A stretch of 64,000 bases of DNA from Mitsuaria sp. 7 (lineage in GTDB: Bacteria > Pseudomonadota > Gammaproteobacteria > Burkholderiales > Burkholderiaceae_C): assembly GCF_001653795.1 (NCBI RefSeq), contig NZ_CP011514.1, positions 5,514,727 to 5,578,726 on the forward strand, read 5' to 3'. Below the pieces are notes generated by a model, which did not search any database, had not been told where the DNA came from, and worked only from the letters and a program-made list of their open reading frames with translations. Numbering within the stretch: position 1 is the first letter of the stretch; every line of letters begins with the position of its first letter. Shown piece by piece: positions 1 to 64,000 of this stretch. A program made the translations under genes and the position numbers.

Positions 1-432
1 GACGTGGTCGCCTTCCTCGTACTGGCTTCTGTTCGCGCATTCGAAGACGGCCGCGCAGCCCTCCAGCACCGGCGCGCCGCCGCAGCCCTCGCGGAAGCGC
101 ACGCCCGCGAAGCGGTCGATGTCGCGCGTGGCGAAGCGCTGCGCCAGCTCCTTCTGATCGGCCGCCAGGATGTTGATCGCGTAGTGCGAGCCGCGGCTGA
201 ACACCGGCATCGAGCCGGCCCGGCGCGCCAGGCTCCACAGCACCAGCGGCGGGGACAGCGACACCGAGTTGAACGAGTTGGCCGTCAGGCCCACCAGGGT
301 GCCGTCCTCCGCGCGGGCGGTCACGATGGTGACGCCGGTGGCGAACATGCCGAGCGCCGCGCGGAACTCCTGCGGGTCCATGGGCGAGGTGGCGCAGGTC
401 GGAGACGGCGTGATCAGTGGCGGCTGGGACAT
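1..432 (-). CDS. Flavin reductase-like domain protein (C-terminus cut by window edge)
   Basis: Reading the minus strand from an ATG at 430-432 gives 144 codons open to the window edge, so the 3' end is missing. The N-terminal part has the usual signature of flavin reductase-like (HpaC/ActVB type) FMN-binding proteins: FRAALGMFATGVTIVTA near residues 23-39, then LTANSFNSVSLSPPLVLWSL, which is the flavin-binding strand and loop, and YAINILAADQKELAQRFA. Such proteins reduce FMN or FAD with NAD(P)H, often for a partner monooxygenase, in the cytoplasm. The first 18 residues look like a leader of low conservation, so a start at the internal Met (residue 18) is possible. It is divergent from the M48 protease gene. 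Confidence 0.85.
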   Translation of the reverse strand, partial: MSQPPLITPSPTCATSPMDPQEFRAALGMFATGVTIVTARAEDGTLVGLTANSFNSVSLSPPLVLWSLARRAGSMPVFSRGSHYAINILAADQKELAQRFATRDIDRFAGVRFREGCGGAPVLEGCAAVFECANRSQYEEGDHV

Positions 433-467
433 GATGACCGGGATTGTCGCCTGCCTAGAATCCCGCC

Positions 468-1430
468 ATGGATGATGCTGAATTCACGCCCGATGCCGAC
501 GTTCACCTGCCGTCGGCCCCTGCCTACGGCTTCGGTCGTTGCGACTGCCGCCGCTGCGGCCCCGACGGCGCGCCCCGCCGGCCCGCGCGGCGCCTGTTCA
601 CCGGTCTGATCGCCGCCGGCGGCGCGCTGGCGCTGTCTCCCGCCTGGGCCCAGGACGGGGTCGAGGTCGGCAAGCAGAGCCGCTTCACGAAGCTCGTGTC
701 GGCCGAACAGATCGAGGCCGCCGCGCAGCAGCAGTACGTGCAGATGATGCGGCAGGCGCTGTCGCAGAAGGCGCTGGCGCCGCCCAACAACGCGCAGCTG
801 ATCCGCCTGCGCGCGATCGCCCAGCGGATCATCCCGTTCACGGCGGCGTGGAACGCGCGCGCGCAGCAATGGCGCTGGGAAGTGAACCTGATCGGCGGCA
901 AGGAGCTCAACGCGTTCTGCATGCCGGGCGGGAAGATCGCCTTCTACTACGGGATCCTGCAGCAGCTGCAGCTGAGCGACGACGAGGTCGCGATGATCAT
1001 GGGCCACGAGATGGCCCACGCGCTGCGGGAACACGCCCGGGAGCGCATGGGCAAGAGCATGGCGACCAACGGCGCGATCCAGCTGGGCGCGGCGATCTTC
1101 GGCCTGGGCGACTTCGGCCGTGGCGTGGCCAACATGGGCGGGCAGCTGCTGTCGCTGACCTTCAGCCGCGAGGACGAGAGCGAGGCCGACCTGGTCGGCA
1201 TGGAGCTCGCGGCCCGCGCCGGTTACAACCCGCAGGCCGGCATCACGCTCTGGGAAAAGATGGGACAGGCGAGCAAGGGCGCGCCGCCGCAGTTCCTGTC
1301 CACGCACCCGTCCGGCCCGACGCGCATCCGCGACATCGAGCGCACCTTGCCGCGCGTGCAGGGCCTCTACGCCCGGGCGGCCAAGCCCGAGCAGCGATAT
1401 CAGCCGCCCGCGCCGGCGGCCAAGTCCTGA
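468..1430 (+). CDS. M48 family metalloprotease, exported by a Tat-like signal
   Basis: 320-residue zinc protease of the M48 (BepA/LoiP/Oma1-like) class. The HExxH motif is HEMAH at residues 180-184 and the third ligand lies in ESEAD (237-241). The C-terminal STHPSGPTRIRDIE is the typical M48 ending. Residues 37-62 contain RRPARRLF, a hydrophobic stretch and AWA-QD, which resembles a Tat signal with an Ala-x-Ala cleavage site. Periplasmic quality control of envelope proteins is the likely role (family knowledge). The N-terminal 36 residues before the signal are odd, with a Cys cluster (C25, C27, C30). A later start would remove it, but no later Met precedes the twin arginines. Confidence 0.88.
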   Translation: MDDAEFTPDADVHLPSAPAYGFGRCDCRRCGPDGAPRRPARRLFTGLIAAGGALALSPAWAQDGVEVGKQSRFTKLVSAEQIEAAAQQQYVQMMRQALSQKALAPPNNAQLIRLRAIAQRIIPFTAAWNARAQQWRWEVNLIGGKELNAFCMPGGKIAFYYGILQQLQLSDDEVAMIMGHEMAHALREHARERMGKSMATNGAIQLGAAIFGLGDFGRGVANMGGQLLSLTFSREDESEADLVGMELAARAGYNPQAGITLWEKMGQASKGAPPQFLSTHPSGPTRIRDIERTLPRVQGLYARAAKPEQRYQPPAPAAKS

Positions 1431-1498
1431 GGCCAATCGGTGGACGGCGGCGCGAGGACCCCTGACGGGCACGGGTAGGACCCGGGAGACAAGGCGCC

Positions 1499-1525
1499 CC
1501 TTTCGAGGCCTGATGGCCCGAAAGG
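1499..1525 (+). other. Imperfect hairpin in the leader of the hybrid kinase gene
   Basis: CCTTTCG (1499-1505) pairs with CGAAAGG (1519-1525). After one bulged A, GGCC (1507-1510) pairs with GGCC (1515-1518) around a four-base loop. There is no T tract, so it is not a clear terminator. It lies 69 bp after the M48 stop and 97 bp before the kinase start, and could end the first transcript or structure the second leader. Confidence 0.4.
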
Positions 1526-1622
1526 CCGATGCCATCGGGCTTCCCTACGGTTAGGTGTTGGCACAGCGATTGCCGACGCCGTCCACGAGGTCCACACTGG
1601 CGCCTCGTCACTGAAGGTCCAC

Positions 1623-3224
1623 ATGCAGGGTCAGGAGTCATCGCACGGGGCGGGTGCATCGGCTGCACCCGAGGAAGGCGTCGCGCACGTCGGGGCCGCA
1701 CTCGACTACGTCACCGACGCGGTGATCCTGCTCGAGCACGACTGGACCATCGAGTTCGTCAACGTCGCCTTCGAGCGCGCGAGCGGCCGGCAGCGCGAGG
1801 CGCTGATCGGCAGGAATTACTGGACCAGCCTGTCCGGCGCGATGGGCGAGCGCTTCGACGTCGAGGCCCGGTCGGCGATGCAGACGCGCGCCGCGCACAT
1901 CTACGAGGAATTCAACGCCCGCCTGAGCAAGTGGTTCGAGTGCCGGGCCTTTCCGTGCGAACACGGCCTGGTGGTGCTGTTCATCGACATCACGACGCGC
2001 AAGGCCGACGAACTGACGCGGGTCGACTTCGAGGAGAAGCTGATGCGCATCCAGCGGATGGAATCGCTGGGCACCCTGGCCGGCGGCGTGGCGCACGACT
2101 TCAACAACATCCTGGCGGCGATCCTCGGACACGCGGGGATGATGCTCGACGAGCTGCCGGCGACCTCGCCGCTGCGCGGCCACATGCAGCAGATCAAGCG
2201 GGCCGGCGACCGGGCGCGCGAGATCGTGCAGCGCATCCTGGCGTACGCGCGCGGCAGCAGCCATGAGCTGTCCAAGCACCGCCTGCGCCCGCTGGTCGAG
2301 GACAGCATCGGCCTGCTGCGCTCGACGCTGCCGGCGTCGGTGCGCTTGACGGTGGACCTGCACGGCGACGACTGCGTCGCGACGGTGGATCCGGCGGAAG
2401 TGCAGCAGGTCGTGCTGAACCTGTGCACGAACGCGTGGCAGGCGATGCCGGGCGGACACGGGCAGCTGCACGTCGGCCTGCGCGCGGTGCACTTCGACGT
2501 CCCGCATGCGTTCGCGATCGGCCGCGTAGCGCCGACGCATTACGCGGAGCTCAGCGTGCGCGACGACGGCCACGGCATGGAGGAGGACGTGGCCAAGCGC
2601 CTCTTCGAACCCTTCTTCACGACCAAGCCGCGGGGGCAGGGGACAGGTCTGGGCCTGCACATCGTGCACGGCATCGTGCATGCGCACGGCGGCGCGATCG
2701 ACGTGCAGTCGCGACCGGGGACGGGGACCGTGTTCTCGGTCTATCTGCCGGTCGTGGGCAGCGAGACCGCGACGCTGGACACCGCGGCCCTGGCGAAGGT
2801 CGCCGAGCCCGGCGTGGGCGAGCACGTGCTCTATGTCGACGACGATCCGATCGTGCTGATGATGGTGGAGGCGCTGCTGAAGAAGTCGGGCTACGACGTG
2901 CGCACCTACGCCGAGCCGACCGAATGCCTCGCGGACATCGAGAGCGGGCGCGTGCCGGTGCAGCTGCTGATCACCGACTTCAACATGCCCGGCATGAACG
3001 GGCTGGAGCTCGCGGTGGCGGTGCGTACGACCCTGCCGACGGTGCCGGTGATCATCACGACCGGCTACATCGGCGACGAACTGACCGACGCGGCGGACCG
3101 CATGGGCGGCGTGGCGGTGCTGCAGAAGGAGCGCAGCTTCGAGGAGCTGGTGGAGCTGGCCGCGCTCGCGCTGCGGGGCTTTCCGGAATCGCGCTTCCTG
3201 GACACCGGCCTGTCGCCGCTCTGA
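1623..3224 (+). CDS. PAS-domain hybrid histidine kinase with receiver domain
   Basis: 533 residues, soluble (no membrane segment). Order of domains: PAS at about 22-128 (ALDYVTDAVILLEHDWTIEFVN), HisKA with the phosphorylated His158 in GGVAHDFNNILAAI, HATPase_c at about 255-376 (N box around LNLCTNAW, then DDGHGM and GTGLGL), and a receiver domain at about 402-515 with phospho-acceptor Asp452 in LLITDFNMPGMNG and Lys502. The HDFNN type of H-box marks the HPK4-like hybrid kinase group. The input is probably cytoplasmic and is not identifiable. No output-domain regulator is adjacent. The ATG at 1623 follows GAAGG at a workable distance. The gene converges on the MBL hydrolase, with a REP-like element between them. 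Confidence 0.92.
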   Translation: MQGQESSHGAGASAAPEEGVAHVGAALDYVTDAVILLEHDWTIEFVNVAFERASGRQREALIGRNYWTSLSGAMGERFDVEARSAMQTRAAHIYEEFNARLSKWFECRAFPCEHGLVVLFIDITTRKADELTRVDFEEKLMRIQRMESLGTLAGGVAHDFNNILAAILGHAGMMLDELPATSPLRGHMQQIKRAGDRAREIVQRILAYARGSSHELSKHRLRPLVEDSIGLLRSTLPASVRLTVDLHGDDCVATVDPAEVQQVVLNLCTNAWQAMPGGHGQLHVGLRAVHFDVPHAFAIGRVAPTHYAELSVRDDGHGMEEDVAKRLFEPFFTTKPRGQGTGLGLHIVHGIVHAHGGAIDVQSRPGTGTVFSVYLPVVGSETATLDTAALAKVAEPGVGEHVLYVDDDPIVLMMVEALLKKSGYDVRTYAEPTECLADIESGRVPVQLLITDFNMPGMNGLELAVAVRTTLPTVPVIITTGYIGDELTDAADRMGGVAVLQKERSFEELVELAALALRGFPESRFLDTGLSPL

Positions 3225-3239
3225 AGCCGTCGCGCCGTC

Positions 3240-3297
3240 TTGCTCCCTCTCCCGCTTGCGGGAGAGGGTGGGGGTGAGGGCCAGCGGCCGTCGCAGT
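3240..3297. repeat. REP-like palindromic element, copy 1
   Basis: Core palindrome: CCCTCTCCCGC (3245-3255), TT, GCGGGAGAGGG (3258-3268). It is followed by TGGGGGTGAGGGCCAGCGGCC. The same core plus tail recurs near 38.0 kb and twice near 50.0 kb. It lies between convergent genes and ends 3 bp before the MBL hydrolase stop, so it can serve as a bidirectional terminator. Confidence 0.85.
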
Positions 3298-3300
3298 CCC

Positions 3301-3948
3301 TCAGCCCCAGCGCCCGCCGACGAAGGGATTCGTGCGGCGCTCTTCGCCGAAGCTGCTCTCGGGTCCGTGGCCTGGGACGAAGACCGTGTCGTCGCCCATC
3401 GGCCAGAGGCGCTCGTTGATGGAGCGGATCAGCGTGTCGTGATCGCCGCCGGGGAAGTCGGTGCGGCCGATGCTGCCGGCGAACAGCACGTCGCCGACGA
3501 AGCAGCGCTTGGCGCTCGCGGAGTGGAAGACGACGTGGCCGGGCGTGTGGCCGGGGCAGTGGCGCACGGTCAGGGTCTCGTGGCCGATCTGGACGGTGTC
3601 GCCGTCCTCGAGCCAGCGCGTGGGCGTGAACATCTCGGCCGGCGGGAAGCCGAACATCGCGGACTGCTGCGGCAGCCCCGTGATCCAGAACTGGTCGCCC
3701 TGATGCGGTCCGATGATGGGCAGGCCGCGCAGCCGCGCGAGCTCGCCGGTACCGCCGGCATGGTCGATGTGGGCGTGGGTCAGCCAGATCGCCTTCAGCG
3801 TCAGGCCCAGGCGTTCGACCTCGGCGAGCAGGCGCGGGATCTCGCCGCCCGGGTCGACGATCGCGGCCTCCCGCGTGACGTCGCACCAGACGATGGAGCA
3901 GTTCTGGCGGAAGGGGGTGACGGGGACGGTCTGGTCGCGGAGCGGCAT
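3301..3948 (-). CDS. MBL-fold metallo-hydrolase, YcbL / glyoxalase II-like
   Basis: 215 residues from the ATG at 3948; an in-frame TTG at 3972 would add 8. The metallo-beta-lactamase signature is THAHIDH (His58, His60, Asp62, His63), with the later ligands in CPGHTPGH, VGDVLF and PGHGPES. VTPFRQNCSIVWCD at the N-terminus is characteristic of the YcbL type I glyoxalase II-like group, which hydrolyses S-D-lactoylglutathione or related thioesters in the cytoplasm. It is of full family length. It stands alone and converges on the hybrid kinase. The low-GC island starts directly upstream of it. Confidence 0.9.
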   Translation of the reverse strand: MPLRDQTVPVTPFRQNCSIVWCDVTREAAIVDPGGEIPRLLAEVERLGLTLKAIWLTHAHIDHAGGTGELARLRGLPIIGPHQGDQFWITGLPQQSAMFGFPPAEMFTPTRWLEDGDTVQIGHETLTVRHCPGHTPGHVVFHSASAKRCFVGDVLFAGSIGRTDFPGGDHDTLIRSINERLWPMGDDTVFVPGHGPESSFGEERRTNPFVGGRWG

Positions 3949-3967
3949 GGCGGGCGTGAAGTTCGGA

Positions 3968-4049
3968 ATCAAAGGGTCGAACTTTGGATCAAAGGGATGA
4001 ACTTGAAGCTAGGCTAAGCATGTGGTCGTCAAATCAAAGGGTAGAACTT
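3968..4049. repeat. Three direct repeats of a 17-bp unit at the island edge
   Basis: Copies at 3968-3984, 3988-4004 and 4033-4049 share ATCAAAGGG followed by two or three variable bases and GAACTT. Consensus: ATCAAAGGGT(C/A)GAACTT. Spacing between starts is 20 and 45 bp. The unit lies upstream of the MBL hydrolase and beyond the 3' end of the SIR2 gene, exactly where base composition changes. Confidence 0.75.
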
Positions 4050-4129
4050 CGCCCGTGGTAGCGCCTCTAGCTGAGGCTTCTTGCCTTAACGAGCGAAGTG
4101 AAAAACAACGCCCGACAGTCAAGAAGTTT

Positions 4130-7100
4130 CTACCACCTCCGTCGCTGTTCACGCTCGCGCAGCAGCAATAGCTTGGAATCGCGCTTCGTCAGTGTGTGCT
4201 CTGCGAGCACTGCAAGCACCTTCCCGGTCTGATATGGCCAGCCGGATGGATCATCCCCAAGCGAGGCATACAGGAGATCAAGAACTTCGCGAGGATGCCG
4301 TTCCGCGATCTCGGTATGAGATTCGTCAAGCATCGACATGAACGAATTGTTCGACACAACAAGGCTCGGCAGGATGACCACGGAAATCTCTGCGAACCGA
4401 TCTGGTATCGCAAACGCTAGGTCGACAAGCCGACCGGAGGTGCTCGGCGTTCTGGCAGCGAGCTGTCGGGGCCAGACCTTTGTTAGGAATGGCAGGAGCA
4501 ATCCAGACCAATCGGCGTCCTCGTCCTTGCTCCAACGCTCGACGTACCAAAGCATCTGCATACGAAAACTGTCTTTGGCATGGATGAGCACTTCCCGCAG
4601 CTCGGCGTCGGACAATTGCGGAACATCGTCGCCCCTGCGTTTGGAATTGCTCCAGGTTGCCAGGAGCAAACCGGCAACCGTTCTGGTTTGGTCCCTTCCT
4701 GGCGGCTCGGGCGACCTTGCCAGCGTCAACAATCCAGCCTTGAGGTGTGGGAACAGATCGGCGTGTAGCACACGCGAGGTCCACAAAAACCCGGCCCAGA
4801 ACGCCTGGTTTGCGGTCTCATCGCCATCAGCAAGCACGGACAGCAGGTGCTGGGTAGCCCATTCGCGGTCGGTCTGAAACAGCCATCCCAGATCCGCCGC
4901 GATCATCGCAAGCGCCTGATTCCTTCGATCAGTTGGAAGGTCAAGGAGTTGCTCCGTCCTATGTTTCCACGAGGCCGGCAGCCCCTCGCCAGCTTTGTCG
5001 TTGTCCGCGAGTTGCTGCCGCTGAGCCAAGGCGAGCCGTCCAGCAGGGCTATTCAGGCCTTCGTCCACCCACCGTCGTTGCGACTTTGAACTTCGCGACG
5101 CTGATTGGGGCGAGCGCAATGAGGTGATCATCGCGCTCCATAACGATTCAAAGGTCACGGGGCAATCGCGCTGCAGCTGCTGATGCTTGTTATGGATCCA
5201 TGCTGACGCTGGGTGAGGAATCGCTGTGAGCTCCTCAACCGTCAGGCTAGCTAGGCGACCAGCAGTGGCTACCAGCAAGCGTCTGGGTGTGACCTCGTCC
5301 GCTTGGGAGGAAAGGTAGGTAGACCAAGCTCCGGCTGGGAACAAGCTCGTCTTCTTGGCATGGGTGAGCACACTCAGCGCCCGCGATGGACGCTGCTTGA
5401 CCAGCCCGCGGAACGGATCCCGATGCAACCGTGTAAAGAAGTCGCGACCGGAGAGTTCTTCCGCCTTCGCAAGCACTTCACCTAGTGGCAGTCCCGCGAT
5501 TTCGGTGGAATCCGTATCCGCCCTAACGGCAAACACTTCGGAGACCTGAGGCCGCGCTGTGTGCCTGGCCGATTCTTCGCTCCAATCAGCAGCGATTGCT
5601 CGAAGCTCAGCTGACGCCGTCTCGTAGTCAAAAGAGAATTGCGCGCCGTGGATCGAAAGCCAGTGAAGTCTGTCCAGTCGTTGATGAGCTGCCATTACAG
5701 CGGCATCAGACCGCTCTTCTAGCCAAGGGATTCGGCCGATGAGAAATCGCTCTTCGATCTGCCTTTTCATCTGTGCTGGGAGTTCCGCCCACCGATCTCG
5801 CAGAGTGAACAGAAGGTCTCTCTCCTGTCGCGAGGACCAAAACGTTTCGTCATCAATAGCGAGAACCGTCAGGCCGGCTTGCTCCGGCGTAGTGAGACTT
5901 CTGTGTCCCGCGGCCCAGATCCTCAACCGGATGAAAACCTGATCCTGCCGAAACGCCCACTGTGCCACCTCGCACGTCGCAGCTTTGGGATCAGTCTCGA
6001 AGAGTTGGGAAACCAACTTCGTGAACATCACCAGATGACCGGTCAGACCGTGCGCATCGGCAGCAATTTCCTTTCCATCGTCCGCGCGGATGGTGTCGAA
6101 GTACGGAGAGCTCCCTCCCGTCACTTCAAGCTCCAAATCCACGCTGTATTCCAGCGCCTGGCGAAACTGAACGACACCGTAGGCAAGGAGGTCCGCAGGA
6201 AATTCGATAGGCTGGTGAGGATGTGGATAGCTGACGTCAAAGCGCACCAGATCGTTCAATGAATCCTCGATGTCCGCTTCAGGCGCGATGGAAGTGACTG
6301 GATGCTCCAGTACCAAACGTGGCCTGCAAACATTGACTGCCTCGCGCACGAGCGCAGTTGTCCAACCCTCTGCCTTCGCCTGCGCCGCAATCTGGAAGTA
6401 TCGGAGATCGGCATCCGCCCTCTGGCTTCGCATGGCCGCTATGGTCATCCGCCATCTGGAGCGAAGCGCAGGCGAAAAATCTTCGCCTTGCGCGAGCCGC
6501 CTCTCGATCCCATCAAGAACCATGGGATGTAGCGTCGGATGCCACGCGGCCCACCAAAGCGCGGCAGGCTGATGTGCCACGTTGATGAGCCACATACCAA
6601 GATAAACCAGTCGGGTCGGCAGCTCGGTGCCTCCATTTGCGGTCAGACCGGGGCGGTGACCTTTCTGTGATTGACGTGCACTAGGGTGTTCTGATGCTTG
6701 GATGCCTAGTCCATCCCAGGCTCCTTCGGGAACCGGCCGCAAAGCATAGTGATCTGCCCCATCAACTGGGGCTGGTGACTCGTCAGAGTCGAGCCCGTAC
6801 GCATCGAACGGATCGAAATTATCTCCAATGTCAGTGTCCAGATACCGCCGATCAGGCCGCGCATAACGCCGAAGTGGATCAACCACGCAGAGCCAGGTGG
6901 CAGGGAGCCTTGTCTCAGGGGCAGCAATGAGCCGAGCGCCTTCCTCAGTCGACATGAGGTGAGCGACCATACCTCGTTCGTGCGGCGCCATCTGAGCGGG
7001 CCCAAGCTCTGCTGCGGTCTTGAGCAGCTGCCGGTGCCATGCATTCGCGTCGCGAGCTCTCCCCGCCCAAGCCTCTAGCGAGGTCCAAAGGGCTGCATGG

Positions 7101-7912
7101 CGATCAGTGCTGTCGTAGGGGATGGGAGTCACGCCCTTGTGAGCCCATTGAGCCAACGCCTCAGATGCGTTCCCAGACTGGAACGCATAAAGAGACTGCG
7201 AAGGTTCTGAGAAGCGGCTCAAGGCCTCAAGCAGATACTGCACCGGCGGATCATCTGCGGAATAACCCAGGAAGACGATTCGGAATCGTTTCAGCAAAGC
7301 CTGGATGTAGCGCGTCGCCCAACCGTCGGCGAGATAGGCATGGCCAAAGTCCGCGCTGGAGAGAACGAACTCCTCGTCTCGCGCTCCGCGATACGTGGGA
7401 TCGACGCAACCGTGCAGATGGATGATGCCGTGGAAGTCCTGAGGGCGATGTGGGTCGGGCAATCTTGGGGGATTGAACGATGCAAGGCCTGGCTCGCAAT
7501 TCTCGAAGAGCGCGTCGAAATTCGTGGTCACCAGACGAGGTACTCCGGCCTTGTCCCTGGACAGGTCGAGGAGCAGTCGATGCGCATCTAACTTTGCATT
7601 TCCTGCAGGCTGGAGCGCGATCGCCACGGCTTGGCGAACGTCCGACGAGTCGAACTCACGCTCCAAGAGCCCAAAGATCCGATCTGTGGCAACCGTCCCG
7701 GGTTGATCCTTAGCTAGCTTGAAGAGCCGCCTAGCAGGACTATCGAAACCAGAGCCGAGAATTTCCAGAACGCGCTCTGCCAACCTCACGAAGTCCGGAA
7801 GTCCTGCTTGCGCCAGCGAAACTCCCGCCCCGCAGAAGAAGAGCACCTGGCCGGCATCCCGCGCCGTCAGAAGTTCGTCGGGAATATCAGGGCCGTTCGG
7901 AACAAAGCGCAT
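4130..7912 (-). CDS. Large SIR2-domain protein, probable anti-phage NADase
   Basis: 1260 residues. The N-terminal 300 or so residues form a SIR2-like Rossmann domain: FFCGAGVSLAQAGLPDF at 25-41 (NAD-binding GAG), TTNFD at 129-133, IIHLHG at 163-168 supplying the catalytic-type His, and FLGYSADDP at 214-222. The remaining roughly 950 residues look mostly helical; I see no P-loop, nuclease or membrane segment. Family knowledge: stand-alone SIR2 proteins with a long helical sensor region (DSR1/DSR2 class) deplete NAD on phage recognition. This protein is longer than DSR2, and the assignment to defence is inference from architecture, lower GC and context. The gene has no co-directional neighbour close by, so it probably acts alone. 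Confidence 0.8.
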   Translation of the reverse strand: MRFVPNGPDIPDELLTARDAGQVLFFCGAGVSLAQAGLPDFVRLAERVLEILGSGFDSPARRLFKLAKDQPGTVATDRIFGLLEREFDSSDVRQAVAIALQPAGNAKLDAHRLLLDLSRDKAGVPRLVTTNFDALFENCEPGLASFNPPRLPDPHRPQDFHGIIHLHGCVDPTYRGARDEEFVLSSADFGHAYLADGWATRYIQALLKRFRIVFLGYSADDPPVQYLLEALSRFSEPSQSLYAFQSGNASEALAQWAHKGVTPIPYDSTDRHAALWTSLEAWAGRARDANAWHRQLLKTAAELGPAQMAPHERGMVAHLMSTEEGARLIAAPETRLPATWLCVVDPLRRYARPDRRYLDTDIGDNFDPFDAYGLDSDESPAPVDGADHYALRPVPEGAWDGLGIQASEHPSARQSQKGHRPGLTANGGTELPTRLVYLGMWLINVAHQPAALWWAAWHPTLHPMVLDGIERRLAQGEDFSPALRSRWRMTIAAMRSQRADADLRYFQIAAQAKAEGWTTALVREAVNVCRPRLVLEHPVTSIAPEADIEDSLNDLVRFDVSYPHPHQPIEFPADLLAYGVVQFRQALEYSVDLELEVTGGSSPYFDTIRADDGKEIAADAHGLTGHLVMFTKLVSQLFETDPKAATCEVAQWAFRQDQVFIRLRIWAAGHRSLTTPEQAGLTVLAIDDETFWSSRQERDLLFTLRDRWAELPAQMKRQIEERFLIGRIPWLEERSDAAVMAAHQRLDRLHWLSIHGAQFSFDYETASAELRAIAADWSEESARHTARPQVSEVFAVRADTDSTEIAGLPLGEVLAKAEELSGRDFFTRLHRDPFRGLVKQRPSRALSVLTHAKKTSLFPAGAWSTYLSSQADEVTPRRLLVATAGRLASLTVEELTAIPHPASAWIHNKHQQLQRDCPVTFESLWSAMITSLRSPQSASRSSKSQRRWVDEGLNSPAGRLALAQRQQLADNDKAGEGLPASWKHRTEQLLDLPTDRRNQALAMIAADLGWLFQTDREWATQHLLSVLADGDETANQAFWAGFLWTSRVLHADLFPHLKAGLLTLARSPEPPGRDQTRTVAGLLLATWSNSKRRGDDVPQLSDAELREVLIHAKDSFRMQMLWYVERWSKDEDADWSGLLLPFLTKVWPRQLAARTPSTSGRLVDLAFAIPDRFAEISVVILPSLVVSNNSFMSMLDESHTEIAERHPREVLDLLYASLGDDPSGWPYQTGKVLAVLAEHTLTKRDSKLLLLREREQRRRW

Positions 7913-8239
7913 GTCTCATTCATCCATGGGTTGTTGGCGGCGGGTGCGGTGATGACGTGTCAAGAGACACGGCTCGGCAGGGAGTTGGAGCCCGCTTACA
8001 GAAGGTTCCGCACGCTTGAGGTAGATGCAGATGCGGCGATGGGAAGTCGCCTTGGTGCTCGACTGCCTCAGTTCAACGTCTGCAGATGTGCAGGGAGCAC
8101 AAGCATTGAACCGCCTAGTTCTTTGGTCTGGTACCCGCGGCGCGCTCGACGACCTCGGCGCAAATCATCGCGGACGTTGACATCCCGGCTGCAGAACTTC
8201 CCTCGAAAGGCGAGGCGGTCCAGTTCAGAAGTCGTCCGA
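7913..8239. other. 327-bp gap before the SIR2 gene
   Basis: The gap probably carries the SIR2 gene promoter on the minus strand. A 60-codon minus-strand frame (8068-8250) overlaps the end of the hydrolase by 11 bp, but it is arginine-rich and shows no recognisable feature, so I do not call it a gene. I see no other signal. Confidence 0.4.
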
Positions 8240-9103
8240 TCACCGCGCACACGCCGCCGCGCACAACGCGACCTCCTGGTTGTTCACGAGGAAGGTATGG
8301 TTCGCATGCGGATACCCGACATAGGAGTTGTTATGTGTGCAGCCAGGCGCGTTCCCCGCAAATTCCGGTCGAGATAGATCGCTACTAGACTCACCGACCA
8401 ACCCATCATTCGGAACGGGCAATCTGCGCTGCAGGTAGTTGTTGATGATTAGATTCTTCCAGTAGCCCTTCCCGAAGTCGAGCTGGCGGTAGCCCCCCGA
8501 AATGCTGTGATATGAAACTCCAGACGGTCCCGCTGCGCGACGCAGTCGGTCCAAAAGGGTAGGAGGCGAATCCGATTTGATCAGCTGACGGGCCGAGTCA
8601 GCTTGAGCTGCGAAGCCTCGCGGATTCGCTCCGCCTATCGCTTCACCCCAGTAAGCCATGCATCGAGGAACCCAGTTCCCTTGCAGGGTCCCGTCGTTCG
8701 GCGTTCCGAGAGTGATGACCTTCCTTACGAAGGCTTCACCGCCCGATAGTGAGACCGCCGCCCTTGCGACAAGTCCACCCATGCTATGTCCCACGAGGAC
8801 AACCCTGTTCTTCGATACGCTCCCGGCGCTATCGAGCAGTCTCAAAAGGCCGACTAGTGTGGAAGCGGCGTGATCGATGCCCCGGTGGCACGCGTACTCG
8901 AACGCGAAGGCTACGAATCCGGCACCGGAGAACTGATGCATCAGATCTCGCATGTAGCTGCTATCGGCAGTGAAGCCATGGATGAAGACCACAGCATTGC
9001 CTGCAACGAAGTCGTCATGAGTCGCCCTCGCGCCGTCAGAGTAGCGCAAGATGGCATCGCCTGTTCGCACTAGCCGGTGCTGGGCTGAGCTCATTGCAGT
9101 CAC
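8240..9103 (-). CDS. Alpha/beta hydrolase, lipase/PGAP1-like, coupled to SAHH-like gene
   Basis: 287 residues from a GTG at 9103 whose last two bases overlap the upstream TGA (GTGA junction), which shows translational coupling; an ATG three codons in is an alternative. The fold is evident from [21 protein letters not shown] (oxyanion loop at about 38-58), the nucleophile elbow GHSMGG with Ser107, [10 protein letters not shown] after it, and a likely Asp in VPNDGLVGE and a His in [10 protein letters not shown] near the C-terminus. It resembles lipases and deacylases of the DUF676/PGAP1 group. There is no clear signal peptide, so a cytoplasmic substrate is likely. The substrate is unknown. Coupling to the SAHH-like gene suggests joint action. 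Confidence 0.85.
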
Positions 9104-11037
9104 GACGGCACCCCAATGGCAAGCATGTGAGCCTCCAGTCGCACCTCCGAATCCCCCGAGCTACCGATTGCATCCGGATCAATGAGGCTCCAGTAGTCGA
9201 ATGGCGTCAGTTCAGCCCGCGAGCCTTCAACAATGCGAACGCCGCCAACGGTCCGGATTTCTCCACTCGGAAACAGCGCAATAGTGACAAGGGATGACTC
9301 TTCCGCGTGAGATATGGCGGGGTGAGCGAGCCGAATTGGAATTGGATCTGGAAGTTTCTCCATGAAGAAATCCGACAGCGCGTTCATATCGCCGCCGAGT
9401 CTCACCCGGTACATGACCGTGACGATCTCGGTCGCTTGTGCGTCGGTAGCCCATTGAGGAAGGCGGGTCTTGACTTCCCGCTGCTCATCGGGAGGCAGCC
9501 AGCGAGTGTCTCGCGAAACTACGATTTGATCAGGCCCCGATCGGCTTTCGCTCTCAGTTTGTTCGTGTTGAGTAGTCGCGATGTGACGTTGCTGCTCCCC
9601 TCTCCAGCCAGCCTTCGGAAGGTCTTTATATGGCCCTTCTATTGAAACACCGATGTAGGCGGCCTGCTCGTCGGTGAGCGTGGTGAGCTGCGCGTTCAGC
9701 GACTGCAATTGCAGGCGTGCTACTTCTTCATCCAAGTGTCGAGGGAGCACGTAGACTTGGCCTACCTCGTACTTGGCGCTGTGCGTGAATAGCTCAATCT
9801 GCGCGATTGCCTGGTTCGCGAACACCGATGACATAACGTAGCTTGGATGGCCGGTGCCGCACCCCAGGTTCACGAGGCGGCCCTTGGCGAGCACGATGAT
9901 GCGCTTTCCGTCGGGGAAGACTACGTGGTCGACCTGCGGCTTTATCTCATCCCACTCGTACTGCTCGATCGACGCGATGTCGATCTCGTTGTCAAAGTGA
10001 CCGATGTTGCAGACGATGGCGTTGTGCTTCATTTGCGCCATATGGTCGTGCGTGATGACATGCTTATTGCCGGTGGCCGTGACAAAGATGTCTGCCTTAT
10101 CGGCGGCGTAGTCCATCGTGACCACGCGGTAGCCTTCCATTGCCGCGCGCAGAGCGTTTATTGGGTCGATCTCAGTCACCCAGACCTGCGCGCTCAAACC
10201 ACGCAGAGCCTGAGCAGACCCCATTCCCACGTTACCGTAGCCGCACACTACGGCAATCTTGCCGGCGATCATCACGTCGGTTGCCCGCTTGATTCCATCC
10301 ACCAGGCTCTCGCGGCTGGCATACAGGCTGTCGAACTTGCTCTTCGTGACGCTGTCATTCACGTTGATGGCGCGAAACAGCAGCTTGCCAGATCGGGACA
10401 GTTCCTTCAGGCGATGTACTCCGATCGCTGCCTCCTCGGACACACCAACGATCCTGGCACTCATGCGCGTGTACCAGCTGCCGTCGGCGGCGAGCCTGGC
10501 ATTGATCGCGGCAAACAGAAGTCGCTCCTCCTCGCTTCGAGGATTGGTGATAACGCTCGCATCCTTCTCGGCCATTTGGCCCAAGTGCATCAGTAACGTG
10601 GCGTCGCCGCCATCGTCTAGGATCATGGTCGGGCCCTCGGTCTTGGATCCCTTCGAACCAAACTCGAAGATGCGATGGGTGTAGTCCCAGTAGTCCTCCA
10701 GGGTTTCGCCTTTGTAGGCAAAAACTGGAGTGCCCTGCGCTACCAACGCGGCGGCGGCGTGGTCCTGCGTGCTGTAGATGTTGCACGAAGCCCAACGCAC
10801 CTCGGCGCCAAGCGCCTGCAGTGTCTCCACCAGAACAGCGGTCTGGATCGTCATGTGCACACTGCCGGCGATGCGCGCACCTTTCAACGGCTGGATAACG
10901 GCGAAGTCGCGCCGGATCCCCATCAGCGCGGACATCTCCTGTTCCGCAATGCAGATTTCCTTGCGCCCCCAGTCGGCGAGTGTCAGATCGCCCACTGCAA
11001 AGTCACTCTCGGCCGGTTGCGGGAGAACGCGCACCAC
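9100..11037 (-). CDS. S-adenosylhomocysteine hydrolase-like protein with a novel C-terminal domain
   Basis: 645 residues from a GTG at 11037 preceded by a strong GAGGAG site. Residues 15-471 align with SAHH throughout: [17 protein letters not shown] (61-68), [10 protein letters not shown] (84-93), DDGGDAT (141-147), [12 protein letters not shown] (225-236, with the Lys232 and Asp236 equivalents of human Lys186 and Asp190), GYGNVGMG (267-273), [10 protein letters not shown] and [12 protein letters not shown]. Three things are odd. The substrate-binding EETTTG motif is EEAAIG (201-206). Asn after the catalytic Asp is Ser237. After GPYK (468-471) the usual KPDHYRY end, which binds NAD of the neighbouring subunit, is replaced by about 174 residues I do not recognise. 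It is probably a repurposed paralogue; the housekeeping enzyme should be elsewhere. Confidence 0.85.
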
Positions 11038-11935
11038 AAGGACTCCTCAAAGTTTGAGCTCCCCAAGCATAGCCGGAGCGGTCGAAGTGGCGCGGTGGTC
11101 TATACGCGGGGCCATGGGCATCAAGCGAGGCCCGCTCCGGGATCTGCGAGTTCCCACGGACCCGCAAGCCCGTAACCGTAGCCTGCAGGGCGTCAGTGTC
11201 CGAGCCTACAAACTCGAAGCAGACCTCAGCGTCATGCTGTCCGGCCAAGAAGGGCTGGATCGCCCGCTGAGTCGGGCCGGCACATGCGTATCGCCACTTT
11301 CCCGGCGTCTAAGCCGATGAAGCGTCATTCCTTCTTGCGAAGCCGTCACAGGGCTAGCGCGAGCCCTCGTAGTCGCGCAATACCGCACCACTATGCGCAA
11401 TGAGCCGCTCTCACACGCTATCCTCAGTCAGCAAGCGTAATGGGTAGAGCCAAGTTGTGACCCATATGCCTTCAGCCAGCCATTAGTTCGAGCACCCATT
11501 GGTGTACACCGAAGCCGCGGCTCGAAGTCGACTGCCTACGGCTGGGAATAGTCTTTCGGGCCGCCCGCTCCATGTCCGCTTTTGCTGGCGGATTCAACCA
11601 GTCGATGCAACGCGCTGATCGCCGCGAACGTGCCATGCAACTGGTCTGGGATGCGCAGGCGGCCCCAGTCAAACCGGGCACCCTGGGCATCATCAGCAAC
11701 AGAGTCGCAACCAGTAGCGACAGTCACCGACAGCATGGCTGTCACGACCAGTGCATGCGGTCGAGGCTGGCCGGCAAGGGCGCGCGGGCTACCAGCACGA
11801 GCAGACTGACTGGGCAACCTCCTCAACGTCCGAAAGAGCTTGTCTCTGCCGCCGTCATCAAGGTTGATGGCGGATCGCTTGACTTCATGATTGCCGAAAG
11901 CAACATCGGCAATTTGAATGGAAAGGGTGGAGGCG
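11038..11935. other. About 900-bp region without a confident gene
   Basis: It contains the probable promoter of the SAHH-like gene, then low-GC sequence with short overlapping frames on both strands. The best is the end of a minus-strand frame (stop at 11536) that reads MLSVTVATGCDSVADD and could be a small lipoprotein of about 65 residues. A plus-strand frame around 11840-11930 also looks protein-like and may be the remnant of a frameshifted gene continuing into 11936. Neither is strong enough to call. I see no tRNA-like fold or insertion sequence ends. Confidence 0.35.
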
Positions 11936-12178
11936 ATGAAGGTCACAGGGACGCTAGGGCTGAACCATGCCCGCCGTGAGGCCCGCCTGGACGAAGTGGC
12001 GAGAAGCTCGCTGTTGACCACCGACACCAAGCCAGGCCACCTCTCCGACCGAGGTTGTGAGGAGGCATACAAGTACTTCAGCAATCTGCCAGGATTTGGC
12101 CATGGAACACGGATTGAAGTCGATGGCACGTCAACCTACGTGTTCGGGTTTGGATATGCGTTACAGATCAAGCTCTAG
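11936..12178 (+). CDS. Small hypothetical protein upstream of the 810-residue secreted protein
   Basis: 80 codons, ATG at 11936 preceded by a purine-rich GGAAAGGGTGGAGG stretch ending two bases before it. The stop is six bases before the next gene, which suggests an operon. The C-terminus reads TYVFGFGYALQIKL, which looks like a folded beta-strand end, not random sequence. There is no signal peptide and no family I recognise. The sequence just upstream in another frame also looks coding, so this may be the 3' part of a broken larger gene. Confidence 0.4.
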   Translation: MKVTGTLGLNHARREARLDEVARSSLLTTDTKPGHLSDRGCEEAYKYFSNLPGFGHGTRIEVDGTSTYVFGFGYALQIKL

Positions 12179-12184
12179 GGAGGG

Positions 12185-14617
12185 GTGATGAAAAGGACTC
12201 TGTTGACGACGACGCTGCTGCTGTTGTCTGGATCGATTCAGGCGCAGGAGCTGAAGCTGCACGAAGTGACGCGCCTCAGATCCGCTTCTGTTGCCGCATC
12301 GGTCCCCGTCGAGCCGACCGATCTGAGTGTGCGGTCTCAAGCGAGTCCGTACATCGAGATCTATACGCCTAAGGTCTACAACAACTTCGCACTGCGAGTG
12401 CGCTTGGAGCAGATCAAAGACCGCATTGCCACACTGCAAGGGATCGACGCAAGCAAGCTGACCCAGCAGCTTGGAACGATCCAGGGCGCGTCTGTGCAGA
12501 GGGTCAACGCGGCAATTCAGGCCAATGCGTTGCCTACAGCGGGGGTTGTCAACAAGGCCACCACAACGACGCCGGCGGGCACGTCGACCACGCTGAACAC
12601 GACGGAGCTCACTCAGAACACCGCAAGCCCTGCAGGTGCTACGACGCCTGGCGCGGCGAGTACGGTCGCCAAGGAGAGCACGTCTTTGCAACTGATGACG
12701 CCCATGTCCCAAGGCTCAGGCACTGACGTCACGACCACAACAACCTCATTCACGCCATCGATCCCGACCCTGCCTTCGGCGGGTACCTTTGCTGCGCCTA
12801 CCCAGGTCTCGCAGGGGGCATTGAACGCTCTGGCGGAGCAGGTGCAGCTGGAGATGGAGTTGGCGACGGTGCAGACGCTGCTGGAATCGCCCCTGAACTC
12901 TGAGTACTCCCCGAATGGAAACGGGCGCATGCAAGTGACGATTGGCGTGCCAATTTCCGTTCCAGCGATGGCCAACTATGAGACTCGGGGAGAGGCGGTC
13001 GAAGTTCTAGTTGCCGTGTGCGCGGCGCAGCTTGGCTCTCCGCAAGCGGTACCGGAAGCAGCCAAGCCGCTTCTGGTGAACTTGATCCCGAGAGAGAAGA
13101 CCTACAACATCGCCGCCATCACCAACAAGTCTTTCGGAGTGGGGCTCGGCGCGATCGCCGGCGTATTCAGCGTCGCTGGCAACTTCTCTTGGACGCGCGA
13201 TACCTATTACATCGTTCGCGCTCAGGATACGGTCGCGTTGCTCGGGCATCAGTCCTCTCCGTACGATGGAGTGTGCGAAGGGGGCGCTAGGCCCTTACGT
13301 TTCGGCTGGCTGTTCAAGCCGGTACTTGGTCAAGAGGTGGTGTCCGCAGGTCTGCGGGAGGCTTTGGTGCAGCTGTCGATCCCTCGGCCTGACCGGGGTG
13401 CGACGATGCGCATGTTCATTGAAACGCGCTGGAGGAAGTTCGAGAAGAAGACGGGCACCGTCGGTCGGGTGATCGAGGAAAGCAGACGCTCGGAGAACTT
13501 CAATGTCCCTGCGTTGTTCGACACGTTGAATGTGCTCGACATCGCGTACCGTGATGCGCGTCAGAACAACAGCTCCATCTCGATCGCGGGTCATTTTCTG
13601 AGGGGGACGAAGGTGCGCTTGGGAAACACGGAGGTGATTGGAGTGGAGAATACCGGGCGCTCGCTGGAGTTCATTGCATCGAATGCAGCACTCGCTACCG
13701 CCAACATCATCGTAGTCAGCCCCGACGGGGAGTACGTGAACCTTGACCGTTCACTCTATCCACCGCTGACAGCAGCGGAGTCCTCGGACCCCCGGGCAAA
13801 CATCGTCCTAGGGAGCTTTGCGAACGACCACTTGGCGCTGAACGATTGTCTCAGTTCGAAAGATCCGGTTTGTTCGGTCGGGAAGGCAGTCTTTGCGACG
13901 CTGGATCCTAAGGAGGTCCGAAACGCCCGAATCAAAATGAAGGGCGGTAACGAGTGCGCCATCGTTGCCAACGATCCGGAACGCCCTTGGGGAGGCGCCT
14001 CGGTCAGGCTTAAGAGCTCCAGCATTGCGGAGGTGACCCTGCCCATCAAGCAGTGCCTCAGCATCAAACCCATCGCTGGCGAGTATCCGTTGATTGCGCG
14101 CATCGGAGACTCGCTGTTCGGGTTCCCCGGCGACAGGCTTGAGATCAGAGGCAAGGAAGTGGTCTTCGATGCGCCGCGTTCGGTGGTCGAAAACAGCCGG
14201 ATCGTCGAACTCAGCAGGTTCTTACTGGGCGAGCAATACCGAAACACCTATCGGTTGGATGCAGCATCGCACTTCCGCGTCGACTCGATCGCGCTGAATT
14301 CGGTTCTGAACGACAGGCTTACTTTCCTCGTCCTGGGCAACAACCTTGAGGCGGCAACGACCAGGATCGTGCCAACACCTCTGCAGAAAAGCGTGGTGGT
14401 CTACGAGGGAGGAGTCGCGCTTGAGTTTGCGCTGAGCAAGAAAACCGCCGAGTCGGTCAAGAAGGTGTTCTTCCAGAACGGCGACAAGGGGGCCAATGAC
14501 AAATCCGTCTTCGTCTTCGATTTGCCGCAGGCGGAGGTGAAAAAGCAGGCGAAGACGGAACCTGAGGATCCTCGTGCGTTCAAGATGACGCTGACCGGGA
14601 CTCTGCCAAAACAGTGA
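12185..14617 (+). CDS. Secreted hypothetical protein of 810 residues
   Basis: The N-terminus MMKRTLLTTTLLLLSGSIQAQE is a clear Sec signal peptide (cleavage about residue 20). Residues 90-125 and 235-255 look helical, and between them lies a Thr/Ala/Ser-rich low-complexity linker (about 125-215). A central part (about 255-420) has paired Cys and an IAGVFSVAGNFSWTRDTYYIVRAQDTVALLGHQ segment. Residues about 465-510 (ISIAGHFLRGTKVRLGN...TANIIVVSPDGEYVN) resemble an IPT/TIG-like Ig fold. I recognise no family for the whole. A periplasmic or surface role is likely. It starts six bases after a small ORF and may form an operon with it. Confidence 0.75.
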   Translation: MMKRTLLTTTLLLLSGSIQAQELKLHEVTRLRSASVAASVPVEPTDLSVRSQASPYIEIYTPKVYNNFALRVRLEQIKDRIATLQGIDASKLTQQLGTIQGASVQRVNAAIQANALPTAGVVNKATTTTPAGTSTTLNTTELTQNTASPAGATTPGAASTVAKESTSLQLMTPMSQGSGTDVTTTTTSFTPSIPTLPSAGTFAAPTQVSQGALNALAEQVQLEMELATVQTLLESPLNSEYSPNGNGRMQVTIGVPISVPAMANYETRGEAVEVLVAVCAAQLGSPQAVPEAAKPLLVNLIPREKTYNIAAITNKSFGVGLGAIAGVFSVAGNFSWTRDTYYIVRAQDTVALLGHQSSPYDGVCEGGARPLRFGWLFKPVLGQEVVSAGLREALVQLSIPRPDRGATMRMFIETRWRKFEKKTGTVGRVIEESRRSENFNVPALFDTLNVLDIAYRDARQNNSSISIAGHFLRGTKVRLGNTEVIGVENTGRSLEFIASNAALATANIIVVSPDGEYVNLDRSLYPPLTAAESSDPRANIVLGSFANDHLALNDCLSSKDPVCSVGKAVFATLDPKEVRNARIKMKGGNECAIVANDPERPWGGASVRLKSSSIAEVTLPIKQCLSIKPIAGEYPLIARIGDSLFGFPGDRLEIRGKEVVFDAPRSVVENSRIVELSRFLLGEQYRNTYRLDAASHFRVDSIALNSVLNDRLTFLVLGNNLEAATTRIVPTPLQKSVVVYEGGVALEFALSKKTAESVKKVFFQNGDKGANDKSVFVFDLPQAEVKKQAKTEPEDPRAFKMTLTGTLPKQ

Positions 14618-15321
14618 GCCGACGCGAACCAAAAGCTATTGGAAAAGAGCCCACTGCGTCTCTCACAAGGCGCTCCTCGAAGGTACTCGATCCGAGACAC
14701 TTCCGCGGCGGATGATGACAAGAGAAGAGCTTCCAGCGCTTTGGCTGATCGATGAAGCGTACTTCGACGACACCCAGGCATTGCCTCTCACCTGCACGGC
14801 ACCGCTGAGGATCGTCCTCAAGGACGAGATCAGCCCGTCGGCGTTCGGCGAATTCGTCGTCACGCCCGACTCCCATAACGTCTACCAAGCTATGACGTTG
14901 CCATAGTTCCTCGTCTGAAATCCGTCCTCGGAACGTGAACCTTGCAATGTGCTTCACGTTGGGTACCTGGAGGCTCTGCATGTTCGCGTTGGTGGTACCG
15001 AAGAATGCCAGACGAGCTTGGTCCTCCGTTGACAGAGCATGTTGGTATGTATGAACGCCTGAAGTACGCCGAGCATTGCGGCGGCGTACGGGGGATCGGG
15101 GAGCAACCGATTCGGTCCCTTGATTTGTCGCCGTGTCCGACGCCAGATGCTCCAGCGGATCCTGTTCAGTCCTTTCCAACAAGGCGGCCCAACGTCGAAG
15201 CTATCGCTGATCAGAGGGAAGGCTGGGGGAACCTGCAGTTCGGTCCTTCAATTCGGCACCTCAGCGGTGGACTTCGGACGCCCGCATTAGAACAGCCGAC
15301 TCCGCGCCGGGATCGTCCGCG
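14618..15321. other. About 700-bp gene-poor stretch at the right island edge
   Basis: There are short frames only. A plus-strand frame at 14712-14906 (64 codons) and a minus-strand frame ending near 14580 each contain protein-like stretches, but both lack a convincing start site and overlap each other, so they are probably gene remnants. Base composition returns to the high-GC style of the flank near 15.3 kb. I see no terminal repeats or attachment site. Confidence 0.4.
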
Positions 15322-16518
15322 TCAGAACGCGAGCACGTACGGATAGATCAACCGGCCCGAGGCCATGGATCTCGGCGAGACCACCACCTGCTTCGAATCG
15401 TCGAGGAACTGCTCGGCCCGATGACCCTCGACGCCCTGGAACTGGACCTGCAGCACGCGAGGCGTCGTCCACTCGCCGTTCACGCCGAACTTGACGGTGC
15501 CCATGACGGTCTCGAAGCTCGCCTCGCGGGCGTAGGCCGACAGTTCGGCGTCCTCCAGTCCTCCCGTGGCCTCCACGGCCTGCGCGATGACCTGCATCTG
15601 GGCATAGGCCAGCGGCACCATGTAGTGCCCCAGCGGATCCACGCCGGCGGAGGCGGCGCGGGCGCGGTAGGTCTCCAGCAGACCCTGGACGCCCTCGAAC
15701 ATCAATCCGGGGGAGGGCACCCAGTACTCGTAGTTCACGAAGCCGTTCAGCAAGGGGCCCAGCGATGCCTTCACCGTCGCGTTCTGCGGGCCGATCATCG
15801 CGGCGCCCACCATGCCGGGCCGGAACGCATGCGCGTGGATCGCCCGGACCAGGCCGATCGAGTCCTGCAGGTAGGAGCACAGGAACAGCAGATCGCACCG
15901 GCTCTTCGCGACGGCGTCGATGACCGGCGTGAAGTCCGCCGTCGCCAGCGGATAGGTGGCTTCATGGACGACCTCGAAGCCGTACTTCGCCGCGTTGGCC
16001 TTCGCACCCAGGATGGGATTGCGGGAGAACTCCGCGTCCGCCGACAGGAGTCCGACCGTCCTGGGTCGCGGGTGCTGCTCGGCGGCGAGCGCGAAGAATC
16101 CCTCCGTGAGCGCGGCGTTCGGATCCGGGCCGGTCGGGATCATCGCGAAGTAGTTCGGGTAGCCGAGCGTGTTGTTGACGCCCAGCCCCATGAGGCCGAC
16201 GAAGAACCGTTGACGAGCCATGATCGTCGGCATGGCGGGCAGGAGCGTGCCGGTGCCGTACCCGCCGAAGACGAGGTCGACCTGGTCGTCGTCCATGAGA
16301 CGTCGATAGAGCGCCGGCACCTTCGAGGCGTCCGACTGGTCGTCGTGGCAGATCAGCTCGACCGGGCGGCCCAGCAGGCCGCCCCGCCGGTTGATGTCGT
16401 CGAGCCAGATCTGGTGCGCGAGGCGCGCGGCCTGCCCGTTGCCGCCGACGGCGCCGCTCAATGACAGGACGTAACCCAGGCGGATGGGCGCGGAGGAGGC
16501 GTGCGGGTGCTCGTTCAT
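15322..16518 (-). CDS. Branched-chain amino acid/urea-type solute-binding protein without signal peptide
   Basis: 398 residues. The start at 16518 is fixed by the ATGA overlap with the upstream NTF2-like gene. It belongs to the type 1 periplasmic binding fold (Peripla_BP_6; LivJ/UrtA/AmiC): IRLGYVLSLSGAVGGNGQAARLAHQIWLDDINRRGGLLGRPVELI at the N-terminus, then FGGYGTG and the hinge-typical FFVGLMGLGVNNTLGYPNYF. The first residues MNEHPHASSAPIRLG contain no signal peptide, and the frame upstream is occupied by another gene. A cytoplasmic sensor of the AmiC kind is therefore as likely as a transporter subunit; no permease or ATPase genes are near. It is the last gene of a five-gene operon. Confidence 0.8.
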   Translation of the reverse strand: MNEHPHASSAPIRLGYVLSLSGAVGGNGQAARLAHQIWLDDINRRGGLLGRPVELICHDDQSDASKVPALYRRLMDDDQVDLVFGGYGTGTLLPAMPTIMARQRFFVGLMGLGVNNTLGYPNYFAMIPTGPDPNAALTEGFFALAAEQHPRPRTVGLLSADAEFSRNPILGAKANAAKYGFEVVHEATYPLATADFTPVIDAVAKSRCDLLFLCSYLQDSIGLVRAIHAHAFRPGMVGAAMIGPQNATVKASLGPLLNGFVNYEYWVPSPGLMFEGVQGLLETYRARAASAGVDPLGHYMVPLAYAQMQVIAQAVEATGGLEDAELSAYAREASFETVMGTVKFGVNGEWTTPRVLQVQFQGVEGHRAEQFLDDSKQVVVSPRSMASGRLIYPYVLAF

Positions 16519-16904
16519 GGCTTGGCGATCAGGAACACGGTCAGGGAATGGATGACGCCGCCCTGGAAGTGCGCGATGTCCATGCCATCGACGACGGACG
16601 CGCCGTCGCGAGGCCCGGAGCCCCATCGCAGGATGCCGATGCCGTGATGGCCCATCGCGGGACCCTGCGCGCGGAACGCGAAATCAGGCGGCAGCGTGGC
16701 GAGCAGCTCCGACACGGCGTCGTTGATCTCCGCGTGGCCCTTGGCCGTGCGCTCGGGTTCGTTCAGCACGGCATCCGGCGCATACAGCGTGGTGATCGCG
16801 GCCAGACGCTTCTCGGCGTCGTGCTCGCCGAACACCTGCGTCAGGTTGGCCTGCATCAGACGGTCGTAGTCGATGGGTGCTTCTGCTGTCGGTTGGTCAG
16901 ACAT
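16515..16904 (-). CDS. NTF2-like / SnoaL-fold protein
   Basis: 129 residues from the ATG at 16904, which has a GAAAGAGGA site upstream. A GTG at 16919 would overlap the patatin stop (GTGA) and add five residues; I prefer the ATG. The pattern is that of SnoaL-like/DUF4440 proteins: LMQANLTQVFGEHDAEKRLAAITTLYAPDAVLNEPERTAKGHAEINDAVSELL, then a beta-rich half ending FQGGVIHSLTVFLIAKP. Such proteins are small isomerases, hydratases or ligand binders, and function cannot be read from the fold. It is translationally coupled to the downstream solute-binding protein. Confidence 0.75.
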   Translation of the reverse strand: MSDQPTAEAPIDYDRLMQANLTQVFGEHDAEKRLAAITTLYAPDAVLNEPERTAKGHAEINDAVSELLATLPPDFAFRAQGPAMGHHGIGILRWGSGPRDGASVVDGMDIAHFQGGVIHSLTVFLIAKP

Positions 16905-16915
16905 CTCGTCCTCTT

Positions 16916-18340
16916 TCACTTGTCGTCAATCGGGAAGTGCCGTGTGTCGTGTCGCGCGAAGGCGCGTATCACCGCGGACCTTCGGACCGCCTGGCGTCCT
17001 GCGTCCACGGCGACGTCGATCTCCTGGCGCGGGAGCGTCAGACGGGTCTCGATCGCCCGCGCCCGTGCCGCCGTGGCGGGCTCGGCGTTCTGGAAGCCGA
17101 GCAGCTCGACGAGGATCTCCACGTCGTCGCAGCGCCAGCCGGCGGGCACGCCGCCAAGGGCATCGATGTCGCTCGCACTCAAGGTGCATCGATGCCGGAC
17201 CAGGGCGTCCCGCCACCGCTGCATCGCGGCCTGGAAGGAATCCGCCGCCAGGCGCGCGGCGGCATCGATGGCGGCATCGGTCGCCGCCATCGCGGAATCG
17301 ATCCCGTCGGGTCCGTCGAGCCGGCGATTCCAGGACCCGCTGGGACCGCGCCCCGCATCCACGACCAGGAAGAGCAGCTTGCGGACCCGCACGGCATCGC
17401 GTGCCGTCATCGGGCTGTGGGCGTTGCTCGCGATCGCCCGCGAGATCAGGAGACTGGACAGGCCGAAGTTGTCCGTCACGCCGCCGTCCACGAGCATCAC
17501 GTAGCCCGGGCCGTCCGGATCGCGATAGCTCCGCATCGCTTCCGCCACCGATCGCAGCAGTCGGGGCGCAGCAGCGTTCTCCAGGGTGGGCCGGAGGTAG
17601 GCGGGCTCGGGGATCGGACAGTCCGTCGGGAAGGTCCTCAGCACCGTCGGCCTGAAGACCAGCGGCACGGCCATCGACGCGGCCACCGCATCGGCGACCG
17701 GGAACTGGCGGAGGTCGGAACACAGCGCGCCGAAGATCCCCGGCAGGAAGGGGAAGCTGCTGCGGTGATAGAGATCGGTCGCATTGATCCAGAGGTCCGG
17801 GCGTCGCTTCGCGTACAGGTCGGCGAAGGTCGCGTGCTGGAAGACTTCGTCGTCCATCACCTGCGCGAAGTTCGAGCGTTCATTGAGTCCGCCTCGCAGC
17901 ATGCGGACCCAGTTCGCCGGCGAGGCCAGGCTCAGGTTCATGTGCGACTCGAAGTCGCGCGTCAGCACCCGCTCCTTGATACTGGACAGGCCCTCGCGAC
18001 CATTCAGCACGTAGTACGCCGCGGTCAGCGAGCCGCCCGACACCGAGCTCATGAAGGCCAGTGAATCGAGCAGGTCGCCCTGGCTCGTCTTCTCGGCCGC
18101 CAGGCCTTCGAGCACGCCGGCCGCGAAGGCGGAGGCCCTCAGGCCGCCGCCCGAGAACGCAATGCCGATGGTGTATTCCTGGACGAGGTCTTGGGGGCGG
18201 CCCATCTCCGGCGCCACCGCCTGGTCCAAGGGAACGTTTGCGGGCGGGCGCGGTGCGGTCGCGCAACCGCCCAGCGCGACCGCGGCCGCCACGGACATCA
18301 CGGCCGTCATGGCCGCGCGGAGCGAGCCCGCCACGCGCAT
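16916..18340 (-). CDS. Patatin-like phospholipase lipoprotein
   Basis: 474 residues from the Met at 18340; an upstream in-frame start at 18391 would add 17 residues before the signal peptide and is less likely. MRVAGSLRAAMTAVMSVAAAVALGGC is a lipoprotein signal with lipobox LGGC. The patatin fold is shown by IAFSGGGLRASAFAAGVLEGL (oxyanion glycines), the nucleophile elbow MSSVSGGS (Ser-x-Ser-x-Gly instead of Gly-x-Ser-x-Gly, as in related lipoproteins) and the catalytic DGGVTDN. It probably hydrolyses phospholipid acyl esters at the membrane surface. It is the third gene of the operon, 47 bp after the SnoaL-like gene, and overlaps or abuts the NTF2-like gene. Confidence 0.87.
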   Translation of the reverse strand: MRVAGSLRAAMTAVMSVAAAVALGGCATAPRPPANVPLDQAVAPEMGRPQDLVQEYTIGIAFSGGGLRASAFAAGVLEGLAAEKTSQGDLLDSLAFMSSVSGGSLTAAYYVLNGREGLSSIKERVLTRDFESHMNLSLASPANWVRMLRGGLNERSNFAQVMDDEVFQHATFADLYAKRRPDLWINATDLYHRSSFPFLPGIFGALCSDLRQFPVADAVAASMAVPLVFRPTVLRTFPTDCPIPEPAYLRPTLENAAAPRLLRSVAEAMRSYRDPDGPGYVMLVDGGVTDNFGLSSLLISRAIASNAHSPMTARDAVRVRKLLFLVVDAGRGPSGSWNRRLDGPDGIDSAMAATDAAIDAAARLAADSFQAAMQRWRDALVRHRCTLSASDIDALGGVPAGWRCDDVEILVELLGFQNAEPATAARARAIETRLTLPRQEIDVAVDAGRQAVRRSAVIRAFARHDTRHFPIDDK

Positions 18341-18387
18341 GTCATGACCCCCTGCGATGCGCGGGCCGGCCCTCCCGCATTCCCGCC

Positions 18388-18819
18388 TCAACCAGGCTTG
18401 TACTCACGATTCACGGTGAGCTGCCGCTCCCGTTCTTCGGGCGAGAACATCGAGGTCCCCGATTGCGTCGCGCCCGCGGAGACTTCGTCCTGCAGGACAT
18501 CCCAGTGCTCGGCCAGCAGGCCGTCCTGGATGCGGAAGATGTCGATCACGACCTGGGGCGTCGGTGCCCATCCGCGGATGCGGCCGTGGATCGCCACATA
18601 GGCGCCCTCGGCAATCATGAGCCCGGGCTCGTAGAAGAGGTCCGACGGGAGTTGGGCCACCAGCGCGCCCAGGGCCGCGCGGCCTTGCGGAATGGATGGG
18701 TTGTGCTGGATGTAGTCGGGGGCGTAGAGGCGCTCCACCGCCTGCGCGTCCCGGCGCTGGAACAGGGCCGTCATCGCTTCCAGCACCAGTGCCTTGTTGT
18801 GTTCCGTGTTGCCGCTCAT
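18388..18819 (-). CDS. SnoaL-like protein (nuclear transport factor 2 fold)
   Basis: 143 residues. Its ATG (18817-18819) overlaps the stop of the MoaF-like gene by one base (TGATG), so the start is certain. NKALVLEAMTALFQRRDAQAVERLYAPDYIQHNPSIPQGRAAL is the standard beginning of the predicted SnoaL-like aldol-condensation group, followed by GLMIAEGAYVAIHGRIRG and DIFRIQDGLLAEHWDVLQDE. It is cytoplasmic, with unknown substrate. It is second in the operon that continues to the patatin lipoprotein. Confidence 0.82.
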   Translation of the reverse strand: MSGNTEHNKALVLEAMTALFQRRDAQAVERLYAPDYIQHNPSIPQGRAALGALVAQLPSDLFYEPGLMIAEGAYVAIHGRIRGWAPTPQVVIDIFRIQDGLLAEHWDVLQDEVSAGATQSGTSMFSPEERERQLTVNREYKPG

Positions 18820-19175
18820 CAGATCGTCTCCGTCTCGGTCGCCGTGTCCACGACGCGCAAGGCGCCTTCCATTCGGAGGAAGGTTCCGTCGGGAACCGTG
18901 GCGTTTGAATAAAGCCTGCCCTGGGCAAAGTCCTCGACGTGAACCACCGTCGCGCCGCTGCCTTCCACCCAGGTCACCAGGAACAGGCCGGGGCGGATCA
19001 GGGTGGCCTTGAACTTCACCTCTTCGACCTTGGCGAAGGGGCCCTCGGCGATATCGAATCGGATCGTGTCTTCCGACAGGATGCGGAGTCTCACGGAGAA
19101 CTCCTTGAACGAGACGTCGAAGACGAGCCCGACGGGATATTGCGTCGCGTCGGCGGCGGACTGCGGGATGCTCAT
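18819..19175 (-). CDS. MoaF-like domain protein
   Basis: 118 residues from the ATG at 19175, preceded by AGGAG in the right place; the frame stays open upstream but without a ribosome site. FDVSFKEFSVRLRILSEDTIRFDIAEGPFA and ATLIRPGLFLVTWVEGSGATVVHVEDFAQGRLYSNATVPDGTFLRMEG follow the MoaF/calycin-type beta-barrel pattern. MoaF was named for molybdenum cofactor-linked loci, but the many stand-alone relatives have no assigned reaction. It is the first gene of the operon; the region 19176-19403 should carry its promoter. Confidence 0.72.
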   Translation of the reverse strand: MSIPQSAADATQYPVGLVFDVSFKEFSVRLRILSEDTIRFDIAEGPFAKVEEVKFKATLIRPGLFLVTWVEGSGATVVHVEDFAQGRLYSNATVPDGTFLRMEGALRVVDTATETETI

Positions 19176-19403
19176 GACTCTCCTCAAGAACTTGGCCGCC
19201 GCGAGTGTCTCCGGCCGACATCGCCCATGCACTGTCTGGAGATGCTGTCGGCAGTCTGAATGTGCTTCGCGTTCTTGAGGCGTCTGCCATGTCCGAGCCA
19301 AATCGCAGCGTGGCGACGGGTCGTACACCCCCACTAAGTAGGACGCCCTTCCGGAAGCGGAGTCGATAACATCCCTTCGCCTTCAGATCGGGGAGTTGAC
19401 GCA

Positions 19404-19688
19404 ATGAGTGTTGAACAACAGGGCCGTGCTGAGATCGCGCTCGCGGAATTGGCGAGGGACGACAGCGCCCGGGAGGTGCTGCGCACCGCCGGTCAATCAC
19501 GCGGCGTGGCGATGCTCCTGCGCTGTCTTCCGGTCCTGTTCGTGGGTATCGCGGTGCTGATCGATCATCGAGAGCCCTACCTGGTGTTCGGCAGCCTGAT
19601 GCTGTGGCTCATCATCGAACTGGCGGTGAGGGTGGTCGGTCTCCAAAGACAGGTCGATGCATTGATCCGTCTGCAGAAGTTGCTCTAG
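19404..19688 (+). CDS. Small membrane protein, hypothetical
   Basis: 94 residues. Two hydrophobic segments (about 36-53 and 57-75) follow a charged helical N-terminus, and the end VVGLQRQVDALIRLQKLL is an amphipathic helix or short coiled coil. I recognise no family. It is divergent from the MoaF-like operon, with a 228-bp spacer that must hold both promoters. Confidence 0.6.
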   Translation: MSVEQQGRAEIALAELARDDSAREVLRTAGQSRGVAMLLRCLPVLFVGIAVLIDHREPYLVFGSLMLWLIIELAVRVVGLQRQVDALIRLQKLL

Positions 19689-19698
19689 AGACGTCCCC

Positions 19699-20244
19699 TC
19701 ACGTCCGCAGCCGCGCCACCGCCCAACCCATTGCCGGCCACGCCACCCGACGGACGAGGAACGAGCTCAGCGCCAGCACCGAGCCGACCAGGATCGGCAG
19801 GATCGGGCCGAAGGTCCACGCCATGCCGAGCACGAAGCCGAGCAGGTACTCCGCGCGGTAGGTGGGCAGCGCGATGCCGCTGAGCAGGATCGCCAGGAGC
19901 ACGACTGCGGCGTGATCGGGCGTCCCGAGGCTGAAGGCCAGCGATAGCCCGATGCCCGCACAGACGGCGCCCAGGGCGGCGATCAGGATGGCGCGCTTTG
20001 CCGGGCCGGAGGTCGCGCGGCGCAGGAAGCGGCCGGAGAGGATCCACGCCAATGCCGGCAGGGACACGATGCCCCATCCGTTGGACACGGACGGCAGATC
20101 GGGATTCGCTAGCAGGTGATGGCTGACGATGCCGCCGTGCGTCCATTGCCAGGCGAGGTGCGCGAGCGCCAGCAGCGCGACCAGGATCGTGAGCAGCGCG
20201 CGGACGCGGCGTGTGTCCGCGGCGGTGGTGAGGGCGAGGGACAT
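19699..20244 (-). CDS. Integral membrane protein, hypothetical
   Basis: 181 residues with about five membrane segments (about 14-30, 59-72, 83-105, 112-127, 133-160), an arginine-rich loop RFLRRATSGPAKR and Trp-rich ends. It resembles uncharacterised membrane proteins of Proteobacteria; I cannot assign a family. It stands alone and converges on the small membrane protein gene with only 10 bp between the stops. Confidence 0.65.
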   Translation of the reverse strand: MSLALTTAADTRRVRALLTILVALLALAHLAWQWTHGGIVSHHLLANPDLPSVSNGWGIVSLPALAWILSGRFLRRATSGPAKRAILIAALGAVCAGIGLSLAFSLGTPDHAAVVLLAILLSGIALPTYRAEYLLGFVLGMAWTFGPILPILVGSVLALSSFLVRRVAWPAMGWAVARLRT

Positions 20245-20345
20245 CGCGCACTCCTGGAGTGGAAGAAGCGGCGATCGTCGGCGGCGGGGCCAGGCCTTGC
20301 CCGTCGAAAGCGATGAGCTGTCGAATGCGGCGGATGGAACGTAGA

Positions 20346-20999
20346 TCAGCCCGGCTGCGGTGCTCGCGTGTTCACCGCCAACTGGTCGGCGAATGCCCGT
20401 TGGTAGGCGGGGCGTGCCTCGCCGCGCGCGACATAGGCGCCCACCCGCGGGAACTCGTCGAGGAGGCCCGTCGACCGCAACCGCAGCAGCACGTGCACCA
20501 TCATCAGATCCGCGGCGCTGAACGCGCCGTCGAGCCAGTCGGCATCGCCCAGGTGCGCCGACAGCTGTTGCAACCGCGTGCGCACCCGGGCTTCCAGCGA
20601 CGGGAGCCGGGCCGCGTACCAGGGCTGGTCGCGCTCGAAGAACCGGGCCATCGTCAACTCGAGGATGGGCGGCTCCACCGTGTTCACCGCGGCGAAGACC
20701 CAGGTCACGGCGCGCGCTCGCGCGTCGGCGTCGTCGGGCAGCAGTCCGGCATGCCGCTCACCGATGTGCAGGACGATCGCGCCCGTTTCGAAGAGCGCCA
20801 GCCCGCCTTCCTCATACGTTGGAATCTGGCCGAACGGATTGAGCGCCATGTGCGCCGGCTCTTTCATGGCCTTGAACGAGACGAGGCGGACGTCGTAAGG
20901 CAGCCCCGCCTCCTCCAGAGCCCAGCGGACGCGCGTGTCTCGCGCGAGCCCCTTGCCACCGTCGGGTGAGCGGTCGAAAGCGGTGATGGTGATGGTCAT
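20346..20999 (-). CDS. Glutathione S-transferase family protein
   Basis: 217 residues. The thioredoxin-fold domain (1-85) has TRVRWALEEAGLPYDVRLVSFKAMKEPAHMALNPFGQIPTYEEGGLALFETGAIVLHIGER, with the cis-Pro in GQIP and the Glu/Thr glutathione-binding pair in FETGAI. The helical C-terminal domain (about 93-210) has the conserved AFSAADLMMVHVL. In the catalytic Ser/Cys region the N-terminus reads FDRSPDGGKGLARDTRVRW, longer than in most GSTs, and the nucleophile-activating residue is uncertain. It is cytoplasmic. It probably conjugates or reduces electrophiles; the substrate cannot be inferred. Confidence 0.88.
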   Translation of the reverse strand: MTITITAFDRSPDGGKGLARDTRVRWALEEAGLPYDVRLVSFKAMKEPAHMALNPFGQIPTYEEGGLALFETGAIVLHIGERHAGLLPDDADARARAVTWVFAAVNTVEPPILELTMARFFERDQPWYAARLPSLEARVRTRLQQLSAHLGDADWLDGAFSAADLMMVHVLLRLRSTGLLDEFPRVGAYVARGEARPAYQRAFADQLAVNTRAPQPG

Positions 21000-21094
21000 G
21001 ACGTCGATCCTTGCACGAAGCGTGTCTGGGAACGACGAACGACCCTCACCGCGATCGACAGCTCAGCGCGAGAAAGCTGGCGCGGTGGGTGTCT

Positions 21095-21427
21095 TCAACG
21101 TCCGGAGCGGAAAGCCCGCGCCGCCAGTCGAGCGAAGACGGCAACGACCATGAGCGCCACGCCGTCGAGGACGAACAGGCCGACCCCCGGTCCTGCCCGC
21201 TTGGCCAGGTCGGTCGATTGGCCGAAGTGGCTCGCGCCGATGCCATAGGCTTCAACGAAGGCCATGGCGGTGATCCACGCTGCCGTCGCGGCGATCGCGA
21301 TGGCCAGTACGGTGGCCACGTTGGCCTTCAGATAGCTCTTCCTCTTGAGCGTCGTGGCCGGCGCAGGGTCGACACCAGTCGCCGCTGTCGCTGCTGTCGC
21401 CACGTCGAGATCTGCCTGCATGTTCAT
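21095..21427 (-). CDS. Small two-TM membrane protein, hypothetical
   Basis: 110 residues. After an Ala/Thr-rich N-terminus and LKRKSYLKAN there are two hydrophobic segments (about 37-56 and 82-100) joined by a polar loop containing FGQSTDLAKRAGPG. The ending AARAFRSGR suggests a cytoplasmic C-terminus. There is an alternative Met at residue 3. I recognise no family and see no operon partner. Confidence 0.55.
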   Translation of the reverse strand: MNMQADLDVATAATAATGVDPAPATTLKRKSYLKANVATVLAIAIAATAAWITAMAFVEAYGIGASHFGQSTDLAKRAGPGVGLFVLDGVALMVVAVFARLAARAFRSGR

Positions 21428-21604
21428 TCCTCCGTCTGTCCGAGGAGGCGTTGTATGAGGAGCGCTCGATGGCGTGTTCCGACGTGTCGCGAACTGCGGA
21501 ATGCGCCGTTGAATGGGGCCGTGCCGCGGGCGGACGGAGGCGCGGTCGGACGTGACTCGCGATGACGTTTGCTGCGACTAAGGGACGCATGCTTCAATCT
21601 CTGC

Positions 21605-22354
21605 ATGCCAAAAGACACCGCCTTCCTGTCTGGCACCGAGAACCGCTCGATGTCCTTGGCAACGGTCATCCCGGTGCTTCTTTACCCGGATGTCGCGGCT
21701 GCGGCGGCGTGGCTGGTCCGTGTCTTCGGCTTCAGCGAGCGCCTGCGCATCGGCGACCATCGGGTGCAGCTCGATATCGGCTCCGGCGCCGTGGTGGTGG
21801 CGCAAGGCGATGCGCCAGCAGAGCCTGGCTTCTCGATCATGGTCCGTGTCGCAAGCGCCGATCAGCATGCCGCGCGAGCGGCGGCGGAAGGCGCCAAGGT
21901 CCTGTCCCGACCGCACTCGTTCCCGTACGGAGAGCGCCAGTACACCGCTGCGGATCTGGCGGGGTACGTGTGGACGTTCTCGCAGTCGGAGCGCGATGTG
22001 CATCCCGGTGATTGGGGTGGTGAGCTCGTCGCTGGGAGTGAGACCGAGATCGATCGCCGGTTCCTCCTTCTCTCGCTGCAGCGGGCGCTGCTGGGAGAAG
22101 TGCACCCTCAGCTACGTCAGGCCTCCATCGAGGCCGATCCGGCGTTGAGCGTGCTTCGCCTGCGCTTCGAGTACGACGGCTCACCGGAAGAGGAACCGAG
22201 GAACAGTTGCAGTTGTGCCGCAGCGGAAGTCATCGCGGACTTCGATGCCTCATGGGCACTGGACGAGCAGCATGTCGGTGTCTCGATCGGAGGCACGTTG
22301 TCGCCGCTCGCCCATGTGGGTTATCTGCGTTTCGAGGAACAGTTGCCGGACTGA
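21605..22354 (+). CDS. VOC (glyoxalase-fold) protein with an extra C-terminal domain
   Basis: 249 residues from the ATG at 21605; starts at 21569 and 21650 are also in frame, and none has a clear ribosome site. About residues 17-135 are a VOC domain: VIPVLLYPDVAAAAAWLVRVFGFSERLRIGDHRVQLDIGSGAVVVAQ, and GERQYTAADLAGYVWTFSQ. Residues about 150-249 are separate: LLSLQRALLGEVHPQLRQASIEADPALSVLRLRFEYDGSPEEEP...AAAEVIADFDA. This matches in style a family of small stand-alone uncharacterised proteins (pattern ALLGE..P.LR...RF.YDG...EVIADF). The fusion is unusual. Confidence 0.75.
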   Translation: MPKDTAFLSGTENRSMSLATVIPVLLYPDVAAAAAWLVRVFGFSERLRIGDHRVQLDIGSGAVVVAQGDAPAEPGFSIMVRVASADQHAARAAAEGAKVLSRPHSFPYGERQYTAADLAGYVWTFSQSERDVHPGDWGGELVAGSETEIDRRFLLLSLQRALLGEVHPQLRQASIEADPALSVLRLRFEYDGSPEEEPRNSCSCAAAEVIADFDASWALDEQHVGVSIGGTLSPLAHVGYLRFEEQLPD

Positions 22355-22537
22355 AGAAGAGGTCGCGATCCCTGCAGACCCGGCCAAGGCGATGACGATG
22401 CGGTGACGCTGTCGCTCCCGCGCACCACTCGACAAGCGTGATCCGGGCAATGCGTCACGGGGCAATCCGGCGCCGTGCGGGATACCCGATTCGACGGATT
22501 GTTCAGCGCGATCGCTGTCGGTAGGGTGCTGGCCGCC

Positions 22538-22990
22538 ATGCAACCCATCAGATTCACATCCATGATTCCGCTCCGCGTTCTTGCCAGGACCCTCCTCGCC
22601 GTCGCCCTCGTCCCCTTGCTCGCTTCCTGCGGCGGCGGTGGCGACGACGACAAGCCCTGCGGTCCGGAAGTCCTGATGCTCACCTTCAGCTGGAACTCCA
22701 ACGGCTCGATCGACCGCAGGGTGAGCGGCAAGGTCGGCGTCCCGTTGACGGCGACACCCACCATCACGGGACTTCCCGCCTCGTGCGCCGGCCAGCAGTC
22801 GTTCGCGGTCAACGTCGCACAGGGGCTGCCGAGCGGGCTCGTGCTGGACACCAGGACCGGCGTCATCTCCGGCACGCCCACCCAGGCGATCGGCATCGGC
22901 GGTCCGTCCGCCGATGGCGGGCTGGTGGCGATGTACCTGCCGGGCTACCGCAAGATCGAAGCACTGGGGATCATCAACATCGCGCCGTGA
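22538..22990 (+). CDS. Lipoprotein with putative Ig (He_PIG-like) domain
   Basis: 150 residues from the Met at 22538; the Met at 22562 is also possible, and both precede the signal. PLRVLARTLLAVALVPLLASC is a lipoprotein signal with lipobox LASC, followed by a Gly/Asp-rich tether. GLPSGLVLDTRTGVISGTPTQ is the hallmark of the putative Ig domain of the He_PIG type, found in bacterial surface and adhesion proteins. It is probably anchored in the outer membrane. Alone; it ends at a strong hairpin shared with the convergent cytochrome gene. Confidence 0.75.
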   Translation: MQPIRFTSMIPLRVLARTLLAVALVPLLASCGGGGDDDKPCGPEVLMLTFSWNSNGSIDRRVSGKVGVPLTATPTITGLPASCAGQQSFAVNVAQGLPSGLVLDTRTGVISGTPTQAIGIGGPSADGGLVAMYLPGYRKIEALGIINIAP

Positions 22991-23023
22991 GCCGCGGACA
23001 GGGAACGGGCGCTTGAACGAAAA

Positions 23024-23063
23024 ACGCCCGCTTGCCGACGCGACTGCGTGGTCAAGCGGGCGT
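23024..23063. terminator. Bidirectional hairpin between convergent genes
   Basis: ACGCCCGCTTG (23024-23034) pairs perfectly with CAAGCGGGCGT (23053-23063), an 11-bp stem with an 18-base loop. An A-rich tract (AACGAAAAA) precedes it, giving a T-rich tail for minus-strand transcripts. It lies between the stops at 22990 and 23091. Confidence 0.8.
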
Positions 23064-23090
23064 GGGGAAGTGGCTTCCCGTTGAGGCTGT

Positions 23091-26000
23091 TTAGAGCGAG
23101 TTGAGGAAGGCCAGCAGCGCCTCGCGGTCCGCCGTGCTCAGCTTGACGAAGCGCTGGCGGCTCGCGTCGCCTTCACCCCCGTGCCACAGCACCGCTTCGG
23201 TCAGCGTGCGGGCGCGGCCGTCGTGCAGGTAACCCACCTTCACGCCGGTGCCGGCCACGCGCTCGGTGTACCCGATGCCCCACAGGGCCGAGGTGCGCCA
23301 CTGGCTGCCGCTCGCCTGCGATTCGGCGAAGTTGTCGGCCAGGTCGCTGCCCATGTCATGCAGCAGCAGGTCGGTGTAGGGCTTGATGGTCTGGTTGCGC
23401 ATCTCGGCCAGCTCGGTGCCCGACCCCGTCTTCATCTCGGCGATGTGGCAGGCCGTGCAGCGGATGGTGGAGAACACCTTCGAGCCCGCCGCGATCTTCA
23501 CCGGATCCACGTCCAGGTAGGGCAGCGGCGTCACGCCCTTGGGGAAGCCGCTGACGACGCTGCGCTGCGCCGGCACGCCCAGCTGGGCCACGTAGCGCGA
23601 GAGCAGTTGCAGCTCGTCCTCGGTCACGCCCTTTTCCACCTTGGTCTTGTTGCACTGGGCCGGGCCGGCCAGGCAGTCGCGGTTCGGGTAGACCGGCGAG
23701 GTGACCGACATGTCCAGCAGCAGCGCATTGGCCGTCTGGTGGCGCAGGCTCACCTTGGCCGCCTTCCAGCCGTAGCGGCCCACGCGCACGGTCGCCGTCT
23801 CCGGGTCGTAGACCAGGTTGGCCTGACCCTTCACGCCGTCCTCGTCCGCCGTGGTGCGCACGCGGGACAGGATGTCCGCGTCGGTGATCGCCTCCAGCAG
23901 ACCCATGCCGATCACCGGCTGCGCGCTGCGCAGCGAGTACACCGTCGGCGTCGGACCGTCGAAGCTCACCTTGGGCTTGCTCAGCGTGATGACGGTGCCG
24001 TCGGCCAGCGTGACGGTCTTCGTGTCGAAGCCGGCGACGCGCACGCCGTTGCCCCAGTCCTGCGCCGCACCGGTGGTGGCCGAGCGCGCGTTCATCTGCA
24101 CGGCCTCGCCGTACACCGGGTGGGGCAGCTGCTTGCCGTTGCTGTCCAGCGCGGCGACGCGCACGGCCATGGTGTCCAGGCGCTGGTTCAGCACCTGCGG
24201 CGCCAGGCTGCGTCCGTTGTTGATGTGGCAGCCGAAGCAGTTGGTCTGGTTGAAGCGCGGACCCTGCAGCTTCACCGCGTCGTTGTTGCGGTCGTTGCCC
24301 TGCTCGTTGTGGTCACCGGTCCACATGTTGGTGTGGAACCAGCGGCGGCCTTCGACGAAGGTCTGCATGTTCTTCATGCCGATCTGCGTATTCGGCTGCT
24401 GGAACATGAAGGTCGAGTTGTCCGCGTAGTCGTACGAGACCGACCCGGTGCCGCCCGACAGCGTCTCCACCGGCAGCGGCGCGTTGTTCAGCCGCGGCTG
24501 GATGCCGTACTGCGGACGCAGGCCGCTGCCCACCACGTAGGTCACCTCGTTGGTGTAGTAGCGGAAGTTGCCGTTGTCCTGGATCGCGTCCATCGCGGCG
24601 CGGCTGGAGAAGAACGAGCCCGTGAACTCGATCGCGTCGCCGACCTTGAGGTTGCGCGACGGGATGTTGACGCCGTTGGGCACCATCACGCCGTTGGCGT
24701 TGGGGGCGAGGTCCGAGTGGCCCGGCACGTTGTCCAGCACGACCGAGCAGCCGTCGTTCGCGCCGATGACGCCGCCGTAGCCCGAGGTCGGCCGGGCGAG
24801 CGCGCCTTCGGGCGGCTTGGCCACGATCGGGCAGGAGGTCTTGTCGACGAACCCGTCCGTGTAGGTGGTGTTGTCCAGCAGCCGGCCGGGCGACATCCAG
24901 CCGTAGCCGGTGACGTTCGGATCATCGATGCGGCGGAAGAAGGAATGACCGCCGCCGCGCTGCGCCTGCTGGTAGTACTGGTTGACGACGATGCTGGGCT
25001 TGGTGACGCCGGCCACGCGGCTGTTGTCGATGAACTCGACGCCCCAGGTGCGGTTCTTGAAGTAGTTGGCGATGAAGTTCAGGTAGGCGCCGGGGCCCTT
25101 GTCCTGCGGCTTGCCGTTGGCGTCCACCGTGTCATTGGGACCGAAGCCGATCTCGTTCCAGTCCTCGCCGCGCTCGCGGCCGTGGCGCGAGCGGCCCACG
25201 AAGCCGAAGCGCGTCACCAGCGTGCCGTCGGGCAGCGTGAACTGCACCTGCTCCAGCGTGGCCGGCGCGGCGGGCGTGACCACCGTGGCGCCCTTGGGCG
25301 GGGTGGGCACGGCCGAGGCGGTGAGCATCGGCAGGGTGTTGTCGCTGCCCGGCGAGTTGAAGCTGACCTCGAGCAGCGAATAGCCGTACTGCGTGCCGCG
25401 GGCGACGCCCTGCAGGCGCACGTAGCGCGCGTTGGCGTTCAGGTTGAAGAACTCCTCGGTGCCACCCTTGCCGCCGGCCACGTAGCGCAGCTGGTACCAG
25501 GTCGTGCCATCGTCGGAGACCTGGATCGCGTACTCCTTGCCATACGCGTTCTGCCACACCAGCTTCATGTAGCCGACCGGCGTCTTGGTGCCGAAGTCGA
25601 ACTGGATCCAGGCCTTGTCGTCGAACGCGCTGGCCCAGCGCGTGTTCAGGTCGCCGTCGAGCGTCTTCTGGGCGGTGTCGCCGTTGTTCTCCAGCGCGCT
25701 GGAGGTCGCCGTGATGCCGGTGATGGCCTTGCCGGGCTTGCTGATGTCCAGGCCGGTCGGCGACTGCAGGGACGGGGGCACGGCAGGCGTGGCGGGCGTG
25801 CCGCTGTCGCCGCCTGAGGGCAGGCTGGGCGGCGCGGGAGCGGGCGGAGGCAGCTCGGGCTCGTCGCCGACGGGCGCCGATGCCGGCGGCGCGGGGGCGG
25901 GCGTGGGCGCCGGGGCCGGGGCGCCGGACAAGGGCGGCGTGCCGCCGGCGTCCGAGCTGCCGCCGCCGCCGCCGCAGCCGACCAGCGTGCCGGCGGCGCT

Positions 26001-26096
26001 GAGCGCGACGACGGCGGTGAACACGATGCCCCAGGGGCTTCGCGGGGAGGGGCACGCCGACGTCGGGTCAGCCTCTGATGGGTTGTTGTGGCGCAT
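23091..26096 (-). CDS. Discoidin-domain, di-haem oxidoreductase-like lipoprotein
   Basis: 1001 residues from the ATG at 26096; the frame stays open upstream but without signal features. A lipoprotein signal (VALSAAGTLVGC) is followed by a Gly/Pro/Ala-rich linker (about 40-115), then an F5/8 type C (discoidin-like) domain at about 120-255 with WASAFDDKAWIQFDFGTKTPVGYMKLVWQN. The C-terminal 650 residues match DUF1111/DHOR di-haem oxidoreductases: haem sites CFGCH (620-624) and CTACH (880-884), plus YLHDGRARTLTEAVLWHGGEG near the end, as in di-haem peroxidases. It is an exported electron-transfer enzyme, probably outer-membrane anchored and binding a surface glycan. Substrate unknown. Confidence 0.85.
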   Translation of the reverse strand: MRHNNPSEADPTSACPSPRSPWGIVFTAVVALSAAGTLVGCGGGGGSSDAGGTPPLSGAPAPAPTPAPAPPASAPVGDEPELPPPAPAPPSLPSGGDSGTPATPAVPPSLQSPTGLDISKPGKAITGITATSSALENNGDTAQKTLDGDLNTRWASAFDDKAWIQFDFGTKTPVGYMKLVWQNAYGKEYAIQVSDDGTTWYQLRYVAGGKGGTEEFFNLNANARYVRLQGVARGTQYGYSLLEVSFNSPGSDNTLPMLTASAVPTPPKGATVVTPAAPATLEQVQFTLPDGTLVTRFGFVGRSRHGRERGEDWNEIGFGPNDTVDANGKPQDKGPGAYLNFIANYFKNRTWGVEFIDNSRVAGVTKPSIVVNQYYQQAQRGGGHSFFRRIDDPNVTGYGWMSPGRLLDNTTYTDGFVDKTSCPIVAKPPEGALARPTSGYGGVIGANDGCSVVLDNVPGHSDLAPNANGVMVPNGVNIPSRNLKVGDAIEFTGSFFSSRAAMDAIQDNGNFRYYTNEVTYVVGSGLRPQYGIQPRLNNAPLPVETLSGGTGSVSYDYADNSTFMFQQPNTQIGMKNMQTFVEGRRWFHTNMWTGDHNEQGNDRNNDAVKLQGPRFNQTNCFGCHINNGRSLAPQVLNQRLDTMAVRVAALDSNGKQLPHPVYGEAVQMNARSATTGAAQDWGNGVRVAGFDTKTVTLADGTVITLSKPKVSFDGPTPTVYSLRSAQPVIGMGLLEAITDADILSRVRTTADEDGVKGQANLVYDPETATVRVGRYGWKAAKVSLRHQTANALLLDMSVTSPVYPNRDCLAGPAQCNKTKVEKGVTEDELQLLSRYVAQLGVPAQRSVVSGFPKGVTPLPYLDVDPVKIAAGSKVFSTIRCTACHIAEMKTGSGTELAEMRNQTIKPYTDLLLHDMGSDLADNFAESQASGSQWRTSALWGIGYTERVAGTGVKVGYLHDGRARTLTEAVLWHGGEGDASRQRFVKLSTADREALLAFLNSL

Positions 26097-26341
26097 GGGC
26101 GCTCCTGCAGGTCCGTAGAACGAGACACCGGGGGAGCGCGCACGAACGCCTGACCCAGGTGGACTTTCGCCTAGTTCAAGCAGAGAACGTGCCGGTTGCG
26201 GATGGACACAAAGTGCGGTCAGCGTTGCAAATCGCGGGGATTCGCGTGCCGACCCTAGTCCCAAAGAGGTATCCGGGCGATGTGCGAATCGATGCCAGGG
26301 TCAGGTTTTGTCAGCCCTGGCATCAGACGCGACAAATAGTG

Positions 26342-26815
26342 TCACTTCGCAGCGGCGGTTGACGGCATCGCCGTGGCGCCGGGCTTGGACAGTTGTCCCG
26401 CCTTGATCCGCCAGCCGGACGCGTCCTTGACGACGACGAGCAGCAGGGCGTTGGCGGGTTCCACGCGCTGGCCGTCCTTGCCCAGGAAGCCTGCGCGCAG
26501 CAGCACGACCGCCGCTGAATCGGAGATGCCGGAGGTGACGACATCACTGGCCGCCAGGGTGGTGCGCCTGGCCCATGACCCGTGGGCGGTCTGAAGGTCG
26601 GCGACGATCTGCGTCCGCCCCGACAGCCGGGTCTCGACGACCGGCACCCACTCGGCGTCGTCGGTGAACAGGTCGTTGAAGGCCGAGGCCTCGTGGGAGT
26701 TCCAGGCCTCGATGAAGGCCTGGGCGACGTCGCCGGGCTGGGCCGGCGCGGCGATCGCGGCCGCACTCAACGCCGTGGCCATGGCGAATACGGTGATGCG
26801 TGAGAGAGCGTGCAC
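26342..26815 (-). CDS. Exported SnoaL/DUF4440-like protein (SgcJ/EcaC type)
   Basis: 157 residues. Residues 1-22 are a Sec signal (FAMATALSAAAIAAPA). The mature part QPGDVAQAFIEAWNSHEASAFNDLFTDDAEWVPVVETRLSGRTQIVADLQTAHG matches the SgcJ/EcaC group of NTF2-fold proteins, and ALLLVVVKDASGWRIKAGQ is the typical final sheet. Periplasmic. The name 'oxidoreductase' used for this group is historical, and no reaction is implied. Alone, 98 bp downstream of the haemolysin III gene. Confidence 0.8.
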   Translation of the reverse strand: MHALSRITVFAMATALSAAAIAAPAQPGDVAQAFIEAWNSHEASAFNDLFTDDAEWVPVVETRLSGRTQIVADLQTAHGSWARRTTLAASDVVTSGISDSAAVVLLRAGFLGKDGQRVEPANALLLVVVKDASGWRIKAGQLSKPGATAMPSTAAAK

Positions 26816-26914
26816 GTCGGCTCCTTGCCTGATCGGTGGAAGAGCCGCGAGGGTAGGCGGCGCCCGGTGAAGGCGATATCCCTCGTTGCCGCGTTGCGGC
26901 CGTTTCTGAGGATG

Positions 26915-27547
26915 CTAGGGCAGCACGCAGTGCGCGACCGCGCCGAAGTGGCAGCCGCTGCCGGCCACGACGAACAGGTGCCAGATGCCGTGGGCGTGGC
27001 GGCTGCATCCCGGATTGGCGAAGAAGTAGGTCCCGGCGGTGTACGCGCCGGCCCCGGCGACGAACAGCGTCACGCAGGCCACCGGCAGTTCCTGGAGGGC
27101 GGGGATGCACACCATGGTGGCCAGCCACCCGATCGCCAGGTAGACCTTGAGCATGGGGCGTTCGACCTCGCCCCACACCGTGCGCCGGATGCCCCACAGC
27201 GACACGATCCAGACGCTCGCCAAGGCCACCCATCGCAGCCAGCCGTCGCCGGTCAGGACCGCGAAGGGGGTCATCGTCCCGGCGATCAGCAGGAAGATGG
27301 CGCAGTGGTCCAGACGGACCCAGAGGCGTTGCTGCCGGCCGCGGGTGCTGTGGCAGAGCGTGGACGCCGCGAACAGCGCGATGAGCGCCGCGCCGAAGAT
27401 GCAGGCGACGGCGAAGCGCCGCCCGCTGCCCGTGCCCAGCGCCTGATACGCCAGCCACGCGGCCGCGGGGACCGCCGCCAGCAGGCCCATCAGATGGGTG
27501 CCGGCGTTCAAGCGTTCGCCTGGGTACATCGCCCCCTTCAGCGTCAT
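26915..27547 (-). CDS. Haemolysin III / PAQR-family membrane protein
   Basis: 210 residues from the Met at 27547; the frame is open to 27601, but MTLKGAMYPGERLNAGTHLMG is the usual family beginning. There are seven membrane segments with the metal-site motifs of the PAQR/HlyIII superfamily: AASTLCHS, RLDHCAIFLLIAGTMTPF, and HGIWHLFVVAGSGCHF at the C-terminus. Bacterial members are predicted zinc-dependent hydrolases of membrane lipids, though the name refers to an old haemolysis observation. It stands alone. Confidence 0.88.
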   Translation of the reverse strand: MTLKGAMYPGERLNAGTHLMGLLAAVPAAAWLAYQALGTGSGRRFAVACIFGAALIALFAASTLCHSTRGRQQRLWVRLDHCAIFLLIAGTMTPFAVLTGDGWLRWVALASVWIVSLWGIRRTVWGEVERPMLKVYLAIGWLATMVCIPALQELPVACVTLFVAGAGAYTAGTYFFANPGCSRHAHGIWHLFVVAGSGCHFGAVAHCVLP

Positions 27548-27622
27548 GAGGTGGTCCAGCGTAGCCCGCTCATGTGACACCCTTTCGAATGTCGTGATCA
27601 CGTCGCTTCAAGCTGGCAGGGC

Positions 27623-28024
27623 CTATGCGTCGTGCTGCCAGCGCTTGTGGACGAACTCCAGGCTGTAGCCGTCCGGGTCCAGCACGTTGGCGGCGTAGTA
27701 GTCCGGGTGATAGTGCAGACGCGCGCCGGGGGCGCCGTTGTCACGGGCGCCGTTCGCCATCGCCGCCTCGTAGGCCGCGCGCACGGCCTCATGACTGTCG
27801 GCCACGAAGCCCACATGGGCCGCGTCGCCATGGGCGACGCCCTCGCGCAGCCAGAAGAACATGCGGCCGTTGGCGCCGAAGCCCTTCAGGTCGGGATGGC
27901 CGGGAGGGCCGTCTTTGCCGTCGTAATCCAGCCGGTTGCTGATGCCCAGCGCCGCGAGGACCTGGGTGTAGAAGGCGATGGACCGTTCCAGGTCCGGGAC
28001 GGTGAGGAAGACATGATCGAGCAT
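27623..28024 (-). CDS. VOC family protein (glyoxalase/dioxygenase fold)
   Basis: 133 residues, the length of a single VOC domain. MLDHVFLTVPDLERSIAFYTQVLAALG carries the first metal His in LDHV. HVGFVADSHEAVRAAYEAAMANG, then YYAANVLDPDGYSLEFVHK, carries the DPDG and Glu typical of metal-binding VOC proteins. Substrate unknown. It is 44 bp downstream of the SDR gene on the same strand, so the two are probably cotranscribed. Confidence 0.87.
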   Translation of the reverse strand: MLDHVFLTVPDLERSIAFYTQVLAALGISNRLDYDGKDGPPGHPDLKGFGANGRMFFWLREGVAHGDAAHVGFVADSHEAVRAAYEAAMANGARDNGAPGARLHYHPDYYAANVLDPDGYSLEFVHKRWQHDA

Positions 28025-28068
28025 GGGATCTCCAGGAGTCGGGCTGTCAGACGATTCGCATCGGCGGG

Positions 28069-28869
28069 TCAGATGATGTACCCGCCCGCGACCTCGATGT
28101 CCTGGGCGTTGATCCAGGCGCCGTCCTCGGTGAGCAGCGAGGCGATCACGCGGGCGACGTCCTCCGGCTCGCCGACGCGGCCCAACGCGGTCTGCCCGGC
28201 GAGCAGCGCTTCGAACTCGTCGTTCAAGCCGCCGCCGAGCTCGGTGCGGATCGCTCCCGGCGACACCGAGTTGACGCGGATGCGGCGCCCGCCGAACTCC
28301 TTCGCCATGTAGCGGGTCAGTACCGCCAGTCCGCCCTTGAACGCCGCATACGGCGCCACGCCGGATGTCGCGACGCGGGTCGTCGCGCTCGTGAGGTTCA
28401 CGATGCTCGACCCCGGCTGCAGCAGCGGCAGCAGCGCTTGCGTCAGGAAGAACGGTCCCTTCAGATGCACGTTGAACAGGCCATCGAACTGCTCCTCCGT
28501 GACCGTGTCGATGGGATTGAACAGACCGAAGCCGGCGTTGTTCACCAGGCCCTGCAGATGGTCCGTGTGCCAGGTCTTGCGCAAGGCCTGTTCCAACGCA
28601 GCCCGGAAGGCAGGGAAGGATTCCACCGCGGCCACGTCCAGGCGCAGCGCGACGGCCCGGCCGCCTTGTGCTTCGATGTCGTGAACCACCGAATCCGCCG
28701 CGGCGGGATTGGCGTTGTAGGTGAGGATCACGCCCAGCCCGCGGCGGGCCGCTTCCACAGCCGTGCTGGCGCCGATGCCGCGGCTGCCGCCGGTGATGAC
28801 GACGACATTGCTGGCGGCGATGGCGGAGGTGCTGTTGCCGCTGTCGTTGTTGCTGCTGCTGGTGTTCAT
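28069..28869 (-). CDS. Short-chain dehydrogenase/reductase
   Basis: 266 residues. An unusual Ser/Asn-rich N-terminal tail of about 20 residues precedes a classical SDR: TGGSRGIG at 26-33 (cofactor loop), NNAG at 110-113, catalytic Ser161 in NLTSA, Tyr174 and Lys178 in YAAFK. The end INAQDIEVAGGYII is the usual SDR C-terminus. It oxidises or reduces an unknown alcohol or ketone with NAD(P). It is divergent from an AraC regulator (142 bp between starts), an arrangement in which the regulator commonly controls the SDR. Confidence 0.92.
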   Translation of the reverse strand: MNTSSSNNDSGNSTSAIAASNVVVITGGSRGIGASTAVEAARRGLGVILTYNANPAAADSVVHDIEAQGGRAVALRLDVAAVESFPAFRAALEQALRKTWHTDHLQGLVNNAGFGLFNPIDTVTEEQFDGLFNVHLKGPFFLTQALLPLLQPGSSIVNLTSATTRVATSGVAPYAAFKGGLAVLTRYMAKEFGGRRIRVNSVSPGAIRTELGGGLNDEFEALLAGQTALGRVGEPEDVARVIASLLTEDGAWINAQDIEVAGGYII

Positions 28870-29011
28870 TTCAGGCTCCGGTCAATCGATGGGTTGGGAT
28901 GCCTGGACGATAGGGATCGCACCGGAATCGGTCGCAACGGTTCCTGGCGTTGTCCTGCCTATTTCTGCTTTCCGGATGTCAGGCGGAGGTCCCGCGCGAT
29001 CTAATGGCGCC
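28870..29011. promoter_or_regulatory. Divergent promoter region between SDR and AraC genes
   Basis: 142 bp separate the two start codons, so both promoters and any AraC operator must lie here. I do not see a convincing -35/-10 pair or repeated operator half-sites by eye. Confidence 0.4.
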
Positions 29012-29968
29012 ATGAATCAGCCACTGAGCGAGCTGCGCGCTCTCGCCGCGCGCGCCGAGAACCGCGCGACGGACACCGGAATTCCACGCGTCTTCATGGT
29101 CCAGGGCGCCATCCCGGAGCACGAGCTCGCGGTGGTCTATGAACCGATGATCAACCTGATCCTGACGGGGGAAAAGTCGATGACGGTGGGCGGGCAGACC
29201 TTGCGCTACGACCCCGCCACCTACTTCGTGATGTCCGTGGACCTGCCTGCGGCCGGCATGGTCAGGGCGGCGGCGGACGGCGCACCCTACCTGGCGGTGG
29301 CGTTGACGCTGGATGCGACCGTCTTGGCCGACCTCCTGTCGGAGTTGCCCGATTCGCTCGGGCGCGCTGCGCCATCGTCTGCCTTCTCCGTCGCCGCCGT
29401 CACGCCTGAACTGCTCGACGCCTGGGTTCGCATGCTGCGTCTGATGGACCATCCGGAGGACATCGCGGGGCTCGCTCCCGCGTTTGAACGCGAGATCCTC
29501 TATCGCGTCCTTCAAGGACCGATGGGCGGAATGCTGCGCGACATCGCGACGCCGGATACCGCGCTCGCCCGGATCAACCAGGTCATCCAGCGCCTGCGGC
29601 GGGACTTCGCGCAACCGTTGCGCGTCGATGACCTGGCCGCGGAGGCGGCGATGAGCGTCTCCGCCTTCCATCGGCAGTTCAAGGCGGTGACGGCCTTGAG
29701 CCCGCTGCAGTATCAGAAGCAGGTGCGACTGCTCCATGCGCGCAAGCTCCTGATCGCCGCACGCGGCAGCGTCACGACGGTGGCGCACGAGGTTGGTTAT
29801 GAAAGCCCGACGCAGTTCAGCCGCGAGTACGGACGTGCGTTCGGACTGCCGCCGGCGAAGGACGCCGAGCGGATCGTCGCCGGCTTGCGCCTCACTCCCG
29901 CAACGCGGCCTCCAGCGTCCGCCGGACCCGCTGGAACCGGTCGGGATCGGTCGCCTTCAAGGTCCTGA
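29012..29968 (+). CDS. AraC family transcriptional regulator
   Basis: 318 residues from the ATG at 29012. The N-terminal domain is the AraC_N type (IPRVFMVQGAIPEHELAVVYEPMINLILTGEKSMTVGGQTLRYDPATYFVMSVDLPAAG, about 25-85). The C-terminal double helix-turn-helix (about 195-290) has LRVDDLAAEAAMSVSAFHRQFKAVTALSPLQYQKQVRLLHARKLL and VAHEVGYESPTQFSREYGRAFG. Family members with this N-domain often regulate a neighbouring oxidoreductase, here the divergent SDR. The last 40 or so residues overlap the 3' end of the convergent gene by 77 bp and are probably unstructured. Confidence 0.92.
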   Translation: MNQPLSELRALAARAENRATDTGIPRVFMVQGAIPEHELAVVYEPMINLILTGEKSMTVGGQTLRYDPATYFVMSVDLPAAGMVRAAADGAPYLAVALTLDATVLADLLSELPDSLGRAAPSSAFSVAAVTPELLDAWVRMLRLMDHPEDIAGLAPAFEREILYRVLQGPMGGMLRDIATPDTALARINQVIQRLRRDFAQPLRVDDLAAEAAMSVSAFHRQFKAVTALSPLQYQKQVRLLHARKLLIAARGSVTTVAHEVGYESPTQFSREYGRAFGLPPAKDAERIVAGLRLTPATRPPASAGPAGTGRDRSPSRS

Positions 29969-30323
29969 GATCCTGGCCGACGCGCGCCAGCCGATCCTCC
30001 GCGCCGTCGGCCTTGAGCGCCTCGATGTCCTCGCGCAACTGCTCGAAGCGCGCGAGTGGCCCGTTCGGGCCATCGGGCGCGCCTTCCGGATACAGCACGT
30101 CCATCAACGCCTGCACCGCGTCCGACAGCCGGCCGAGCTGCCGCCCGTAGCTGTGCTGCGAGACGATGCGCGCCTCGGTCTGCGGGGCGCTCGAATTGAA
30201 CGCGTTGATGTTGTAGGTGATGGGCAGGATGGGCTGCGTCAGCTGGCTGGGTGCCAGCGTCAATGCCCGGAAGGGCCAGCCGATCAGCTGCGAGACATCG
30301 AAGGACGGCGACGACGTGGTCAT
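29892..30323 (-). CDS. Conserved hypothetical protein (143 residues)
   Basis: Soluble. The middle reads YNINAFNSSAPQTEARIVSQHSYGRQLGRLSDAVQALMDVLYP, followed by a helical, charged half (ALARFEQLREDIEALKADGAEDRLARVGQDLRTLKATDPDRFQRVRRTLEAAL) that could be a coiled coil. The pattern is that of a conserved but uncharacterised proteobacterial protein. Its 3' end overlaps the AraC gene tail to tail by 77 bp. Codon bias in the overlap fits both genes. Confidence 0.7.
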   Translation of the reverse strand: MTTSSPSFDVSQLIGWPFRALTLAPSQLTQPILPITYNINAFNSSAPQTEARIVSQHSYGRQLGRLSDAVQALMDVLYPEGAPDGPNGPLARFEQLREDIEALKADGAEDRLARVGQDLRTLKATDPDRFQRVRRTLEAALRE

Positions 30324-30475
30324 GCGGGGCTCCCTGGGTGCATGTGCACGACGGAGCCTACGGAGATCGGCGCGCCGGCGAATCCCTCATCGAGGGGACG
30401 TGCGACTAAAGTGCTCAACGCACACGGCGTCGACGAGCGACGCCGCCGGCAATCGCCACCACGGACATCCTGCCC

Positions 30476-30781
30476 ATGATCACCTGCCATCTCCGCTACG
30501 TCATCGATCCGCTCAAGCTCAAGGAGTTCGAGCATTACGGGAAGCTCTGGATCCCGCTCGTCAGGAAGTTCGGCGGCGTGCACCATGGATACCTGCTGCC
30601 TTCCGAGGGCGCGAACGACATCGCGCTGGCGTCGTTCTCGTTCCCGTCGCTCGCCGCCTACGAGGAGTACCGCATCAAGTCCTTCGACGATGCGGAATGC
30701 CAGGCCGCGTTCCGGTACGCCGAGGAGACGCGCTGCATCGTGCGGTACGAGCGCACCTTCTTCCGACCCGTGTTCGAGTGA
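30476..30781 (+). CDS. NIPSNAP family protein
   Basis: 101 residues forming one ferredoxin-like dimeric alpha/beta-barrel domain of the NIPSNAP type: MITCHLRYVIDPLKLKEFEHYGKLWIPLVRKFGGVHHGYLLPSEGANDIALASFSFPSLAAYEEYRIK. Full family length. Function in bacteria is unknown; relatives bind small ligands or act as monooxygenase-like proteins. It stands alone. Confidence 0.88.
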   Translation: MITCHLRYVIDPLKLKEFEHYGKLWIPLVRKFGGVHHGYLLPSEGANDIALASFSFPSLAAYEEYRIKSFDDAECQAAFRYAEETRCIVRYERTFFRPVFE

Positions 30782-30803
30782 ATCCGACAGCGCGGCACTG
30801 CGC

Positions 30804-31151
30804 TCAGGCTGGAATCACGAACGCCCTCAGCTCGACCATCAGTCCATCGCGGAAGCGCCAGACGTCCGCATAGGCGTTCTGGATCGGCTTGCCATCGTCG
30901 CCTTTGCTCTCGATGGTGCCGAGCGCGATGACGAAGTCCCGCTCGGCGACCAGATCGGTGACGGTGAACGAAGGTGCTTCGGCATAGCCGGTCGACATCC
31001 ATTCCCGCACCGCGGCCTTGCCGTTCAGCGTGTCCTCGCCGACCGTGGTCCAGAGGATGTCCTCGGCGCAGTACGCCAGGAATCCCTCGGTGTCACCGCG
31101 TGTGATGGCGGCATTGGCGGCCGTCAGGGCTGCCTTGTTGCGATCGGACAT
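30804..31151 (-). CDS. SnoaL-like nuclear transport factor 2 family protein
   Basis: 115 residues: NKAALTAANAAITRGDTEGFLAYCAEDILWTTVGEDTLNGKAAVREWMS is the standard N-half and DVWRFRDGLMVELRAFVIPA the last strands. Cytoplasmic, function unassigned. It is one of four SnoaL/NTF2-fold genes between 16.5 and 31.2 kb. It converges on the NIPSNAP gene with 22 bp between stops. Confidence 0.83.
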   Translation of the reverse strand: MSDRNKAALTAANAAITRGDTEGFLAYCAEDILWTTVGEDTLNGKAAVREWMSTGYAEAPSFTVTDLVAERDFVIALGTIESKGDDGKPIQNAYADVWRFRDGLMVELRAFVIPA

Positions 31152-31206
31152 GAGGGCTCCTTGATGAATGGATCCCTCGTCAGGGCAAGCCGCGCGCCGT
31201 CGTCGT

Positions 31207-31749
31207 TCAGCCGCGCGATGCCGACCATTGAGCGCGGCTCAGGCAGTAGGTCAACTCCTCGTGAATCACGCCGCCGATCTCGCGGCGACCAGGCGGATCC
31301 TGCCTGCGCATCCCCGCCCGCTCCATCAACGCCCATGACCGGACGTTGGCGGCCAGGCTACTCGCGTCCACGAGCGTCAGCCCCAGGTCGCCGAAGCACC
31401 AGTCGATGAAGGCGGAAACCGCCTCCGTGGCCAGGCCCTGACCGCGATGGGCCGGGTGCAGCCACCATCCGACGTTGCCGCGGTCCATGTGCTCCGCGGA
31501 ACGATAGGCGCCGACCTCGCCGACGACGCGGCCGCTCTTCGCGTCCTCGATCGCCAGCATCAGCCAACCCGGTTCTTCGAGCGTCAGTCGGGACTGCTTC
31601 ATCAGCAGCGTTGTCGCTTCTTCCACGGTGGCGGGCTGGAACAGCGCGCGATCCGATCCCTGCGGATCGTTCCGGTAGGCGAGGTAGTCGGCAAGGTCCT
31701 CCAGGGACGGTGTCCTGAGCGAGAGACGCTCAGCGGGGATGCGGATCAT
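31207..31749 (-). CDS. GNAT family N-acetyltransferase (RimJ/RimL-like)
   Basis: 180 residues. Ordered GNAT motifs: RLSLRTPSLEDLADYLAYRNDP at the N-terminus, VVGEVGAYRSAEHMDRGNVGWWLHPAHRGQGLATEAVSAFIDWCF (motif A, acetyl-CoA pyrophosphate loop HRGQGLA), then LTLVDASSLAANVRSWALMERAGMRR (motif B). It probably N-acetylates a protein N-terminus or a small amine. Cytoplasmic. Confidence 0.9.
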   Translation of the reverse strand: MIRIPAERLSLRTPSLEDLADYLAYRNDPQGSDRALFQPATVEEATTLLMKQSRLTLEEPGWLMLAIEDAKSGRVVGEVGAYRSAEHMDRGNVGWWLHPAHRGQGLATEAVSAFIDWCFGDLGLTLVDASSLAANVRSWALMERAGMRRQDPPGRREIGGVIHEELTYCLSRAQWSASRG

Positions 31750-31790
31750 GCGTGTCGTTCACGGTGAAAGGGTGGAGACGGAAAGGCAGA

Positions 31791-32552
31791 CTACCGCGTG
31801 CTCGCCTCGACGGCCTCGAGGATCACGGCGGCCACGTCCTCGGGACGCGAGAGGTGCGGCACGTGGCTCGTCGGCAGCGTCGTGACCTTGGCGCCGATCT
31901 TCCTGGCCATGGCGCGCTCCAGGTCCGGCGGGATCATCCGGTCGTTGGCACTGACGATGTACCACGACGGGCGCGTCTTCCACGCAGCGACCGTCACCTT
32001 GTCCAGCAAGGCCTGACGCTGCAGCGGGCCCTGCGTCGCCGCCATCACCGTGGCCTGGGCCGCGGGCACGTCCTGAGCGAAGTACTCGGCGAGCGCCGCG
32101 GGCGGCAGGGTCAGCCAGCCCTCGGCGTCGGCCTTGAGCTTCTGCACGCCGGGGGACGGCGGATAGTCCTTGCCGAGCTCCCGCGTGCCCTGGCCCACGT
32201 CCGGCGCATACGCGGCGACGTAGACCAGCGCGGCGACCTTGTCGTCGGCGCCGGCCTCCGTGATCACGGAGCCGCCCCACGAATGACCGACCAGCACGAC
32301 CCGGCCCTTCTGCTGGTCGATGGCGCGCCGCGCCGCCTGGACGTCGCCCTGCAGCGACGCCAGCCCGTTCTGCACCGCCGTCACCTGGATGCCTTTGGCC
32401 TGGAGGAGAGGGATCACCTTCGCCCAGTCGGACCCGTCGGCATACGCGCCGTGGACCAGGACGACTGAAGGCACGTCGGCCGCGTGGGCCTGTCCGCCCG
32501 CGAGGGCCGCGACGGACAGGGTGAGGGCGCTGAAGAGGGCACGTGTGCTCAT
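31791..32552 (-). CDS. Exported alpha/beta hydrolase, tandem copy 2
   Basis: 253 residues from the ATG at 32552. Residues 1-25 are a Sec signal (LFSALTLSVAALAGGQAHA-AD). PSVVLVHGAYADGSDWAKVIPLLQAKG is the oxyanion-loop start, GHSWGGS the nucleophile elbow with Ser91, and the late His is in LPTSHVPHLSRPEDVAAVI. It has exactly the same length as the gene 8 bp upstream and aligns to it without gaps, so the pair is a recent tandem duplication. Relatives are esterases or haloperoxidase-like hydrolases. Periplasmic; substrate unknown. Confidence 0.9.
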   Translation of the reverse strand: MSTRALFSALTLSVAALAGGQAHAADVPSVVLVHGAYADGSDWAKVIPLLQAKGIQVTAVQNGLASLQGDVQAARRAIDQQKGRVVLVGHSWGGSVITEAGADDKVAALVYVAAYAPDVGQGTRELGKDYPPSPGVQKLKADAEGWLTLPPAALAEYFAQDVPAAQATVMAATQGPLQRQALLDKVTVAAWKTRPSWYIVSANDRMIPPDLERAMARKIGAKVTTLPTSHVPHLSRPEDVAAVILEAVEASTR

Positions 32553-32560
32553 GATCCGCC

Positions 32561-33322
32561 TCACTTCGTGCTGGCCTTGACCGCTTCCAGGATCACCGCC
32601 GCCACGTCTTCCGGACGCGACTGCTGCGGCACGTGGCTGGTCGGCAGCGTCGTGACCTTGGCGCCGATCTTCCTGGCCATCGCGCGCTCCTGGTCGGGCG
32701 GGATGATGCGGTCGTTGGCGCTGACGATGTACCAGGACGGACGCGTCTTCCACGCCGCGGCGGTGACCTTGGTCTGCAGCGCCTTCAATTGCAGCGGACC
32801 TTGCGTCGAGGCCATCACCGCGGTCTGGGCCGCCGGCACGTCCTGCGCGAAATCTTCGGCCAGCGCGGCCGGCGGCAGCGTCAGCCAGCCGTTGGCATCG
32901 GCCACCAGCCGCTTCACGCCGGGCGACGGCGGGAAGTCCTTCCCGAGTTCCAGCGTGTCCTGTCCGACGTCCGGCGCGTAGGCCGCCACGTAGACCAGCG
33001 CGGCCACCTTGTCATGCACGCCGGCCTGCGTGATGACCGAGCCGCCCCACGAGTGGCCGACCAGCACGACCTGACCCTTCTGGGCCTCGATGGCGCGGCG
33101 CGCCGCCTGGGCATCGCCGTCCAGCGATTCGAGGCCGTTCTGGATCGCGGTGACCTGCACGCCCTTGGCCTGCAGCAGCGGAATGACCTTGGCCCAGTCG
33201 GACCCGTCGGCGAAAGCGCCGTGGACCAGGACGACCGACGGCACGTCGGCCGCGAGGGCTTGTCCGCCGACCAGGGCGGCGGCTGCGGTGGCGACGGCGG
33301 TGATGAGGCTGCGTGTGTTCAT
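32561..33322 (-). CDS. Exported alpha/beta hydrolase, tandem copy 1
   Basis: 253 residues with a Sec signal (LITAVATAAAALVGGQALA-AD). Catalytic elements as in the downstream copy: VLVHGAFADGSDW, GHSWGGS (Ser91), SANDRIIPP and TSHVPQQSRPEDVAAVI. The two copies differ at scattered positions, for example VHDK against ADDK and DQER against DLER, so they diverged under constraint. It is the first gene of the pair and divergent from an AraC regulator; such pairs are usually regulated by that AraC protein. Confidence 0.9.
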   Translation of the reverse strand: MNTRSLITAVATAAAALVGGQALAADVPSVVLVHGAFADGSDWAKVIPLLQAKGVQVTAIQNGLESLDGDAQAARRAIEAQKGQVVLVGHSWGGSVITQAGVHDKVAALVYVAAYAPDVGQDTLELGKDFPPSPGVKRLVADANGWLTLPPAALAEDFAQDVPAAQTAVMASTQGPLQLKALQTKVTAAAWKTRPSWYIVSANDRIIPPDQERAMARKIGAKVTTLPTSHVPQQSRPEDVAAVILEAVKASTK

Positions 33323-33519
33323 GGGATTCTCCTGAGGGTTCGGTAGAGAGAGGGAAAGAGGTCGGACGTCGGTGGCGAGAGGGGTTGGGAGCTCTTGTCG
33401 TCGGCGTCGTGTTGCGATGGATGAAGTGTGCGAGGGGGGCCCCTTTCAAACATGCCTCGGGGTACGGGGTTCTTTGCATCGCGTACGGATCGGTGCCGGC
33501 CGGTGATCCAATGCGATCC

Positions 33520-34353
33520 ATGCCTGACCGACTCGCTTCCCTGCTGACCCACTTCGCCGTGCGTGCCGAGACCTTCCAGACCGGGGCCTTGTGCGGGATC
33601 AGCCCGGTCCCCACGCCCGCCGGCTGCGGGCAGCTGCATCTGATCCGGGAGGGGCGTGTCGAGGTGCACCACGGCGCCCCCGACCCGCTGCTGATCGAGG
33701 AGCCGAGCGTGCTGCTCTATCCGCGGCCGCTGGCGCACCGCTTCATCACGGACAGCCGCGAGGGCGCGCACTTCGTCTGCGCCAACGTCGCGTTCGAGGG
33801 CGGCGCCAGTCATCCGATCGCCGCCGCCCTGCCGCCCTGGATCTGCCTGCCGCTGACCGCGGTGGCGCCCTGCGAGCCGGTGCTCCAGATGATGTTCTTC
33901 GAGACCGGCCACGGCTACTGCGGCCGGCAGGCGGTGCTGGACCGGCTGTTCGAGGTGCTGCTGATCTGGCTGCTGCGCGTGCTGATGGATCAGGGCAAGG
34001 TGCAGTCGGGCATGCTCGCGGGGATGAGCCACGCCAAGCTGAAGCTGGCGCTGATCGCGATGCACGACACGCCCCAGCGCGACTGGTCGCTGAACGACCT
34101 CGCGAACGAGGCCGGCATGTCACGCACGGTCTTCGCGAACGGCTTCCGCGACGTGGTCGGATGCACGCCCGCCGCCTACCTGCAAGGCTGGCGCATCGGG
34201 CTGGCGCAGAAGGGATTGCGGGCCGGCCGGGCGCTGAAGCACATCGCTTCCGATGTGGGCTACAGCGGCGAGGCGTCGCTCTCGCGCGCGTTCCGGGACC
34301 ACGTCGGGGTCTCGCCGCGCGAGTGGCTGAAACAGACGGCGGCGGTTCAGTGA
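33520..34353 (+). CDS. AraC family regulator with cupin N-domain
   Basis: 277 residues from the ATG at 33520; an ATG at 33511 adds three. The N-terminal cupin_6/AraC-binding domain runs from about 1 to 175 (QLHLIREGRVEVHHGAPDPLLIEEPSVLLYPRPLAHRF). The C-terminal helix-turn-helix pair (about 180-275) has WSLNDLANEAGMSRTVFANGFRDVVGCTPAAYLQGWRIGLAQ and HIASDVGYSGEASLSRAFRDHVGVSPREW. It is divergent from the tandem hydrolases, with a 197-bp spacer, and is therefore their probable activator. Confidence 0.92.
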   Translation: MPDRLASLLTHFAVRAETFQTGALCGISPVPTPAGCGQLHLIREGRVEVHHGAPDPLLIEEPSVLLYPRPLAHRFITDSREGAHFVCANVAFEGGASHPIAAALPPWICLPLTAVAPCEPVLQMMFFETGHGYCGRQAVLDRLFEVLLIWLLRVLMDQGKVQSGMLAGMSHAKLKLALIAMHDTPQRDWSLNDLANEAGMSRTVFANGFRDVVGCTPAAYLQGWRIGLAQKGLRAGRALKHIASDVGYSGEASLSRAFRDHVGVSPREWLKQTAAVQ

Positions 34354-34382
34354 GCGGGGCAGCGCGTGGGTCAGCGCGCGCT

Positions 34383-35840
34383 TCAGTGAGTTGAGCGGCG
34401 GTCTGATTTGGCCGCGTCGCACTGCAGACCCGCCACGCCCAGCGCCCGCGCCGCCGCGCAGGCATTGATCGCGCCGGACACGCCCATCGAATCCAGGAGC
34501 GCGCGCTTCAAGTGCTGGGAGTCCGCGCCCGGTGCCGCCGCGCGCAGCAGCGCGATCACGCCGGTCGCATGCGCCGCGGCGAGCGAGCTCCCGGCATCGA
34601 TGTCGTAGCCGCCGCCCGGCACCGTCGTCAGCACGGCGCGTCCCGGTGCGGCGAGCCATCCTTCGGTGCCGCCGGCCTCGCCCGTGCTGGCCACGACCAG
34701 CGCGCCGGGCACCTCGCTCGGAAAACCCTTGCCGAGCCGGCCCGGCGGCGCCGCCGCAACCAGCACCGCGCCGCGTGAGAGCGCGTGCTGCGCGAGCTTC
34801 GTCAGCAGCGGATCGCTCGGACCGCCGAGACTCAGGTTGATCACGTCGGCGCCGTCGGCGATGGCCGCGCCTAGCGCCTGCGCCAAGGTGAAGGAGTTGC
34901 AGCGCGCCGGCGCCGGTCCCGCCTCCGCGCCGGCACGCGCAGCGTCCGTCCAGCACGCGCGATAACTTGTCACCACCGCGCCCGGCGCGACGCCGACGAT
35001 GCCCTGGCGGTTGTTCACCTTCGCGGCGATGAGGCCCATCACTTCCGTGCCGTGGCGCTCCGGCACGGCATCGACCTGCGCGCCGCCGCCGGCGACGTAG
35101 TCCCGCTGGCTCGCCACCTGGCCGAGCAGGTCCGGATGCCGCGCGTCGACGCCGGTGTCGATGACCGCGACCTTCACCCGCGCGCCGATGCTCACCTGCT
35201 GCAGCGCCGCGGTGGACATCTGCTGGAAGCCCTTCTGTAGGCCGAAGTAGGGATCGTTGTAGAGCGAGGCCGTCGAGGAAGCTTCTGGCGCTGGTGTCGG
35301 CAGAAGCGGCAAGGACGGCGTGGGCGCTGTCGCCGGAGCGGGTGTCGGTGTCGGTGTCGGTGTAGTCGGGGCCCGTGCGGGTGATGGTGTTTCAGGCGCG
35401 GGGCTGCTCAGCGTCTCGAACTCGTTGAGCGGTTGCGCGAGCTTCACACGCGCGTCCCGGCGCAGGCGCGCGAGCACGGCATCGGCGTCGTCGCCCGCGC
35501 CCAGCGCGTAGAGCATGCAGCGCAGGTTCAGCGGCGCGATGGTCCAGGCGGACTGTTCGCGCAGTCCGTACTCGCGCGCAAGCGCCTCGGACATCGCCAA
35601 CGCCCGCGCGCTGCCCGCGTAGCCGGCCATCCGGCGATAGTCGCCTCGCGCCGAACCGCCGGCGCCGGGCAGCGGCTCGCCGCGGTCCTCGACGGCCAGG
35701 ATGATGAGTCGGGCGTCGGAAGCGACGGCATCCTCACCTCCGGCGGCCTGGGACGGACCGGCGAAAGCCAGCGCAACGAACAGGACGCACAGCGCCAAGG
35801 CTCCCGCGATCCCCATGCGACGCGCGATCGGCGAGTGCAT
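34383..35840 (-). CDS. S8 (subtilisin-like) serine peptidase
   Basis: 485 residues. Signal peptide at 1-32 (ALALCVLFVALAFAGPSQA). An N-terminal domain (about 35-150) is followed by a Pro/Thr/Ala linker with PTPTPTPAP repeats (about 150-185). The catalytic domain has VAVIDTGVDARHPD (Asp), RHGTEVMGLIAAK (His), INLSLGG and the serine in AGSSLAAAHATGVIALL. The GTSMA motif of most subtilisins is altered to GSSLA, but the Ser is in place. Periplasmic or secreted. It ends an operon with an anti-sigma factor and an ECF sigma factor, 3 bp after the former, so it is probably the regulated product or a regulator of that pathway. Confidence 0.88.
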   Translation of the reverse strand: MHSPIARRMGIAGALALCVLFVALAFAGPSQAAGGEDAVASDARLIILAVEDRGEPLPGAGGSARGDYRRMAGYAGSARALAMSEALAREYGLREQSAWTIAPLNLRCMLYALGAGDDADAVLARLRRDARVKLAQPLNEFETLSSPAPETPSPARAPTTPTPTPTPAPATAPTPSLPLLPTPAPEASSTASLYNDPYFGLQKGFQQMSTAALQQVSIGARVKVAVIDTGVDARHPDLLGQVASQRDYVAGGGAQVDAVPERHGTEVMGLIAAKVNNRQGIVGVAPGAVVTSYRACWTDAARAGAEAGPAPARCNSFTLAQALGAAIADGADVINLSLGGPSDPLLTKLAQHALSRGAVLVAAAPPGRLGKGFPSEVPGALVVASTGEAGGTEGWLAAPGRAVLTTVPGGGYDIDAGSSLAAAHATGVIALLRAAAPGADSQHLKRALLDSMGVSGAINACAAARALGVAGLQCDAAKSDRRSTH

Positions 35841-35843
35841 CGC

Positions 35844-36623
35844 TCAGCGCCCCGGCGCCGCGGCGCCGACCGGCTCCGCGAGCAGCACGCCAGGCTCCGC
35901 GCGCAGCCGGTCCACCATCGCGGGAACGGCGCCCGCCGGTGTCGGCTGCAGAGGCGCCAGCAGCAGGCTGCTCGCGTCCTCGTCAGCGCCGACTATCCGC
36001 AACCCGTGGTGGGTCAAGACCTGGCGCAGCCGGCCCATGTCCACGCGCTCTTCCGGCACCAGTCGAACGACCGCACTGGCGGGCAGCGCGGCCGGCTGGC
36101 TCAGCGTCACGTAGTCGGCGGGCGGGTGGCCGTCGCTCCACAGGCGCAGACCCAGCACGCACATCGCCACCGCCTGCACCGCCACCGCCGCCGTCAGCCA
36201 GCGCGTCGTGCGCGATCCGCCATCGTTGGCCGAGGCACCGCGCACCCCTTCCACCGGCGTCGCCGGACCCGCGTCGCGATCGCGCGCCCACAGCCGGTCC
36301 AGGCCGGCCTGGATCGCGGCTTCGTCGGCGTCAACACCTGGCACTCGCGCCGCACCCGCGGCGCCCGCCGTGCTCGCGGTGCCTGTCCCACGCGGCGCGT
36401 CCTGCATGCCGCGGTGGATGTTGCGCTGCAGTTCCAGTTCATCGCGGCAATGCGCGCAGTGCGGCAGGTGCGCCTGCACCAGGCGGCGCTGCTCGGGCGT
36501 CGCCGTGCCGGCCACGACCCAGGCGATCGCGTCCCACACCTGGCGGTGCTCGTTCGGTTGACCCATCGCCGGATCGCCGGCTGGCAGTCCATGGGCGTCG
36601 GAGGGGGCGTCGGGGGAAGTCAT
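35844..36623 (-). CDS. Zinc-finger anti-sigma factor
   Basis: 259 residues from the ATG at 36623, which overlaps the sigma stop (ATGA). The N-terminal ZAS domain has the HxxxCxxC signature in QAHLPHCAHCRDELELQ. One membrane segment follows (TTRWLTAAVAVQAVAMCVLGLRLW, about 148-171), then a periplasmic domain of about 85 residues (LPASAVVRLVPEERVDMGRLRQVLTHHGLRIVGADED...VDRLRAEPGVLLAEPV). It should bind and hold the upstream sigma factor at the membrane; the periplasmic part senses an unknown signal. Confidence 0.87.
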   Translation of the reverse strand: MTSPDAPSDAHGLPAGDPAMGQPNEHRQVWDAIAWVVAGTATPEQRRLVQAHLPHCAHCRDELELQRNIHRGMQDAPRGTGTASTAGAAGAARVPGVDADEAAIQAGLDRLWARDRDAGPATPVEGVRGASANDGGSRTTRWLTAAVAVQAVAMCVLGLRLWSDGHPPADYVTLSQPAALPASAVVRLVPEERVDMGRLRQVLTHHGLRIVGADEDASSLLLAPLQPTPAGAVPAMVDRLRAEPGVLLAEPVGAAAPGR

Positions 36624-37243
36624 CGGATCGGTCCTTCGGTGCCGCTGGCCGGGGAAGTCTCGCCGCCCAGTTCGGGCAGCACGTTGCGCAGCCGGACGCG
36701 CGCATGGAACATGCGGGCCTTCACGGTGCCGGTGGCGCAATTCATGATGCGGGCGATGTCCTCGCAGGTCTCGCCCAGGTAGTAAGCCAGCTCCAGCGTC
36801 ACCCGCTGTTCCACCGGCAACGCGGCCAGGCCCCGCGTGACCCAGTCGCGCAGCTCCCGGTCCACGGACTCGTTGACCGAGGGCTCGGCCATCGCCAGCT
36901 CGGCCTCGTTCACCGAGGACGCGTTGATCTCCTGCGCCGTCACGCCGTCGCGCAGCGCCTTGAGCATGCAGCGGTAGGCGATGCCGTGGATCCAGGTCGA
37001 GACCCGGGACTCGCCGCGGAAGTTGCCTGCGGTCCGCCACACGATCCACAGCGTGTCGTTGACGACCTCCTCGGCCAGGTCCGGCCGGCCGCAGCTGCGC
37101 AGCACGAAGCGCGACAGCCGCGGCTGGCAGTGCCGGTACAGCTGCTCGAAGGCCGACCGGTCGCCGGCCGCGGCGGCCTGCAGCCAGGCACGCAGACGCG
37201 ACTCGGCGGCCGTGTCCGCTTCATTCGGAACAGGTTGAAACAT
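36620..37243 (-). CDS. ECF sigma-70 family RNA polymerase sigma factor
   Basis: 207 residues from the ATG at 37243. Region 2 is FEQLYRHCQPRLSRFVLRSCGRPDLAEEVVNDTLWIVWRTAGNFRGESRVSTWIHGIAYRCML. Region 4 is GLAALPVEQRVTLELAYYLGETCEDIARIMNCATGTVKARMFHARVRLRNVL. No other sigma regions are present, as usual for the ECF group. It overlaps the anti-sigma gene by ATGA. It should direct transcription of its own operon and perhaps more, but I do not see a GGAAC-type ECF promoter in the 52 bp upstream. Confidence 0.92.
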   Translation of the reverse strand: MFQPVPNEADTAAESRLRAWLQAAAAGDRSAFEQLYRHCQPRLSRFVLRSCGRPDLAEEVVNDTLWIVWRTAGNFRGESRVSTWIHGIAYRCMLKALRDGVTAQEINASSVNEAELAMAEPSVNESVDRELRDWVTRGLAALPVEQRVTLELAYYLGETCEDIARIMNCATGTVKARMFHARVRLRNVLPELGGETSPASGTEGPIR

Positions 37244-37295
37244 GGGCGACTGATTTCTGCAGAAGTGTCCCTCATGGGTGCCAGAATCGCCGCCG

Positions 37296-38021
37296 ATGGT
37301 TGCCGTGCCCCCAAAAAATCTCGCCCGAGCCGTCGCCCTCCTGGCGTCGGGCCTCGTCGCGTCGGGGCTGGCCGCTGCCCAGAACTGGGGCGGCACGGTC
37401 TCGGCGGTGACGGAGCGCGTCTCGCGCGGCATCAGCCTCAGCGGCGATCGTCCGGGCGCCACCGCCGACCTCTACTACCGCGACGACCGCAACTGGAGCC
37501 TGGGCCTGGGTCTGGGCACCATGCACATGCGCAACGGGGCGAAGGCGGAGGCCATCCTCTCCGCGACCCGGTGGTGGCAGATCGACGACCGCCGCGTGGT
37601 GACCTTGTCGGGCGCCCATTACGCCTACGCCGGCGGGGGCAACGCGGACCGGCTGCGCTACAGCGAGGTGTCGCTCGGCGGGCTGTGGGACACCACCGCG
37701 TGGGGGCAATGGGGCGCGACAGTGTCGGTGTCGCCGGACCTGGCGGCGTACTCGTCGTGGGGCTACCTCGGCCACCGCGGCGCGACCATCGCCGAGCTGA
37801 CCTGGCACCGGCGCCTCGTCGATGCGCTGGCCGCCGACGTGGGCTGGGGCATGGTCTCCAACTGGGGGCATGGCAGCGGGTCGTACCGCTTCGCCAACGC
37901 GGGACTGGCGTACACGGTCGGGGACTGGCGCTTCAGCGCCGGGCGGCTGTACAGCTCGCTGCCGCAACGCGGCGACCCCTCGCTGCAGCGCTGGGTCGCC
38001 GGCGTGGCCTGGTCCTTCTGA
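37296..38021 (+). CDS. Exported TorF-family (gcw_chp) beta-barrel-like protein
   Basis: 241 residues from the ATG at 37296; a Met at 37278 adds six. The signal peptide is KNLARAVALLASGLVASGLAAAQ. The mature protein begins GGTVSAVTERVSRGISLSGDRPGATADLYYRDDRNWSLGLGLG, the pattern of the proteobacterial TIGR02001/TorF family, and consists of alternating amphipathic strands ending in WVAGVAWSF with a terminal Phe, as in outer-membrane barrels. Role unknown. It is divergent from the ECF sigma gene with only 52 bp between, and converges on trxB across a REP-like element. Confidence 0.78.
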   Translation: MVAVPPKNLARAVALLASGLVASGLAAAQNWGGTVSAVTERVSRGISLSGDRPGATADLYYRDDRNWSLGLGLGTMHMRNGAKAEAILSATRWWQIDDRRVVTLSGAHYAYAGGGNADRLRYSEVSLGGLWDTTAWGQWGATVSVSPDLAAYSSWGYLGHRGATIAELTWHRRLVDALAADVGWGMVSNWGHGSGSYRFANAGLAYTVGDWRFSAGRLYSSLPQRGDPSLQRWVAGVAWSF

Positions 38022-38025
38022 GCCC

Positions 38026-38085
38026 TCTTGCTCCCTCTCCCGCTTGCGGGAGAGGGTGGGGGTGAGGGCCAGCGGCCTCTCGCAG
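38026..38085. repeat. REP-like palindromic element, copy 2
   Basis: Core palindrome: CCCTCTCCCGC (38033-38043), TT, GCGGGAGAGGG (38046-38056), with the same tail GTGAGGGCCAGCGGCC and CGCAGTC as copy 1. It abuts the trxB stop at 38086 and follows the plus-strand stop at 38021. Confidence 0.85.
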
Positions 38086-41059
<2,974 letters not shown>

Positions 41060-41063
<4 letters not shown>

Positions 41064-41986
41064 GGCGAGGTCGGAAGTGGGATCAGTTGTTCGGGGTCGT
41101 GCGTGCGGACCCGGCCGTCGGCGTCGACGAGCAGGAATCCGACGCCGGGCGTGCTCAATCGCGAGGCGGCTTCGGCGCCGATCAGCATGGCCATCGTGGC
41201 CAGCGCGCCGGCCGCGACGCACAGCGGCGCGACGACGCTGACGGCCTGCCAATGGCGGACCGGCTGGCCGCTGCGCGGATCGAGGATGTGGCAGCAGCGC
41301 CGGCCGTCGGGGGTGATGAAGAAGCGCTCGTAGTCACCGCTGGTGGCGAGCGCGCCGTCGCTGAGTGGAATGCGCGCGCACACCTGTTCCTCGTTGCGCG
41401 GATGCCGGATCGCGAACACCCAGGGCTGGCCGTCGGGACGCGGACCGATGACGCGGAGGTCGCCGCCCAGATTGACGAAGCCGTGCCGCAGGCCGAGGCC
41501 GCGCAGCGCGGCGACGGCGCGGTCGGCGGCGTACTCCTTGCCGATGCCGCCGAAGTCGATCTCCATGCCCGGCTGCGGCAGCGCGATCGCGCGTCCGTCC
41601 CACTGCACGCGCTGCCAGCCGATGCGCTGGAGTTGCAGCGCCAGCGCATCGGGCGTGGGCTCGCGACCCGCCTTGAAATCCCAGACGCGGCGCAGGCAGC
41701 CGCTGGTGATGTCGAAGAGGCGGTCGCTCTGCCGGTGCAGCTCGGCGGCGAAGTTCAGCAGCTGCGCCGTCTCCTCGTCGACGGCGACGGCATTGCGGCC
41801 GGCGCGTCCGTTGATCGAGGAGATCACGCTGTCCTCGCGATAGCGCGAGTACTTGCGTTCGATGCGGCGCACCTCGGCCTCGGCCGTCTCAAAGCCTTCG
41901 AAGGCCAGGTCCGCCGCCACGCCAGCGAGCACGATCTCGTTGGGCGAGGCCATCGCGGTGAAGGCATGGCGGTGGACGGACCACAT
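41060..41986 (-). CDS. apbE: FAD:protein FMN transferase (ApbE family), no signal peptide
   Basis: 308 residues. ApbE motifs in order: FTAMASPNEI, VRRIERKYSRYREDSVISSINGRAG, FDITSGCLRRVWDF, IDFGGIGKEYAADRA, FVNLGGDLRVIG, and SGDYERFF...HILDPRSGQPV...VSVVAPLCVAAGALATMAMLIG. It transfers FMN from FAD onto Ser/Thr of target proteins, normally in the periplasm. This protein starts MWSVHRHAFTAMASP, and the frame is closed 33 bp upstream, so it has no Sec or lipoprotein signal, which is odd for its usual role. It lies 72 bp after the DUF3570 gene, which carries an ApbE-like target motif, and overlaps dsbD. Confidence 0.92.
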
Positions 41987-42058
41987 GGCGCGCTCGTCAG
42001 GTTCGTGGGGCGGCGTTGTTCATCGGAGGAGGTCGTCGCAGCGGGTCGTTGAAGCCGG

Positions 42059-43258
42059 TCAGAACTTGTGCGACAGGCCGACCTGCAGCCAGTCGGCCTG
42101 GAATCGCGCCAGGCCCGGCGAGCCGCTGCCGCCCAGGCGCCAGGCGGCGCGCTGTTCGTAGTGCTCGAGGCTCAGGTCGGCGGTCCAGCGTGGCGCGATC
42201 TCGTAGGCGACCTTCATCCCGACCGTGATCGCACCGAAGGCGGACAGCCGCTGGTCCGGGGACAGGTATTGCGGCGATGTCGCCGTGTAGCCCGGCGGCA
42301 GCGGCGCGCCGAGCGACGCGTCGTAGACCGGGTCGTAATAGAACTTCGCCGCGCGCTGCGTCGTGTAGCGCAGCGAGGGCGTCAAGGTCCAGCCGCCCGA
42401 CACGGGCTGCACCCAGGCGGTCTCCAGCGTGTTGGCGCGCACGCCGAAGCTGTCGGCGTAGTAGCGCCAGCTGCTGCGCAGCGTCGCCTTCCAGTCGGTG
42501 AAATGATGGTTCCAGCGCGTCATCAGCGTGTACTGCTCGCGCCGGTCGGGACGTCGGTCGGGGAACTTGTACGGATCCGAATACATGCCGTGGCCCCAGC
42601 TCGCGCCCAGGCTCAGCTGCACCAGGTCCACCGAGGTCCAGGCCTGGGTCACGCCGGCGGTCAGCTGCGTGGTGTTGCGGCCGCGGCTGAGTGTCGGATC
42701 GTCGGAGGAGCCGATCCAGTCGTCGCTGTACGCGGCACCGAGGTTCCAGGTGGTGTTGTTGTCTTCGCTGGAGCGGCGATAACCGGCGGAGACGGTGCGC
42801 GAGCGGTAGTCGTGCTCGGTCGAATACGCGGCGCCGAGCGACCAGGCGTCGCGATCGTTGTAGCGCGTCACCTGGATATCGCCGGCCTTGCGGGTCTCCT
42901 CCAGCCGTGAGGCGCCGGAGACCGCGCTGTGATACCGCGGCGAGGCGCCGGAGACGCTGTCGTTCACGAGCGAGCCCTCGACCGACCAGCGGCCCGCGAC
43001 CGGCACCATCAGGTAGACGGAAGGCGCGGTGACCTTGATCCGGGCTAAGCCGGGCTGGCGGTCGCGGTAGTGCAGCAGCTTGACCGACATCTCGGCCTGC
43101 TCGGGCGGGGTCTCGGCAAGGGCGGGGGACTGCAGGCCGGGGAGCAGCAGCGCGGCGGCCAGAACGCCGCCCCAGGCGTTGCGGCTGCCGCCGCTGTTCG
43201 CGCCGGGGTCCGCGCTCACGTCTGCGTTCACGTCGTTCTCAGTTGCAGCCACAGCCAC
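42059..43258 (-). CDS. DUF3570 protein with ApbE-type flavinylation motif
   Basis: 399 residues. A polar N-terminus of about 28 residues precedes a signal-like stretch (GGVLAAALLLPGLQSPALA). The mature part matches DUF3570: MSVKLLHYRDRQPG, SVEGSLVNDSVSGASPRYHSAVSGASRLEETRKAGDIQVTRY, and many alternating strands ending in GLSHKF, a terminal Phe typical of outer-membrane barrels. DSVSGAS at residues 100-106 fits the ApbE consensus D-x-x-(S/T)-G-A-(T/S), and AVSGAS follows at 112-117. Its start overlaps the DUF4266 gene by 20 bp. Function unknown; probably an outer-membrane component of the redox complex. Confidence 0.85.
   Translation of the reverse strand: MAVAATENDVNADVSADPGANSGGSRNAWGGVLAAALLLPGLQSPALAETPPEQAEMSVKLLHYRDRQPGLARIKVTAPSVYLMVPVAGRWSVEGSLVNDSVSGASPRYHSAVSGASRLEETRKAGDIQVTRYNDRDAWSLGAAYSTEHDYRSRTVSAGYRRSSEDNNTTWNLGAAYSDDWIGSSDDPTLSRGRNTTQLTAGVTQAWTSVDLVQLSLGASWGHGMYSDPYKFPDRRPDRREQYTLMTRWNHHFTDWKATLRSSWRYYADSFGVRANTLETAWVQPVSGGWTLTPSLRYTTQRAAKFYYDPVYDASLGAPLPPGYTATSPQYLSPDQRLSAFGAITVGMKVAYEIAPRWTADLSLEHYEQRAAWRLGGSGSPGLARFQADWLQVGLSHKF
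42941..42961 (-). other. Candidate flavinylation motif DSVSGAS
   Basis: These seven codons encode D100 to S106 of the DUF3570 protein. The motif matches the target of ApbE flavin transferases (as in NqrC, RnfG and flavinylated fumarate reductases), except that the acceptor position is Ser instead of the more common Thr. The transferase gene is the next gene downstream. Confidence 0.45.
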
Positions 43259-43481
43259 CTCCTCCGACGCCGTTGCCGCCGGACGCGTTTTCCTTGCTCG
43301 TGTAGATGTGCTGCGCGAATCGGTCGCCGAGGACGTCGCCGCCCATCGTCATCTCGGGGCGGGCGAGCGCGCCCTTCTCCCAGGCTTGGGGAGGTTGCAT
43401 CGCGCAGCCGGTGCTGGCGATCGCGATCAGCGCGGCGATCGCGGTCGGCGCGCGGCGGCGCCAAGTGGAAGGCAGGGACAT
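43239..43481 (-). CDS. DUF4266 small lipoprotein
   Basis: 80 residues from the ATG at 43481, 11 bp after the large fusion gene. Lipoprotein signal with IASTGC, then AWEKGALARPEMTMGGDVLGDRFAQHIYTSKENASGGNGVGGGGCGCN. The conserved DUF4266 core is WEKG.LA.P.M, and the Gly-rich Cys-x-Cys ending is typical of the family. It is a small periplasmic anchor or linker of unknown function that in many genomes is linked to DUF3570 and thioredoxin genes (from memory, not checked). Confidence 0.87.
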   Translation of the reverse strand: MSLPSTWRRRAPTAIAALIAIASTGCAMQPPQAWEKGALARPEMTMGGDVLGDRFAQHIYTSKENASGGNGVGGGGCGCN

Positions 43482-43492
43482 CGGGATCTCCT

Positions 43493-46207
43493 TCAAGGGG
43501 TCTTCAGCGCGGCGGCGATGCGGGCTTCGAGGTCGGCCTCGTCCTCGGCGCGGAAGCCGCTGTGCTGCATCAGCACGCGTCCGTCCGGACCCAGCAGCAC
43601 CGAGCTGGGTATCGTCCTCACGCCGACGCGACGGGCCGAGTCGCCCTTCGGGTCGAAGCCCAGCGAGACGCTGGCCGGCACCTCCTTGAGGAAAGCCTGC
43701 GCGTCCGCGCGGCTCGCGTCGAGATTCACCGCGACGATGCGCAAACCCTGCGCGCCGTACTTCGCCTGCATGCGGTTCATCCACGGGAAGGACTGACGGC
43801 ACGGGCCGCACCAAGACGCCCAGAAGTCGACGTAGGTCACCTTCGCCTTGCCGTCGTGCAAGGGGACCGGCGCGCCATCGGCGCTCGGGACACTGGCGAT
43901 CGGCAGAGGCTGGCCGACATCGGCCGCCTGCGCGTCTGTGGGAGTGAAGGAGAAGGCCGTCGTCAGTGCAATCGCGGCGGCCGCTGGGAGGGTTGCCTTG
44001 GCGAAGGTCGCCCGGACTGCACGACGCCAGGCGCGGGCACTCCACCGCGCAGGGGGCATCCCTCCGGGAACCCCCAGCACCATTCCGGCCCCAGCAGCAC
44101 TCGCTGCCCGCACGTTGGTCGAAGCGCTCGTGGTCTTCGTTCCTCGGCGGCGCCACAGGATCAGCGCGGAGAGGCCAGCCATCAGCAGCAGCAACGGATC
44201 CGCTGCGCCAGTGCCCGCACCGATCGTGCAACCACCACCGCCGCTGTTCGACGCTTCGGTGCTGCCTGGCGCTCCGCGCAGCGCGACCGTCGTCGTGGCC
44301 GGCGTCATGTCGCCTTGCAGCGTGAGCGTGCCGGTGTCCGTGCCCGTAGGCGCCGAGGCGGCCGCGCCAGCGCCCAGCCAGCGCAGCGTGACCTGGCAGT
44401 TCGCGCCAGGCTGCACCGTGAAGGGCGCGGCACCGCAGGCGTTGGTGCCGGTGGTGTCGATCGTGAAGCGGGCGCTGTCGACACTCAGTGCGCTGATGTG
44501 CAGCACGCCGGCACCGCTGTTGGTCAGCGTCAGCGGTCGACCGTTCGTATCGGCAGGACCGAAGTCGAGCGAGGTCGCCGACAACTGCAGCGCCGGTTGC
44601 GGCGGTGCAAGGCCGACGCCCGTCAACGTGAGCGGCGCGGGCAGCGAGGCGTTGTCCGCGACGACCGCGGCCGTGGCCGCTCGCGTGCCGACGCCGCGCG
44701 GGCTGAAGCCGATCGCGAGGTCGCAGCTGCCACCGACGGCCAGGGCGGCGCCCGCTGTGCAGGTCGACGTCGTGTCGACGCGGTAGTCGGCGGCGGCATC
44801 GCCGGCGAAGGCGAAGCTGCCCAGCGTCGCGGCGACGTCTCCGGTGTTGCTCAGCGTGAAGTGCTTGAGGCCGCCGTCCGCGCCCATTGTGACGGTACCG
44901 AAGTCGGCGGTCGTGGCGGCGGTCCACACGAGGATGGGCGTGTTCGTGAGAACGCCCGTGCCGCTGAGCGCGACCGACTGCGGCGAGGCGGCGGCATTGC
45001 TGGTCAGGCTCAGTGTGCCGGTGGCCGCGCCGGCGCCGGCGGGGGCGAAGCTGACGTTGACCGCGCAGCTGCCGCCGGCAGGCACGCCGCCGCTGCAGGT
45101 GTCGGTGGTCGTGAACGGACCCGTGGCCGCGATGGCGCTGAAGCTGAGCGCCGCGTTGCCGGTGTTGGAGACGGTGATGGTCTGCGCGGTGCTGGTGCGT
45201 CCGACGGTGAGTGCGCCGAAGCTGAGCTGCGTCGCGGACAGCGAGGACACCGGCGTGGGCTGCGCCTGGCCCACACCGGTCATGGCGATGTTGACGTTGG
45301 CCGTGGCGTTGTTGGCGGCGGGGGCGATCGCGGCGACGGCCAGGGTGGCGGTGCGTCCGCCGGTCGCGGACGGCGTGAAGGTGGCGGTGACGGTGCAGCT
45401 GGCCCCGACGGCGAGGGGCGTGCCGACGGCGCAGCTGCCGCCCCGGGTGAAGTCGCTGGCATGGACGCCGGTGACGCCGATGCTGCTGAAGTCCAGCGAC
45501 GCGGTGCCGGTGTTGCTCAGCGTGACGGTGCGCGCGGCGGAGGCGCTGGCCAGCGGCTGGCTGCCGAAGGCCAGGGTGGTGGCGTCGGCGGAGAGCACGG
45601 CCGTCAGGGTGACGTTGGCGGTGCCGCTCAGCGTGATCGGGATGGGCGTGGAGATGCCGTTGTGGCTGATGGTCAGCGCGCCGCTGCGCGCACCGGCGGC
45701 GGTGGGTTGGAAGACGACGCCGACGGTGCAACTGGTGCCTGCGGGCACGGTCGCGCCGCAGGAGCCGCCCTGCACGGCGAAGTCGCCGCTGGCGACGGCG
45801 GAGAGGCTGCCGAGCGCGGCGATGCGGCTGGCACTGACGGTGATCGTGGAGACCGCGCTCGTGGCGCCGACCGCGGTCTGCGCGAAGCTGATCGACGACG
45901 GCGAGTTGCCGAGGTAGGCGGCGATGTTGGCGATGTCTGCGGCGGAGACCGCGCCGCCGACGCCGGCCATCTGCGGGATCGTGTTGATCGCGTTCTGGAT
46001 CATCGCGGGGTTGTTGCGACCGCGGTCGACGACGGCCGTGGAGGCGACCGTGTGGCAGGCGGCGCAGACCTGCGAGAAGCGGGCCTGGCCGGCGACGGGG
46101 TCGGCGGCGAAGGCGGGACCCGCGAGGACCGCGGCCGTGATCGCGAGGGTCGCGACGAACGCGCCGGCGGATGAGCCGGGGAGGGCGCTGCGCAAGGGAA
46201 GGGTCAT
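43493..46207 (-). CDS. Cytochrome c / choice-of-anchor D / JDVT-CTERM-like protein fused to TlpA-like thioredoxin
   Basis: 904 residues in one open frame. Signal peptide 1-34; class I cytochrome c domain with CAACH at 48-52; then about five choice-of-anchor D (ASH-like) repeats (about 105-650) with the recurring pattern LSNTG...FTP..G. Residues 656-688 are a sorting-type tail: GGGGC (Cys660), DPLLLLMAGLSALILW, RRR. Instead of ending, the frame runs through a basic loop (about 689-740) into a second signal-like helix (about 739-761) and a TlpA/ResA-like thioredoxin (762-904) with WCGPC at 799-803. An ATG at 44083 could start the thioredoxin separately. The CTERM tail is normally terminal, so this is either a true fusion or lost stop, or an assembly artefact. 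Confidence 0.85.
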   Translation of the reverse strand: MTLPLRSALPGSSAGAFVATLAITAAVLAGPAFAADPVAGQARFSQVCAACHTVASTAVVDRGRNNPAMIQNAINTIPQMAGVGGAVSAADIANIAAYLGNSPSSISFAQTAVGATSAVSTITVSASRIAALGSLSAVASGDFAVQGGSCGATVPAGTSCTVGVVFQPTAAGARSGALTISHNGISTPIPITLSGTANVTLTAVLSADATTLAFGSQPLASASAARTVTLSNTGTASLDFSSIGVTGVHASDFTRGGSCAVGTPLAVGASCTVTATFTPSATGGRTATLAVAAIAPAANNATANVNIAMTGVGQAQPTPVSSLSATQLSFGALTVGRTSTAQTITVSNTGNAALSFSAIAATGPFTTTDTCSGGVPAGGSCAVNVSFAPAGAGAATGTLSLTSNAAASPQSVALSGTGVLTNTPILVWTAATTADFGTVTMGADGGLKHFTLSNTGDVAATLGSFAFAGDAAADYRVDTTSTCTAGAALAVGGSCDLAIGFSPRGVGTRAATAAVVADNASLPAPLTLTGVGLAPPQPALQLSATSLDFGPADTNGRPLTLTNSGAGVLHISALSVDSARFTIDTTGTNACGAAPFTVQPGANCQVTLRWLGAGAAASAPTGTDTGTLTLQGDMTPATTTVALRGAPGSTEASNSGGGGCTIGAGTGAADPLLLLMAGLSALILWRRRGTKTTSASTNVRAASAAGAGMVLGVPGGMPPARWSARAWRRAVRATFAKATLPAAAAIALTTAFSFTPTDAQAADVGQPLPIASVPSADGAPVPLHDGKAKVTYVDFWASWCGPCRQSFPWMNRMQAKYGAQGLRIVAVNLDASRADAQAFLKEVPASVSLGFDPKGDSARRVGVRTIPSSVLLGPDGRVLMQHSGFRAEDEADLEARIAAALKTP
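44144..44242 (-). other. Internal CTERM-type sorting signal (JDVT-CTERM-like)
   Basis: Encodes residues 656-688 of the fusion protein: four Gly and Cys660, a DP turn, a 15-residue hydrophobic helix and RRR. This tripartite layout is that of C-terminal sorting domains cleaved by a dedicated intramembrane protease. The next gene upstream is a CPBP glutamic-type protease, which matches the known pairing of JDVT-CTERM with its protease. Confidence 0.6.
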
Positions 46208-46220
46208 GGCGGGAGCCTCG

Positions 46221-46670
46221 TCAGGATGAAGAGAGGGAGACGGAGACCGTCGAGAAGAAGGGCGGTGCAAAGGGCAGCGCGTGGCCCGGAGCGAGCAGCG
46301 GCAGCAGGGCGGGCGCGGCGATCAGCCAGCACGCGTTGAAGCCCGCGTGCCACGCGATGCAGCGGGGCAGCGAGCGATGTCTCTGATAGCTGCGGCCGAT
46401 CCACCACGCGGGCCCGGCGGTGGCGAGCGCGAGCAGCAGCGCAGGGAGCGGCAGCGTGGCGGGCGTGACGATGGCGAGCACGATCGCGTGCGCCGCGCCG
46501 AAAGCGAGCGCGGTCAGCGCGACGGCATGGCGCCGCGCGACGATGGCGCGCGAGGTCGACAGCCGCTCCTGGAGTCCGAGCCGGAAGAGGATCTCTTCAA
46601 GGCAGGGCGCGAGCAGGAGCTGCCGGAGTACGACGTCCCAGGGGATGGGAACGGGGAAGAAAGACGGCAT
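46221..46670 (-). CDS. CPBP-family glutamic intramembrane protease, probably the JDVT-CTERM processing enzyme
   Basis: 149 residues, shorter than most CPBP proteases. Catalytic motifs: EEILFR with Glu25, Glu26 and Arg30, preceded by Cys23; FGAAHAI with His61; WHAGFNACW with His108 and Asn112. About four membrane segments. Family knowledge: such Abi/CAAX-like proteases act on prenylated proteins or on bacterial sorting tails. Being 13 bp upstream of a gene encoding a GGGGC-DP-TM-RRR tail, it is best explained as the protease for that tail. First gene of the redox operon. Confidence 0.82.
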   Translation of the reverse strand: MPSFFPVPIPWDVVLRQLLLAPCLEEILFRLGLQERLSTSRAIVARRHAVALTALAFGAAHAIVLAIVTPATLPLPALLLALATAGPAWWIGRSYQRHRSLPRCIAWHAGFNACWLIAAPALLPLLAPGHALPFAPPFFSTVSVSLSSS

Positions 46671-46812
46671 GGGCGCGGCGGAAATTCACGCAGGGGTTCT
46701 GCGTAGGTGCCGGCGCGCGGGAGAAAGGTTGCGAGGAGGTGGGGGCGTTACGAGTTGGTCACAAACGGCGAAGCCTGGAGGCGACGAGCGGGCGACGTGA
46801 GGGGGCGACGGT

Positions 46813-47334
46813 TCAGGTGCGTCGCCGACCGGCCATTTCCTCGCCCATGGCGCGCAGCTCGGTGTCAGGTGTTGCCACACTCGCCGCCGGATAGGCGTCG
46901 TGATCCTCGGCGTCGATGTGCCGCCGGTACAGCGTGGCGAAGGTCTGCCAGCGCTCGCGCGCGGCGCTGAGCGTCTCGCCCGGCATGACTCCGTCACGGA
47001 TCGCCGTCAGGTCCGGGACGATCCCGGCCCAGCGCGCTTCCATCTCCCGATGGTCGGACAGCAATTGATCCGCGAGCTCGCCGTGGCCCTCCTCGCGCAG
47101 ACGCGGAAAGACGTGCAGTTCCTCGTCCTCGTGATGCAGCGGCGCGGCGATCGTGAAGTAGCGCAGCACGTCCTTCGCTGCGTCTCTGGCCTGCGCGTCG
47201 CAGCCATGCGTCGCGATGTGCTCACCGATGCGTTCGAGCAGGCTCAGCGTGCGCGCCATGCGCTCGTGGCACGCCGCCATCAGCTCGAAGGGCTCGTCGA
47301 AGCCGGCGGCGGGCGAGGCGTGCAGGAGATTCAT
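46813..47334 (-). CDS. Hemerythrin-domain protein
   Basis: 173 residues, four-helix hemerythrin HHE cation-binding type. Metal-ligand His and Glu lie in ELMAACHERMARTL, FTIAAPLHHEDEELHVFPRL, LLSDHREMEARW and YRRHIDAEDHDAYP. It binds a di-iron centre and may sense or carry oxygen or NO, or store iron. Cytoplasmic. It lies between ribA (27 bp) and the redox operon (142 bp) on the same strand, so cotranscription with ribA is likely. Confidence 0.9.
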   Translation of the reverse strand: MNLLHASPAAGFDEPFELMAACHERMARTLSLLERIGEHIATHGCDAQARDAAKDVLRYFTIAAPLHHEDEELHVFPRLREEGHGELADQLLSDHREMEARWAGIVPDLTAIRDGVMPGETLSAARERWQTFATLYRRHIDAEDHDAYPAASVATPDTELRAMGEEMAGRRRT

Positions 47335-47361
47335 GGACAGACCGCCGGGGTCATTTCCGAA

Positions 47362-47985
47362 TCACTCCAGGTAGTGCCCCATCCGCTTGCGCTTGGTCTC
47401 GAGGTAACGCTCGTTGTGCGGGTTGGACGCGATGCGCAGCGGTACCAGCGCCTCGACCTCGACGCCGCCTTCGACCAGCGCGTCGCGTTTCTGCGGGTTG
47501 TTGGTGATCAGCCGGACGCTCTTCACGCCCAGCAGGCACAGGATGTCGATGGCGTCCGCGTAGTCGCGCTCGTCCTCGGCATGGCCCAGGCGCAGGTTGG
47601 CGTCGATGGTGTCGACACCGGCTTCCTGCAGCGCGTAGGCGCGCAGCTTCTCGACCAGGCCGATGCCGCGGCCTTCATGACCGCGCATGTAGATGACGAT
47701 GCCGCCTTCGTCCTTCAGCAGGTCCAGCGCGCCCTGCAGCTGCGGACCGCAGTCGCAGCGCAGCGACTGGAAGACGTCGCCCGTCAGGCACTCGCTGTGC
47801 ACGCGCAGCAGGCCGCCGCGCTCCTGCAGCGGACCGACCGACAGCACCAGGTGCTCCGAGCCCGTCGCCGGGCTGCGGAAGGCCCGCGCCTGGAAGTCGC
47901 CCAGCGTCGACGGCAGGTGCACCACTTCCCACTCGGTCGCCCCTTGCGTCCCCAAGGGGATCTTCTCGCAGTGATTCACAGCCAT
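47362..47985 (-). CDS. ribA: GTP cyclohydrolase II
   Basis: 207 residues. Zinc ligands C66, C77 and C79 in SECLTGDVFQSLRCDCG, the catalytic YMRGHEGRGIGL segment (99-110), then RLGHAEDERDYADAIDIL and SVRLITNNPQKRDAL, all diagnostic for RibA. It opens the imidazole ring of GTP and commits it to riboflavin synthesis. The length shows a stand-alone enzyme without the RibB domain. I see no FMN riboswitch upstream. Its position next to an operon with a flavin transferase is suggestive of joint flavin supply, but that is inference. Confidence 0.95.
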   Translation of the reverse strand: MAVNHCEKIPLGTQGATEWEVVHLPSTLGDFQARAFRSPATGSEHLVLSVGPLQERGGLLRVHSECLTGDVFQSLRCDCGPQLQGALDLLKDEGGIVIYMRGHEGRGIGLVEKLRAYALQEAGVDTIDANLRLGHAEDERDYADAIDILCLLGVKSVRLITNNPQKRDALVEGGVEVEALVPLRIASNPHNERYLETKRKRMGHYLE

Positions 47986-48196
47986 CTCTCCAGCTTCGCC
48001 TCGGCGCCCTCGCGGACGTCCCGGTCGTGTCGTTCGTTCATGTCGTGCGATGCGCGCCCGTCGGATCGACGGTGCGCCCGTGCAAGTCCAGCAATTTAAC
48101 CCGTCTCAGGGAAAACGCGCTGTCACGTGGTGGAGAGGCCTCTCGGTCTCCAGGGCCCGGGCATGCAAAATCGACCGCACCGACACCGCCCCTGGG

Positions 48197-49948
48197 ATGC
48201 CCATGACCGCTCTCCCGCCCGCCGCCGCGCCCGCGCCGAATCCATCCCCCTCGACGCTCCCGACGCCGCGCTTCGACGAATTCCCGCGCTACGACGCGCT
48301 GACGCAGCTGCTGTTCAGCTACGCGGAGGCCTGCCCCAACCTGGTGTCGGTGCGCTCCATCGGCAAGAGCTTCGAAGGCCGCGAGATCTGGGTCCTCATC
48401 CTGACCAACACCGCGACCGGCAGCGACGTCGAGAAGCCCGCCTTCTGGCTCGACGGCAACATCCACGCCGCCGAGCTCACCGCCTGCACGACCTGCCTGT
48501 ACTACCTGCACGACCTGCTGAGCAAGTACGGCACCGACTCGCAGGCGACGCACCTGCTGGACACGCGGACCATCTACATGGTGCCGCGCCTGAACCCGGA
48601 CGGCGCCGAGCTCGCCCTGGCCGACCGGCCGCGGCACATCCGCTCGTCGACGCGCCCGTATCCGTTCGACGAGGAGCCGGTCGAGGGCCTCAGCGTCGAG
48701 GACATCGACGGCGACGGCCGCATCCTGACGATGCGCATCCCCGATCCGCACGGCGGCTACAGGAAGCATCCGGACGACCCGCGGCTGATGGTGCCGCGCC
48801 AGCCGGGCGAATTCGGCGGCGAGTACTACCGCCTGATGCCCGAAGGCCTGGTGATCAACCACGACGGCTTCAGCATCAAGGTCAACCGCGACAGCGAAGG
48901 CCTGGACCTGAACCGCAACTTCCCCGCCGGCTGGCGCCAGGAGTTCGAGCAGGTCGGCGCCGGTCCCTACCCGACCAGCGAGCCCGAGGTGCGGGCGATG
49001 GTGGACTTCATGGTCGGCCATCCCAACATCGGCGCGGCGATCAGCTTCCACACGCACAGCGGCGTGATCCTGCGCCCCTGCGGCACGCGCAGCGACGACG
49101 AGATGCCCCCGGAAGACCTCTGGGCCTTCCAGCGCTTCTCCAAGCTCGGCGAGCAGCACACCGGCTATCCGGCGGTGAGCATCTGGCACGAGTTCAAGTA
49201 CCACCCGAAGGAAGTCATCACGGGCACGCAGGACTGGGTCTATGAGCACCTGGGCGCGCTGTTCTGGGTGGTGGAGCTGTGGTCGCCCAACAAGGAGGCC
49301 GGCATCACCGGCTACAAGTGGATCGACTGGTTCCGCGACCACCCGGTGGAGGACGACCTCAAGCTGCTGAAGTGGAGCGACGAGCACTGCGGCGGCAAGG
49401 CGCATGTCGAGTGGAGCTCGTTCATGCATCCGCAGCTGGGGCCGGTGGAGATCGGCGGCTGGGACAAGATGAATTTCTGGCGCAACCCGCCGCCGCATCT
49501 GCGCGAGCGGGAGGCGGCGCGCTTCCCGGCGTGGATGAACCAGATCGCGCTGAGCCTGCCGAAGCTGGAGCTGCTGCGCACGGAGGTGCGGGCGCTGGGA
49601 CCGGACACGTGGCGGGTGCGGATGGCCGTGGGCAACAGCGGCTGGCTGCCGGCCTACGTGACCAAGCAGGCGCTGGCGCGCAAGCAGACGCGCGGCGTGA
49701 TGTTCGAGATCTTCCTGCCGGTGGATCCGGAGGTAGGGCTGGTGAGCGGGAAGCCGAGGATGGAAGGGCCGCAGCTGGAAGGGCATGCGCCTAAGCAGAC
49801 GCAGCTGGCGTTCCTGCCGGAGCGGGACATCACGGGCGATCGCGCCTATGGCGAATGGACGGTGAGAGCGCCCAAGGGCACGCGTCTGAGCCTCGTCGCC
49901 TGGGCGGATCGCGCGGGCACTGTGCGGACCGAAGTCACCCTCGATTGA
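48197..49948 (+). CDS. M14 family zinc carboxypeptidase
   Basis: 583 residues from the ATG at 48197 (or 48203); the open frame upstream lacks coding character. Catalytic domain at about 25-345: the zinc ligands are His90 and Glu93 in GNIHAAE and a His in ISFHTHSG (about 285-287), with PRLNPDGAE and the substrate-binding RNFPAGW nearby and a late Glu in VVELWSP. The C-terminal 180 residues form a beta-rich domain (VRMAVGNSGWLPAYVTKQAL...GEWTVRAPKGTRLSLVAWADRAG). No signal peptide is evident, so it is probably cytoplasmic. It resembles the uncharacterised bacterial M14 group, which cuts peptides or acylated amino acids. Confidence 0.88.
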   Translation: MPMTALPPAAAPAPNPSPSTLPTPRFDEFPRYDALTQLLFSYAEACPNLVSVRSIGKSFEGREIWVLILTNTATGSDVEKPAFWLDGNIHAAELTACTTCLYYLHDLLSKYGTDSQATHLLDTRTIYMVPRLNPDGAELALADRPRHIRSSTRPYPFDEEPVEGLSVEDIDGDGRILTMRIPDPHGGYRKHPDDPRLMVPRQPGEFGGEYYRLMPEGLVINHDGFSIKVNRDSEGLDLNRNFPAGWRQEFEQVGAGPYPTSEPEVRAMVDFMVGHPNIGAAISFHTHSGVILRPCGTRSDDEMPPEDLWAFQRFSKLGEQHTGYPAVSIWHEFKYHPKEVITGTQDWVYEHLGALFWVVELWSPNKEAGITGYKWIDWFRDHPVEDDLKLLKWSDEHCGGKAHVEWSSFMHPQLGPVEIGGWDKMNFWRNPPPHLREREAARFPAWMNQIALSLPKLELLRTEVRALGPDTWRVRMAVGNSGWLPAYVTKQALARKQTRGVMFEIFLPVDPEVGLVSGKPRMEGPQLEGHAPKQTQLAFLPERDITGDRAYGEWTVRAPKGTRLSLVAWADRAGTVRTEVTLD

Positions 49949-49970
49949 CGCTGGTCGCACTGCAGCGACC

Positions 49971-50016
49971 GCAGCCCTCACCCCTGCCCTCTCCCGCAAG
50001 CGGGAGAGGGAGCAAG
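49971..50016. repeat. REP-like palindromic element, copy 3 (inverted)
   Basis: Core CCCTCTCCCGC (49987-49997), AA, GCGGGAGAGGG (50000-50010), in the opposite orientation to copy 4, which lies 40 bp away. The pair together can form a larger stem, as in bacterial BIME arrangements. Lies between the convergent carboxypeptidase and esterase genes. Confidence 0.85.
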
Positions 50017-50047
50017 CGGCGCAGGCACTGCGAGTAGAGCCGGTCGG

Positions 50048-50098
50048 ACTCCCTCTCCCGCTTGCGGGAGAGGGCGGGGGTGAGGGCCAGCGGCCGTG
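50048..50098. repeat. REP-like palindromic element, copy 4
   Basis: Core CCCTCTCCCGC (50051-50061), TT, GCGGGAGAGGG (50064-50074), then GCGGGGGTGAGGGCCAGCGG. It ends immediately before the esterase stop at 50099, the same relation to a stop codon as copies 1 and 2. Confidence 0.85.
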
Positions 50099-50800
50099 TC
50101 AGTGCTTCGGCTCGTTCTTGTCCTGCTCGGCGGCCGTGAGGACCGCTTCGCGCCACAGGCGCGCAGGGATGAACGTCCGCAACTGCTCCATCGCGCGCTC
50201 GATGAGCGCCGGATGCAGTTCATGGCCGACATGCGGGACCACGTCCGCCGTGATGTCGGCACCGAGCGTCATCAGCTCGCGCGCCGCATTGAGCAGCGCC
50301 GGATAAGGCAGCTCGCCGTCGTCCTTCCCGTGCAGCAGATGGATGGAGACATCCTGAGGCGCCTGCTGCGGCCAGTAGGCAAACGCCCCACCGAACGCGA
50401 GCACGCGACCGGCCAACTGCTCTTCCTGCTGCATCGCCTCCAGCGCCAGAATCGCGCCCTGGGAGAACCCCGCCAGCGCGACGCGTCCCCACTCCAGATC
50501 GAGCTTCTCCGCCCAGCCGCGCACCAGCGCGACCAGCGTCGGCACCGCCGCGCTCAAGCGCAGCGCCTTGAGCGTGTCGTCGCCCTGCTCGGAGTACCAC
50601 TGGAAGCCCGCTCCCCCACCCGGGATCGCATCGAAAGGCTCGAAGCCTTCGAGCAGCACCAGCGCGGCGCGCGGGTACTGGCGGTGCAGCGCCTCGGCCA
50701 GCGGGCGCATCTGTTCAGGGTCGGCGCCGGCGCCGTGCAGCAGCACGAACAGCAGTTCAGGCGCCCCGTCCTTGGGGAGCAGCACATGGGCTTGAGTCAT
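50099..50800 (-). CDS. Carboxylesterase, alpha/beta hydrolase (YpfH-like)
   Basis: 233 residues. LLFVLLHGAGADPEQMRPLAEALHRQYP is the oxyanion loop, FSQGAILALEAM the nucleophile elbow (GFSQG), HGKDDGELPY carries the Asp and HVGHELHPALIERAMEQL the His. This matches the small esterase/dienelactone-hydrolase-like group of E. coli YpfH. The last 20 residues are a charged tail. Cytoplasmic. It lies 15 bp upstream of the thioredoxin gene's stop side, on the same strand downstream of the RR/HK/thioredoxin operon. Confidence 0.88.
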   Translation of the reverse strand: MTQAHVLLPKDGAPELLFVLLHGAGADPEQMRPLAEALHRQYPRAALVLLEGFEPFDAIPGGGAGFQWYSEQGDDTLKALRLSAAVPTLVALVRGWAEKLDLEWGRVALAGFSQGAILALEAMQQEEQLAGRVLAFGGAFAYWPQQAPQDVSIHLLHGKDDGELPYPALLNAARELMTLGADITADVVPHVGHELHPALIERAMEQLRTFIPARLWREAVLTAAEQDKNEPKH

Positions 50801-50815
50801 GGGCCCGATTGTCCG

Positions 50816-51154
50816 TCACGTGTTGTCGATGCGCTCCAGCGCGGCCCGGATATCCGCGGCGTCCGTGGGCCTGACCAGGCGCTCCACCTCCTGCCCGTCG
50901 CGCATGAAGACCAGCGTCGGCCACAGCTTGACCTTGAACGAGCGGCCCAGCGCCTGGCCCTTGCCGTCCTCGACCTTGATGTGCTGCACCATCGCGTGCC
51001 GCCCGTCGAAGGCCTGCTCCAGCAGCGGCTGCGCGGCCTCGCAGATGGGGCACCACGAGGCGCCGAACTCGACCAGCAGCGGATGCTCCTTCGACAGCGT
51101 GTCGACGGCGTCGCGGATGGGCTCGGTCAGCGCGTAATGGGGATTCATCGGCAT
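50816..51154 (-). CDS. Thioredoxin family protein
   Basis: 112 residues from the ATG at 51154 (a second Met two codons on), behind a perfect AAGGAGGT site. Thioredoxin fold with the active site WCPIC in VEFGASWCPICEAAQPLLEQAF and the cis-Pro in KLWPTLVFMRDGQEV. The CPIC pair is unusual; most thioredoxins have CGPC. No signal peptide, so cytoplasmic. It is encoded 32 bp downstream of a sensor kinase gene, so a redox role in that signalling path, or regulation by it, is possible. Confidence 0.88.
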   Translation of the reverse strand: MPMNPHYALTEPIRDAVDTLSKEHPLLVEFGASWCPICEAAQPLLEQAFDGRHAMVQHIKVEDGKGQALGRSFKVKLWPTLVFMRDGQEVERLVRPTDAADIRAALERIDNT

Positions 51155-51186
51155 GAAGACCTCCTTGTCGATTGAAGCGGAGCCGC

Positions 51187-53418
51187 TCAGGCCGCGGCGC
51201 GGCGCAGGCTCATCTCGAACACCACGCCTTCCGGCACGTTGAATGCCCGGATGCTGCCATCCATCTTCGCCAGGTAGGTCTTCGCGACGAAGAGCCCCTG
51301 GCCGCGGCGTTCCCCGTTGACCTGCGGGGCGGTGTCGGAGACGCCGTATTCGAAGATCTGGTCCAGCATCGCTGCGTCGATGTGCGGCCCCTGGTTGCGG
51401 ATCCGCAGCAGGACGACACCCGGCCCGCCCGCTTCCAGGGTGATGGCAATGGGCGTGCCTTCGGGCCGGTAGCGGTCGGCGTTGCGCAGCACGTGCGTGA
51501 CGGCGTCTTCCAGCGCGTAGGCCTCCGCGTGCACGGGCTGCGGCTCGGGCAGCGCGGTGTCGAAGCTGACGTGATCGATACCGGCGTAGTGCGCGTTGGC
51601 GGCCACCTCGCGGCAGAAGGCGGCCAGGTCCAGCGCCTCCGTATGCAGGTCGGCCGACGCCAGCGCCTCGCTCGGCGGCGCGCTGCCGTAGAGCACCTTC
51701 ACGGCCTGCTGCATGCGCTGCACGTAGCGGTGGCTGGGATCGTCGCCCGCGCCGTGCAGCACCATCAGCGATTGCAGCGGCGACATGATCTCGTGACCGA
51801 CCGCGTGCCACATCTCGCGCTCGCGCTCGGCCCGCAGCTGCTCGCGGCGCAGGCCGTCCTTCACGCGGGTCAGCGCGTCGGCCAGGCTGCCGGCGAGGAT
51901 GCCCAGCTCGTCGCGGCCGCGCAGATCGGCCACGTCGAGCTCGCCGATGCGCTGCTCCGCCCGCACGTCCTGCATGTTGTAGGAGACCGCGGCCGCGCGC
52001 TTCGTGAGCACCGCGATGCCGCGGATCAGGCCGAGTTCCACCATCAGCCACGCGAGCGCGACCGCGGCCAGCATCGCCGCCGCCAGCCACGCCAGCGGAC
52101 GCGCCTCCAGCGCGAGCTGACGGTCGAGGCTGCGCAGGTCGCCGCGCAGATCGAGCCGGTAGCGGCCGCTGGTCGTCGCGACCTCGTCGGAGGCGGTCAG
52201 CCAGCGGATCTCGGCCGCGTCGGTGCCGGCGCCGACGCCCAGGATCTCGCCCTGCACCGGCAGGCGGCGCATCACGTGGATCAGCCACGGCAGCGCGCGC
52301 TCGGACAGCTCCGGGCCGCGGCGCTCGGCGATGGTCGTCGCCTGCTTGCCCAGGCGCTCGATGCGCAGGGTCTCGCCCGGCTGCAGCGAGGCACCGATCC
52401 GGTCCAGCGACAGCGCGAGCGACGCGCCCGGCTTTGCGCTGTCGAAAAGGACCGGCACCACCGCTGGCGAGGAGCTCGTCCCTGCAGGCATCGCATCGGA
52501 TGCGGCTGCTGACGGCTCGGCGGGCTCGGTGGGCGCGGTGGGCTCCAACGGACCGAGCAGCTCCACCCGGACCCGCATCTGGTCGAGGTCCGCCGGCGGC
52601 CAGACGGGCCGGGCGCGGTGGCCGGCGTCGTCGAAGAGCGCGTCCTGGAAGGCTTCCACCGGCAGCCGGATCGAATAGAAGGTGCGCCGCGCGCAGTCCG
52701 GTCCGCTGCTGCCCTCGGCGCATGGGCCCTCGCGCCAGAGCCAGCCGCGGAACTCGCGCACCGGGCGCGCCTTGCCGGGCAACTGCGGCCCCGCGCCGAG
52801 GAAGCCGGTCAGGCGCCCGCGCTGCGTGCCGTCTGCGGCAGCGGCACCTTCGAACGGCGCGATCCAGGTCTGCGTGCCGCCGCGCAGTTTCAGCGTCACG
52901 CGGGCGCGGTGCACGCCGCCCAGGTCCAGCGCACCGTGCTCGCGGCCGGCGAGCGGGCCGCTCTCCAGGCTGCCGACCAGGTACAGGAAACCGCCCGCGT
53001 AGGCGTTCGCGCCGACGGCGGCGCACAGGCTCGCGCCGTCGGGCCATCGCAGGCCGCAGCCGGCCATCTCGACGGCGCGCTGCGCCTTGTTCTGATCGTC
53101 GAAGTCGATGGCCGAGAACGGCAGCAGCACCGGCGCCTGGCCGTCGCGGTCGCCGACGCTCATCGCTGGATTGAGCAGCGCCAGCTGGCCGCTCGGATGG
53201 CGCAGCTGCAGGACGATCTCCGCCAGCGACTGCCGGAAGCCCTGCGCATAGCGCTGGTAGGCGCGCTGCTTCTGGTCGATGAGCACCGTCAGCACCAGGC
53301 CGACCGTCGCCAGCGCCAGCAGCAGGAAGGCCAGGTGAACGACCGCGCGCCGGCGGAAGGCCGCCAGGCCCAGGCGGGGTACGACCAGCGCGGGCAGCTC
53401 GACGGGGCCGAGTTTCAT
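51187..53418 (-). CDS. Membrane sensor histidine kinase
   Basis: 743 residues from the ATG at 53418. First membrane segment about 24-48 (VVHLAFLLLALATVGLVLTVLI), then a large periplasmic domain of about 400 residues containing four or more Cys and a Pro/Ala-rich patch, then a second membrane segment (AWLAAAMLAAVALAWLMVELGLI). HAMP-like linker, H-box WHAVGHEIMSPLQSL with His542, and a HATPase_c domain with LRNADRYRP (N box) and GQGLFVAK. It phosphorylates the response regulator encoded 19 bp upstream. The ligand is unknown; the sensor region is novel to me. Confidence 0.9.
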   Translation of the reverse strand: MKLGPVELPALVVPRLGLAAFRRRAVVHLAFLLLALATVGLVLTVLIDQKQRAYQRYAQGFRQSLAEIVLQLRHPSGQLALLNPAMSVGDRDGQAPVLLPFSAIDFDDQNKAQRAVEMAGCGLRWPDGASLCAAVGANAYAGGFLYLVGSLESGPLAGREHGALDLGGVHRARVTLKLRGGTQTWIAPFEGAAAADGTQRGRLTGFLGAGPQLPGKARPVREFRGWLWREGPCAEGSSGPDCARRTFYSIRLPVEAFQDALFDDAGHRARPVWPPADLDQMRVRVELLGPLEPTAPTEPAEPSAAASDAMPAGTSSSPAVVPVLFDSAKPGASLALSLDRIGASLQPGETLRIERLGKQATTIAERRGPELSERALPWLIHVMRRLPVQGEILGVGAGTDAAEIRWLTASDEVATTSGRYRLDLRGDLRSLDRQLALEARPLAWLAAAMLAAVALAWLMVELGLIRGIAVLTKRAAAVSYNMQDVRAEQRIGELDVADLRGRDELGILAGSLADALTRVKDGLRREQLRAEREREMWHAVGHEIMSPLQSLMVLHGAGDDPSHRYVQRMQQAVKVLYGSAPPSEALASADLHTEALDLAAFCREVAANAHYAGIDHVSFDTALPEPQPVHAEAYALEDAVTHVLRNADRYRPEGTPIAITLEAGGPGVVLLRIRNQGPHIDAAMLDQIFEYGVSDTAPQVNGERRGQGLFVAKTYLAKMDGSIRAFNVPEGVVFEMSLRRAAA

Positions 53419-53437
53419 GCGACGCCCCTGTCGATGC

Positions 53438-54148
53438 TCACCGCGGTCCTGACCACCGGAACCCGCGCATCGGCACGTTCTCGATCGCATCGAACGTCGG
53501 GTCGACTTCCTTCAACGCTTCGCGCAGCGTCGATACATGCTTGCGGACGTTGTCGCGCGTGCGGCCGCTCTTGACGACGTCGTAGAGCTCCTCGTACGAC
53601 ACCACCTGCGGCGCGCGCTGATACAGCGTGGCGAGGATGCGCTGCGCCGTCAGCGGCAGGTTGATGCGCTGGCCCTGCCACAGCGGGCTGCGCTGCCACA
53701 GCGGGTCCAGCTGCAGCGCTTCCGGCGCGGCGGGCACCGGCTCGGCCGCCTCGCGGGCGCGGGCGGCGCGCAGGATGTCGAGGAAGGTGTCGATGAACTC
53801 GGATTCGTCGAAGCTGGTCTTCTGCAGGTAGTCCCAGGCGTCGAGCGCCTTCATGATCCCGCGGTAGATGGCCGCCGGCATGGCCGACACGACCAGCACC
53901 GGCGTGCCGGCGTTCAGCTTGTTGATCTCGTTGATCAGCGCGACGCCGGCGTTGCGCTCGCGGCCGAGCTCGATGTCGAGCACCACCATCTCGTAGCGCT
54001 CGCGCGCCAGCGCGGCCTCGGCGGCGTCGCGGTCGAACCACTGGTCGACCTGCAGCTCGGGGCGCGCGGCGCGGATCCAGCCGGCAAGCTGCTCGCTGGT
54101 GGGGCGGTCGTCCTCGATGACGGCGACCTTGTTCCTGGGGATGGCCAT
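53438..54148 (-). CDS. Response regulator with winged-helix output domain
   Basis: 236 residues. Receiver domain 1-125: acidic pair in AVIEDD, phospho-acceptor Asp58 in VVLDIELG, Ser/Thr switch in VVSAMP, and Lys in YLQKTSF. The output domain (about 150-235) has the trans_reg_C shape: INLPLTAQRILATLYQRAPQVVSYEELYDVVKSGRTRDNVRKHVSTLREALKEV...RGFRW. It is first in the operon with the kinase and the thioredoxin. Confidence 0.9.
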   Translation of the reverse strand: MAIPRNKVAVIEDDRPTSEQLAGWIRAARPELQVDQWFDRDAAEAALARERYEMVVLDIELGRERNAGVALINEINKLNAGTPVLVVSAMPAAIYRGIMKALDAWDYLQKTSFDESEFIDTFLDILRAARAREAAEPVPAAPEALQLDPLWQRSPLWQGQRINLPLTAQRILATLYQRAPQVVSYEELYDVVKSGRTRDNVRKHVSTLREALKEVDPTFDAIENVPMRGFRWSGPR

Positions 54149-54313
54149 GGCGCCGGATTATCGACACCGCCGCGTCTCCCGGCGCGGGCGGCGTGTGAGG
54201 GTTTCTTCCGGACCGTGAAGGGACCCGCCGACGCCCGCATTGAGGCTTCCGGGCCCTTTCCGGACCATGAGCGTCATCCCAACACCCGATCGACGGGAAC
54301 CCCGGAGGACCTC

Positions 54314-55633
54314 ATGAACGACCGCCTGCAATCGATCCGCAACGCCGCCGCGCGGCTCAAGGCTAGTCTGCCCGGTTTCTCCCGCCGCAGCCGCGGCGAC
54401 GAATTCGGCGGTGAAGGCGCCGGCGCCGGTGCCGGCGGCCTGGGCGTGCCGCTGAAGCGCGCCGGTGCCGGCCTGGTCCGCTGCCTGCCCTGGCTGGCCG
54501 GCCTGACCGCCGTGGCCGGCGCGGTGGCGCTGCTGGTCACGCATCCGCCGGTGCATGAGGTGCCGCGCGGCGCCGTGAGCCTGCGTACCAACATGCTGAC
54601 GGGCGGCGTGACCGAGGCCCGCTCGGGCTCGATGCTCCAACTCCCCGGCCTGCACGACGTCCGCGACCTGCCGGTGCGCGATCGCAGCTATCACCCGGAA
54701 CGCTTCGCCCGCGCCGACGGCGAAGCGCCGCTCCAGTCGCTGGAAGGACTGTCCCTGGGCCTGGACCTGACCGTGCGCTGGACCGTCGACCCGACGCGAC
54801 TGGCGCAGCTGGCGACCACGCTGCCCGACGACATCGAAGGCGACGTGATCGCCCCGGCCCTGCAAGGCATCGTCTACCGCCAGATCGCCACGCACACGGT
54901 GCGCGAGATCTTCTCGACGCAGCGCGGTCCCATCCAGGCCGCGCTGGAATCCGAGCTCCGCCGCAAGCTGGCGATGGACGGCATCGTGCTGCGCGGCCTG
55001 GAGATCGGCAATGTCGACCTGCCGCAGGAGTACCGCGCCGGCCTGGAGAACCTGCTGTCCGAAGGTCTGGCCAGCGAGAAGATGCGCTACACGCTGGAGC
55101 TCAAGGAGAAGCAGGTCAAGCAGACCGAGCTGGAGGCGGCGGCCGAGAAGGTCCGCCGCGAGACCTCGGCCGAGGCGGCCGCGCGCGAGCAGATCATCGC
55201 GGCCAAGGGCCAGGAAGAGGCGATGAAGCACGTGCTGCCCTTCAAGCAGCGCCAGGTCGAGCAGCGCCAGCTGGAAGCCGAAGCCGAGCGCGTCGCGCGG
55301 GTCCGCATGGCCGAAGGCAATGCGCAGGCGCGCGGCATCGAAGCCGAAGGCGAGGCCAAGGCGCGCGAGAAGCTGGCCGACGCCGAGGCGTATCGCCAGA
55401 CGCGCATCGGCAAGGTCGCCGTCGACCAGATGGCCGCCGAGGGCGCGTTGCTGAGCCGTCATCCGCTGCTGATCCAGAAGGCGATGGCCGACAAGCTGTC
55501 CGACAAGGTGCAGGTGATCATCGCGCCGCCGCCGTCGGACGGCGGATTCATCGGCAAGACGCTGCTGGGCTCGAAGCCGGAGACGCGTCAGGAAGGTCGC
55601 GCGGAAGGCGAAGGCGAGGGGGCCTCGCAATGA
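54314..55633 (+). CDS. SPFH/band 7 domain membrane protein
   Basis: 439 residues from the ATG at 54314, with GGAGG six bases upstream. One membrane segment (CLPWLAGLTAVAGAVALLVTH, about 55-76), then an SPFH domain (about 80-255, ending IGNVDLPQEYRAGLENLLSEGLASEKM), and a long Glu/Ala/Arg coiled coil (about 255-390: EAAAEKVRRETSAEAAAREQIIAAKGQEEAM...EAEGEAKAREKLADAEAYRQTRIG). Such proteins build ring-like membrane scaffolds, often with proteases or secreted partners. It is coupled by ATGA to the next gene. Confidence 0.9.
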   Translation: MNDRLQSIRNAAARLKASLPGFSRRSRGDEFGGEGAGAGAGGLGVPLKRAGAGLVRCLPWLAGLTAVAGAVALLVTHPPVHEVPRGAVSLRTNMLTGGVTEARSGSMLQLPGLHDVRDLPVRDRSYHPERFARADGEAPLQSLEGLSLGLDLTVRWTVDPTRLAQLATTLPDDIEGDVIAPALQGIVYRQIATHTVREIFSTQRGPIQAALESELRRKLAMDGIVLRGLEIGNVDLPQEYRAGLENLLSEGLASEKMRYTLELKEKQVKQTELEAAAEKVRRETSAEAAAREQIIAAKGQEEAMKHVLPFKQRQVEQRQLEAEAERVARVRMAEGNAQARGIEAEGEAKAREKLADAEAYRQTRIGKVAVDQMAAEGALLSRHPLLIQKAMADKLSDKVQVIIAPPPSDGGFIGKTLLGSKPETRQEGRAEGEGEGASQ

Positions 55634-57333
55634 ACCGCCGCCGTTCCTCCACGTTCCTGATCCCGTCCTTGATCCTGGGTCGAAAGGGTTCCGACATGTG
55701 CCGCCTGAAGCTCGTGATGGCCGCTGCCATCGCCGCCGTCGCTGTCCAGTTGCTCTGTGTCCATCCGGCCAATGCCGCGACGGACGACACGACGCCCAAG
55801 CCGCCGATCAAGCGCGTCTCGCCCGACGACGCGGCGCCGCGCACCGCGCTGGTGGTGCAGGACAACGCCGCGATGCGCGCGGCGGCGAAGGACTCGTCGC
55901 CGGCGCAGGCGCAGCTCTGGCGCGGCGAGGCGCTGGAGATCCGCGGCGAACGCCCCGACCACTTCCAGGTCTACGACTACCGTCGCGAGCGCGGCGGCTT
56001 CGTCCGCAAGGCCGCGCTGCTGCCGCTGAACGGGCCCGCCGCGCAGCCGGACGCGCTGCTGGCCGCATTGCGCGTGGTGCGCCAGCAGACGGGCGCGGAG
56101 TCCCTCGGCCTGGGCCTGGCCGCGGCCTACGTGCAGTCGGCGAGCGCGGCGCAGATGAACGGCGTCGACGGCGCGGAGGTGCTCGATGCGATGGGCACGC
56201 TGGCCGAGCGGCTCGCCGACCGCGCCTCGCGCACGCAGCCTCGTTCGGACGGCGTGGCGACTGTCGCCCCGTCGGCCGCCGAAACGCAGGTCGCCGCGCA
56301 TCTCGATGTCGCCGCGCGCTACGGCCTGCGTTTCCGCACGCTGGAGCGCGAGGCCGGCGCGATGCAGCTCTGCTACGACGGCGAGGCGTTCCGTCGCTTG
56401 CTCGCGATGCCGGCCTCGACGCCGGAGCAGAAGGCGCGCGCCGCGCTGGCGCTGACGCGCGTCGACTGCCTGGACCCGGTCGCGACGCCGTCGCAGCGCG
56501 AGCAGATGGACCAGTGGCGCGCGGACGTGCTCGACAAGGTCGACCTGAAGGACCCGGCGCTGGCGACGCATTGGCGCAACCGCGTGCTGATGCGGCAGTC
56601 GGGTGTGTGGAGCAGCCTGGCGTTCATCCGTGCGCGTCGCGCGAGCGTTGCAGGCGTGGCCGCCTCGCCCGTGACCCTGCAGGTGGATGCGTCGTCGGCG
56701 GCGTCGCGCCGCTCGCTGGAAGCGTTCGCGCGCATCGTGCCGGCTGAACTCTCCGACGACGACCAGCCTGCCTACAACGACGCCGCCATGCGCGGCAACG
56801 CGATGCGCTGGGCGGCTTTGCCAGCGGGTGGCCCCGAGCAGACGCTCGGCGCGGTGAAGCTGAACGTCGCGGCCGGCCAGCCCGGCGAGACCTGCCTGAC
56901 GCTCACGATGAACGGCGCGAGGGAAGGTATCCCTTCGCTGCTGCGCCACTGCGTGTGGGGACTGGTGATGACGGCGTCCGCGCGTGTGAACCGCGAGGGC
57001 AACGCGATCACGATCGCCTCCGTGCCGGCGGACGGCTGGCGCGAGCTCTGGCTGTTGCGCCGCACGGCGCAAGGCTGGAAGGTGTCGGTGCTGCCGCCGG
57101 TGGCGGCTCAGCCCGGCCTGGGCTACGCGGAATTCGCCGGCTGGGTGCCCGGCGGCAAGGAGCTGCTGGTCGCGCGCGAGTCCCGCGCCGAAGGCCGCTA
57201 CAAGCGCAGCTACGAGCTGGTCGATCTCGACACGCTGGAGACGAGGCGCCAAGCCGGCGACATGACGATGCTCGGTGCGTTCCAGCGTTGGCAGGCGGCC
57301 GATTGGAAGGGCACCAGCCTGAGCGCAAGGTGA
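55630..57333 (+). CDS. Exported protein with SH3-like N-terminal domain, coupled to SPFH gene
   Basis: 567 residues. Start overlaps the SPFH stop (ATGA). The signal is LVMAAAIAAVAVQLLCVHPANA (about 29-50). Residues about 70-130 look like a bacterial SH3 domain (TALVVQDNAAMRAA...AQLWRGEALEIRGERPDHFQVYDYRRERGGFVRKAAL). The rest has no family I recognise: a helical middle with paired Cys and a beta-rich C-terminus (ITIASVPADGWRELWLLRRTAQGWKVSVLPP). Probably periplasmic and acting with the SPFH protein. Confidence 0.78.
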   Translation: MNRRRSSTFLIPSLILGRKGSDMCRLKLVMAAAIAAVAVQLLCVHPANAATDDTTPKPPIKRVSPDDAAPRTALVVQDNAAMRAAAKDSSPAQAQLWRGEALEIRGERPDHFQVYDYRRERGGFVRKAALLPLNGPAAQPDALLAALRVVRQQTGAESLGLGLAAAYVQSASAAQMNGVDGAEVLDAMGTLAERLADRASRTQPRSDGVATVAPSAAETQVAAHLDVAARYGLRFRTLEREAGAMQLCYDGEAFRRLLAMPASTPEQKARAALALTRVDCLDPVATPSQREQMDQWRADVLDKVDLKDPALATHWRNRVLMRQSGVWSSLAFIRARRASVAGVAASPVTLQVDASSAASRRSLEAFARIVPAELSDDDQPAYNDAAMRGNAMRWAALPAGGPEQTLGAVKLNVAAGQPGETCLTLTMNGAREGIPSLLRHCVWGLVMTASARVNREGNAITIASVPADGWRELWLLRRTAQGWKVSVLPPVAAQPGLGYAEFAGWVPGGKELLVARESRAEGRYKRSYELVDLDTLETRRQAGDMTMLGAFQRWQAADWKGTSLSAR

Positions 57334-57370
57334 GGGCTGCGCCATTTCGCATGGCGACGCTGCGAGTTCA

Positions 57371-57408
57371 GAAGAGGTGCCTCTTTCCCTCGAAAGAGGG
57401 CCCTCTTC
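57371..57408 (+). terminator. Two-part symmetric hairpin after the SH3-like gene
   Basis: GAAGAGG (57371-57377) pairs with CCTCTTC (57402-57408), and after a 2-base internal loop on each side CCTCTTT (57380-57386) pairs with AAAGAGG (57393-57399), with a six-base loop. The downstream tail is C/T-rich but not a T run. Likely the transcript end of the SPFH pair. Confidence 0.6.
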
Positions 57409-57512
57409 ATCTCCCTCCCCGCCCACAACTTTGAGTCATGTCAGAAAGGGATTCGATTTCGAGAATGCGTACATCGCATCGACATGTGGTCGGTGGCAGA
57501 AAGGCAGAAACG

Positions 57513-58025
57513 ATGTTGCAGCGAATCGAATTCGAAGACGAGCCCGAGGAGGCAGCGCTGGCGCCAGTGCCGGAGTTCCTTGAGCGCGGACGGCCGGTGT
57601 GGGTTTACAGCAAGAGCCAGAAGCCGTACCTCTACCGGCCGTGGATGAACCCTTGTTCGCCCGGCGAGTGGCCGTACGACCTCCAGGCGCTCCGCGGCAC
57701 GGAGGACTACGAGGACATCCTCGAGTGGTTTGCGCAGAAGCATCCGCATCTGTTGCGCGAGGACTTCTGGGTTGTGGATCGGGAGCTTGCGCGATGCGCC
57801 GGAGACCGGCAGATCAGTGTCTACGTGGTCAGGGATCCCGAGGAGCACTACCTAGGCTTGCAGTTCACGCTCTTCGGCTATGCGCCGGACGCGAAGTATC
57901 CCCATCCCGAGATCGAAGCCTTCGAATCACTGTACGAGTCCGTCCCGGCGATTGCCCGTCTGTGGCTGGTCGCTCATGCCAATGCTTGGCCCGGCCGCTT
58001 CGAGGACCGGCATCTGGTGAAGTGA
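57513..58025 (+). CDS. Hypothetical protein, partner of HEPN-like gene
   Basis: 170 residues from the ATG at 57513; the frame is open to 57438, but the upstream part lacks coding character and AGAAAGGCAGAAACG precedes the chosen ATG. Soluble and acidic, rich in Trp/Tyr/Pro: YSKSQKPYLYRPWMNPCSPGEWPYDL, EDILEWFAQKHPHLLREDFWVV, YVVRDPEEHYLGLQFTLFGYAPDA. I recognise no family. GC is lower than around it. It is followed after 10 bp by a HEPN-like gene, so the two form a small module. Confidence 0.6.
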   Translation: MLQRIEFEDEPEEAALAPVPEFLERGRPVWVYSKSQKPYLYRPWMNPCSPGEWPYDLQALRGTEDYEDILEWFAQKHPHLLREDFWVVDRELARCAGDRQISVYVVRDPEEHYLGLQFTLFGYAPDAKYPHPEIEAFESLYESVPAIARLWLVAHANAWPGRFEDRHLVK

Positions 58026-58035
58026 GGACTGAACC

Positions 58036-58446
58036 ATGACTGTTTTTGACCCCGATGAAGTCCTCGCCGTGGCGAGGCACCTCTGGACCCGAAACGACGA
58101 GGCGAGCAACCGCAGCGCGGTGTCACGTGCCTATTACGGCGTGTTCTTGAGGGCTCGCGACATGGCAGGCATTTCCGAGCGACATCCCATGGTTCATCAG
58201 TGGACGCAGGAACATTACGAACGTGATGGCCAGAAGGGTCTGGCTAAGAGGCTGAGCGCTCTACGTCGCAGCAGGAACTACGCTGACTACTCGACCGAAC
58301 GGCACGTCACGCGGAAGGAGGCGGAGGCGGCAATGAATCTGTCGCAGCAAGTTCGCGCGGAGCTTCGGGCGCTGGCAGGTCGTCGGCAGTACAGGGACAG
58401 CAGCAAGGTCTCGGTAGAGAAATCTGACCCGGTCAATCCGCCGTGA
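58036..58446 (+). CDS. HEPN-like domain protein (UPF0332 type)
   Basis: 136 residues. SNRSAVSRAYYGVFLRARDMAG and LAKRLSALRRSRNYADYSTERHVTRKEAEAAMNLSQQVRAEL match the HEPN/UPF0332 pattern (SRAYYa.F..a..., L...RN.ADY). HEPN proteins are often ribonuclease toxins or their partners in toxin-antitoxin and defence modules. The RN-ADY segment is present, but the classical R-x(4-6)-H arrangement is not clear-cut. Its 3' end overlaps the big hybrid kinase gene tail to tail by 14 bp. Confidence 0.72.
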   Translation: MTVFDPDEVLAVARHLWTRNDEASNRSAVSRAYYGVFLRARDMAGISERHPMVHQWTQEHYERDGQKGLAKRLSALRRSRNYADYSTERHVTRKEAEAAMNLSQQVRAELRALAGRRQYRDSSKVSVEKSDPVNPP

Positions 58447-61400
58447 GCTTCACCAGCACCTGCCGCAGCCGCTGCGCGTCGATCGGCTTGGTGAGGAACT
58501 CGTTCATCCCGGCGGCGAGCGCCTCGTCGCGTTCCTGGACCAGTGCGGCGGCCGTCAACGCGATGATCGGCAACTCAGTCGCGTCGTAGCGCTGGCGCAG
58601 TTGCCGTGTCGCCTCGTGGCCGCTCATGACCGGCATCTGCACGTCCATCAGCACCGCGTCGAAGGGCTTGCCCATGCTGGCCGCAGCCGTCACCGCCTCC
58701 ACCGCCTGGCTGCCGTCGCTGGCCTGGGAAACCTCCGCCCCCCACTGCTCGAGCATGGCCACGGCGATCATCATGTTCACCGGGTTGTCCTCGACCATCA
58801 GGATCCGGCGGCCCGCCAGTTCCGCGTCGTCGGCCGGCGCGCGGCGTTGCGCGCTCACTGGCGCCGGTGCCGCGGGCAGCGGCAGTTCGGCCCAGAAGGT
58901 CGCGCCCGCGCCCGGCTGGCTGTCCACGCCCACGTCGCCGCCCATCAGCGTCGCCAGCTCGCGGCAGATCGACAGGCCCAGGCCCGTGCCGCCGTAGCGG
59001 CGCGTGGTGGATTCGTCGGCCTGCGTGAAGGGCTGGAACAGCCGCTCGTGCATGGCCTCGGCGATGCCCGGGCCGGTGTCGCTGACCTCGACGCGCAGGC
59101 GACGCTCGTCCAGGCGGCGCACCCGCACCGCCACGCGGCCCTGCTCGGTGAACTTCAAGGCATTGCTCAGGTAGTTGCTCAGGATCTGCCGCGTGCGCAC
59201 CGGGTCGCCGATCACCCAGGCGGGCACCGCGTCGTCCACATCGATGCTGAACCCCAGCCCGCGCGCCTGCGCCAGCGTCAGGTAACCCATGCGCATCGTC
59301 GCGAGCATGTCGCGCAGCGCGAAGGGCACCGTCTCCAGCGTCAGCCGGCCGGCTTCGATCTTGGACAGGTCCAGGATGTCCGACATCAGCCCCGACAGGC
59401 TCTCCGCGCTGTCCACCATCTGGTCCAGGTAGTGGCTGCGCGTGTCGCTGTCCAGGTCCGGTTGCTGCAGCAGCCGCGTCAGGCCGACCAGGCCGTTGAG
59501 CGGCGTGCGGATCTCGTGGCTGATGTTGGCCAGGAACGCGCTCTTGGCGCGGTTCGCCGCCTGCGCCTCGTCCTTGGCCTGGGCCAGCGCGGCTTCGACG
59601 CGCCGGCGCTCGGTCACGTCTTCCATGATCCAGATCGTGCCGCCGCGGCTCGGATGGTTCGGGTCCACGGCCCGCGCCAGGATCCGGCACAGGAAGCGGC
59701 TGCCGTCGCGGCGCCGCATCAGGCGTTCGACCTCGACCTGCTCGCCCGCCGACAGGCGCGGGCCGAGTTCGCGGCCGACGGACTCGTAGTCCTCGGCGCT
59801 GGGCCACACCACGCCGCCCGCCTGGCCGATCAGTCCGCCCGCCGGCCAACCGAACATCTCCTCCACCAGCCGGTTCGCCTGCACGAAGTGCTGGTCGCGC
59901 GTCAGCGCGATGCCGATCGACGCGTTCTCCAGGATCGCGGCATGGACCAGCCGCGTGCGCTCGGTGTCGCTGACATCGCGCGAGTTGACGACCAGGTAGG
60001 ACATGCCGTCCATCACGAACGGCGCCGCCGACAGCAGCATCGGGATCGGCTGGCCGCGCCGGTTGACGAAGCTCGCCGGCAGGTCGCTGACGCGGCCATG
60101 CTGCCGCAGCGCCTCGACCAGACGTTCGCGGTCGGCGATGTCCTGCCAGATGCCGAGTTCCTCGGAGCTGCGCCCCAGCACCTCGTCGGCGGTGTAGCCG
60201 CTGACCAGCTCGAAGGTCTTGTTGACCATCACGTAGCGGCCGCTCACGGTCTCGGACAAGGTGACGACGTCGGGGCTGGTCGCGAACAGATGCGACAGCA
60301 GCGCCTCCGAGCGCCGCAGCGCATCCTGCGCGCGCGAGGTCTCGGTCTGGTCGATGAAGAAGGACAGCGTCGCGGGACCGGTGGCCGCGTCCACGCGCAC
60401 GCTGGTGGCCTGCACCAGACGGCGCCGGCGCGACAGCGTCCGGAGCCGGAATTCCGTCATCGGCAGCATCGCGCCGACGGGCAGCGCCTCGATCTTGGCG
60501 GCGCGCTGGCGGGCTCGCTCCTCGTCGCCCGGCTCGTAGTGCGAGAAGAGGTCCTGCCCGATCATCGACGAGCGCTGCGTGTACCCGAACATCGCCATCG
60601 CCGCCGGGTTGGCGTCCATCACGCGGCCCCAGCGGTGCAGCACCAGCGGCGACGGCGAGCGGCGGAACAGCTCGCGGTAGCGCGTCTCGGTGGCCACCAT
60701 GGCCTGCTCGGTCTGGACCTCGTCGGTGACGTCGCGGCCCACGCCCCAGTAGCCGCGGAAGTTGCCCTTGGCGTCGAAGCGCGGCTCGCCGCTGATCGAC
60801 ACGTAATGCAGCGCGCCGTCTTCGGACGTGCGGCGCATCACCAGGCCGCGGAACGGGCGATGGGATTCGAGGTCGGCGCGGTGCGCGTCGAGTTCCTCGT
60901 CGGTGAGGCCGAGGTGCTCGATCTCCCACGGCGCGCGGCCGAGCCGCTCCGCCATCGACAGCCCCGAGGCGCCCGGGTTGTGCTCCGTCAGGTGCGTGAA
61001 GCGGAACTGGCGGTCCATCTCCCAGTACCAGTCCGCCGCCATGTTGAGCAGGTGGCGGAAGCGGGCGTGGCGGTCGTTGACCTCCTGCATCGCGCGCCGG
61101 ATCAGCTTGGCCGTGCCCAGGCCGACGACCAGTCCCGAGGTCAGCAGCAGCAGTTGCGTCAGCAGCCGGGCGGTGAGTCCGACCGGCGCGGCGCCGACCT
61201 GGATCCAGCCGCCCAGTTCCGCCGAGGCCAGCCCGCCCAGCGCGGCCAGCCCCAGCCCGAACAGCGACAGGCCCGCGCCCAGGCCGATCATGCCGGTGCC
61301 CAGCGCGACCATCAGACCCATGATCCCGAGGCTCGCGGCGTTGAGGCCGAGCTGGCGCGACACCGCCAGCGACAGCGCCGTCGCCATCGCCAGGCACATC

Positions 61401-61717
61401 AGCGCGACCGCCGCCGCGGGACCGTGGTGGGAAGGGAGCCGCCACAGCATCGCCAGACCGGCGAAGGTGGTCACCAGCGCAAGCACCGGCGGCAGCAGGC
61501 CGCCGAAAGGTTCCGCCGCGCCGGCGCTGGCCAGCAGCAGCAGGCCGGCCATGCCGGACAGCAGCACGCAGGCCGCCATGAACAGCCGCGCGGCGCGCCA
61601 TTGCAGCTTCGCGGGCAGGCTGTCGCCGCGCGACAGCTCATGGCCCACCAGACTGCTCAGATCGTCCTGGGAATCCTTGCTCACTCGATCCCGCCCCAAC
61701 TCGTTATGGATGGACAT
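58433..61717 (-). CDS. Large membrane hybrid histidine kinase with multiple PAS domains
   Basis: 1094 residues. An N-terminal membrane domain with about six to eight segments (about 42-210) of the MASE-like kind; then four PAS/PAC modules (about 222-345, 345-465, 470-595, 598-715); HisKA with His734 in [14 protein letters not shown]; HATPase_c with [17 protein letters not shown] and GTGLGLSI; and a receiver domain with Asp1025 in [14 protein letters not shown] and a late Lys in FLTKPI. No histidine phosphotransfer domain is fused, so the phosphate must pass to a separate protein. Alone in its transcription unit. The input signal is unknown. Confidence 0.93.
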
Positions 61718-61915
61718 GCCCTTTCTCTCCTTGGAAAGGTTCCGGGGCGAGCGGCATGCCAGATCGGCACGCGGCAGCTCGGAATTGCAACGTCCGGTAA
61801 CGGAGTCTCGGTGAGCCGAGGGTGTTCTGCAGAGGCGTGGAATCCCGAAACGCGTCCAGTTCGGTGCGCGTTCGACGTTTTTGCCAACTAGTTGGCGGGC
61901 GTCACCGGCGGGGGA

Positions 61916-62746
61916 TCAGGCCGCGGCGGTCGGGCGCAGCGCCTCGCGTGTCGCCAGCGCCACACGGCGGGCGGCGGCGGCGAAGTCCTCGCTGGCGGAC
62001 GCGTACAGCACCGCGCGGGAGGAATTCACGATCACCGTCCCGCCGTCCTTGCGCCAGCCGGCCGAGACCGTGGCGGCCGCGTCGCCCCCCTGGGCGCCCA
62101 CGCCCGGGATCAGCAGCGGCAGCGTCGGGGCGAGCTCGCGCACGCGCTCGATCTCCTTCGGATAGGTCGCGCCGACCACCAGCCCCAGCTGGCCGTTGAC
62201 GTTCCAGTCGCTCTCGGCCAGCGCGGCCAGGTGCTCGAACAGGCGCGGCTGGCCGGGCACGTCGGCCAGGCGCTGCATCTGCCAGTCGTCGCCGCCCGGG
62301 TTGGACGTGCGGCACAGCAGGAAGGCGCCCTTGTCGGCGTAGCGCAGGTAGGGCTCGACGCTGTCGCGGCCCATGAACGGCGACAGCGTCACCGCGTCGG
62401 CCTGGTAGCGCTCGAAGGCCTCGCGGGCGTACTGCTCGGCGGTGGCGCCGATGTCGCCGCGCTTGGCGTCCAGGATCACCGGGACGTGCGGCGCGTTGCG
62501 CTTGATGTGGGCCATCAGCTGCTCGAGCTGGTCCTCGGCGCGGTGCGCGGCGAAGTAGGCGATCTGCGGCTTGTACGAGCTCACCACGTCCTTGGTGGCG
62601 TCGACGATGGCGGCGCAGAAGTCGTAGATCCGGCCGGCGTCGCCCTTCCAGTGGGTCGGGAACTTCGCGGGATCGGGATCCAGCCCCACGCACAGCAGGG
62701 AGTCGTTCAGGCGCTCGGCGGCCTGCAGCTTCGACATGAATTTCAT
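61916..62746 (-). CDS. pyrF: Orotidine 5'-phosphate decarboxylase (type 2)
   Basis: 276 residues from the ATG at 62746 (a second Met at 62737). The catalytic Asp-Lys-Asp signature is DAKRGDIG (Asp92/Lys95/Asp98), [13 protein letters not shown] starts the barrel, and [14 protein letters not shown] carries the phosphate-binding loop. The length and the DAKRGDIG variant place it in the type 2 group found in Burkholderiales. It makes UMP from OMP in pyrimidine synthesis. Divergent from the GNAT gene with 70 bp between starts. Confidence 0.95.
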
Positions 62747-62816
62747 GTGCGGTATTGTCCCGCTTTTGCTTGAGATGACATCCGGGGGCGACGTCCCCGG
62801 GCGCTGGGAGGCGGGG

Positions 62817-63584
62817 ATGGACGTGTTGAGAACGGCGCGACTGCGCCTGCGGTGGTTCCGGCAGTCGGATGCGGCCTTCGTCCGCGGGCTGCTCAACGAG
62901 CCGGCCTGGATCGCGCACATCTACGACGCGCAGGTCCGCACCGACGAGCAGGCCGCGGCCTGGATCCGCGAGCGGCTGGAGGCGCGCTACTGGCTGCTGG
63001 GCTACGGCTTCTGGGCCGTCGAGCGGCTGGAGGACGGCGAACTGCTCGGCCTGGCCGGCGTGATCCAGCGCGAGGGGCTGCCGCATCCGGACATCGGCTA
63101 CGGTTTCCCGGAACGGTTCTGGGGTCAGGGCTACGCGCGGGAGGCGGCGGCGGCCACCTTCGACTACTGCCGGCAGGTGCTCGGCCTGCGGCACCTGCTG
63201 GGCACGACGGCGCCGGAGAACCATCCGTCCGGTCGCGTGCTGCTCGCGATCGGCATGAACGACGACGGTCTCCAGCAGACCGAGGCGCATGAGGGCCTGT
63301 CCCGGGTCTATTCCTGGCACGACCCGGCACCGCCTTCCGACGCCGACGAGATCGCCGCGCTGCGACACCGCTGGCATGCCGCGCTGCGCGGACCGGCGCG
63401 GCCGGCGCTGACGGCCTGCGTGACGCCGGAAGTCGTCGATCGCGTGATGGCCAGCCGCACGGACCTGTCGCCGCAGGCGCTGGACCACCTGGCGCAGCGC
63501 TGGGCGCCGCTGGCCGACGATCCGACGCTGCGGGCCGTGCGCACGCCCGCGGGCTGGCGGCTGGACGTGCCGGCTGATCGCTGA
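62817..63584 (+). CDS. GNAT acetyltransferase with C-terminal extension
   Basis: 255 residues from the ATG at 62817 (GGGAGGCGGGG upstream). GNAT domain about 1-165: [78 protein letters not shown] (acetyl-CoA loop GQGYA). The RimJ/RimL-type core is followed by about 90 residues ([58 protein letters not shown]) of unknown fold, unusual for the family. Confidence 0.85.
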
Positions 63585-63585
63585 G

Positions 63586-63641
63586 ACCGGAAGACACGCA
63601 CCGGAAGACACGCACCGGAAGGCGTGCGCCGGAAGACGCGC
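63586..63641 (+). repeat. Four tandem 14-bp repeats
   Basis: Copies start at 63586, 63600, 63614 and 63628. Copies 1 and 2 are identical (ACCGGAAGACACGC), copy 3 reads ACCGGAAGGCGTGC and copy 4 GCCGGAAGACGCGC. They begin one base after the GNAT stop and end 54 bp before the response regulator start. Confidence 0.85.
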
Positions 63642-63707
63642 GCGTGCGCAGGCGCGCTTAAGCGTGGCTGAAGTCGGCGGGGCGAGGCCTCGCCTATGCT
63701 CGCCGCC

Positions 63708-64000
63708 ATGGACATTCCTGCTCAGACCGCCGCGCGCATCCTGCTCATCGAGGACGACGAGCGCCTGGCGCAACTGGTCGCCGATGCGCTCAGCAAGGCC
63801 AACTACGCGGTGACGATCTGCGGCGACGGCCTGGCCGGCGAGGCGCTGATGCGCCAGGAGTCCTTCGACCTGGTGCTGCTGGACGGGCACCTGCCGGGCA
63901 AGGACGGCTTCGACGTGCTGCGCGACACGCGCCGCGATTTCGCCGGTCGCATCGTGATGCTGACCGCGCGGGACGACGACATCGACCAGGTGCTCGGCCT
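63708..64000 (+). CDS. Response regulator, OmpR-like receiver domain (3' end cut)
   Basis: The ATG at 63708 (another in frame at 63696) opens 97 codons to the window edge. ILLIEDDERLAQLVADALSKANYAV gives the acidic pair, LVLLDGHLPGKDGFDVLRDTRR the phospho-acceptor Asp59, and VMLTARDDDIDQVLGL the switch Thr and start of helix 4. The pattern is that of OmpR/PhoB regulators; the output domain lies outside the window. Confidence 0.88.
   Translation, partial: MDIPAQTAARILLIEDDERLAQLVADALSKANYAVTICGDGLAGEALMRQESFDLVLLDGHLPGKDGFDVLRDTRRDFAGRIVMLTARDDDIDQVLG

Follow-up and report, generated by a model that had tools for sequence, protein, structure and literature searches.

A tail carried by unrelated proteins and paired with a lipase-like hydrolase: a possible guard system with an SAHH-like bait in Mitsuaria sp. 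7

The window, by which we mean the whole 64,000-nt stretch of Mitsuaria sp. 7 DNA analysed here, holds on its reverse strand an intact 645-codon open reading frame (9100-11037) for an SAHH-like protein with a C-terminal tail. A Shine-Dalgarno-like GAGGAG (11043-11048), recognised from the sequence, lies 5 nt upstream of the GTG start codon, and the stop codon overlaps the start of the next gene by 4 nt in the motif GTGA (9100-9103). That next gene (8240-9103, same strand) encodes a lipase-like alpha/beta hydrolase of 287 amino acids, the proposed effector, in which Ser107, Asp233 and His269 are invariant among 77 aligned sequences. The upstream protein divides into an SAHH-like part (residues 1-471; 9625-11037, reverse strand), the proposed bait, and the tail (residues 472-645; 9103-9624, reverse strand), the proposed adaptor, with a conserved core at approximately residues 505-645. 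Family assignment of the first part is clear: TIGR00936 matches residues 13-469 with 561.4 bits, above the curated cut-off of 497.6, PF05221 matches residues 12-472 with 430 bits, and the best-matching solved chain is 3d64. Pfam and PADLOC scans covered selected open reading frames of the window; the SAHH-tail protein had no match in PADLOC-DB 2.0, and its last ~173 residues had none in Pfam, NCBIfam or PADLOC, in agreement with a sequence-only reading of this DNA that had assigned a C-terminal part of about 174 residues to no family.

A canonical ahcY, which that reading had proposed looking for, is present elsewhere in the same genome (G000:C1:4497423-4498817), encoding 477 residues and followed by genes that we take from their sequences to be tlyA and metF, in the order ahcY-tlyA-metF. 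The SAHH part is identical to this protein at 374 of 463 positions (81%). Among 60 genomes of the order, 55 had an SAHH match at E <= 1e-50, and two copies were seen in this genome only. For comparison, we assembled 30 canonical proteins, namely the genome's own AhcY and 29 from other genomes (L100-L128), which scored highest among the 54 matches there. These share 238 invariant columns, at 15 of which the SAHH-tail copy departs; when each canonical protein was left out in turn, it differed at a median of 1 (range 0 to 7; n = 30) of the columns that the remaining 29 keep unchanged, and the departures of the copy are more than chance would give.

The departures at invariant columns include T203A, T204A and T205I (10423-10431; human T157-T159), N237S, G240A and C241S within residues 237-241 (10315-10329; human N191, G194 and C195), and K272M in the NAD loop at residues 269-272 (10222-10233; human K226), all on the reverse strand and with human numbering taken from a 1li4 range in which query residue 189 corresponds to chain residue 143. 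A further loop change, D269N (human D223), is unique to the copy among the sequences compared. The alignment bears out two earlier observations, that the TTT of EETTTG reads AAI at 203-205 and that Ser237 takes the place of the Asn that follows the catalytic Asp. We take the TTT residues to contact NAD rather than the substrate, and most of the altered residues (human T157-T159, N191, G194, C195, K226 and D223) presumably touch NAD as well. The NAD loop had been called intact; its GxGxxG pattern is indeed kept, but GDVGKG has become GNVGMG, and G240A and C241S add to the change, such that the EETTTG, DN, GC and GDVGKG residues of the NAD and catalytic sites of canonical AhcYs are not all retained. 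A C-terminal Lys and Tyr close the NAD site of the next subunit in SAHH, and both had been described as gone: the Lys is still there (residue 471, human K426), while the Tyr (Y475 of the own AhcY, human Y430) is lost, leaving the pair incomplete.

In a tree of the 31 proteins, the copy is sister to its own AhcY, although support is not strong (91/70), and it has the longest end branch (0.57 versus a median of 0.21). It carries 38 unique changes versus 6 in the own AhcY, and its median dN to the other canonical proteins is 0.223 (own AhcY, 0.181). By region, 35 unique changes fall in residues 9-297 and 5 in residues 298-471, compared with 173 and 98 summed over the 30 canonical proteins (p = 0.002, in a test whose active-site blocks were picked after the changes were seen). 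The residue at human N346 and its neighbour are both unchanged. Against its own AhcY, the copy has dN 0.147, dS 0.97 and dN/dS 0.15 (NG86), a ratio that we dropped as an argument because 29 canonical pairs span 0.06 to 0.44 by the same method, codon bias dominating. With its NAD and catalytic site altered and the rest close to the host enzyme, the copy is apparently disabled as an enzyme. The earlier judgement that this is not ordinary SAH recycling therefore holds, given the canonical ahcY, the longest branch, and 38 unique changes of which several lie at the NAD and catalytic site.

The hydrolase gene led to relatives of the whole arrangement. At five distinct hydrolase loci, including that of the window, the upstream gene is fused to the tail or, in genome G901, to the tail end only, and four kinds of partner are found: SAHH, a type ISP restriction-modification (R-M) enzyme (twice), ribosomal protein S1 and a TssC-like sheath protein. 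In G287 the tail forms the C-terminus of a complete 1758-residue type ISP R-M enzyme (PADLOC profile positions 3-1640 of 1646), whose gene overlaps by 4 nt that of a hydrolase 38% identical to the window's. In G526, S1 (residues 1-446) is followed by the tail and, again with a 4-nt overlap, by the hydrolase gene. The type ISP R-M enzyme of G901 ends at profile position 1150, and all that comes after it resembles the final ~40 tail residues; its gene overlaps the hydrolase gene by 14 or 32 nt, depending on the choice of start. The partner in G1112 is VipB/TssC-like and spread over two reading frames; its identity to the plasmid TssCs listed highest is 27-33%, the tail follows it, and the overlap with the hydrolase gene is 11 nt. 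This last bait may be broken, given its split frames and its low identity to TssCs. Its two overlapping frames (L098, 295-2341, forward strand) lie on a 3.5-kb contig, where they could reflect a sequencing error or a broken gene. Four of the five loci were found via the hydrolase, which means that every hydrolase found has a tail but not that every tail has a hydrolase; the independent test of the association is limited to a tail search of 299 genomes. No free-standing tail was seen at the loci examined, and Pfam found no NB-ARC or STAND domain in the five bait-tail proteins.

By profile, homology of the tail is sound at four loci, and that of G901 rests on position and on its hydrolase. In leave-one-out searches against 12,260 ORFs, the tail profile found the window at E = 2e-11, G287 at 1e-7, G1112 at 3e-5, G526 at 7e-5 and G901 at 0.08-0.3, with unrelated ORFs reaching no better than 0.009 and 0.016 when the first four were sought. 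Compared one to one, the window tail matches that of G287 (4e-7), and those of G526, G1112 and G901 are not significant (E of 0.2 to 8). The tail search of 299 genomes of the family gave three matches, which were the own genome, G287 (E = 7e-8) and G224 (E = 0.007, L005); the last falls in a gene that, judged from its sequence, encodes a RecG-like helicase, and we discounted it as a chance match. No tail at E <= 0.01 was found in a collection of 5.8 billion proteins among 528 candidates (window protein as query) or 533 candidates (G287 protein as query), in a search that needs exact shared 5-residue words and a similar total length and so does not show absence. A second SAHH-tail protein was likewise missing at E <= 0.01 among the 528 candidates, which ranged from 355 to 1128 amino acids, and plasmids gave no tail match. 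Neither the tail nor the tail-hydrolase pair had a convincing match in Pfam, NCBIfam or PADLOC, and the tail modelled alone (pLDDT 38) yielded no usable structure model.

The window hydrolase has the fold of alpha/beta-hydrolase lipases and esterases with an intact Ser-Asp-His triad; lipid hydrolysis is its putative activity, and no secretion signal was recognised by eye. Its only hit in PADLOC-DB 2.0, LmuA (E = 0.0077, 14 bits), is unconvincing. Among 8000 scored candidates, 456 were relatives at E <= 1e-5, and of the 120 matches listed (one being the window's own), seven came with an organism: six Burkholderiales and one Pseudomonas. A profile built from 57 sequences was run on whole genomes with thresholds of 1e-35 (two of the runs) or 1e-30 (the rest), at most 6 (three of the runs) or 12 (one run) candidates per genome being scored in some of them. 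It found the hydrolase in 2 of 399 genomes of the family, 1 of 16 of the genus and 2 of 399 of the order, and in 3 of 349 genomes of G526's family and 3 of 58 of G526's genus, with none in two other families (0 of 4 and 0 of 195 genomes); these sets of genomes overlap. Occurrence of the module is patchy. Run over genome contigs, the profile also returned at least 80 loci with 25-52% identity over short stretches and motifs general to alpha/beta hydrolases; none had a tail past threshold, and we did not count them as module members. Three weak viral-contig loci (27-35%) were set aside too, phages gave no match, and for the hydrolase there were two Streptomyces records at ~32% among plasmids.

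Base composition separates the partner from the tail at three loci. GC3 values for bait, tail and hydrolase are 0.76, 0.59 and 0.65 in the window, 0.77, 0.52 and 0.47 in G287, 0.77, 0.49 and 0.42 in G526, 0.63, 0.73 and 0.59 in G901, and 0.77, 0.78 and 0.78 in G1112 (second frame only). The difference between bait and tail is significant in the window (p = 5e-5), G287 (2e-10) and G526 (2e-11) but not in G901 and G1112; tail and hydrolase differ significantly at none of the five loci, the G901 tail end having 45 codons only. Bait and tail-hydrolase pair appear to have separate histories, and strong conservation of S1, SAHH and R-M could explain part of the difference. The S1 part of G526 is 95% identical to the host rpsA over residues 12-446, with GC3 of 0.769 and 0.772, and the host retains this other rpsA as a 573-codon open frame. 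With dN of 0.022 and dS of 0.26, compared with host-host dS of 0.23 and 0.31, the split of bait from host rpsA would be about as deep as the distance between species of the genus, and dN/dS is 0.09 versus 0.04 and 0.06 for two host-host pairs. In this copy (L094, 7449-9335, forward strand), the first ~11 residues are replaced relative to the host rpsA, and residues 12-446 contain 20 substitutions, 14 of them before residue 190. It is identical to the host protein across residues 127-175, where by eye the counterpart of the ModB-modified S1 peptide lies.

The module of the window sits in a stretch (3970-20363) for which G350, another genome of the genus, has 51 bp instead. Per-kb G+C is 57-62% at 4-15 kb, and the remaining bins measured, at 2-4 and 15-24 kb, have 64-70%. 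The flanking gene at 3301-3972 was found throughout the genus (16 of 16 genomes). When ten genomes were compared, G350 alone had a match immediately to the right of the stretch; five match to the left only, the contig of G403 ends at the site, and the other three show short matches, which lie further to the right or, for one of 191 bp in G406 (15075-15264), within the stretch. The site is thus variable, and a single insertion need not account for all 16 kb. Outside the module, a SIR2-domain gene (4130-7912, reverse strand) encodes 1260 residues, of which the N-terminal ~345 resemble anti-phage Dsr1: NF041818 matches best at residues 1-307 and hardly at all in the rest, and its 367.8 bits are below the cut-off of 1400 for full-length Dsr1, which makes this a probable divergent Dsr1-like defence gene. 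The low-G+C stretch also holds an 810-residue ORF (12185-14617, forward strand) with no Pfam, NCBIfam or PADLOC match. A patatin-like phospholipase gene (16916-18391, reverse strand) is part of what G350 lacks, and at 23091-26264 (reverse strand) a single ORF combines a di-haem oxidoreductase with an F5/8 type C domain.

Elsewhere, the G287 locus has a NERD-domain gene as neighbour, but also core genes such as murB, and the G901 locus has a patatin/iHKD gene and an HATPase gene. The former G901 gene (L097, 15432-18185, forward strand) encodes 917 residues with patatin and an inactive HKD restriction domain (Pfam iHKD); the HATPase_c_3 protein (L097, 12788-14752) is encoded between it and the module. 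Neighbouring defence genes of this sort are common in defence islands, and they are suggestive only of a defence role for the module.

We propose that the module joins a variable bait to a conserved tail, which would act as adaptor, and has a lipase-type hydrolase as effector, together forming a guard system in which the SAHH copy would serve as decoy; from the sequences at hand we give this reading a probability of roughly 0.48. In the healthy cell, tail and hydrolase would form a silent complex. A product of a phage or other invader, having evolved against the copied host protein or against a restriction enzyme, would act on the bait, the altered bait would change the tail, and the hydrolase would be freed or switched on to damage lipids, a toxic action that would stop the infected cell. 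What a decoy must share with the real protein is its surface and not its activity, which fits an SAHH copy changed at its cofactor site. To our knowledge, no phage targeting of SAHH or TssC has been described. In cells infected with phage T4, ribosomal protein S1 is modified by ModB at R139 (PMC10468400). Phage proteins directed against restriction enzymes set off guard toxins, Stp in the case of PrrC and Ocr in that of PARIS, and Ronin is proposed to respond to anti-restriction proteins (PMC12409349). Phage targeting fits S1 (PMC10468400) and restriction enzymes (PMC12409349) as baits.

The main rival would have tail and hydrolase as a self-standing pair, such as toxin and immunity protein or enzyme and chaperone, that is occasionally fused to an upstream gene with no sensing role for the partner. 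The lack of a composition difference between tail and hydrolase at five of five loci, with the partner deviating at three, agrees with such a pair, as do partners unrelated to each other and, in G901, a truncated partner with most of the tail gone. Against it, the upstream gene continues into the tail or its end at all five loci, where no free-standing tail was seen, the SAHH and S1 baits are second copies and not the host's sole gene, and the S1 bait is constrained (dN/dS of 0.09 against 0.04 and 0.06); we consider it unlikely. Intact second copies in two hosts, together with site-specific loss in SAHH, favour a decoy over a partner that is irrelevant, though the data do not decide between them. 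A decaying or chance ahcY duplicate, borne on an island and heading for loss, would account for the long branch, the excess of unique changes and a dN above that of the own AhcY, but it sits poorly with an intact ORF, a Shine-Dalgarno-like site, an in-frame tail with homology in other genomes and the uneven 35-to-5 distribution of unique changes (p = 0.002), and we regard it as quite unlikely.

The sequence-only reading had instead favoured a new function on the SAHH fold, such as binding or cleaving a modified nucleoside; the tail would then assist the enzyme. Conservation of most of the sequence, several changes at the cofactor site, and retention of the Lys, Asp and His motifs that we take to be catalytic would suit such an enzyme; it leaves unexplained, however, why in related loci the same tail sits on S1, type ISP R-M and TssC-like proteins, each followed by a hydrolase gene, and no second SAHH-tail protein came up at E <= 0.01 among the 528 candidates, making it highly doubtful. 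On sequence grounds, the tail is not an SAHH accessory domain; because the loci have tail and hydrolase in common, it is the SAHH part that looks like the exchangeable piece of the module. Even less probable is a metabolic operon in which an extra SAHH and an esterase serve one pathway: the gene overlap suggests a shared process, but the partners differ in other genomes and the island context includes a Dsr1-like gene. A T6SS-effector reading, combining lipase and TssC-like protein, was rejected, as T6SS parts account for just one of the four kinds of bait.

Extended to all five loci, the proposed guard system would amount to integrated-decoy immunity in bacteria, with a mobile adaptor-lipase pair taking up SAHH, S1, a T6SS sheath protein or a type ISP R-M enzyme as swappable baits and with phage action on the real protein tripping the lipase and aborting infection; this wider claim we hold tentatively, as somewhat short of an even chance. 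If it is true, each bait names a host protein targeted by phages, surveying baits would yield a catalogue of such targets, with SAHH and the T6SS sheath as surprising entries, and bacteria would make decoy receptors by exchanging host-gene copies on a common adaptor, a strategy that we know of only from plant receptors. A limited search of the open-access literature with few terms, and hence weak as evidence of absence, found no precedent for such bait-tail fusions. Even without decoys, a tail on four unrelated kinds of protein with the same type of hydrolase next to it at five of five loci is an unexplained architecture.

The integrated-decoy NLRs of plants carry a copy of a likely pathogen target on a shared signalling unit, with partners swapped between relatives. 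By analogy, the module resembles them in fusing a copy of a likely target to a common unit with exchangeable partners, and it differs in that the five bait-tail proteins have no NB-ARC or STAND domain by Pfam and any response would be the work of a hydrolase encoded separately. That hydrolase shares its fold and Ser-Asp-His triad with bacterial lipases (BlEst2, a Streptomyces lipase and the Burkholderia/Chromobacterium triacylglycerol lipase), but it is only 18-20% identical to its four nearest folds and stands behind a tail-bearing gene at all five loci. AhcY is close to the bait over 463 residues (81%), with the differences lying in the NAD and catalytic site, the lost Tyr, the tail and the overlapping lipase-like gene; non-catalytic relatives of AhcY also exist in the IRBIT/AHCYL1 type. 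Baits of the Shedu and BREX type are, as far as we know, not copies of housekeeping proteins. Shedu has variable N-terminal sensory modules on a conserved effector, and inactive restriction domains of BREX-related systems are proposed as decoys for phage inhibitors (PMC12839542). The effector of Shedu is a nuclease in the same chain. Ronin, and PrrC guarding the type I restriction enzyme EcoprrI, are toxins silenced by an R-M complex, interference with which they report (PMC12409349), and the G287 locus, with its type ISP R-M enzyme, tail and hydrolase, would resemble this kind of guarding most. A toxin gene tied to R-M is not what the window has, its partner being SAHH, whereas the partner is R-M in G287 and a truncated R-M in G901. 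In those systems R-M is what is guarded and the toxin is an anticodon nuclease, while the tail described here is also found on SAHH, S1 and TssC-like proteins and its putative effector is lipase-like.
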